DNA of 30,806 nt from a virus (IMGVR_UViG_3300021379_002472:1-30806), one strand, 5' to 3'. Shown: positions 1 through 30,806, counted from the stretch's first letter. Notes: generated by a model not told the origin, from the sequence alone. Numbers and translations are program-made.

Positions 1-279
1 ACCTTCTATGTTTAGATAATACACATGTCTTGGGTTTTTTAAATTTCCTTGATATTCTGTTTTCTGTGCTGTGGCAGCAAAATCCAGCGATGTTGTTGTT
101 TTGCCGCATTTGGGCTGGCCGGTAAATATTACGAAACTTCCTTCTGGTATGCCTCCACCAAGGACTGTATCTATAGCTGGACTTACTGGAATAATTACTG
201 ATTCTCTGTCAATAATGGTGTTAGCAGATAATATGATATCGCTTCCAAAATTTTTTACCACATCTTGTTTAATTCCCAT
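1..279 (-). CDS. RecA/RadA-family recombinase ATPase, N-terminal 93 residues (runs off left edge)
   Basis: Only the first 93 residues are visible. The frame is open from the ATG at 279 to base 1, so the gene is cut by the window, not broken. Around residues 38-62 there is a GGGIPEG stretch followed by a strand and a P-loop, GQPKCGKTT, the Walker A arrangement of RecA, Rad51/RadA and KaiC ATPases. RecA-family proteins bind ATP, coat single-stranded DNA and drive strand exchange; in phages they serve replication and repair. A GAGG nine bases before the ATG is a plausible ribosome site. The start overlaps the preceding gene by 11 bases, implying co-translation. Whether it is a true recombinase (UvsX/RecA) or another RecA-fold ATPase cannot be settled without the Walker B and DNA-binding loops, which lie outside the window. 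Confidence 0.8.
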   Translation of the reverse strand, partial: MGIKQDVVKNFGSDIILSANTIIDRESVIIPVSPAIDTVLGGGIPEGSFVIFTGQPKCGKTTTSLDFAATAQKTEYQGNLKNPRHVYYLNIEG

Positions 280-685
280 CGTCTATATCCTCTAATTTAG
301 AAATAATACTGTGCTTGGTTTTATTTTTCCTGAACTTATTTTTATCGGATCTATCAAAATCTTGAGTGAGTTTTTTGTTTTTGTTTTTCAATATGTCTTC
401 GTGTTCTTCTATAATAGGCTTAAGGTGAGGAGCGCGAAACGAATAAATCTTTTTTGCTCTTTTGTCTTTAAGAGCTGCACATATGGCCTCAGCGCTATAT
501 TTTTTTAACAAGTTGTGAGCAGAATGGATTTGATTTGTATATCTCTTCTTCCAATATTCTGTAGTCCAAAATCGATAATGCAAGTCCTTCTTTTCACATA
601 CGGCTATATTTTCACATAGCATCTCGGTAATATACTGTGCTGCTGACACAGTTTTACCATTAGAGTATTTAGATGGATATTTCAT
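269..685 (-). CDS. Hypothetical protein, 138 aa, upstream of the recombinase
   Basis: I do not recognise a named family. The protein is charged and mostly helical by composition, with aromatic residues clustered near 38-52 (FWTTEYWKKRY) and a Lys/Asn/Asp-rich, probably disordered tail from about residue 100. There is no signal peptide or membrane segment. The ATG at 685 overlaps the stop of the preceding gene as ATGA, and its own stop overlaps the recombinase start by 11 bases. It is therefore in one translationally coupled unit with the recombinase. A DNA-metabolism accessory role is suggested only by position and by the basic C-terminus. Confidence 0.75.
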   Translation of the reverse strand: MKYPSKYSNGKTVSAAQYITEMLCENIAVCEKKDLHYRFWTTEYWKKRYTNQIHSAHNLLKKYSAEAICAALKDKRAKKIYSFRAPHLKPIIEEHEDILKNKNKKLTQDFDRSDKNKFRKNKTKHSIISKLEDIDDGN

Positions 686-1008
686 CTCTTATCTGATAGC
701 GAAGAAGCTTCCTTGGTCATTATACATACAGAATTTTGTTTTTTTCCAGCCGTTTCTGTTAACATCATCTTTAATGTGTGGCTTTTATTTTTTTCTGTAT
801 TCTTGAATCTAGCAATACATTCTTTTGGTTTGGTCTTTGAATAATCTGTAGGAGTATTTTCTTGCTGCGTATTTTTTTTAATATAGTTTTCTACTGTGAC
901 TATCTTTAACTTTAATTCCTTAGCTATCTCTTCACTATCTTTACCTATACTATTTAACCAGTTGATAGCGTATTTTTGTGTCTTATTTAATCTAGTTGTT
1001 GCGCTCAT
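682..1008 (-). CDS. Small protein with a helix-turn-helix-like N-terminus, 108 aa
   Basis: Residues about 5-45 read as a compact helical DNA-binding unit: a first helix with WLNSIG, then DSEEIAKELKL, then VTVENYIKK. This is the spacing of helix-turn-helix domains in sigma region 4 or LuxR-type regulators. The C-terminal half is basic and ends in a MTKEASSLSDK stretch of unknown role. I chose ATG at 1008 over the in-frame GTG at 1020 because a GAGG (complement of 1015-1018) sits six bases before it. The gene overlaps the preceding one by 17 bases with this start and abuts the next as ATGA. It may be a transcription regulator, but the HTH assignment rests on pattern only. Confidence 0.65.
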   Translation of the reverse strand: MSATTRLNKTQKYAINWLNSIGKDSEEIAKELKLKIVTVENYIKKNTQQENTPTDYSKTKPKECIARFKNTEKNKSHTLKMMLTETAGKKQNSVCIMTKEASSLSDKR

Positions 1009-1393
1009 TGTCTGCCTCACTTCTTAATGATTCTGTTAAATACTGAATGAATTTCTGAAAGATAGCCTCAATATATTCTGTGTCGTTTTTGTCTAGCGGT
1101 ACTGGAATATGAAATTTTTCTTGTCTAACGGACTTAGTTCCTATTATTTCTGATTTTTCATTTTCTAGATATACTATGCCGTTGATCTCAAATAATATCT
1201 CCTTACCTCCTTCAAATACTCTTTGCGGGAATTGATGGTTCTTGAGTGAGTTTTCTTCTGCCTTTGTCTCGTTTTCTATAAATTCATTATTTGTTTTTTC
1301 TTGACTGCTTTTTACATCATTAATAAAATCATGTAGTAAATTTTGATTTAGAATACGTTTGGCTTTGTCTACTATCTCTTGATCTTGATTCAT
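992..1393 (-). CDS. Hypothetical protein, 133 aa
   Basis: No family recognised. The N-terminal 60 residues are acidic and polar (Glu, Asn, Lys) and likely helical or disordered. A short hydrophobic core follows around residues 68-82 (FEINGIVYLENE), and the C-terminus is helical with an FQKFIQYL segment. There is no membrane segment or cysteine motif. The ATG at 1393 lies two bases after the stop of the previous gene, whose 3' end supplies a GGGAG ribosome site. Its own 3' end overlaps the HTH-like gene. Tight packing supports a real coding sequence in the same operon. Confidence 0.7.
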   Translation of the reverse strand: MNQDQEIVDKAKRILNQNLLHDFINDVKSSQEKTNNEFIENETKAEENSLKNHQFPQRVFEGGKEILFEINGIVYLENEKSEIIGTKSVRQEKFHIPVPLDKNDTEYIEAIFQKFIQYLTESLRSEADNERNN

Positions 1394-1395
1394 TA

Positions 1396-1749
1396 TCAGT
1401 TTAACTCCCTTCTAGCTAAGTGTAACCAAGATGGTTGTAGCTCTTGTAAATATCTTGTATAAAGAGTAAATACTTTATGTCCAACTGTTATATATTTTAC
1501 TTGGTTATTTTTATAACTCGAAGGCTTTCTACTTGTATTATTTGGTTGAATTTGATTTGCTGGGTTATAAATCTGCTTATTAGCATCAATTCTAATCATG
1601 AATTTTATACTGCCATCATCTCTAAATATTTTTTTGGCTAATACCTTTCGATCATCATTATATCTTCTAGGCATACCCTCTTCATCAACAAACTCTTTAT
1701 CGTATGGTGCGCAGTAATACGAGTTAGTTTGCATAATTTTATTTATCAT
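1396..1749 (-). CDS. Hypothetical protein, 117 aa, paralogue of the gene at 2096-2461
   Basis: The protein aligns by eye over most of its length with the product of 2096-2461. Both have an aromatic-YC near the start (YYCAP / FYCVI), then FVDEE / FIDND, a shared VLAK, a YNP in the middle, and a C-terminal segment with a conserved aromatic/leucine pattern ending in RREL / QRDI. The two copies flank the zinc-ribbon gene, suggesting duplication around it. The ATG at 1749 overlaps the zinc-ribbon stop as ATGA. No function can be assigned. The conserved N-terminal block could be a small beta domain. A paralogous pair kept in one operon suggests the proteins interact or act on related targets, which is inference. 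Confidence 0.72.
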   Translation of the reverse strand: MINKIMQTNSYYCAPYDKEFVDEEGMPRRYNDDRKVLAKKIFRDDGSIKFMIRIDANKQIYNPANQIQPNNTSRKPSSYKNNQVKYITVGHKVFTLYTRYLQELQPSWLHLARRELN

Positions 1750-2096
1750 TTTGGTTTCCAGTTTACCTTTTTAGTTTTTTTGATTCTGGTCATTCCGTCT
1801 GGCAATTTACCATCCTTGTCTTTTCTATATTCATTGTGTTTATGAAATAAATGATTTTTCTTATCTTCGCTAAATTTTTCTGCGTTGCGATTAGCCAAAT
1901 CTCCTATAGTTTTTAATTCTGAATCGTGCTTTCTTATAGACAAATAGCTTCCAGAAATATCAGACATTAAATCTCTATTGATATTAGCAGAATTGCAAAA
2001 TATACAACGTATTTTATTATTAGAATAATCGTTAATAGAACAGCTAACCTCAAAAGGTTTTCCGCATTTCTCACAATAAAAAGAATATTCTGGCAT
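1746..2096 (-). CDS. Zinc-ribbon protein (FmdB-like N-terminus), 116 aa
   Basis: With the ATG at 2096 as residue 1, the protein begins MPEYSFYCEKCGKPFEV and has a second pair, CIFC, near residue 31. This is a CxxC-N(21)-CxxC zinc ribbon of the type in FmdB-like small regulatory proteins. The remaining 80 residues are polar and strongly basic at the end (RIKKTKKVNWKPK), consistent with nucleic-acid contact. An in-frame TTG lies one codon upstream, but the ATG forms a TGATG junction with the previous stop and is preferred. The 3' end overlaps the next gene as ATGA. Zinc binding is well supported by the cysteines; the partner and role are unknown. Confidence 0.75.
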   Translation of the reverse strand: MPEYSFYCEKCGKPFEVSCSINDYSNNKIRCIFCNSANINRDLMSDISGSYLSIRKHDSELKTIGDLANRNAEKFSEDKKNHLFHKHNEYRKDKDGKLPDGMTRIKKTKKVNWKPK

Positions 2097-2461
2097 CAAA
2101 TATCTCTTTGTAAATTAGCAAGTATTCTTTTGTTCTTTGTTTTTAAGAAGTTAATATACTTTTTGAATATGTAAGAGTCTACCTTTTTAAATTGTTTATT
2201 TTTACATATTGTGTCTGTATAGTTTTTTTTATTCTTAACTGATGAGTGTAGTAAGATAGGGTTGTATGGCGTCCCATTTTCGTTGACCAGTATATAGTAA
2301 CGCTCAGTGTTTTGCTTATCCAGCATATTCTTAGGTTTGGCATAGACTATAAGCTTAGCCAGCACTCTTGAATCGTCTCCATTCTTAATGCGTGGATATT
2401 CATCATTATCAATGAAATCTTCCATACCTATTACGCAGTAAAATTTATCTGAATTATCCAT
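2096..2461 (-). CDS. Hypothetical protein, 121 aa, paralogue of the gene at 1396-1749
   Basis: The frame is open further upstream to a GTG at 2485, but the ATG at 2461 has an AGGA five bases before it and lies just past the HNH stop at 2464, so I use it. The protein shares the motif order of its paralogue two genes away: aromatic-YC, an acidic FIDND block, RVLAK, YNP, and a C-terminal helix-like stretch rich in Lys, Phe and Leu. Identity is modest but colinear. There are no membrane segments. Function unknown; its place between an HNH nuclease and a zinc-ribbon protein suggests nucleic-acid-related work only by association. Confidence 0.72.
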   Translation of the reverse strand: MDNSDKFYCVIGMEDFIDNDEYPRIKNGDDSRVLAKLIVYAKPKNMLDKQNTERYYILVNENGTPYNPILLHSSVKNKKNYTDTICKNKQFKKVDSYIFKKYINFLKTKNKRILANLQRDI

Positions 2462-2463
2462 GT

Positions 2464-3009
2464 TTATCCTAAAAAATCTAGCCACTCTGCATGCTTACCT
2501 ATAGTAGAATTTTCTATGTAGTGTGTCAAGAACTTACTACTGTACTGAGGCATCGTTGGTTTTTTCAACAGCCGCATCTGTGCTTCATCTGGTGTTCTAT
2601 TCGCTTTTCTTCGATTGCATTTCTGGCAGGCGGTAACTATATTTGTCCAGTGGGTAAATTTATTGGTTTGTTTTATTCTAGATTTAGGTACTATATGATC
2701 ATATGTTAATTTGTTTTTATCGAATCTTTGTCCACAATATTGACAAGTATAATTATCTCTACAAAAAACATTCCTCCTTGTAAACTTAATTTTTTTGTTA
2801 TATAGATTTCTAAAGTCATTAATTTTAATTACTGACGGAGTTTTCAGTTCTCCGTCAGCTTTTTTAATAAAATCCGAGGTATGATAGTTCAATACTTGAG
2901 CGCTAACCATACCAGTATTTATCCTATAAAGAAGTACCATGGATTTTTTCCAGGAAAGGATACCAATTGGTCTAAAATCAGCATTAAGTATTAAACAATG
3001 TTTATGCAT
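2464..3009 (-). CDS. HNH endonuclease, 181 aa
   Basis: The C-terminal half is an HNH nuclease. Two zinc-binding pairs, CQYC (89-92) and CQKC (128-131), frame YDHIVPKS with the catalytic Asp-His at 104-105, TNIVTAC with Asn 123, and CNRRKANRTP after the second pair. The order RRNVFCRD-CxxC-DHIVP-N-CxxC matches the large group of free-standing bacterial and phage HNH enzymes that nick or cut DNA with one metal ion. The N-terminal 70 residues (LILNADFRPIGILSW) are the accessory domain common in this group. Function could be homing, host DNA degradation or genome processing. It stands alone, not inside an intron, and follows phoH by four bases. Confidence 0.88.
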   Translation of the reverse strand: MHKHCLILNADFRPIGILSWKKSMVLLYRINTGMVSAQVLNYHTSDFIKKADGELKTPSVIKINDFRNLYNKKIKFTRRNVFCRDNYTCQYCGQRFDKNKLTYDHIVPKSRIKQTNKFTHWTNIVTACQKCNRRKANRTPDEAQMRLLKKPTMPQYSSKFLTHYIENSTIGKHAEWLDFLG

Positions 3010-3013
3010 CTTT

Positions 3014-3760
3014 CTATAATTTTCTTACTAAATCCGCAATGATAGGATTCCTAACGATATCTACTGCATCAAGACCAGAAAAACCTATACCTTGAGTATC
3101 TTGAAGTCTTTCCATAATCATGTGAAATCCTCCCTTTTGATGGGTTAACAGGTCGGATTGTTCTAAATCACCGGTTAATACCATTTTACTGTCCATGCCT
3201 ATTCTTGTCAATAGCATTTTTAATTGATCATACGATGCATTCTGACACTCATCGGCCACTATAAATGCATCATGAAAACTTCTACCTCTCATTAAACCTA
3301 ATGGAACAACTTCTATTTGTCTAGTATATTTTAATTTTTGGAAATGCTGAGGTTTCAAAAAATAATCTACTTCATCAAACAGCGGGAGTAAATATGGGTG
3401 TAATTTTTCTTCTGCGGTACCTGGTAAGAAGCCAAGTCGCTCACCCGCTTCAACAATTGGCCTAGTAATTACAATTTTTTTGACTTTGTAATCTAATAAA
3501 TATTCAAGGGCCATACCAATTGCAATATGTGTTTTACCGCTACCAGGAACACCTTGGCAAAAAGTTATGATATTTTCTGCTACGGTTCTGATATATTCTT
3601 TTTGATTAATAGATCTTGGCTTAAGCCTATTTTTAAAACCAACGACAATGTCTTCAGGTTTATCAAAATGATCTACAGTATTATTGCTTGTAGATTTATA
3701 TTGATTATCTAATACGCTAAATTTATTATTATTGTTATTGCGATTTTTTCTTTTTCTCAA
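3014..3760 (-). CDS. phoH: PhoH-like ATPase, 248 aa
   Basis: Residues 70-77 are the P-loop GVPGSGKT. Residues 98-113 contain TRPIVEAGERLGFLPG and 166-171 the Walker B FIVADE followed by CQNAS, all in the positions of the PhoH family (PhoH-type P-loop ATPase/RNA-helicase-like domain). Phage PhoH proteins are common in aquatic phages; their exact role (RNA metabolism, phosphate stress) is unsettled. The first 45 residues are a poly-Asn, basic leader that is likely disordered. The start is a TTG at 3760 with AAGG seven bases before it; the next in-frame Met is beyond the Walker A site, so TTG is the only start giving a complete domain. The gene follows the reductase with a 24-base gap. Confidence 0.92.
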   Translation of the reverse strand: MRKRKNRNNNNNKFSVLDNQYKSTSNNTVDHFDKPEDIVVGFKNRLKPRSINQKEYIRTVAENIITFCQGVPGSGKTHIAIGMALEYLLDYKVKKIVITRPIVEAGERLGFLPGTAEEKLHPYLLPLFDEVDYFLKPQHFQKLKYTRQIEVVPLGLMRGRSFHDAFIVADECQNASYDQLKMLLTRIGMDSKMVLTGDLEQSDLLTHQKGGFHMIMERLQDTQGIGFSGLDAVDIVRNPIIADLVRKL

Positions 3761-3784
3761 TGTTATACCTTTCGGAATAAAGGA

Positions 3785-6700
3785 TCAAATCAGACATGCA
3801 CCACCAGCACAACTAATTTCCTCTATTCCTATAGTATTATCCTCTGTTTCCAATAGTTGTGTATAATCAACCTTAGTAAAACTATTATACAAATCTGTGT
3901 AAATTTTCCAATTGTACACATCTTTCATACAGTAGCTAAGTCTTTTAGTATCATTATCAAAATATTTTTTAGCAAATCTTCTCATTTTTAGCGCAAATAA
4001 TTTCTTATCATCAGGATCTTGATCTGTATCTTGATCTAGTGTAATATAGTCACAAGCTTTCCATAGATTATTATCAAAAGCATTTAGTCCCAGTTCAATT
4101 AATCCCGAACACCATAAAGAAGCGTCACCGTATTCTTTGGCTATTTCTTTACTTGTGTAGACCGTGGTAAACGGGGCCTGGGGATAATCTTTGTCCCCGC
4201 TTTGCGGAATAAGGCTGACACCAGCAAAATACTTACGGTTATGATAAATGTATTTAGTTACAGATTCCCATTCATCAGGTTGTACCGTCACTGTATTGCT
4301 TACATTATGGCTAAGAAAATCTTGAGTACATAATGATCTGTTTTTGCCAGATTGTACCCAGTTTCTTTGGGTTTCTTTGACCACACTTAGCATTTCCACT
4401 GCCGGTAATTGGTTTTTTAATTTTGAACCGTCCGGTACCTCGATTGGAAATTTGATAACCTCGTCTGTATTATTAGCAGACCATGATGACTTTTCACAAG
4501 CTTGAGGATTATAACTTTTAAAGTATTGGTAAGGAGGTTCTAATACATTAGCCTGTACATGTCTAATATACCTTTTCGCATGATGCGGATGGATACCGGA
4601 GCTAGTACCAAGCATAGAGCTACTTGTACCCTCTGGTTTCAAACAGGTGACTCGTGCTGCTTGATTAATTCCTATCTTTTTGGATAGCTCTTTATTTGTT
4701 TCAACAGCAATTTTTGCTCCTGCCTTTAAAACCTTTTCTGTTAGTACTAGATCATGCTTTTCCATAATACCTGTTAATGAAACACCAAGCAGTGCTTCTC
4801 TGTCAAAGATAGACTTGCTAACTTCACCTAAATAATCTAGGTCGGTAAATCCTGCTTGTAGGGTTCCAATAATAGCAGCTGCTTTGCATCTCTCATAAAA
4901 ATCATCTTCATCTGTTACAGAAGAACAGTTGATAGTAGAAAGATTACAGCCTTGCCACCCTGACTTGCCAGTTTTTTCATCAACAGGCCACATGCCGACT
5001 TCAACGCAATTATGTACATATACGCTATCATTATCAAAAGCATGAATCTCTTCTACTGTACAGTCATAAACATCAACCACTTGACCAATATTTTTATTTA
5101 TAAGCTTGTCAATGAAGTGTGTTCTGTTTGGCATTCTTTTATAGTTATTAACTATGGATAGAATTTTTTCACTTTTGTCTCTATTTTTGATCGGTATGCA
5201 TTTAGCAAATCTGACAACATTATCGCTACTTATTACTAATTCATGAGCGCTTTGACAGAAATAACTCTTGGTTCCTCCTTTACCATCCGGCATCACTCGA
5301 TATCCTTCGCATCTACGATTTTGATATATTTTAGAATATATGCCTAATGCGTTAAGTGCTATTTGTAAATTTTGCAAGTTATTCAATTGCGAAGAAGAAA
5401 TACGCAATGAGGAACCTTTTATGTTATTGACTAAAACTGTTCCGTCAGCATCAAAATACCCAGCAATTAATCCAGATATATGATTCCATGATCCACAAAC
5501 AGATTTTTTGTTTAATTGTTTTTGATTGCCAACAAAACAGTCTTTTTCTGTTGCAAACTTCATCAATTGTGTCGATTCGATAGAGCTGTAAACAGCAGTT
5601 GAAGATTGACTTTCTTTATGGTGATGATTGATAAAACCCACATCAGAAAGCATGTCGTATGCTTCTTGTCTGTATTCTTCTTTAGACTCTCCCCACCATC
5701 TTAATTGTGCTGCAGATTTGGATTTGGTGCCGTCGCCCATGAACATGCCGAGCAAATAGCCCTTTTTCCAGTCTTCAGAATTGCAATCGAAAGTGTTTTC
5801 ATTTTCTACAAGGAAATCTCTATGATTATTGATTACAATATTGTCCGCAAGCTTTAAGTCTCCTGCTTCTTTCCATCCTTGGGTAGTCATTATTTTATGG
5901 TTGTGGGTAACTTTTAATTTTCTTCCAGATTTAAATTCAAGCTCTAAAACTTGTTTATTCCCAGTTTTCCAAAAACCTTTGATACTTGGATAGGAAACTC
6001 CATCAACAACAGCATTAAAAGGGGTACCTATAAGATCTTCAACCATTTGTAGTCCATTATCTGTTACTACGGTTGAATCTTTAATGACACATGGATTAAA
6101 AGTCATTTCTGTAGAATCGCTCCAGATAAATCCTGGCTCACCAAATTCTTTAACAGACTCCATGAGATTCTTAAAATCTTCATAAGATGTATCGTCTTTT
6201 AATAATAATGCAGAGTTGTTGCTTCTTGCCCTTTGGGGATTTTCCATATACCAGTTACCAGTTTTGGCTTTGGCCATCTCATCGTCATCAGCACTAAACA
6301 ATGCTAATGACGCACTTCTACGCACCCCACCAGATAATACAGCATCGCTACTGTGCATAATAATATCATAAGCATCAATAGGTTTGAGCTTTTTTTGACC
6401 ATTGGCAATACACCTGTCTAAGAGTTCTCTAATTTTTTCCAACCCGTTTTTCAGAGGTTCTGGGCCGGGTGCTTTCCCAACTCCAGAGGCCAACTTTTTA
6501 CCCTTTTCTCTAATATTGGAGTAGTCAAAAACAATATACTTATCTTTGTATTCTGCAAAGCGTTGCTCGCTAGGTTTATTAAAGTAAGAACTGAGCAATA
6601 TGCCAAGCGCATCAGCCCAACCCTCTATACTATCATCTATTATGTGTTTTACACCTTTTCTTTTGTCTTTTTTTTCGGTAGATAGGTTCGGCAGCTTAGC

Positions 6701-7066
6701 TACGTGATGTTTTTGAATACTAAAACCTGTACCGCTTCCGCATAATAAAAGCCAGAAACATTCTTGAAAAAATCTTAGACGATCACAGTAAGAACTGGTG
6801 CAATTGTATATCTTTGCGTGTCTCTTTAAAATGGGATCCCCTCCAAATTGCAGAGCCCTTTGGCTGCCTAAAACTTTCTTTTTAAACATAATATCATAAG
6901 CCCAATTGATATCGTCGCTAATATCTTGCTTTTGATAGTATTCTAGCATCATATCTCTAACCCTGTCTACGGCTTCTTTCCAGGTTTCTCTGCGATTTTC
7001 AGCTTCTATCCATCGGGCATATTTGCTGACGAAAGTATAATTTTGTAGTTCATTTAAAGCAGACAT
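3785..7066 (-). CDS. nrdJ: Adenosylcobalamin-dependent (class II, monomeric type) ribonucleotide reductase with an in-frame intein
   Basis: The precursor is 1093 residues; removing the intein (326-686) leaves 732, close to the single-chain class II ribonucleoside-triphosphate reductase of Lactobacillus. The enzyme makes deoxynucleotides using a cobalamin-generated thiyl radical. Visible landmarks are YNCTSS with the redox Cys 89, the joined exteins giving FNP-CVEVGMW with the thiyl-radical Cys 687, CNLSTIN at 707, CLKPEGTSS (808-816), the active-site loop typical of reductases, and the C-terminal CAGGAC pair (1086 and 1091) that re-reduces the active site. No small subunit or activase gene is present, as expected for class II. 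AAGGAG five bases before the ATG is a strong ribosome site. The 157-base gap upstream, the longest in the window, suggests its own promoter. Confidence 0.95.
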   Translation of the reverse strand: MSALNELQNYTFVSKYARWIEAENRRETWKEAVDRVRDMMLEYYQKQDISDDINWAYDIMFKKKVLGSQRALQFGGDPILKRHAKIYNCTSSYCDRLRFFQECFWLLLCGSGTGFSIQKHHVAKLPNLSTEKKDKRKGVKHIIDDSIEGWADALGILLSSYFNKPSEQRFAEYKDKYIVFDYSNIREKGKKLASGVGKAPGPEPLKNGLEKIRELLDRCIANGQKKLKPIDAYDIIMHSSDAVLSGGVRRSASLALFSADDDEMAKAKTGNWYMENPQRARSNNSALLLKDDTSYEDFKNLMESVKEFGEPGFIWSDSTEMTFNPCVIKDSTVVTDNGLQMVEDLIGTPFNAVVDGVSYPSIKGFWKTGNKQVLELEFKSGRKLKVTHNHKIMTTQGWKEAGDLKLADNIVINNHRDFLVENENTFDCNSEDWKKGYLLGMFMGDGTKSKSAAQLRWWGESKEEYRQEAYDMLSDVGFINHHHKESQSSTAVYSSIESTQLMKFATEKDCFVGNQKQLNKKSVCGSWNHISGLIAGYFDADGTVLVNNIKGSSLRISSSQLNNLQNLQIALNALGIYSKIYQNRRCEGYRVMPDGKGGTKSYFCQSAHELVISSDNVVRFAKCIPIKNRDKSEKILSIVNNYKRMPNRTHFIDKLINKNIGQVVDVYDCTVEEIHAFDNDSVYVHNCVEVGMWPVDEKTGKSGWQGCNLSTINCSSVTDEDDFYERCKAAAIIGTLQAGFTDLDYLGEVSKSIFDREALLGVSLTGIMEKHDLVLTEKVLKAGAKIAVETNKELSKKIGINQAARVTCLKPEGTSSSMLGTSSGIHPHHAKRYIRHVQANVLEPPYQYFKSYNPQACEKSSWSANNTDEVIKFPIEVPDGSKLKNQLPAVEMLSVVKETQRNWVQSGKNRSLCTQDFLSHNVSNTVTVQPDEWESVTKYIYHNRKYFAGVSLIPQSGDKDYPQAPFTTVYTSKEIAKEYGDASLWCSGLIELGLNAFDNNLWKACDYITLDQDTDQDPDDKKLFALKMRRFAKKYFDNDTKRLSYCMKDVYNWKIYTDLYNSFTKVDYTQLLETEDNTIGIEEISCAGGACLI
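5009..6091 (-). other. Intein with LAGLIDADG homing endonuclease inside nrdJ (361 aa)
   Basis: The insert begins at Cys 326 and ends at Asn 686 of the precursor, in frame. Splicing blocks are readable: block A Cys 326, block B VTHNHK with Thr 387 and His 390, block F VYDCTVEEIHAF (666-677 region), and block G VYVHN with penultimate His 685 and terminal Asn 686, followed by Cys +1. Two LAGLIDADG motifs, LLGMFMGDG (438-446) and LIAGYFDADG (533-542), keep acidic residues Asp 445 and Asp 541, so the homing nuclease looks intact. All splicing residues are canonical. The insertion point is directly before the thiyl-radical cysteine, so the +1 Cys of splicing is also the catalytic Cys of the reductase. 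Confidence 0.93.
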
Positions 7067-7128
7067 ACTTACTCCTTAGAAATTTATCCGATAGACCCGA
7101 GATTAAGAAATGATTTGTTCATACAGAT

Positions 7129-7156
7129 ATGATAAATCGATAGAGGTTGGAGGCAA
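7129..7156 (-). promoter_or_regulatory. Candidate sigma70-type promoter for nrdJ-phoH
   Basis: Read on the minus strand, TTGCCT (7156-7151) is followed after 16 bases by TATCAT (7134-7129). These match the -35 and -10 consensus at four and five of six positions. It lies in the 157-base gap between the deaminase-like gene and nrdJ and would leave a leader of roughly 55 bases ending in the AAGGAG site. In AT-rich DNA such matches arise by chance, so this is only a candidate. Confidence 0.3.
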
Positions 7157-7185
7157 GGGTCTGTGATTAAAGTTTTTGTTACGCT

Positions 7186-7197
7186 TCTATATACACC
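7186..7197 (-). promoter_or_regulatory. Intergenic motif GGTGTAT-N1-TAGA, copy A
   Basis: On the minus strand the gap before nrdJ carries GGTGTATATAGA. Similar strings, GGTGTAT then TAGA, occur in the other two gaps longer than 50 bases. This suggests a shared regulatory signal such as a phage promoter element. It lies about 120 bases before the nrdJ start, further than the other two copies lie from their genes. Confidence 0.35.
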
Positions 7198-7223
7198 GCA
7201 CATGATTATTGGGTAGAAACTTT

Positions 7224-7658
7224 TTACGTTGCTATTTCTTTAATCCATGAAAGATTTGGTGTACATTTAATTATTTTTATACCTGTTTGCTTTACAAATA
7301 AATCAAAACGATTTTTTGATTTTTCATCAAACAGTTTTGTTCCGTGACTATCAGCCATATAGACCTCGGTAATACCTTCTTGCCATAATGCCATGATGCA
7401 ATCATTACAAGATTGACCAGTTATGTATGCTCTGCCGTTATCTGGTCGTATGACACAGTTAGATAATGCATTTCTTTCTGCGTGAATCATCCAATGATAT
7501 TTTTCTGGACGAGAGGTGGGTAGTGTCGAATCATCCATGCCTTTTGGAAAGCCATTATATCCAACACCCAATATGCGATGTTGTGTATGTATATCGTGGC
7601 TACGTTGAGAAATAGCTTTAGCCAACCCTAAAAAATAATCTGTCCAGTCCGGTCTCAT
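7224..7658 (-). CDS. Deoxycytidylate (dCMP) deaminase family protein, 144 aa
   Basis: The zinc site of the cytidine/deoxycytidylate deaminase fold is visible: HAERNA with His 59 and Glu 61 (zinc ligand and proton shuttle), and SCNDC with Cys 84 and Cys 87. The flanking GVGYNGFPKG and WMIHAE are typical of dCMP deaminases, which convert dCMP to dUMP for thymidylate synthesis. The start MRPDWTDYF is the normal family N-terminus. Unusually, the segment between RSHDIHTQ and HRILGVGYNG is about ten residues shorter than in relatives I know: the first beta-strand (usually VGAVIV plus a turn) is missing. The usual Pro before the Cys pair is Ser. It may be a divergent active enzyme or an altered one. 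It directly precedes nrdJ, matching a nucleotide-supply role. Confidence 0.85.
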   Translation of the reverse strand: MRPDWTDYFLGLAKAISQRSHDIHTQHRILGVGYNGFPKGMDDSTLPTSRPEKYHWMIHAERNALSNCVIRPDNGRAYITGQSCNDCIMALWQEGITEVYMADSHGTKLFDEKSKNRFDLFVKQTGIKIIKCTPNLSWIKEIAT

Positions 7659-7664
7659 ATTCTC

Positions 7665-7692
7665 ATTATATCAGATTTTTGGGTTTAGTCAA
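7665..7692 (-). promoter_or_regulatory. Candidate strong sigma70-type promoter before the deaminase-like gene
   Basis: The minus strand reads TTGACT (7692-7687), 16 bases, then TATAAT (7670-7665): five of six and six of six consensus matches with acceptable spacing. It spans the sulfotransferase stop codon and the 26-base gap. The expected start point, 6-8 bases after TATAAT, falls at or next to the ATG at 7658, so transcripts from it would have almost no leader. It would mark the boundary between the glycan island and the nucleotide-metabolism genes. Confidence 0.45.
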
Positions 7693-8512
7693 GCCATCCT
7701 GTAGATATTTTTAATAGTTCTTCCGTATGCTCTATATATGGTCGAAAATAGGAAGATAATTCATCTATATGTTCATATGTAATTTCCTGCCTAGAATCAA
7801 AATACGTTTTCCAAAAATCACTTCTATTATCTTTATAATAACTAATATTTGATGATATATCCTCTATATTTAGAAATTTAAACATTTGCTTACAGTATTG
7901 TTGATTCATATTTTTATAGTCTTCGTATATAATGAACATCATATTTTGTGAATCGATCTTATTTTGCATATTTATTATATGCTCTGGATATAAACTCCAA
8001 TATATAAGATGATGTCTACGTTTTTCTTGTAATATTTTGTCAATACAATTTGGAACACCTTGAAAAAATTGAGATTGAAACAACCATCCATCTCTCCACT
8101 CTGTCGATATTGATGATAAAAATTTATCTTGCAATTGCTGATTATGTTGTAATTCGTATTGAGTTCTAAAGTGTATATATTGAGATATCATTCTATCAAT
8201 AGGATTGCGTAAAATCGTTATAAATTTAGTGTTACTTCTACAGCATTTTAGTATTCTGTCTAATGCTAGATTGTGACTGAAATACGTAGACGAACCCTCA
8301 TATTTTATTTTTGGATTTTGTGTGTCTGAACATTGGAAAAAATCATTGTATTCATCTATCGTCATTTCTTCATAAAATCTTGCAAAAAAATTAGGTTCTT
8401 TGATTCTGGATGCACAAAGCTGTGGATGTTGTTGTAGTATTCTATACAAAGCCGTTGAGCCTGTTTTAGGTGGGGAGTATAGGAACATATTGGTATCTAC
8501 CATATTTGTCAT
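7685..8512 (-). CDS. PAPS-dependent sulfotransferase, 275 aa
   Basis: The N-terminus carries the 5'-phosphosulfate loop YSPPKTGST (residues 12-20, with Lys 16). The 3'-phosphate motif LRNPIDRMISQY follows at 101-112, with Arg 102 and Ser 110. Both are hallmarks of sulfotransferases that move sulfate from PAPS to a hydroxyl or amine, here presumably on a glycan. I prefer the ATG at 8512, which overlaps the previous stop as ATGA and has AAAGG six bases upstream; the longer frame to 8548 lies inside the preceding gene. The size fits the family. It is the last gene of the glycan island, directly after a GT8-type glycosyltransferase, so a saccharide acceptor is likely. PAPS would have to come from the host, since no PAPS-synthesis gene is in the window. 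Confidence 0.88.
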   Translation of the reverse strand: MTNMVDTNMFLYSPPKTGSTALYRILQQHPQLCASRIKEPNFFARFYEEMTIDEYNDFFQCSDTQNPKIKYEGSSTYFSHNLALDRILKCCRSNTKFITILRNPIDRMISQYIHFRTQYELQHNQQLQDKFLSSISTEWRDGWLFQSQFFQGVPNCIDKILQEKRRHHLIYWSLYPEHIINMQNKIDSQNMMFIIYEDYKNMNQQYCKQMFKFLNIEDISSNISYYKDNRSDFWKTYFDSRQEITYEHIDELSSYFRPYIEHTEELLKISTGWLD

Positions 8513-9921
8513 AGCATACCTTTCAATGTATTGTAATAACCGTACCATATTTTGGTGGCTAGTTCTTGGTTGTTATTTGCATAGTGCCATGGTTTTATCC
8601 TACTCGAAAAATGTAAAATGATAGGACTACTATCACCATCAAGTTCTGCACGATGTAGCAAGTAGTTGTATTTGATAGGTAATTTGTCCCAGTATTTATC
8701 AAAACCTATATTTAGAGCGCATTGATCATGGAAAAATAATCTATCATAATCTACCAAAGCTCTTAGGGTTCTATCGATACAGGATTGGAATGCTGAATTA
8801 TTCAGATTTACCAATAGAACTCCGCTATTAAAATAAAAATCCAACATATTAGTCTGCTTACTCTGTAACAAAAGATCCTCATGGCTCAATTCTTCGCAGG
8901 CATAAAGTGTCTTTTCTTGGTGTTTTTCAAACAGTACCAATAAAGAGGACATAACAAGTGTGTCGCAATCGAGATACAGCGTCTGGTTTTGGTTTATGTG
9001 TTTATGGATGTGGTTTAAGGCAAAAATTCTGTAGTATGCGGATTTGTCTAATTTATTTATTATTGTGCCAGTATTTCCATAATCTGATTTTAAATACAGG
9101 TCTACGTTAACTGGTATAATTGTAAAAGTCTTTATGCCATAATGATGAAAGAGCTTATTAATGGATATCTTATGTTTGGTATCAACGTCACTATCAACAA
9201 AAATATAAAAATGAAATGCAGAAATAATATGTAAATTATTTACGATAAAAGATAGTATAGATACCATCATAGCCGAAGCATAATCATTATTACAACAATA
9301 AATAATATTGTACTTATCTTGTGTTTTTTCTATGTTTATAAATTTGTATCTTCTAGCGTCAGAAACATGTTTGAGAATTTTATTATGATCTATTTTATTC
9401 ACAAGATTTGCTAAAATAATTTCATGAATTTGATATTGTATTCGACTCTTATTGCCTTCTAGATTAGAGTAATATTGGTTAAAAGACTCCAATAGCTTTA
9501 TTGGTATATATTCTCTTTGTATGTCTGTTAATAAGTTTTTATGGAAATTATCGTCTATAACTCTGACCAATCTATCGTCATAGTTTAATTCTGTATATTG
9601 ATTGTATGTTTGGTAGTATTTATCTATTTGATATCTTTGTGCGTACAATTCTAAAAGTCCATAATAACAATATAAGATCTCATCCCTGGTTATATTGGAC
9701 TGTAAGGCAGACAATAGTAGATTCTCTATCTTTAATGTGTCAATATAATCGAGATCCTGTAACATTTTTGCATACTTCAGTTTAACCCATGCGTCGGGAT
9801 TAGGGTTATTAGATATATATTCATCAAAAATTTTCACATATTTTGATAAATCGTGAATCACCAGCTTGTTTGCATCTATCAACGACACAATACTGAATAG
9901 TTCTTGCTCTATATTATCCAT
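8509..9921 (-). CDS. Family 8-type glycosyltransferase with helical N-terminal extension, 470 aa
   Basis: The GT8-like catalytic domain spans about 204-450. Landmarks are NIIYCCNNDYASAM at the start, LYLDCDTLV with the metal-binding DxD at 318-320, FNSGVLLVNL (364-373), HDQCALNIGFDKYWDKLP (398-415), and LHFSSRIKPWHY near 436-447, the usual HFxGxxKPW-type motif. These retaining enzymes typically use UDP-sugars. The first 200 residues are helical, leucine- and tyrosine-rich, and could be a TPR-like or oligomerisation region. The ATG at 9921 overlaps the preceding gene by eight bases, and the 3' end overlaps the sulfotransferase as ATGA, tying the two together. The sugar it transfers is unknown. 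Confidence 0.88.
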   Translation of the reverse strand: MDNIEQELFSIVSLIDANKLVIHDLSKYVKIFDEYISNNPNPDAWVKLKYAKMLQDLDYIDTLKIENLLLSALQSNITRDEILYCYYGLLELYAQRYQIDKYYQTYNQYTELNYDDRLVRVIDDNFHKNLLTDIQREYIPIKLLESFNQYYSNLEGNKSRIQYQIHEIILANLVNKIDHNKILKHVSDARRYKFINIEKTQDKYNIIYCCNNDYASAMMVSILSFIVNNLHIISAFHFYIFVDSDVDTKHKISINKLFHHYGIKTFTIIPVNVDLYLKSDYGNTGTIINKLDKSAYYRIFALNHIHKHINQNQTLYLDCDTLVMSSLLVLFEKHQEKTLYACEELSHEDLLLQSKQTNMLDFYFNSGVLLVNLNNSAFQSCIDRTLRALVDYDRLFFHDQCALNIGFDKYWDKLPIKYNYLLHRAELDGDSSPIILHFSSRIKPWHYANNNQELATKIWYGYYNTLKGML

Positions 9922-12031
9922 TGAAAATTTCTATATCTATATTATGGTATTTCTTAATAAAGTTGATTCTATTAATTTCTTGAAATCTTTTAGTACCCCT
10001 GGTGATATCGGTACCGCTAGTAGAGCCTTCTGCGTGAATAGCAATACATCTTGGTTCGTATAACGTCTTATATCCTTGAATATGAGCCCTATATTGCCAT
10101 TCACTGTCTTCATAATACATAGATTCTAATGTTTCATCTAGAGGTCCGATTGCATTTAGAACATCTCTTCTTAAATACAATAAACATCCAGAACAATAAC
10201 CTGTGTAATGAGGAATATTAAATACTGGATTATTGGGATTTTGGTTTCTTCCTTTATTTTTTCCGTATCCAGAATTGTATAATTCTGCACCGGCTTCTGC
10301 TAATAACCCATTAGGATAAACTGTTTTACCTCCCGATGCACATATGTAGTCTGCGCTATAGGCAGAGGAATAGAGGTAGTTTAGCCAGTAATCAGAAACA
10401 ATTTCTACATCATCGTTTATTAATAATATATCAGAATTTTTATAATTAGGATTATTAATTACTTGGTTATTGGGATAGATGAAAAACGTATTAGCGTCAT
10501 ATTTAATGTACTCTATATTTGATGTATTTTTAAAGTGTTTAGCGACCAGGTTTTTTGTTTCGTTATTGGTGCTATTGTCTGAAATAATAATACTATAGTT
10601 TCGATATTTAGTTTTACCTAATAATAAATCCAAACATTTTTTTAATCTGCCTGGTTGATTATATGTTACTATGCTGATAGCTATATGTTTATCTCGTAAA
10701 GTATGCATCATAATATTTTTTGCTGCATTTATAGACACCAACAGTTTTAGATGTTTTTGTCCATTTTTACCTAATTGTTTTTGTTCTTTTTTTGTTCTAG
10801 AATAAAACCATTGTAATTGTTCTACAAAATCTTTGGTATTATTAGCTATCAGTCCGCTATGTTGGTGCGTTAAGTTTATTCCTTCGTTACCTATATCCGA
10901 CGTAAGTATCGGCATACCACACATAGCTGCATCACAAATCTTGCCCTTGATTCCTGCCCCCCAATTGAGAGGGGCTAATAATAGTGTATTTTGAGTATAT
11001 AAATCGGATAAATTATCTATCTTTCCTGTAATAATAATATTAGAAGAATTACATTTTTTTCTGATATCGTCATTGATATTAGGTCCAACTATATATAGTT
11101 TAGGTTTATATTTCTTGTATTCTTTTGTTTTGGAAAATTGATTATAGATATTGATTGATTCTATAGCACCATATATATTAGGATAGTGAGCATAATTTCC
11201 AATAAAAAAAATATTATTACCTAATTCTATATTTTGTTCCTGATGTATATTGCTAACTATTTTAATGTTGTTATTATATCCAATTTCCTGCTGTATAGCC
11301 TTTTTATCATTCTCTGTTACGGTCCAAATTACATCAGCTTTACTATAGCAAAATTTTTCTAACTGTTTTTTTGCGTCTAGTGTTACTTGATCAGATTTAA
11401 TAAATCCAGCTTTTTTACCTCGTTGTTCTCTTAACCAGTGAACATCTACAGTATCTATAATAGTTTTAATGTCTGGGAAAATATCTTTTACAATATCAAA
11501 ATACTGTCGAGCTATATCATACCAAGCAAAAATTACATTATCAAATACTAATCCGTTTTTTTTCATATGTTTTAGATGATAATCATGATATCTAGATCGT
11601 TTTACGTCTGGCAAATGTACGGGTATATCAATATTTTCTAAAACTTTTATGTGTTCCGGACTATTTGCCCCATTACAAAAAAAATATACGTTGTATGCTA
11701 AGTCTTTTTTTAGTATAGTAAGCATTTGCAATAATCTATTACCTCCACTGCTCATATCGTAATCTGGCGCTGTCGGAGCAAAGAACAATAAATTATTGTT
11801 GTCTTTCCATATTTCTGCCGATTCTATGCCATCATTTATTATCTTTCCGTGTGTATTTGGAATAGTATACATTCTTTTTTCTCTAATCCCAAACATTAAA
11901 TAATGTGCTATGGCTCTGTCTTCTGTATCTATTCCATTTGCTTCTAGATCGGAATTGAGAGATAGATATTGTTTATAGTCAAAATCGCTTGGTATGATAT
12001 TTTTATATTTTGCTATCGAGCTTGGGTTCAT
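9914..12031 (-). CDS. Two-domain glycosyltransferase: GT-B (family 4-like) plus GT-A (family 2), 705 aa
   Basis: Three modules are visible. Residues 15-55 (DYKQYLSLNSDL, then AHYLMFGIREKRMY) form a small helical module that recurs at the ends of phage and bacterial glycosyltransferases. Residues 80-445 are a GT-B glycosyltransferase: FFAPTAPDYDMSSGGNRL near the start, FIGNYAHYPN (276-285) beginning the second Rossmann half, and LLAPLNWGAGIKGKICDAAMCGMPI (351-375 region), a donor-site loop. Residues 449-700 are a GT2 domain with ISIVTYNQPGRLKKCLDLL, LLINDDVEI (acidic cluster near 540-543), GYCSGCLLYLRRDVL and YYEDSEWQYRA. The single chain could add two sugars in succession. It starts six bases after the methyltransferase gene. 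Donors and acceptor are unknown. Confidence 0.88.
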   Translation of the reverse strand: MNPSSIAKYKNIIPSDFDYKQYLSLNSDLEANGIDTEDRAIAHYLMFGIREKRMYTIPNTHGKIINDGIESAEIWKDNNNLLFFAPTAPDYDMSSGGNRLLQMLTILKKDLAYNVYFFCNGANSPEHIKVLENIDIPVHLPDVKRSRYHDYHLKHMKKNGLVFDNVIFAWYDIARQYFDIVKDIFPDIKTIIDTVDVHWLREQRGKKAGFIKSDQVTLDAKKQLEKFCYSKADVIWTVTENDKKAIQQEIGYNNNIKIVSNIHQEQNIELGNNIFFIGNYAHYPNIYGAIESINIYNQFSKTKEYKKYKPKLYIVGPNINDDIRKKCNSSNIIITGKIDNLSDLYTQNTLLLAPLNWGAGIKGKICDAAMCGMPILTSDIGNEGINLTHQHSGLIANNTKDFVEQLQWFYSRTKKEQKQLGKNGQKHLKLLVSINAAKNIMMHTLRDKHIAISIVTYNQPGRLKKCLDLLLGKTKYRNYSIIISDNSTNNETKNLVAKHFKNTSNIEYIKYDANTFFIYPNNQVINNPNYKNSDILLINDDVEIVSDYWLNYLYSSAYSADYICASGGKTVYPNGLLAEAGAELYNSGYGKNKGRNQNPNNPVFNIPHYTGYCSGCLLYLRRDVLNAIGPLDETLESMYYEDSEWQYRAHIQGYKTLYEPRCIAIHAEGSTSGTDITRGTKRFQEINRINFIKKYHNIDIEIFNG

Positions 12032-12037
12032 GATGTT

Positions 12038-12688
12038 TTATTTTTGCGTGTTAAATTTTTGGCTTACGTATTGATATGTTTTATGAGCCTTATGTCCTAT
12101 TAAGAACTTGTTACAATCATACAATGAAAAACCGCCCATATGGCGATTATCTTCTAAAAATTTATCAGTACCAGACTTAACTTCTGGCCAATGAGTATTA
12201 TTATAATCATCCACAACAATAATACCTTCATGATTTAAAATATTCATGGATAGATTTAGATCATTAATAACTGTGCTATAATCGTGTCCGCCATCTACAC
12301 TAATAATTCTGTATTGATAATGATTAATTCGCAAACTATCTGGAGATAAGTTTGTTGAGTTATCCGTGATAATTATTGTATTATCTAAATTTTCGAAAAC
12401 TTTTATCACATTTTTGATAAACATATCTTTGCTTAACTCATGATTAAAATATGTATCAAATAAATCTATGGCGACTATACATTCATCATTTTTAAGAAGT
12501 GTTCTCAGAGGAATAAAAGACAGGCCACGAAAAACACCTATTTCTAATATATTACCTCGAATGTTATTATGTGTTTGAAATGTATCTATACGCTCTAGAT
12601 ACTTATTAAATTTGATACTATACCAAATTTCGTCATCGTTTTCCGAGTCTATAATTTGTTTGTATTTTTCTAATAAATTTGTCGCCAT
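12038..12688 (-). CDS. Class I SAM-dependent methyltransferase (TylF/family 24-like), 216 aa
   Basis: The Rossmann nucleotide site ILEIGVFRG (47-55) is followed by an acidic strand end, IVAIDLFD (71-78), then ISVDGGHDYSTVINDL (129-144) and GIIVVDDY (155-162). The VDGxHxYxxVxxDL pattern is characteristic of the methyltransferase-24 group, which includes sugar O-methyltransferases such as TylF-like enzymes and many proteins from polysaccharide clusters. Between two glycosyltransferase/sulfotransferase genes, methylation of a sugar hydroxyl is the natural reading. AAGG eight bases before the ATG serves as ribosome site. The acceptor cannot be read from sequence. Confidence 0.85.
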   Translation of the reverse strand: MATNLLEKYKQIIDSENDDEIWYSIKFNKYLERIDTFQTHNNIRGNILEIGVFRGLSFIPLRTLLKNDECIVAIDLFDTYFNHELSKDMFIKNVIKVFENLDNTIIITDNSTNLSPDSLRINHYQYRIISVDGGHDYSTVINDLNLSMNILNHEGIIVVDDYNNTHWPEVKSGTDKFLEDNRHMGGFSLYDCNKFLIGHKAHKTYQYVSQKFNTQK

Positions 12689-12697
12689 AATTTTACC

Positions 12698-13375
12698 TTA
12701 TATAGAGTAATATTCTTCTAATACCTCATAGTCTTGCTGTACATAACCGTATATAGCATTTTTAATATCCTCACTCAGCAATTCATAATTTGCATTAGAG
12801 CTATTCAGATAATATTCATTTTTAACACCCAAGTAAAATGGATTAGTATCATTGAATGCTAACATGTCTTCAGGATTTTCTTGTCGTATTATCATATCGT
12901 ATGATTTTAGCTGTTTTTTTGCAGCATCTATCATTTTAGTTCCCGGCGCCAAGTAATAAGTTAGGTAATTTGTTGTAAGATTTTGTATCATTGGTCCAAA
13001 TTTGTCAATTTGCTCAAAGGCTTGAGTATCGTCTATGTCGGTAAGATCTATGTTGTGGAAAAACTTAATATGACTTATAAATCTATTGATAGGATCTCGT
13101 ATTAGTAAAATCTTATATACTGTGTCATCACTTAAGTCTCTAAGTCTTTCAAACGTTTGAGCATAACTATGATCAAAAAATAATACCGTATTTTGATGAA
13201 TAACATCTATTAAATACGGCCTGTAACTTATGCACACATCTGCGTGTGTAAATCCGGATATGTATTTGTGCTTATCATGAAAATATTGATTATCTATCAA
13301 TGCTTCGTTTAATGCATATCTAAAGCTAGAACCACCACATCTTGGGATATGTGTTACTATTAAGTATTGTTGCAT
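12698..13375 (-). CDS. Second sulfotransferase, Sulfotransfer_2-type, 225 aa
   Basis: Residues 8-17, THIPRCGGSS, match the HIPKTGGTS 5'-phosphosulfate loop of the carbohydrate sulfotransferase group that includes 2-O-sulfotransferases, with Arg 12 in place of Lys. LLIRDPINRFISHIKFFH at 90-107 is the 3'-phosphate motif, with Arg 93 and Ser 101. It is clearly a different subfamily from the sulfotransferase at 7685-8512, whose loop is SPPKTGST. The ATG at 13375 overlaps the epimerase stop by 16 bases. Presumably it sulfates a sugar made by the neighbouring genes. The Lys-to-Arg change in the PAPS loop is conservative but worth noting, because that lysine is catalytic in characterised relatives. 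Confidence 0.82.
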   Translation of the reverse strand: MQQYLIVTHIPRCGGSSFRYALNEALIDNQYFHDKHKYISGFTHADVCISYRPYLIDVIHQNTVLFFDHSYAQTFERLRDLSDDTVYKILLIRDPINRFISHIKFFHNIDLTDIDDTQAFEQIDKFGPMIQNLTTNYLTYYLAPGTKMIDAAKKQLKSYDMIIRQENPEDMLAFNDTNPFYLGVKNEYYLNSSNANYELLSEDIKNAIYGYVQQDYEVLEEYYSI

Positions 13376-13854
13376 ATGTTTTTATCCTTGTCTGATATGT
13401 GTATAATTTCTGATGGCCATTTTATATCATAATCTTTATAACAATATGTTTCGTCTAATTTTGGATTATATTCTTGATTTTGTTGATATATTAAGATACT
13501 GTCTTCTAATGCTAAAAAAGCATGTCCGCAAAATGGAGGAATGTATAGACTATTTAGAACAACTTCGCTTAAGCATATTCCAAAATGCTGATTGTGTGTT
13601 TTACTATGAGGTCTCAAATCAACACAAACATCATATACTGTACCCTTTACGCAGGTCACATACTTGGCATATGGGGTTCTGTGTATGCCTCTCAGGACCC
13701 CTTTCTTTGAAAAGCTGTAGTTTGACTGAAGGGGTTTAAACAAATGCTCTGTGGAAGAATTTTTAAAAATTTCACTAAATATACCTCTATGATCTTCGAA
13801 CATATCCGGCTCTATCCAGAAGCAATTATCGATATGTGTGTTGTGCTTTTTCAT
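13360..13854 (-). CDS. rmlC: dTDP-4-dehydrorhamnose 3,5-epimerase (RmlC-like) cupin, 164 aa
   Basis: The family signature is complete: FEDHRGIFSEIF (19-30), QSNYSFSKKGVLRGIH (43-58) ending in the catalytic His 58, VKGTVYDVCVDLR (69-81), YIPPFCGHAFLALED (104-118), and a C-terminal YCYKDYDIKWP corresponding to the usual W-P end. RmlC epimerises C3 and C5 of dTDP-4-keto-6-deoxyglucose on the way to dTDP-L-rhamnose and related deoxysugars. Its partner dehydratase lies upstream, separated only by a glycosyltransferase gene. At 164 residues it is slightly shorter than the usual 180. The ATG overlaps the previous stop as ATGA. A 3- or 5-only epimerase variant is possible. Confidence 0.88.
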   Translation of the reverse strand: MKKHNTHIDNCFWIEPDMFEDHRGIFSEIFKNSSTEHLFKPLQSNYSFSKKGVLRGIHRTPYAKYVTCVKGTVYDVCVDLRPHSKTHNQHFGICLSEVVLNSLYIPPFCGHAFLALEDSILIYQQNQEYNPKLDETYCYKDYDIKWPSEIIHISDKDKNICNNT

Positions 13855-14606
13855 GGCGATAATATGTGATCGCTATTAATATCTATATAAGAGTGTACAT
13901 GATCTGTTGAACCAAAGTGTTTGCTGTAGCTATATTCGTGATTTTGTCCTATTCTAGTACATCTGGAGATCATTGGGCATAACGAAGTTAAACCATTTTC
14001 CCTCATATAATAGCCAAACCTCGAATCTCCGTTAGACTTTTCTCCACGAATATGTCCATATTTGTCCCATATGTGTTTTGATATAGCAAAATCTGTGGAA
14101 GATATCCAATCTATATGTTGTTTTTTATTAGCATACTCCGCTATATTATTTAAAGAAATATCTGGGTGTTCGAATATGGGACTTATGCAGTATGCAAACT
14201 CCTCTGGGGCATTTTCTATAGTTGTTACTAAATATGTTAGGGCATCTTTGTTAACTAGTATGTCATCTTCTAAAAATAAAATCCATTCTGTTTTTGTAAA
14301 CATGTGATCTATTAAAAATTTACATGATGCTGCTGGGCCAAGATTATGGGGTGTGTGGATAATTTCTATGTTCTTGTATATGTTTGTTGTGTTTTGTTTA
14401 TAAAACTCAATATATTCTTTTACTTGGCGGTTCATATCTAAATATTGAGAAGGATAATTAATAAGATCCATATGGCTAGATATTGAATCGGCACATATGG
14501 TCAAGGTATAATTGCTGATCTGGTTACATCTTTCTAGTTTATCTAAACACAGTCGCAATGTGTCTAACTTAGAAAATGTTAGCACCCCTATGCTAAGATC
14601 AATCAT
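13851..14606 (-). CDS. Family 2-like (GT-A) glycosyltransferase, 251 aa
   Basis: The fold reads as GT-A: LSIGVLTFSKLDTLRLCLDKL (4-24) is the nucleotide-binding start, HTPHNLGPAASCKFLI (84-99) the middle of the donor site, and WILFLEDDILV (108-118) carries the metal-binding acidic triplet at 113-115. The C-terminus (HSYIDINSDHILSP) is unusual and has no membrane segment, so the enzyme is soluble. It sits between the dehydratase and epimerase genes, overlapping both by a few bases, which suggests it uses the deoxysugar they make. The exact donor is not readable from sequence. Confidence 0.82.
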   Translation of the reverse strand: MIDLSIGVLTFSKLDTLRLCLDKLERCNQISNYTLTICADSISSHMDLINYPSQYLDMNRQVKEYIEFYKQNTTNIYKNIEIIHTPHNLGPAASCKFLIDHMFTKTEWILFLEDDILVNKDALTYLVTTIENAPEEFAYCISPIFEHPDISLNNIAEYANKKQHIDWISSTDFAISKHIWDKYGHIRGEKSNGDSRFGYYMRENGLTSLCPMISRCTRIGQNHEYSYSKHFGSTDHVHSYIDINSDHILSP

Positions 14607-15585
14607 CTAACACCCATCCTATCGTTTTTCTTAACGAATCATCAAAACTTATAGGTTGCTGCCAACCCATATCTCGTAATTTGCTACCATCTAAACTGTA
14701 CCTTCTGTCATGTCCTGGCCTGCTCTTCTCAAGATCAACATATTCTAACCTTGGTTCTTTATTCATTAATTCACCAAGCCTTTTTACCATATCGTCATTG
14801 TATAATTCTACGTCTCCGACCACATTATAGTGTTCACCAGCTGTGCCATGATGGAATAAAAATAGTGTAGCATTGGCTGCATTTCTAGCGTGTAGCCAGT
14901 GTCGTTGTCCTACATATTCTACATTGCCATAACTATCTAATTTAGCGTGTATTTTAACTGGTTGATTTTTATTGATAAGATCTATTGCTAGGGCAACAAA
15001 TTTTTCTTTATGTTGTCTTTCTCCAAATAGATTCATGGTATATGTATGAATAATGGGTAATTTATAAGTGTTGTGATACGATATTCCCAATGCCCCCTGA
15101 CCAGCTTTACTAGCACTATATGGGTTACTGGGGCGCCATCTGTCGTCTTCTTTAAAGTCGTAGCCTTCTGGAGCTGGTCCAAAAACTTCGTCCGTTAGAT
15201 AGTTAATAAACAGCGCTTTGGGCGAATATTGCCTATACCACTCTAAAAGATTAAGAGTTCCAACAACATTATCTTCAACAAATTGTCTAGGATGTATTAT
15301 GCTTCTGGTAACATGGCTATTGGCCGCTATGTGCGCCACATAATCTACTTCTCCAATAGCTTCAATGCTGTGAGGGGGAAATTCGAATTTCAGATCGTGA
15401 TAAATTATTTTTATTCTATCAGCATACTGTTTAACGTGCAGGCTATCTACTATTCTCTGCATATCTCCAACATATGTAAGCCTGCATAATGCTATAATAT
15501 TCCAGTCTGTATTGACGAGTACCTCCTCTACAAAATGAGAACCTAAAAATCCAGCTGCGCCGGTTATTAAAATAGTTTTAGGCAT
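14599..15585 (-). CDS. rmlB: NDP-sugar 4,6-dehydratase (dTDP-glucose 4,6-dehydratase/RmlB-like), 328 aa
   Basis: An extended short-chain dehydrogenase with the NAD site GAAGFLGSH (9-17) and the dehydratase triad YLTDEVFGPAPEG, with Thr 131, Asp 132 and Glu 133. The active-site Tyr 156 and Lys 160 lie in NPYSASKAG, and RPGHDRRYSLDGSKL near the end is the RmlB C-terminal signature. The enzyme turns dTDP-glucose, or another NDP-hexose, into the 4-keto-6-deoxy sugar. The C-terminal MGWQQPISFDDSLRKTIGW is typical. With the RmlC-like gene it supplies an activated deoxysugar; rmlA and rmlD are not in the window and may come from elsewhere in the phage or from the host. It overlaps fcl by eight bases. 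Confidence 0.9.
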   Translation of the reverse strand: MPKTILITGAAGFLGSHFVEEVLVNTDWNIIALCRLTYVGDMQRIVDSLHVKQYADRIKIIYHDLKFEFPPHSIEAIGEVDYVAHIAANSHVTRSIIHPRQFVEDNVVGTLNLLEWYRQYSPKALFINYLTDEVFGPAPEGYDFKEDDRWRPSNPYSASKAGQGALGISYHNTYKLPIIHTYTMNLFGERQHKEKFVALAIDLINKNQPVKIHAKLDSYGNVEYVGQRHWLHARNAANATLFLFHHGTAGEHYNVVGDVELYNDDMVKRLGELMNKEPRLEYVDLEKSRPGHDRRYSLDGSKLRDMGWQQPISFDDSLRKTIGWVLDD

Positions 15586-16495
15586 AGTATTTTCTGTACC
15601 ATTCTATGGTTCGTGTTAAGCCTTGGTCAAGAGAAACTTTTGGTTTCCATAATAGTAGATTTTCAGATCTCGATATGTCTAAACATCTTCTGGGCTGACC
15701 ATCCGGATAATTCTGATTGAAATAAATTTCCCCGCCATATCCCATTATATTTTTTATTTTGATCGCCAAATCTTTGATAGTAATTTCTTGACCGGTACCA
15801 ATATTAATAATGTCTGGCTGGTTACAATTGATAACAGCTGATTTTATAGCGTCTGCGCAATCTTCCACGTATAAAAATTCCCTGCTAGCATTACCTGTCC
15901 CCCAGATTTCCACCTTGTTTACATTGTGTTTAATTGCATTTTGAAACTTTAGAATCAATGCAGGTATTACATGGCTGGAATCTGGATTGAAATTATCATT
16001 AGGGCCATACATATTGACCGGAATTAAATTTATACCATTAAAACCATATTGATCATGATAAGATTGAATCATTTGTATTAATGTTTTTTTAGCTATACCA
16101 TAAGGAGCATTTGTTTCTTCTGGATAGCCATCCCATATATTTTCCTCCTTAAAAGGAATGGGGCAATACTTAGGGTAAGAACAAACAGTACCGATCATAA
16201 CAAATTTATCAACATTATATTTTTTTGCCAACCTAATAACATTACATCCCATGACTAAATTATTCTCTATAAATAGTCCAGGGTTCTCTTTGTTTGCCCC
16301 AATACCACCAACTGTAGCCGCAAGATGTATGACTATATTGGGTTTGATGTCCATGTACATTCTTTCTGTGTCTTCATAAGACATCAAGTTATACATAGAG
16401 CTGTTGACAGCATGCACCATGCCCAAAGAATGCATGTTAACACATACTGCTTTACCTAAAAATCCTGTTCCTCCAGTAACCAGAATGTCCTGCAT
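15578..16495 (-). CDS. fcl: GDP-L-fucose synthase, 305 aa
   Basis: An NADP-dependent 3,5-epimerase/4-reductase that makes GDP-L-fucose from GDP-4-keto-6-deoxymannose. The Rossmann site is VTGGTGFLG (6-14). The active site reads GTVCSYPK with Cys 105, then YGIAK with Tyr 132 and Lys 136, and SHVIPALI with His 175. All sit at a constant offset of four from Cys109, Tyr136, Lys140 and His179 of the E. coli enzyme, which is strong support for function. WGTGNASREFLYVEDCADA is also diagnostic. GDP-mannose 4,6-dehydratase (gmd) is not in the window, so its substrate must come from another phage gene or the host. It is the first gene of the glycan island. Confidence 0.93.
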   Translation of the reverse strand: MQDILVTGGTGFLGKAVCVNMHSLGMVHAVNSSMYNLMSYEDTERMYMDIKPNIVIHLAATVGGIGANKENPGLFIENNLVMGCNVIRLAKKYNVDKFVMIGTVCSYPKYCPIPFKEENIWDGYPEETNAPYGIAKKTLIQMIQSYHDQYGFNGINLIPVNMYGPNDNFNPDSSHVIPALILKFQNAIKHNVNKVEIWGTGNASREFLYVEDCADAIKSAVINCNQPDIINIGTGQEITIKDLAIKIKNIMGYGGEIYFNQNYPDGQPRRCLDISRSENLLLWKPKVSLDQGLTRTIEWYRKYYA

Positions 16496-16509
16496 AGTAC
16501 TATCGCTTT

Positions 16510-16764
16510 TTATCCTTTACCTTTTGTTAATTTATTGTATACAACAATACACAGAGCAGATCCTACTATGCCCATAAATACACCTGATGGCTCAAGTGCT
16601 GATTGTTGACCGAGTAAATATAAAGCAGCCCCTCCAGCATAAGATCCACAGATACCTAAAAATATTGTTTTGACAAACCCAAAATTTTCTTCTCCAGGAA
16701 CCACAGCTTTTGCTATAGATCCTACAAAAATACCATATACGCACCATACTAAAACACTGAACAT
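16510..16764 (-). CDS. GlsB/YeaQ/YmgE-type small membrane protein, 84 aa
   Basis: The protein is almost entirely hydrophobic with three predicted membrane helices (about 3-19, 29-50 and 59-77). It has the family pattern: GIFVGSIAK, a PGEE loop, FGFVKTIFLGICGSYAGG and GVFMGIVGSALCIVVY. The GlsB/YeaQ (transglycosylase-associated) family is widespread in bacteria and linked to envelope stress, but its biochemical role is unknown. I use the ATG at 16764, with AGGAG upstream at a rather long ten-base spacing, instead of the in-frame GTG at 16794 inside the preceding gene. In a phage it might act on the host membrane, for example as a holin-like or envelope factor. That is inference. Confidence 0.75.
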   Translation of the reverse strand: MFSVLVWCVYGIFVGSIAKAVVPGEENFGFVKTIFLGICGSYAGGAALYLLGQQSALEPSGVFMGIVGSALCIVVYNKLTKGKG

Positions 16765-16769
16765 AGTAA

Positions 16770-17147
16770 TTATTCTCCTATAAGATAAGAACACTCCTCC
16801 GTGCTTATTGTTTCTCCATAATCTAAAATAGCATGCATCAATGAGTTTCCGTATTTTCTATAATCTTCTCTTTTCATTTCGTTTCTAATGAGTTTTTTGA
16901 TTCTCATTTTCGTATACCAGCCACGACGCTTGCTAAGCTCTTTGACCGTCTCCGCATAAAAATTTACCTGATCATCATTACTTGAAAATGTTTTTTTATT
17001 ATTACACTCTTGAATAATTCTGATAGTTGTTAATATAATGCTAATCATGCCTATGATTAATATAATACTACCATATTCTTCTGGCAAATTAGAGGATTTG
17101 ATAATTTGTTCAGCAATTTGTTTCACTCTTTCATTATTTTGTTTCAT
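16770..17147 (-). CDS. Single-span membrane protein, 125 aa, unknown
   Basis: One clear membrane helix at about residues 27-45 (ILIIGMISIILTTIRII) follows a polar amphipathic N-terminus. The C-terminal 80 residues are basic and helical, with RRGWYTKMRIKKLIRNEMKRE. By the positive-inside rule the C-terminal domain is cytoplasmic. No family is recognised. The ATG has AGGA six bases upstream and lies eight bases after the propeller gene. The next gene is the GlsB-like membrane protein, so the two may work together at the host membrane. Confidence 0.72.
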   Translation of the reverse strand: MKQNNERVKQIAEQIIKSSNLPEEYGSIILIIGMISIILTTIRIIQECNNKKTFSSNDDQVNFYAETVKELSKRRGWYTKMRIKKLIRNEMKREDYRKYGNSLMHAILDYGETISTEECSYLIGE

Positions 17148-17155
17148 TGCAAATC

Positions 17156-18229
17156 CTATGACAAAGATGATTCTGGTTGGTATATGCCAACATTAGAAGC
17201 ATGAGATGGAGCCATGATAATAGCAGAATTGATGACACATCCTGCTGCATAGTAGTTTCGGTATGTTTGATTTGGTAATACTACTCTAGTGTCATTACCT
17301 CTTTGGTAAGTTTTAGTAGAAATATCAAATTCGCCAATATACAAACATCTTTTTGGTATTAATACTAGTTTTTTACCGATGTGAATTATATCTCCAAAAG
17401 CATCATCATACGAATAACTATTTTCTACAGGGTATGTATTGATTGTTTCGTTATTTATGTTATAAACAGACACGCCTCCATTTTTGTAAATAATAAATAT
17501 TTCATTGTTGACCTTGACCAGTCTACCCAAAGAATACGGAACAAGATTTGTACTAATATGAGTAGATATAGAATCTTCGTCAGTATTATATATAGAGAAA
17601 GAGTAACCGGCGAATGGTACTAATAAAATTTCATTTGATGACACTTGGCATGCGCTAGAAAATTTTTGAGGTAATAAAGATGAGTCAAAAACAATATTGC
17701 TAGAACTTATTGATATTGTATTAGAGTCTATATCATATATAGCTATATTTTTTGCTGTTTCTGGTATAAGGTAAACCTTATTGTTCATTTTGATGCAGTC
17801 TATGAATCTTCCATATATTGGATTCTCTGTTAATACAGAGGTGACCGAGGGACCTAATGTAAAATTATTACTGGCTATTTCGTATAAACCTATATGGATC
17901 GCACGATATGGACATAAGAAGATATATCCATTATCTAGATTAATAGCACGACTGTAGGCACTTTGGCCCGCGTTATGTGCAGGTCCGTTGGTATAGCTAT
18001 CGGATGCATAATCATATATTCCCAAAAATTGGTGTTGCATTGGAGCCAGCAGGGCTTTGCATGTGTTTGGTATATTGATAATATCTGAAAAGCTACCTGG
18101 TATATCTGTTGATAGGTCTGTAGGATCGCTTACAGATATATTATCAACAATATCTCCTTGTGAATATTTGTGTATTATATAATTGTGAGGTATCGATGCT
18201 CGGCAGCCACCGTTGATATTTTCTATCAT
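17156..18229 (-). CDS. Seven-bladed beta-propeller protein, 357 aa
   Basis: Seven repeats are visible at roughly residues 58, 102, 151, 200, 243, 287 and 336, spaced 43-49 apart. Most follow a pattern of four hydrophobic residues, Pro, about six variable residues, then (G/A/S)-x-Y-(D/E/N) and a Ser/Thr-rich turn: LLAPMQHQFLGIYD, FLCPYRAIHIGLYE, YLIPETAKNIAIYD, LLVPFAGYSFSIYN, LVLIPKRCLYIGEFD. Seven such blades form a closed propeller, a common scaffold for binding sugars or proteins. There is no signal peptide or enzyme motif. The ATG directly abuts the stop of the FGE-like gene (TAAATG). It is probably a virion or receptor-binding accessory protein. The first 50 residues may anchor it. Confidence 0.78.
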   Translation of the reverse strand: MIENINGGCRASIPHNYIIHKYSQGDIVDNISVSDPTDLSTDIPGSFSDIINIPNTCKALLAPMQHQFLGIYDYASDSYTNGPAHNAGQSAYSRAINLDNGYIFLCPYRAIHIGLYEIASNNFTLGPSVTSVLTENPIYGRFIDCIKMNNKVYLIPETAKNIAIYDIDSNTISISSSNIVFDSSLLPQKFSSACQVSSNEILLVPFAGYSFSIYNTDEDSISTHISTNLVPYSLGRLVKVNNEIFIIYKNGGVSVYNINNETINTYPVENSYSYDDAFGDIIHIGKKLVLIPKRCLYIGEFDISTKTYQRGNDTRVVLPNQTYRNYYAAGCVINSAIIMAPSHASNVGIYQPESSLS

Positions 18230-19900
18230 TTATTCAATGCTTATGCTAGCACCCATAGAGCCGGATGTGTTACTGTAATAATAAATAGTATTAGGAGTAT
18301 TAGCTATGACTGTTAATTCTGTATAGCTATTTTCTGTACCGGGAGTTCCTATATATCTTACACCGGATGAGATGGTATTATTGCTAATATTGTCAGAGCT
18401 ATAAGACAATTGAAATAAATGTTCTGTATTGCTAGTATCTGATTGGTAGAATCTGTATACCGTAGTGTCAGATTTGTCTATATTTATATCTGGCTTAGTA
18501 ACACCATCTACTGTAAAAGCTGTTCCGCTTACAGCAATGTCAAAAGACGAAAATTTTACGTTAAAGTTTTCATCTATCCTGGAATCTACATAAGGTTCTA
18601 AAATTATAGTATCAAACTTGTAGTTTTTATACAATATCGATACGTCATCCCCCGTAAAAACGTTACCGTCGTAGATTAGTTGTCCAACCATATTGAGGTT
18701 GCATGGAGACGAGGTTGGTGTCGGTGTCGGTGTAGGCGTCATTGTAGGAGTTGGTGTGGGTGTTGGAGTAATTGTAGGTGTAGGTGTTGGCGTAGGTGTT
18801 ACAGATTGAGTTGGTGTTACTGTGGGGGTAACGGTGGGAGTTGGGGTTACTGTTGGCGTAACGGTCGGAGTCACAGTCGGAGTCGGGGTGGGCGTAGATG
18901 TTGGCGTGGGAGTAGGTGTGGGTGTTGATGTTGGAGTAATGCTTGGTGTCGGTGTAGGGGTTGGGGTTATTGTGGGAGTTGGGGTTGGCGTAACCGTGGG
19001 AGTTGGAGTAGGCGTAGGTGTCTGTGTCGGGGTGGGTGTTGGGCTTACACATACTGGGGGTAATTGACCATCTCCGTTTGATTGAGCGGTTACTGCTGTA
19101 GGAGCAGAATCGTACTGAGTAGCATATGTCCAATATTTTGACGAATCAGGATCATAAAAAGCTGCCTTATACCACTCATCTATTGAAGGTATCCAAAAAG
19201 TAGCGCCAGGCTGTTTGGAATATAGTCCATTTGTTGCTCCGTTGAGATTATAAGCACCTGTTTCAGTTGTAGAAGACGTTTGACTACCGGTGCTTGGCAT
19301 TCCGTTATGTAACCAGTTGGCGAATCTTGCTGCTCTAAACCAATTAATATTGCTAACCGGCTTATTGGACATATTGGTAGATATGTTATATGTATAACTG
19401 TTACTAAATCCGGATCTGGTAATACCCACCATATTAGCAGAATAAAGGGAGTATGAATCAGTGGCTGCAACACTATTCAAAAATGCTACATATTCAGATA
19501 TTGTAACGAGATATGTTCCAATTTTATAGATATCATTAATAGAGCCATAGCCGTTTGTATCGGCCATATTACTAGCATCGCTTACTGTCTCTAAAGATAT
19601 TAGTGAGCTTACGGATGATGAACTTGCTGCTATTCTAAATCCTATCATAGTATTAGATATAGAGGGACTGAGCAGCAAATTATTATTTTTGGATAAATCA
19701 GATACATTACTAGAAAATCTACTACCCCCAATAATAATTTTACTAGATCCAGAAATAGTGTCTGTAAATTCGTACAATAAACCGCTCTGATCATAAGTAC
19801 CATAGTAGCTAGCAGCGCCGTTAGTACCTACTGTTGTTACGTTGCCGTCTATATTATTCCAGTCGGTGTTGTTATTATAGTTTGCACTATTACATGTCAT
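18230..19900 (-). CDS. Putative virion adhesin: permuted FGE/C-type-lectin-like domain, Pro/Thr linker, phage beta domain (556 aa)
   Basis: Residues 3-93 resemble the C-terminal half of an FGE (formylglycine-generating-enzyme-like) fold: [15 protein letters not shown], then IIIGGSRF and MIGFRIA. Residues 104-275 resemble its N-terminal half: [57 protein letters not shown]. The order is therefore reversed from normal, a circular permutation. No catalytic cysteine pair is present (Cys only at 3, 284 and 400), so a binding role is likely, as in the FGE-type C-type lectins used by phage receptor-binding proteins. Residues 286-399 are a Pro/Thr linker. Residues 400-556 match a beta domain I recall from aquatic-phage structural proteins ([38 protein letters not shown]). 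A host-attachment function is inferred. Confidence 0.8.
18704..19045 (-). repeat. Pro/Thr-rich tandem repeat (residues 286-399 of the lectin-like protein)
   Basis: About 114 codons of alternating Pro and Thr, broken by Val, Ile, Ser, Gln or Met every few residues, in a degenerate six-base period (ACACCN-type units). The opposite strand is correspondingly G-rich (GGTGTN). It joins the lectin-like and beta domains as an extended, probably rigid linker. Mixed third bases show it is not a recent expansion of one unit, though length variation between relatives is likely. Confidence 0.95.
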
Positions 19901-19903
19901 ATT

Positions 19904-20155
19904 TTATGGCTCACAGTATTGACAATTGATTTTAGCGATTCCGTCACCGCTTATATACCACCCCTTACCCTTACATACAGGGCACTCTTCTCTCTTATAT
20001 TTTTCTGTACTGTCTGATTTAGACGATAAAATTTTAGCCCCAACTAAAGTCACTATGGAAGCGGTGCTAAAAGAGGGATTGGAATCATAATTAATATTAT
20101 GTAGACCGAACAGCAATGGAAAACTAATAATACTGCACATCACGACTTTAATCAT
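19904..20155 (-). CDS. Exported or membrane-anchored protein with a DnaJ-type zinc finger motif, 83 aa
   Basis: An N-terminal hydrophobic stretch (residues 2-17, IKVVMCSIISFPLLFG) looks like a signal peptide or anchor; a second weakly hydrophobic segment lies at 32-43. The C-terminus has CPVCKGKGWYISGDG followed by INCQYC, that is CxxCxGxG and CxxC, the half-zinc-finger of DnaJ-like proteins. The ATG overlaps the 54-residue upstream gene by eight bases, and the stop is three bases before the lectin-like gene. It may assist folding or assembly of that disulfide-poor adhesin, which is speculation based on adjacency. Confidence 0.72.
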   Translation of the reverse strand: MIKVVMCSIISFPLLFGLHNINYDSNPSFSTASIVTLVGAKILSSKSDSTEKYKREECPVCKGKGWYISGDGIAKINCQYCEP

Positions 20156-20312
20156 CTTTAAATACCTTATCTAGTAAGTCTCTGAGAGGTTGTCTTTTTT
20201 TAGGTTTAATCTCTTTGGTTTGTTCTGGTGCAAAAATTTTGATGATAGCTAATATAAAATTAGTAATGGTTTTAATAAGACTATTTAAAGCTATTCTGTC
20301 TAATAGTTTCAT
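20148..20312 (-). CDS. Small 54-residue protein with a hydrophobic helix
   Basis: The ATG at 20312 shares a base with the protease stop (TAATG) and the reading frame closes with TAA at 20148, overlapping the next ATG by eight bases. This perfect fit between two genes, filling an otherwise empty 156-base gap, argues that it is translated. The product starts MKLLDRIALNSLIKTITNF, continues with a hydrophobic ILAIIKIF segment (about 12-27 overall), then turns basic (KEIKPKKRQPLRDLL). It may be an amphipathic or membrane-associated peptide. No family recognised. Confidence 0.65.
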   Translation of the reverse strand: MKLLDRIALNSLIKTITNFILAIIKIFAPEQTKEIKPKKRQPLRDLLDKVFKDD

Positions 20313-21160
20313 TATAGTTTACCTATCTTTTCTTTTGGTAATTTATTAATCTCTTCCAGAGATGGAGCATCAACATTCGGATCAAGTGCCCATAAAATAT
20401 TTTCTGATTTTGCCCACTTATTAATTCTACGTATTGGGACTATTAGATTAAAGGTTTCTCCAGCACCACGCACCAGCATGCCTATATATTCTCCATTAGT
20501 TAAAAATACTCCTCCTCCAGATGAACCAGGAAAAGCTGTGACTGTTGTTTGATCGAATAGCACTTTAGTGCTGCTATTAAGAGCCAACATGCGACCTACT
20601 TGACTCATAATCCCGGTTGTCATACTATTGGCTCCACTTTCACCTAGTAATGATCCAACATGATATAATTGTGTGCCGAGCGGTAGACCACTATCTTTAT
20701 TGTCTTTGTGGAATTTTGCTGATACATCAACAAAATTAAATTTTTTGATCATTAAAAGGGCTAGATCCTCACCATCTGTAGCATCACTATATTTGACAAC
20801 AACAGCGTCCATAGATAACTCGCCAACTGTGGTACCGTCTTCGATTAATTTTTTGACCACTTGAACATCTTTGAATTCTGGCTTTTTAAGCGTTTTTCCT
20901 TCTATGTCCAATATGCTTCTTACACTTCTGATGCCCTCTAGCACATGAGCAGCCGTCCATACAAAATTGACATTTTTTTTACCGTCATCAGATTTGATTT
21001 CTCGACTGAAAATAACACCACTACCAGAACCTCTTTCGGTTTTGATTGTTACGCTAATATCCTGCAAATAAGAGCTAACATTATTTTCTGCAGTTTGAGC
21101 TATAGAAGATGCAAAAACAGATAGTATTAGAGCAGTGCATAGTATTATATTTTTCATCAT
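20312..21160 (-). CDS. Exported trypsin-like serine protease, 282 aa
   Basis: Residues 1-21 form a classic signal peptide (basic MMKN, hydrophobic core, Ser-Ile-Ala-Gln cut region). The chymotrypsin-fold triad is complete: His 72 in VWTAAHVLEG, Asp 132 in GEDLALLMI, and Ser 214 in PGSSGGGVF. The closest type is the bacterial S1-like group (DegP-type chymotrypsin fold without a PDZ domain). Two adjacent Met codons could start it; AAGGA precedes both, and the second at 21157 has the better spacing. The enzyme should act outside the cytoplasm, or in the virion if packaged. It lies eight bases after the papain-like protease gene. Phage-encoded exported trypsin-like proteases are unusual; targets are unknown. 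Confidence 0.88.
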   Translation of the reverse strand: MMKNIILCTALILSVFASSIAQTAENNVSSYLQDISVTIKTERGSGSGVIFSREIKSDDGKKNVNFVWTAAHVLEGIRSVRSILDIEGKTLKKPEFKDVQVVKKLIEDGTTVGELSMDAVVVKYSDATDGEDLALLMIKKFNFVDVSAKFHKDNKDSGLPLGTQLYHVGSLLGESGANSMTTGIMSQVGRMLALNSSTKVLFDQTTVTAFPGSSGGGVFLTNGEYIGMLVRGAGETFNLIVPIRRINKWAKSENILWALDPNVDAPSLEEINKLPKEKIGKL

Positions 21161-21168
21161 ACATTCCT

Positions 21169-23232
21169 TTATAAGTAGTCTATAAATCCATAATCAGGAA
21201 GCTTTTGCGGTGGAAAACCATTAAAATCACTGAAAGCATAAGCGCCATTTTGTCTCAACATACCCTCGGCCACATCGGCGTGTATTAAAAAAGAACCATC
21301 TGGGATAGGTCCCCATTCTGGATGGCCCCCGTCGTTCCATTTACCCCAGCTATTTTGGACTAGAAAGGCCGGCTCTCCATTAGTATCATCGCAAGCCGTC
21401 CATGCCATCGCGTGGGCCCATGACCCACTTTTTCGTGCAAATCCCTTGCTATCCCTACGATTAGAAAATCCATAACCAGAGCATACACTTAAACCATACC
21501 CATTGGCTAATGCGTCTCTAGCTTCTTCAACTGTTCTAATTAATGATACAGTACGAATTTGGTGATTGTCCGCTTCATCTATTACATTATCTGGCAAGCC
21601 TCTAGATCCCCACTTAGCACCCATGTTACCATTATATTTGCTAAAGTCTGCTACACCGGGATAGTTTTTACGAACAAGAACACCACCGGTTTGACTTACA
21701 AACGTAGCTGCCCTACTACAACTCATACCTTGACCACCATGACCTCTACAGCCATAAATAGCTTCTGTGGCACCTCTAGCAACCCAACTTTCTTTGTCTC
21801 CTTTAATATCGATTTCTACTGCTCTTGTTACATCACAGGCGTTGCGGGTAGCATGAGAGACACAATTATTAATACCGATACCATTACATATAAAATTATG
21901 ATCTTTTTCTACTTCGATACAATAGACAAAATTTTCTTCTGGCTCAACAATATTTATATCGACTATTTTGATCATGCAACCTATTGTGTTTTTAAGTGCA
22001 ATTTCTGTAACATATTCTGTTTTTGCGCAAGCTATATGTTTACTCGATGAAGATATTAATTTAAATCTATACACATCTTGTCTGTGGTCATCATGAGACA
22101 TATCTTGTTTAGATATAGAAAAATTGAGATTGACATCATTGGCAATCTTAGCAAAATCAAGTGTTAAATTTTTAGAAACACTAGTTGCAACAGCTTGGTA
22201 TCTGCCTTGATAACCGTCTCCATCTAACCATCCCTTAATTAGTGCTAATTTATTTTGTTTTGTTGTAATAAATAATTCTTTTCCTAAACGTTTTGTATAA
22301 GTGTTACCATCGACTAGATGCTTGAATAGATTGGCAACAAAAACGCTATTTATTCTAGCATAAATCACCGTTGGTTTAGATGGAACTTGATAAATATGAG
22401 CATCGATATCAAAAATTTCTTTTATATACGAGCGTACTTGTTCAGCAATAACGGCCTCGTGTCCACCTAGATTAAAGGTAACCCGTTCTGCCTTACCATC
22501 AACGCCATCAACCCCACCTTCTGCTGCATACAAGCCCAATAACCAACATAATTTTTCATTAAGATCAACATATCTTTTTATCTGACATCTACTTCCTTTT
22601 GCTCTTATATATCCATTTTCTACAGGTTCTAATCTAAGTTTTTTGTGGTCTGTATTTTCATCTATGATTTCCCCATCATAAAAATTAGACATGTCAAAGA
22701 TTTTATTCTCTTCATAATCAACTTGTGGCATAAATACACTATCTCCCACTTCTAATAATCCAATAGCTTTTGTCTTCATTGTAATATTGTCAACAATATA
22801 TTTATGATCTGGTGTTGAAGCCACTTTTGTATGGTTAGATAAAGTTAGTTCAACCATTTTTTTATGGTACGATTTTTTAAAAGTGTTGATAACTTTTCTT
22901 TTTTTGCCAAAAGCACTGATCACACATTCTCCAATTTGTATATCTTTAATTTGTTTAGATGATCCATCTGCCATTAAAACTAAGTCACTTCCGTTTTGGC
23001 AGTCTCCTGTGGTTTGTCGCTCTATATAAGCATTCTTATCAAATTTCAATACTGATTTGAATGGTGTTGATAACTTACCTTTGCCACTATCTTGAATTCT
23101 TGTAGCTCCGTCTTTAAAATATGCATATTTGCTAGTTGACATAAGTTCGTCAAAAATATGCTGCTCCCAAAGACATCCGCTAAAGCCTTTGCGATATTCG
23201 TTATATAGTTGATCTGGAGTCATTCTTGGCAT
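21169..23232 (-). CDS. Papain-like (C1) cysteine protease interrupted by an intein, 687 aa precursor
   Basis: Without the intein (78-456) the mature chain is 308 residues. Joined exteins read QTTGD-CVSHATRNA, placing the nucleophile Cys 457 after a Gly-Asp turn. His 607 lies in GSWAHAMAWTAC and Asn 627 in VQNSWG, completing the C1 papain triad. There is no signal peptide and no recognisable propeptide longer than the 77 residues before the intein. Since the catalytic Cys is the +1 residue of splicing, the precursor should have no protease activity until splicing occurs. The ATG forms a TAATG junction with the preceding membrane-protein gene; GAGGG lies about nine bases upstream. Role could be virion maturation, host attack or receptor processing. 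Confidence 0.9.
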   Translation of the reverse strand: MPRMTPDQLYNEYRKGFSGCLWEQHIFDELMSTSKYAYFKDGATRIQDSGKGKLSTPFKSVLKFDKNAYIERQTTGDCQNGSDLVLMADGSSKQIKDIQIGECVISAFGKKRKVINTFKKSYHKKMVELTLSNHTKVASTPDHKYIVDNITMKTKAIGLLEVGDSVFMPQVDYEENKIFDMSNFYDGEIIDENTDHKKLRLEPVENGYIRAKGSRCQIKRYVDLNEKLCWLLGLYAAEGGVDGVDGKAERVTFNLGGHEAVIAEQVRSYIKEIFDIDAHIYQVPSKPTVIYARINSVFVANLFKHLVDGNTYTKRLGKELFITTKQNKLALIKGWLDGDGYQGRYQAVATSVSKNLTLDFAKIANDVNLNFSISKQDMSHDDHRQDVYRFKLISSSSKHIACAKTEYVTEIALKNTIGCMIKIVDINIVEPEENFVYCIEVEKDHNFICNGIGINNCVSHATRNACDVTRAVEIDIKGDKESWVARGATEAIYGCRGHGGQGMSCSRAATFVSQTGGVLVRKNYPGVADFSKYNGNMGAKWGSRGLPDNVIDEADNHQIRTVSLIRTVEEARDALANGYGLSVCSGYGFSNRRDSKGFARKSGSWAHAMAWTACDDTNGEPAFLVQNSWGKWNDGGHPEWGPIPDGSFLIHADVAEGMLRQNGAYAFSDFNGFPPQKLPDYGFIDYL
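21865..23001 (-). other. Intein with LAGLIDADG homing endonuclease inside the papain-like protease (379 aa)
   Basis: The insert runs from Cys 78 to Asn 456 of the precursor in frame. Block A starts CQNGSDLVLMADG, block B is STPDHK with Thr 140 and His 143, block F is VYCIEVEKDHNF with His 445, and block G is GIGINN followed by Cys +1. The penultimate residue is Asn 455 instead of the usual His, a known but less common variant that can slow terminal Asn cyclisation. LAGLIDADG motifs LLGLYAAEG (231-239) and LIKGWLDGDG (331-340) keep acidic residues Glu 238 and Asp 339. It is clearly distinct in sequence from the nrdJ intein. Confidence 0.92.
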
Positions 23233-23729
23233 TATTTACTACCCTCATAAAAAGCCCAGCTTAAAGCCCTAAATACATCAATAGACTTTGATCGTAATTG
23301 ATCATCGAGTATAACATCATCTTCTCCTATAGCAGATACAACCAACCCTTTTGCTGCTTCAGCTAGTCCTGGGTATTTATCCTTTATGTTTAATCTTAGC
23401 ATTTTACCACTTAAGCTGTTTGCTTCTCTGATTGTAGCTGTGTCTGTAATCACCTTATCTTCATTATCTAGCTCTATTAAAATTGACATATCAGAATAAA
23501 GAGATGATAGTTTTAAAAAATCAGACCTTTTTGTAGAATCATCAGCCTCTTCTAATATTGATATAATTTTTTTAGCATTATCTAATAAGGTTTGATCACT
23601 AGGAGCATCAGTAACATAATTCTCAACAACTGCAGCAGGACTATCAGGTACTATAGAAGAAGAATATTTTCCATATAATCCTAAGCCTAATAAAGCAATT
23701 CCTATTATTAATATTGAATTATTCTTCAT
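23232..23729 (-). CDS. N-terminally anchored protein, 165 aa, unknown
   Basis: Residues 5-20 (SILIIGIALLGLGLYG) form a signal anchor or membrane helix. The remaining 145 residues are acidic and helical and would lie outside the cytoplasm. No family recognised. Its stop shares a base with the start of the papain-like protease (TAATG), so the two are translationally coupled and possibly partners, for example a membrane tether or inhibitor. Its own start overlaps the previous gene by 11 bases. Confidence 0.72.
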   Translation of the reverse strand: MKNNSILIIGIALLGLGLYGKYSSSIVPDSPAAVVENYVTDAPSDQTLLDNAKKIISILEEADDSTKRSDFLKLSSLYSDMSILIELDNEDKVITDTATIREANSLSGKMLRLNIKDKYPGLAEAAKGLVVSAIGEDDVILDDQLRSKSIDVFRALSWAFYEGSK

Positions 23730-24126
23730 TGTTTTCTTCCTTCTTTGCTGTTATATCCTCACAAACCATTGGTGAAAGATAAGGAAACATTTGATCAGCA
23801 ACCTCTACCGCTTTCTTACATCCACTTTTTTCTGCAAGGTCCCTTGTTTGTTTCCATGAAACCACTAGATCAAAAAATAAATTGGTGTCTTCTACTTGTT
23901 CTTTAGAAGAATCTACAATTTCTTTTATTTTGTCAGCAAAATTACTGTCTGTATTATTTGAATGTTTATTTTTAAGTTTATTTACAAAATCTAAAATAAG
24001 TTTTTGTATAGGGCTTAATTGGTCCTTAAATAATACCCACAAAACCACACCAACACCAGCATATAATGCAAGATCTGTTGGTCCTAGTCTGCTACTAAAT
24101 TCATTGAAAGTTTCTGTAAAATTCAT
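23719..24126 (-). CDS. Single-span membrane protein, 135 aa, unknown
   Basis: A membrane helix at about residues 18-34 (DLALYAGVGVVLWVLF) is followed by KDQLSPIQKLILDFVNKLKNK, a basic amphipathic helix, then a 70-residue acidic helical domain with cysteines at 103 and 122. The start overlaps the upstream gene as ATGA with GAGGG four bases before it. No family recognised. It belongs to the run of membrane proteins before the proteases. Confidence 0.72.
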   Translation of the reverse strand: MNFTETFNEFSSRLGPTDLALYAGVGVVLWVLFKDQLSPIQKLILDFVNKLKNKHSNNTDSNFADKIKEIVDSSKEQVEDTNLFFDLVVSWKQTRDLAEKSGCKKAVEVADQMFPYLSPMVCEDITAKKEENNEE

Positions 24127-24590
24127 TTTTCCCTCACTATTTTTTTGATGTCATTAATAAAATCGGATATAATTTTGTTGTCGCTTGTCTCAGACTGAGC
24201 TTCAATACTATCTTTTTTGTTAAATACTCCTATTTGTCTGAATGTTGTTACCATAGCATCAATACCAGAGCTAACTAGCATCATGAGCACAGTCTTGAGA
24301 TATCCGTGCATAATGACTTCTAATGGGGTTGGAATCCACGGTACATCAATATACTTAAAAATTTCATCATAAAATTTACCGATTAATTCCATGGCTAATT
24401 CTTTTTTTTCTGGACTGCTTAGATCGTTACCCAGATTTTCTATAATCTGTATTACCGTAGCAGTAAGCAGCTGTAATATTTTCCATACTTCTGCGAGGGC
24501 AAATGTCCTGACACTAGATGCTGCTTTTTTTGTTTCTATAATAAGATTTTCTATTTCATTTTTGATTAATTCTTGTGTTGTTGTACTCAT
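24123..24590 (-). CDS. Hydrophobic helical protein, 155 aa, unknown
   Basis: The protein is built of amphipathic and hydrophobic helices: ALAEVWKILQLLTATVIQII (31-50) and GYLKTVLMMLVSSGIDAMV (96-114). Between them lies a Pro-rich turn, VPWIPTPLEVI. The C-terminal 35 residues are polar. It could insert in or lie on a membrane; holin-like behaviour is conceivable, but no holin family pattern is recognised. GAGGTG five bases before the ATG is a strong ribosome site. It is coupled to the next gene by ATGA. Confidence 0.7.
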   Translation of the reverse strand: MSTTTQELIKNEIENLIIETKKAASSVRTFALAEVWKILQLLTATVIQIIENLGNDLSSPEKKELAMELIGKFYDEIFKYIDVPWIPTPLEVIMHGYLKTVLMMLVSSGIDAMVTTFRQIGVFNKKDSIEAQSETSDNKIISDFINDIKKIVREK

Positions 24591-24598
24591 ATTTCACC

Positions 24599-25084
24599 TC
24601 AAATAATAATATATTGCTTTATACTGTTAAATATAGATTCACCCACACCATTGACATTTACGATTTCCTCTATTTTTTTAAATCGACCCTCATTGTGACG
24701 ATACTCAATAATAGCTTGTGCTGTAATCGGTCCAATATGTGGTAATTGTATAAGTTCACCTAGTGTTGCTGTATTTATATTAATTTTACCATAACTTTTG
24801 TCCACACCAACATAATCTTCTAACTCTTTACGAATATTATCTTGTTCTTTTTGTCTGGTTCTTTCGTATTCTATTTTTTCTTCTTTTCTCTTACGAATAT
24901 ATCTAGATAAGACCATAGCCTGGCCACCCAATAAAACTATACTCTCAGTCACATGTGTAAAAACATCGGTTAAATTATCTCTAGTATCTGGCTCATCTAT
25001 AAAACCGAGTAAAAACAGACCGCTAAAGACAAAGCTAACTAAAGTAAACCAAAACTCAGTTGTTTTATATGGAGGTTTTCTCAT
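24599..25084 (-). CDS. Membrane-anchored protein with ComEA-type helix-hairpin-helix DNA-binding domain, 161 aa
   Basis: The N-terminus has a membrane helix (FWFTLVSFVFSGLFLLGF, 12-29) and a shorter second hydrophobic stretch (50-62) followed by the positive stop RYIRKRKEEK. A charged coiled-coil-like linker covers 66-95. Residues 99-160 are a double helix-hairpin-helix: ININTATLGELIQLPHIG, then GRFKKIEEIVNVNGVGESIF. This is the ComEA-type repeat that binds duplex DNA non-specifically. Charge distribution suggests both termini are cytoplasmic. ComEA proteins serve DNA uptake; in a phage, a membrane-held DNA binder might act in genome entry or in tethering DNA to the envelope. That role is inferred. 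Confidence 0.85.
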   Translation of the reverse strand: MRKPPYKTTEFWFTLVSFVFSGLFLLGFIDEPDTRDNLTDVFTHVTESIVLLGGQAMVLSRYIRKRKEEKIEYERTRQKEQDNIRKELEDYVGVDKSYGKININTATLGELIQLPHIGPITAQAIIEYRHNEGRFKKIEEIVNVNGVGESIFNSIKQYIII

Positions 25085-25097
25085 GCTTTATCCATTA

Positions 25098-25298
25098 TTA
25101 TGATGAGGTATCTCCAGAATAATATCTAGGGTTGTCGAATCTGTCGCCATATTTAGCTAATAATTCAGCATCAGAGGGCCCTAGTTTTTCGTATTGTCTA
25201 GAAATACCTGAAGCGACAGGACCAGTGGGTAAGACTATGGTAGTTATAGTACCATTTTTTACATTACCACCATCTGAAACAGCAACATCAGCAGCCAT
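25098..25298 (-). CDS. Small protein, 66 aa, unknown
   Basis: A Gly/Thr/Val-rich N-terminal half (SDGGNVKNGTITTIVLPTG) that looks like beta-strands precedes a polar Asp/Tyr/Gly tail. There is no membrane segment or cysteine. AAGGAG five bases before the ATG is near ideal, and copy B of the shared intergenic motif lies 31 bases upstream, which together support expression. Function unknown; a small virion component is possible. Confidence 0.65.
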   Translation of the reverse strand: MAADVAVSDGGNVKNGTITTIVLPTGPVASGISRQYEKLGPSDAELLAKYGDRFDNPRYYSGDTSS

Positions 25299-25329
25299 AA
25301 TATCTCCTTATGTGTAAAAGTACTAACCT

Positions 25330-25344
25330 TATCTAAGATACACC
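25330..25344 (-). promoter_or_regulatory. Intergenic motif GGTGTAT-N2-TAGA, copy B
   Basis: The 56-base gap before the 66-residue gene reads GGTGTATCTTAGATA on the minus strand, ending 31 bases before the ATG at 25298. Copy C has nearly the same distance (33 bases) to its gene. A weak hairpin (CCTTAT / ATAAGG) overlaps it. Best guess is a phage promoter or leader element. Confidence 0.4.
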
Positions 25345-25354
25345 ATAAGGCAAT

Positions 25355-25699
25355 TTACAGACTTTTCTCGATTCTCGTTTCTATATTTTCTAGTGTTTTG
25401 CCCAGTGTTGCTATCTGTATTTTTAATTCGTTCATTACTTCTGTGTTTTTTTCAAGAGTTTTTGACAACATATTTTGCATTTCTTTATTCGAGTTTAGTC
25501 TTTCCATTATTAATTGTCTATCTTGAACATATGCTGATTGAGAGGCATTTTTCTCAATCATTTTTTCAACTTCGTTTCTTGTAACTAAATTTTTGATAAA
25601 AGTTGTCCAAAAACCTATAAGGGCAATAATTATACTAACCATAGATGTGGTTAGGTTTTCAAAAAAACTACCTAAGGTATTTGGATCATGATCATTCAT
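25355..25699 (-). CDS. Membrane protein with cytoplasmic coiled coil, 114 aa
   Basis: One membrane helix (about 19-35, SMVSIIIALIGFWTTFI) is followed by KNLVTRNEVEK and a heptad-patterned, charged coiled coil to the end (residues 42-112). The layout resembles small phage lysis accessory proteins of the hemolysin-XhlA or spanin type but also generic scaffold proteins, so no name is given. The start shares a base with the previous stop (TAATG). Confidence 0.72.
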   Translation of the reverse strand: MNDHDPNTLGSFFENLTTSMVSIIIALIGFWTTFIKNLVTRNEVEKMIEKNASQSAYVQDRQLIMERLNSNKEMQNMLSKTLEKNTEVMNELKIQIATLGKTLENIETRIEKSL

Positions 25700-25914
25700 T
25701 AATTATCACACTCGTAACACATACCTAGAATTTTAGACCAGAAACGACATTTCGGAGGTTTTTCTACTGGCCAACATTTACAACAGTTTTCTAGATTAAT
25801 ATATTGCTTATTCTCTTCGTAAAGAGATCTGTCAAAAGCTTTAGCAATTTCTTCTTCTGTTAATAACAGATCTAGGCATCTATCATCTACTGTGATTGTG
25901 GCATGTTTATACAT
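25699..25914 (-). CDS. Cysteine-rich small protein, 71 aa
   Basis: The N-terminal half is a short acidic helix (LLLTEEEIAKAFDRSL). The C-terminal half carries six cysteines at 44, 45, 47, 56, 66 and 69 in the pattern CCKCWPVEKPPKC, then CYEC, consistent with zinc or disulfide binding. AAAGGA six bases before the ATG is a good ribosome site, and copy C of the shared motif lies 33 bases upstream. No family is recognised. Confidence 0.72.
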   Translation of the reverse strand: MYKHATITVDDRCLDLLLTEEEIAKAFDRSLYEENKQYINLENCCKCWPVEKPPKCRFWSKILGMCYECDN

Positions 25915-25947
25915 ATTATTTCCTTTATATTAAGAATATTGTCCTAC

Positions 25948-25963
25948 TATCTATTAATACACC
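25948..25963 (-). promoter_or_regulatory. Intergenic motif GGTGTAT-N3-TAGA, copy C
   Basis: The 53-base gap before the Cys-rich gene reads GGTGTATTAATAGATA on the minus strand, ending 33 bases before the ATG at 25914, in nearly the same place as copy B relative to its gene. This positional match is the best support for a regulatory role. Confidence 0.4.
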
Positions 25964-25967
25964 TTAT

Positions 25968-26816
25968 TTATGTTTGTTTTTCGTAAATATTGAATGTTAC
26001 AAAGCGATCTTCATATAAGCTATAATCAATTGTAGGCGCTTCGAAAGGATAGGGATTAGTGATCAAATCTGGTTGTTCTGTACTATTATTACGTATATCA
26101 AATTTCACACCATGATATTTTTTATGATTAGATTGTAGACCAAATACTGAGGGTTTATTAAGAAATCCAAATACTATATTGGAAGCCATAGCTATATGTT
26201 CAAAAGATGGTGTGATGGTTATTTTATTATAACTACCATAAAAATACAACAAAGCATATCCGCCAGAACTGGTAATAGTAAGATTAGAAGCAGACACGTT
26301 GGAATAAAGCGGATTATTCAATAAAGTAAAATTTTCTGAAAATGTAAGCGTTTGAGCTGTAGGCTCAGGAAAAGTACCCCCGAATTCCATACCAGGATCT
26401 CCTATGGGTCCAATTGCTAATATAATATTTCTAACAACATTACTAAATAACCATGTTTTTGGCTCTTCCCAAACTGCCAATTGATTTAAAGTATCTCCTC
26501 TAGGCACATTTAATTGAGAAAATGCCTTACTTTCATTATTGTCTAGAAAATAATAACGAAAATAATCAACTAAATTTTTATTGTCTAATACCCAATTATA
26601 TGTTTCTGTATTGAATCTGCTTTTGCTAATAATAATATTTTTAGCATTAGAAGCGTCTAGTAATTTAGTATAGTTTGTTTCTGCAGAGGTGCCTGATGAA
26701 TAATAACTATCTGAAAAATAACCATAAATAAAATCGTTCCATGTAGCTATATCATTCGGTGTTTTTATTGATGGCGTATTGTATGCAAAATCTGGGTTGA
26801 CGTTAAAATTTACCAT
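25968..26816 (-). CDS. Beta-rich probable virion protein, 282 aa
   Basis: No family recognised. The N-terminal 100 residues are aromatic- and Asn-rich (WNDFIYGYFSDSYYSS). The C-terminal half is rich in beta-strand-like stretches (ASNLTITSSGGYALLYFYG, NKITITPSF). There is no signal, membrane segment or cysteine. The frame extends to a TTG at 26843, but I use the ATG at 26816, where protein-like composition begins; no strong ribosome site decides between them. It lies between the Gly/Cys-rich and Cys-rich genes, within the probable structural block. Confidence 0.7.
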   Translation of the reverse strand: MVNFNVNPDFAYNTPSIKTPNDIATWNDFIYGYFSDSYYSSGTSAETNYTKLLDASNAKNIIISKSRFNTETYNWVLDNKNLVDYFRYYFLDNNESKAFSQLNVPRGDTLNQLAVWEEPKTWLFSNVVRNIILAIGPIGDPGMEFGGTFPEPTAQTLTFSENFTLLNNPLYSNVSASNLTITSSGGYALLYFYGSYNKITITPSFEHIAMASNIVFGFLNKPSVFGLQSNHKKYHGVKFDIRNNSTEQPDLITNPYPFEAPTIDYSLYEDRFVTFNIYEKQT

Positions 26817-26843
26817 TATTTTTATTACTTTCTTATTGATCAA

Positions 26844-27215
26844 TTAGTCTGATGGAAACGGGTATCCGCCATATAGTCCTGCATTTTCATCGATACACTC
26901 AATTTTTGTACCATTATAGTAGTATACATCCATATTTCCTAGTGAGTTTTTCGTTACTGTAATTACTGCTCCGTTTGGTACGTCTATATTAGTTTTACAT
27001 CTTCTTGGTTCGCACATACCTGGACATGTATTAGTACTCAATTGGAAACTACCGCAACCGCACGGCCACGCACCACCTTCGCCACCTGTACCACCTCCCG
27101 TTGTGCCACCACCTGCGCCATCTCTACCACCACAGCCTGAGATTGTACTGATAATACCCCTACAGCCGACATTGGGTCCGCAGTAACCCATTATTAAGCC
27201 TAGAATATTACACAT
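26844..27215 (-). CDS. Gly/Cys-rich small protein, 123 aa
   Basis: Eleven cysteines flank a Gly/Thr linker (GAGGGTTGGGTGGEGG, about 34-49). The second half holds CPGMCEPRRCK and a beta-like C-terminus with VITVTKNSLGNMDVYYYNG. It resembles short tip or tethering proteins of virions; no family assigned. AGGGG about nine bases before the ATG at 27215 supports the start; a Met nine residues in is an alternative. It shares its cysteine richness with the large protein two genes upstream. Confidence 0.68.
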   Translation of the reverse strand: MCNILGLIMGYCGPNVGCRGIISTISGCGGRDGAGGGTTGGGTGGEGGAWPCGCGSFQLSTNTCPGMCEPRRCKTNIDVPNGAVITVTKNSLGNMDVYYYNGTKIECIDENAGLYGGYPFPSD

Positions 27216-27218
27216 AAG

Positions 27219-28097
27219 CTATTGCCCCTCGCTACAAAAATCTTCTATTGTTTTACCTGTTGGCAAAGTTGTACCTCTAGTAGATACACTATTGCATATA
27301 TTTAGTTGATTAATATTAGGATTAATTAATTTGCTATATTTAATATTACTATTTGTGATTGTGATATGATGTAGTAACGCTGAAGAAAAATCTAAGTGAT
27401 TCAGATCACATTCTCTCATGATTAAATTTTGAAAACTTGCATCTTGTATATTTGACTCTAAGAAATTGGTTTTATCAATTATGTAGGTATTGTTTTCTTG
27501 ACAAAATAAGGATTGAGATAGATCGGTCTGTGTAAAATCAACATTATATATATTGCAATTACATATAGATGCCTGAGGCATGATGGACTGTTTAAAGGTG
27601 CTGTTGTTTATGGTGGAATAGTTAAAAAATATTAAATGGTTAGTAGATCTTTCAAACGAACAATTGTCTAGTGTTGTATCTAAAACGTATAGCCTATTAA
27701 TATCACTATAGTTATAATAAGAATTTAAAATATGATTTTTATTAAATGTTGTACCAATTATTTTACATGCGTTAAAATTACAATGGTTAATATTTGTATT
27801 ATCTATTCTTAAAGTGTCATAAAGACAGTTATTGCTAATTAAATTAGTAAGATTACTATTGTTGATAGTAAGATTATTAATAAAGCTATTTGATATATCT
27901 CCATATTCTATCTTACCGTTATAAAATATACAATTATCCCATGATGTGTGAGTTAAATCACAATTTTGAAAAGAACAATTAATAAATTGCACGTTGGTAA
28001 ATTTGCTATATGAAAGCTTTTTACCATCAAAGATCGTATCTCTAACTATTAAATTAGTAAAATTTTGTTTCTGTAATATACTATTAGGATCTATCAT
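27219..28097 (-). CDS. Pentapeptide-repeat-like beta-helix protein, 292 aa
   Basis: From about residue 10 to 270 the chain follows the five-residue rhythm of pentapeptide repeats (A/N/S/T at -2, Leu/Phe/Ile at the centre): NFTNLIVRDTIFDGKKLS, NVQFINCSFQNCDLTHTS, ECDLNHLDFSSALLHHI. Such proteins fold as right-handed quadrilateral beta-helices. Asn replaces Ala in many turns, consistent with the AT-rich genome. Roles vary: DNA mimicry in gyrase protectors, or structural fibres. Here the start overlaps the giant adhesin gene as ATGA, so a virion role is more likely, though unproved. Confidence 0.8.
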   Translation of the reverse strand: MIDPNSILQKQNFTNLIVRDTIFDGKKLSYSKFTNVQFINCSFQNCDLTHTSWDNCIFYNGKIEYGDISNSFINNLTINNSNLTNLISNNCLYDTLRIDNTNINHCNFNACKIIGTTFNKNHILNSYYNYSDINRLYVLDTTLDNCSFERSTNHLIFFNYSTINNSTFKQSIMPQASICNCNIYNVDFTQTDLSQSLFCQENNTYIIDKTNFLESNIQDASFQNLIMRECDLNHLDFSSALLHHITITNSNIKYSKLINPNINQLNICNSVSTRGTTLPTGKTIEDFCSEGQ

Positions 28098-30806
28098 AAT
28101 ATTTCCGGTAAAGGAGGTAGTGTCGTATCAAAAAACGGAGGGGGACAATAGAATTCAACCTGGTTATTATCTCGTCTTATTCGTGTAATGTTGTTAGAAA
28201 TGCTATTGATTAAATAAAACCAACTATCTGTAGCTATAACAACATCAGATAAACCGAGACCAGAATTATCAATGATATCTATAATTTCATTTGTGTTTGG
28301 ATCTATGATAGTAATATTATTAGCTTTGCTCGATATAATTATTATTGTGTCATTTGCTAATGCAATAGAATGCGCCCCAGAACTAACAAATAAAGTTTTA
28401 ATCAAATTATCTGTAATGATATCGTATACATATAATGTATTTGTATTGTCTAAAGCATAAATTTTGTCACGGTCTATTACAAAATCTATTATATTGCTAG
28501 GTAGTGTAATTTCATCGACTATATTGCCGCTTGTCGTATCTATGATAAAAACAGTATTATTATTTGTGTTTAATGAGTATATTTTGTTATTTTCTATATA
28601 TACAATATCTGATTTTTCATCATAAATTTTTGAAATACTATACGTATCTGGCTGCAAGCCATCAATGTTGATTTTATAAATACCATTATCAGTAGCTACA
28701 TAAAGATTTTCATTATCTAAAATTGTCTCATTAATATTATCTTTTATTTCTATAATACTATTAATTGTGCGACCCGCATTACTTGTATCTATGATAGATA
28801 TAGTATTATCTTCATGTGTTATCGCTAGGAGAGAGGTATCGTTTATATTGAGTATTGAATTTATTTTAGAGGAATTATTTAAGATTAATAATCCTTGAAT
28901 TTTTAGTGTTTCAGAATCTACTATAGATATTGTATTATCCTTATTAGTTACATAAATATAGTTTTTATCATTAACACTAACTAAAACCCCGCCTGTTGGT
29001 TGTGATAAGTATGTATTGACGTTAAAACTTAGATTCGTTATGTCGAAAGATTGTGAAATGATTGATGATGCAAGTGAGTCTAGAGTGTTTTGCGGGTTAT
29101 TCTGATTAACGATATTTTCTAAGCCTGCAACATCTCTGATAGTAAAAAATGCGCCGTCGGCACCGTTTACCGGATTAAAATAGTCTTTATCTGTGATTGT
29201 ATAGTTAAATACAAGTATTGCTCCTGTTTCTGTATCTATTATGTCTGATAATATCAGTTCTATATTTTGGTGATACAGATTGTTACCAAATTCTATAAGT
29301 AGTTTTACATTTTTATATTTATTAGGATTCAAATTATTGATGGGTTGATCCAATATTATTTGTAAAGAAAATATATCATGGGTGCTATATTGTCTATTAG
29401 AAATAGTAATGTTTGTGTTGGTAGAGAATACTTCTCCTGAATTGATTTTATATTTTTGCTGTTCAGTTAAATATAGTCTGACATAATTATTAGCATTATA
29501 TCTTTCCTCTCCGTCTACAACTCCGTCGTTATTGTTGTCGAAAGCAATTTTAGCATTCTGAAAAAAGCTTATCACTCTGAATGGGGATTTGCTGATGTCT
29601 TTATCTGTGACAGTGTGGCTAAATATAATCTTGGTAAATGCTTTATTAGACGACGAACGCTTGTTTACTGTGGTTGAGGTAGCACCTATGATATTTTCTT
29701 CGGAATCTGTAATGACGATATTTACATCATGTGTATCGTCTGATAATCCTGTTAGTGATACGCTAAACGTTCCGTCTTGGTCTACAGTTGTTGTGTATGT
29801 TTGCGTGTCTGTACTAGCGGTTACTGTGGAACCGGGCGATGCGGATGTTTTACCGGTAATAGTTGGCGAATCACTATCAATGTTAATAATTTTGTTAATA
29901 ACATCACCTGTATTTGGATTAAATCCGCTTTCATCAAAAGGAGATAGCTGATTTTCTTTATTGTTAAAATCAGGATAAATATTAATTAGAGTATTATCTT
30001 CAGTGTAAATTTGCATATAAGTGTCTGCAGAAATAACAAATGGTAGATTTGACTCATAAGAAAATTCTATTTTTTCGCCGGTAGTATAATAATCGACATT
30101 GTTAGGTGTTGAAATCTGGGATGTTCTCGTTTTGCCTACCGGATCATCAGGATTTATAGGTGAACAAATACTATATAAACACCCTTTACTATCAACAAGA
30201 TTTAATTGCTCGTAGCCATCTAAGCAAACGATTGGCTGTATACGTGGGCATTTACATGGTACACATACAAACGTATCACAACCATTTATGTTTTGCTTGT
30301 CTATAGAACATGTATTTTGTGGACAGTTTAATATATCAAAATCACATTTACAAGGTACGCATGTATAAGATGTTGGGCAGCCTGTCTTTGTGTCTATATT
30401 TACTTTTATATCACAAGTATTTATTGCGCATATAGGCATAGGTACCTTTGGGCAATCATTATTACATGGAACACAGTCAAAACCTATTACGCACTGTTGA
30501 TTATTATATATGGGATTTACTTCTTTTATGCAGGTATCTGGGCAGACCGGAGGTAGGACTTCTGGGCAGGAGTTGCAATTTAAGCACCTATAACCAATTA
30601 TACAGTCTTCTGAGTATTCCGGTATTACATCACAGTCTGCCGAACATTTAATGGGATCAGGCACTGGCGGACAGTCACAATCGCACTCATATCCTATTAC
30701 GCATCCATCCTCATTGGTAATATTTACAGTTTCGCACTCTCCGCAGTCTATAGGTTGTGGAGCTGACGGACAATCACAATCGGCGCACTTCCAGCCTATT
30801 GTGCAT
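28094..30806 (-). CDS. Large multidomain adhesin/tail-fibre-like protein, C-terminal 903 aa (5' end beyond right edge)
   Basis: The frame is open through base 30806; the GTG at 30664 that looks like a start is an internal Val, so the gene is partial at its N-terminus. Visible order: Cys-rich repeats (through 30161), a linker, a bacterial Ig-like segment near 29660-29872 (PTITGKTSASPGSTVTAST), an EF-hand-like calcium loop DNNNDGVVDGEE, a beta region, and a propeller from about 29023 to 28145 with repeats such as YIYVTNKDNTISIVDSETL, LLAITHEDNTISIIDT and IIIISSKANNITIIDPNT (YVTN-like). A Pro-rich tail ends the chain. No enzyme motif is seen. Binding of a host surface polymer by the propeller and Cys-rich arms is inferred. 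Confidence 0.82.
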   Translation of the reverse strand, partial: CTIGWKCADCDCPSAPQPIDCGECETVNITNEDGCVIGYECDCDCPPVPDPIKCSADCDVIPEYSEDCIIGYRCLNCNSCPEVLPPVCPDTCIKEVNPIYNNQQCVIGFDCVPCNNDCPKVPMPICAINTCDIKVNIDTKTGCPTSYTCVPCKCDFDILNCPQNTCSIDKQNINGCDTFVCVPCKCPRIQPIVCLDGYEQLNLVDSKGCLYSICSPINPDDPVGKTRTSQISTPNNVDYYTTGEKIEFSYESNLPFVISADTYMQIYTEDNTLINIYPDFNNKENQLSPFDESGFNPNTGDVINKIINIDSDSPTITGKTSASPGSTVTASTDTQTYTTTVDQDGTFSVSLTGLSDDTHDVNIVITDSEENIIGATSTTVNKRSSSNKAFTKIIFSHTVTDKDISKSPFRVISFFQNAKIAFDNNNDGVVDGEERYNANNYVRLYLTEQQKYKINSGEVFSTNTNITISNRQYSTHDIFSLQIILDQPINNLNPNKYKNVKLLIEFGNNLYHQNIELILSDIIDTETGAILVFNYTITDKDYFNPVNGADGAFFTIRDVAGLENIVNQNNPQNTLDSLASSIISQSFDITNLSFNVNTYLSQPTGGVLVSVNDKNYIYVTNKDNTISIVDSETLKIQGLLILNNSSKINSILNINDTSLLAITHEDNTISIIDTSNAGRTINSIIEIKDNINETILDNENLYVATDNGIYKINIDGLQPDTYSISKIYDEKSDIVYIENNKIYSLNTNNNTVFIIDTTSGNIVDEITLPSNIIDFVIDRDKIYALDNTNTLYVYDIITDNLIKTLFVSSGAHSIALANDTIIIISSKANNITIIDPNTNEIIDIIDNSGLGLSDVVIATDSWFYLINSISNNITRIRRDNNQVEFYCPPPFFDTTLPPLPEIL
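30161..30806 (-). repeat. Cysteine-rich antistasin-like repeats of the large adhesin
   Basis: About seven units of roughly 30-37 residues (the first partial) follow the pattern CxIGxxCxxC...CPxxxPPxC..C. Examples are CVIGYECDCDCP, CIIGYRCLNC, CVIGFDCVPC, CPTSYTCVPC and CDTFVCVPCKC. The spacing GC-x(4)-C-x-PC-x-C is that of antistasin-type or related small disulfide modules. The array continues past the window's right edge. Confidence 0.85.

What the first reader, a model, noticed from the sequence alone, without database searches (positions are those of the whole stretch)
7685..16495. Phage-encoded set of enzymes for a methylated, sulfated deoxysugar glycan
Nine consecutive genes encode GDP-L-fucose synthase (catalytic Cys, His, Tyr and Lys in place), an RmlB-like dehydratase, an RmlC-like epimerase, four glycosyltransferase domains, a methyltransferase and two sulfotransferases of different subfamilies. 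Seen in sequence: the motifs and overlaps. Inference: together they could build a sulfated and methylated fucose- or rhamnose-containing oligosaccharide on virions or on the host surface. Glycosylation genes are known in large aquatic phages, but two sulfotransferases in one such operon would be uncommon. Missing here are gmd, rmlA, rmlD and PAPS synthesis, which must lie elsewhere or be taken from the host.
Basis: partly seen in the sequence, partly recalled or inferred. Interest (0 to 1): 0.75.

Follow-up and report, generated by a model that had tools for sequence, protein, structure and literature searches.

The report
Swappable sulfated-sugar gene island in phages
A large uncultured water phage carries nine enzyme genes that look able to build, methylate and sulfate a sugar coating; they sit at a fixed place in its genome where related phages carry a different set of sugar genes or none, which suggests a swappable surface-sugar module, although no sulfated sugar has yet been seen on any phage particle.

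Summary
In detail: 7685-16495 encodes nine same-strand, mostly overlapping genes with the named enzymes. The GDP-L-fucose synthase-like protein keeps Cys105/Tyr132/Lys136/His175. Both sulfotransferases keep the two PAPS-binding motifs, and the predicted fold of the second matches heparan-sulfate 2-O/6-O-sulfotransferases. In 59 related sites this gap is empty (28, under 150 bp) or holds 0.2-9 kb, up to about 22 kb in one more, of different sugar genes. The island ends at a conserved sigma70-like promoter for the deaminase/RNR genes and has none at its own start. Sulfotransferases recur: one relative's island has four, plus a hydroxylase-like and a methyltransferase gene; another has two. gmd is phage-encoded beside GDP-fucose synthase in some relatives; no APS kinase was found in 15 records. 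Near-absence of membrane enzymes points to assembly in the cytoplasm, most likely on virion proteins (inferred). Phage glycan islands and phage sulfotransferases were already known (pelagimyophages, cyanophage ACG-2014f). New here is a fixed, swappable, repeatedly multi-sulfotransferase island in an uncultured lineage: a new variant of a known kind, interest about 0.5.

The parts
7665..7692 (-). sigma70-like promoter TTGACT-N16-(TG)TATAAT ending 6 nt before the dCMP deaminase ATG; downstream border of the island
   Evidence: 11 of 12 consensus matches, best site in the window; a site scoring 10 or more in 52 of 87 relatives versus 3.2% of 2590 control windows
7224..7658 (-). dCMP deaminase, conserved flank gene (first gene after the island)
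   Evidence: PF00383, phrog_174; used as anchor
7685..8548 (-). ST1, Sulfotransfer_1 family (heparan N-/3-O-sulfotransferase-like); likely true start 8512
   Evidence: PF00685 66.9 bits; NDST1 E 5.8e-10; PPKTGS, KEPxFF and RNPxxRxxSxY shared with a 38% identical relative
8509..9921 (-). GT8 family glycosyltransferase
   Evidence: PF01501 91.9 bits
9914..12031 (-). two-domain glycosyltransferase (GT4-like + GT2-like) with an N-terminal FDxxxYLxxxxDL...HYxxxGxxExR domain shared by many island GT-like proteins
   Evidence: PF13692, PF00534, PF00535; cluster 2 of 15 ORFs
12038..12688 (-). Methyltransf_24 / TylF-like O-methyltransferase
   Evidence: PF13578 46.5 bits
12698..13375 (-). ST2, Sulfotransfer_2 family (heparan 2-O/6-O-sulfotransferase fold); PSB loop has Arg12 in place of Lys
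   Evidence: PF03567 27.2 bits; model pLDDT 84.7; VIA Z 13.6 to 2-OST with PAP; five island relatives at 32-40% identity
13360..13854 (-). RmlC-like dTDP-sugar 3,5-epimerase
   Evidence: PF00908 144.9 bits, H58 and K64 kept; homologues in 12 other island loci
13851..14606 (-). GT2-like glycosyltransferase
   Evidence: PF00535 35.1 bits
14599..15585 (-). RmlB-like NDP-sugar 4,6-dehydratase
   Evidence: TIGR01181 239 bits, below its cut-off; TDE and YxxxK kept; 83-93% identical in six related islands
15578..16495 (-). GDP-L-fucose synthase-like epimerase/reductase; first gene of the island
   Evidence: NF047922 282.7 bits; C105, Y132, K136, H175 kept; 77% identical in L080, dN/dS 0.07
16510..16794 (-). 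small membrane protein (Transgly_assoc-like), conserved flank gene at the upstream border
   Evidence: PF04226 24 bits, just below cut-off; used as anchor

Best explanation
The segment is the accessory island of a large uncultured tailed-phage lineage. Shown: it occupies a fixed site between a small membrane-protein gene (16510-16794) and dCMP deaminase (7224-7658), where relatives are empty or carry other sets of sugar genes. Its own content is two nucleotide-deoxysugar enzyme sets (GDP-fucose synthase-like; RmlB- and RmlC-like), four GT domains, an O-methyltransferase-like protein and two PAPS-type sulfotransferases. Inferred: the enzymes work in the infected cytoplasm, taking upstream precursors (GDP-4-keto-6-deoxymannose, dTDP-glucose, final 4-reduction) and PAPS from the host or from genes outside this fragment. 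The GTs build a short deoxyhexose oligosaccharide directly on a protein, and the methyltransferase and sulfotransferases then cap it with methyl and sulfate groups. With no promoter of its own and no membrane export or ligation enzymes, the island reads as the distal part of the upstream operon, so its most likely acceptors are virion proteins made at the same time. The product would be a variable, negatively charged coat or adhesin glycan, changed between relatives by swapping genes at this locus.
For: Families and catalytic residues. ST2 fold with PAP- and oligosaccharide-bound heparan sulfotransferases as best matches. Fixed site: conserved flank order in relatives; 59 distinct flank-resolved sites, 28 under 150 bp and 25 of 2 kb or more. 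Island AT-richer than flanks in 24 of 25, consistent with gene acquisition. Relatives' islands also hold sugar enzymes, GTs, methyltransferases and sulfotransferases: four Sulfotransfer_2 plus PhyH plus Methyltransf_24 in L109, two in L127; L080 carries GFS 77%, RmlB 90% and RmlC 81% identical with other transferases. GFS with GMD side by side in L077 and L081, and GMD in L183. Soluble enzymes: only 19 of 411 island ORFs have any strongly hydrophobic 19-residue stretch, and none looks like a multi-pass flippase or polymerase. Promoter at the downstream border conserved; no site scoring above 9 in the 90 bp at the upstream border in 30 of 32 islands.
Against: No acceptor has been identified, and late or structural expression of the upstream operon is not shown (flanking proteins had almost no PHROG matches). 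A Pro/Thr-rich stalk protein next to the island (18230-19900) looked like a possible O-glycan acceptor, but such stalks are no more frequent beside filled (3 of 22) than empty sites (4 of 18). ST2 and most of its close relatives have Arg where classical sulfotransferases have the catalytic Lys. RmlB-, RmlC- and GFS-like proteins fall below equivalog cut-offs. No PAPS synthesis gene was found. Phages of other lineages have been proposed to use similar genes to alter host surfaces (PMC7029224).
Confidence: 0.55

Rival explanations
1. The island remodels the host's surface polysaccharide (O-antigen or capsule) during infection, by adding sulfate, methyl and deoxysugars, so that competing phages cannot adsorb or released virions do not stick to debris.
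For: Proposed for glycosyltransferase-rich variable islands of pelagimyophages (PMC7029224); GT8 and rhamnose/fucose enzymes are typical of O-antigen pathways (general knowledge); fast gene turnover fits competition among phages.
Against: Known phage seroconversion systems use membrane proteins (GtrA/Gtr, O-acetylases; general knowledge), and none is seen in the window island and almost none in 411 island ORFs. Soluble enzymes could still act on lipid-linked intermediates in the cytoplasm, so this is not excluded.
Confidence: 0.27
2. The sulfotransferases are unrelated to the glycan and sulfate something else (a small molecule, a tyrosine, or an antibiotic-like compound); neighbourhood is accidental.
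For: The sulfotransferase fold covers many acceptors; ST2's weaker structural matches include StaL/Teg12 and tyrosylprotein sulfotransferases. G072 (194.8 kb) has several Sulfotransfer_2 matches and one Sulfotransfer_1 match, all outside its dCMPd-side island.
Against: Sulfotransferases recur inside islands among GTs and sugar enzymes; nearest solved relatives of both act on glycosaminoglycan sugars.
Confidence: 0.12
3. The glycan is put on phage DNA (hypermodified bases), as in some large phages.
For: GTs that decorate DNA exist in phages (cited in PMC12619734); dCMP deaminase is adjacent.
Against: No hydroxymethyltransferase or base-modifying enzyme was recognised in the window; deoxysugar, methyl and sulfate additions are not known on phage DNA (general knowledge); the deaminase neighbour is kept when the island is empty.
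Confidence: 0.04

Closest known systems
Glycan gene cluster of Synechococcus phage ACG-2014f (Kyanoviridae, NC_047712 gp219-gp231)
   Same: nucleotide-sugar epimerases (one about 40% identical to the window GFS), glycosyltransferases, methyltransferase and a sulfotransferase in one run of genes, a few small genes before a tail fibre gene; a second locus has an RmlB-like protein 44% identical to the window's
   Different: one annotated sulfotransferase, plus an aminotransferase; different phage family (no gp23-type capsid match in the window's relatives, though that search had no positive control); different genomic site
Host recognition cluster (hypervariable island) of pelagimyophages (PMC7029224)
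   Same: fixed, non-syntenic island of a large aquatic phage lineage rich in glycosyltransferases
   Different: lies within the structural region and contains tail fibres; the paper's text holds no mention of sulfotransferase or fucose; here the site is between a small membrane-protein gene and nucleotide metabolism and is often empty
Sulfotransferase-containing glycosylation clusters of Moumouvirus australiensis and Cotonvirus (PMC10117803)
   Same: deoxysugar enzymes, GTs and a sulfotransferase clustered; thought to decorate capsid fibrils; sulfation untested
   Different: eukaryotic giant viruses; clusters include their own sulfate adenylyltransferase/APS kinase, not found here; one sulfotransferase
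Virion glycosylation of mycobacteriophages (Freeman et al. 2023, as cited in PMC12619734)
   Same: phage glycans on capsid and tail tube proteins
   Different: no sulfation or deoxysugar operon described in the text read
Sulfotransferases of other phages (OM43-phage MVGs and S-SRM01 in PMC10580990; P-SSM7, S-SCSM1 and uncultured phages in BFVD)
   Same: phage-encoded PAPS-type sulfotransferase of unclear function
   Different: PMC10580990 calls their function unclear and describes no multi-sulfotransferase island; no tblastn match to ST1 or ST2 in 50,697 phage records

Membership tests
GDP-L-fucose synthase (GER/Fcl) | catalytic Cys, Tyr-Lys and His | tested here: met
   C105, Y132, K136 and H175 align with 7ll6
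GDP-L-fucose synthase (GER/Fcl) | NCBIfam equivalog cut-off NF047922 (500 bits) | tested here: not met
   282.7 bits; relatives with adjacent GMD also fall short (420 and 431 bits), so the cut-off is strict for phage proteins; filed as GFS-like only
dTDP-glucose 4,6-dehydratase (RmlB) | TDE triad and YxxxK | tested here: met
   T131-D132-E133, Y156, K160
dTDP-glucose 4,6-dehydratase (RmlB) | TIGR01181 equivalog cut-off 365 bits | tested here: not met
   239 bits; substrate may differ; filed as RmlB-like
dTDP-4-dehydrorhamnose 3,5-epimerase (RmlC) | TIGR01221 cut-off 155.75 bits | tested here: not met
   118.4 bits; Pfam PF00908 passes; filed as RmlC-like
PAPS sulfotransferase, Sulfotransfer_1 (ST1) | curated Pfam cut-off plus 5'-PSB and 3'-PB motifs | tested here: met
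   66.9 bits (cut-off 22); PPKTGS and RNPxxRxxSxY
PAPS sulfotransferase, Sulfotransfer_2 (ST2) | curated Pfam cut-off and sulfotransferase fold | tested here: met
   27.2 bits (cut-off 22); Z 13.6 to 2-OST, 13.0 to 6-OST
PAPS sulfotransferase, Sulfotransfer_2 (ST2) | catalytic Lys in the PSB loop | tested here: inconclusive
   Arg12 in the window protein, Lys in the relative L131; activity with Arg not testable here
Hypervariable glycan island at a fixed site | conserved flanks, variable or absent contents | tested here: met
Self-sufficient sulfation cluster (moumouvirus type) | own APS kinase | tested here: not met
   no PF01583 match in the window or 14 related records, several of them fragments
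Virion glycosylation system | glycan present on virion proteins | not testable with these tools
   needs virions and mass spectrometry

The most novel reading that the evidence does not exclude
This phage lineage has a dedicated sulfoglycan-diversification locus: a swappable cassette, bounded by an early promoter, in which sulfation, methylation and hydroxylation genes are repeatedly reassorted, giving virions a variable, multiply sulfated coat that imitates sulfated polysaccharides of aquatic organisms or evades receptors, grazers or competing phages. To my knowledge it would be the first sulfated glycan shown on a phage.
Probability: 0.3. Interest if true: 0.75.

Novelty: new variant of a known kind. 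Interest (0 to 1): 0.5.

Why it matters
Phage sulfotransferases are recorded in aquatic viromes, and one paper calls their function unclear (PMC10580990). This lineage gives them a genomic setting: repeated inside a defined, swappable glycan island with empty-site relatives as natural controls, which makes a test direct (compare filled and empty relatives, or express one island). If the sugar is on virions it would show that phages build sulfated glycans, and would link phage surface chemistry with giant-virus fibrils.

Tried and rejected
ST1 and ST2 as queries found no match in phage records or IMG/VR; flank genes worked instead. AlphaFold of ST1 with two sequences gave pLDDT 48.9 and was not used. 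The Pro/Thr-rich stalk as the specific glycan acceptor was tested by co-occurrence and rejected. A T4-like origin (gp23) found no match in 21 large relatives, but nothing rang in the controls either, so it is not an exclusion. The terminase of a relative is only about 23-25% identical over long alignments to cultured phages, so the lineage has no close isolate in the collection; identity with the 'moraphages' (PMC12619734) could not be tested. A host guess from ST2's nearest cellular matches (mostly Chitinophagales/Saprospiraceae MAGs, 24-56% over short stretches) was dropped as too weak; the TTGACA/TATAAT promoter speaks against a Bacteroidota host (general knowledge). Rfam found nothing. Several island 'second sulfotransferases' (L071, L073, L077, L080) are weak or failed the Pfam cut-off and are not counted as firm. 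RmlD and CysN/CysD were not searched.

Full report
What is there. The window is a 30.8-kb IMG/VR virus fragment. On the minus strand, 16495 down to 7685 holds nine tightly packed genes: GDP-L-fucose synthase-like, RmlB-like dehydratase, GT2-like, RmlC-like epimerase, Sulfotransfer_2 (ST2), Methyltransf_24, a GT4+GT2 protein, GT8 and Sulfotransfer_1 (ST1). Catalytic residues of the three sugar-nucleotide enzymes align with solved enzymes, but all three score below NCBIfam equivalog cut-offs, so the exact sugars are not fixed by sequence. dN/dS of 0.03-0.10 against relatives, where dS could be estimated, indicates working genes.

The sulfotransferases. ST1 matches the sulfotransferase domain of NDST1 (E 5.8e-10) across the 5'-phosphosulfate loop (PPKTGS), the KEPxFF segment and the 3'-phosphate motif (RNPxxRxxSxY), and a 38% identical relative in another large phage (G072) keeps all three. 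ST2 has no PDB sequence match, but its model (pLDDT 84.7, six sequences) matches heparan sulfate 2-O- and 6-O-sulfotransferases solved with PAP, with Z 13.6 and 13.0 against about 9 for the next group. Its loop reads PRCGGSS; the Arg for Lys is a caveat.

The island. Queries with the flanking PhoH, dCMP deaminase and Transgly_assoc-like genes retrieved over a hundred contigs, up to 244 kb. Gene order recA - ... - HNH - PhoH - RNR - dCMPd is kept on one side and g16510 - g16770 - ... - cysteine peptidase on the other. Between g16510 and dCMPd lies the variable segment: of 59 distinct flank-resolved sites 28 are empty (under 150 bp), 6 hold 0.15-2 kb and 25 hold 2-9 kb. Larger ones exist, for example about 22 kb in G016 from the flank positions. 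Island DNA is AT-richer than its flanks in 24 of 25 cases.

What other islands carry. Clustering of island ORFs gives 149 groups; recurrent ones are SDR enzymes, RmlC, GT-like proteins with a shared N-terminal domain, GT4/GT2, proteins with an HxRxGD motif as in fucosyltransferases (my reading of the sequence), methyltransferases and sulfotransferases. L080's island has GFS (77%), RmlB (90%) and RmlC (81%) like the window but different transferases. L109 (contig G042, 160 kb) has two SDR genes, four Sulfotransfer_2 genes, a PhyH-type dioxygenase and Methyltransf_24. L127 has two Sulfotransfer_2 genes above cut-off. Among 73 related records searched, Sulfotransfer_2 rang in 25 (17 above cut-off) and Sulfotransfer_1 in 7 (4 above); some records are pieces of the same virus. 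Sulfotransferases also occur outside the island (G007, G072). GMD sits beside GFS in L077 and L081, and L183 has GMD next to a GFS-sized SDR gene, so the missing gmd of the window is a gene relatives do carry. APS kinase (0 of 15) and NTP_transferase above cut-off (0 of 15) were not found; these records are mostly incomplete.

Borders. The downstream border carries a near-consensus promoter, TTGACT-N16-TATAAT with an extended TG, ending 6 nt before the dCMPd start codon, probably giving a leaderless message. A site scoring 10 or more lies in the 70 bp upstream of dCMPd in 52 of 87 relatives, filled (38 of 58) and empty (14 of 29) alike, against 3.2% of control windows. The upstream border has no comparable site in 30 of 32 islands. 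The island is therefore probably read from upstream and is separated from the nucleotide-metabolism operon. This is inference from sequence; no expression data.

Mechanism. With soluble enzymes only, no lipid-carrier transferase, flippase or ligase in the island, and almost no strongly hydrophobic stretches in 411 island ORFs, the simplest reading is stepwise transfer from nucleotide sugars onto phage proteins in the cytoplasm, then O-methylation and sulfation with SAM and PAPS. Target on the virion is the favoured inference (about 0.55), host envelope the main rival (about 0.27).

Comparison. Phage glycan islands (pelagimyophages, PMC7029224), single sulfotransferases in phages (PMC10580990) and sulfotransferase-bearing glycan clusters in giant viruses (PMC10117803) are known. 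ACG-2014f gp219-231 is the nearest described gene set. What differs is the fixed empty/filled site, repeated multi-sulfotransferase content and the uncultured lineage. I therefore file it as a new variant of a known kind.

Noticed in passing
7665-7692 and the same place in 52 relatives: Near-consensus sigma70-type promoter whose -10 box ends 6 nt before the dCMP deaminase start codon in many relatives, which implies a leaderless early transcript; it also argues that the host is not a Bacteroidota.
   Followed up: partly
7224-7658: The window's dCMP deaminase lacks nine residues (GCVITDQ..) present in all six aligned relatives, an in-frame 27-bp deletion close to the start of the catalytic domain.
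   Followed up: no
3785-7066: Class II ribonucleotide reductase carrying an intein with a LAGLIDADG domain; one relative (G013) matches over the full length while the others match only the two extein parts.
   Followed up: partly
21169-23232: A papain-like cysteine peptidase (my reading of the sequence; no Pfam peptidase match) interrupted by a second, different intein placed directly before the apparent active-site Cys; relatives match only the two extein parts.
   Followed up: no
18230-19900: FGE-sulfatase (formylglycine-generating-enzyme-like) domain followed by about 100 residues of Thr-Pro repeats and a C-terminal domain, probably a virion adhesin.
   Followed up: partly
between the cysteine peptidase and g16770, e.g. 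L078:1959-7745, L194:6606-9631: A second variable site a few genes upstream of the glycan island, from a few hundred bp to several kb, in some relatives with Thr/Pro-rich stalk-like ORFs.
   Followed up: no
G072:C1:171466-185061: One Sulfotransfer_1 gene (38% identical to ST1) and two Sulfotransfer_2 genes within about 14 kb, far from the dCMPd-side island, pointing to a second sulfoglycan locus in the same lineage.
   Followed up: no
island ORF clusters c0 and c2, e.g. L079:8147-9895: A shared N-terminal domain FDxxxYLxxxxDL...A..HYxxxGxxExR in many GT-like proteins; the main 59-ORF cluster's representative has no Pfam match and looks like an uncharacterised GT-A enzyme.
   Followed up: partly
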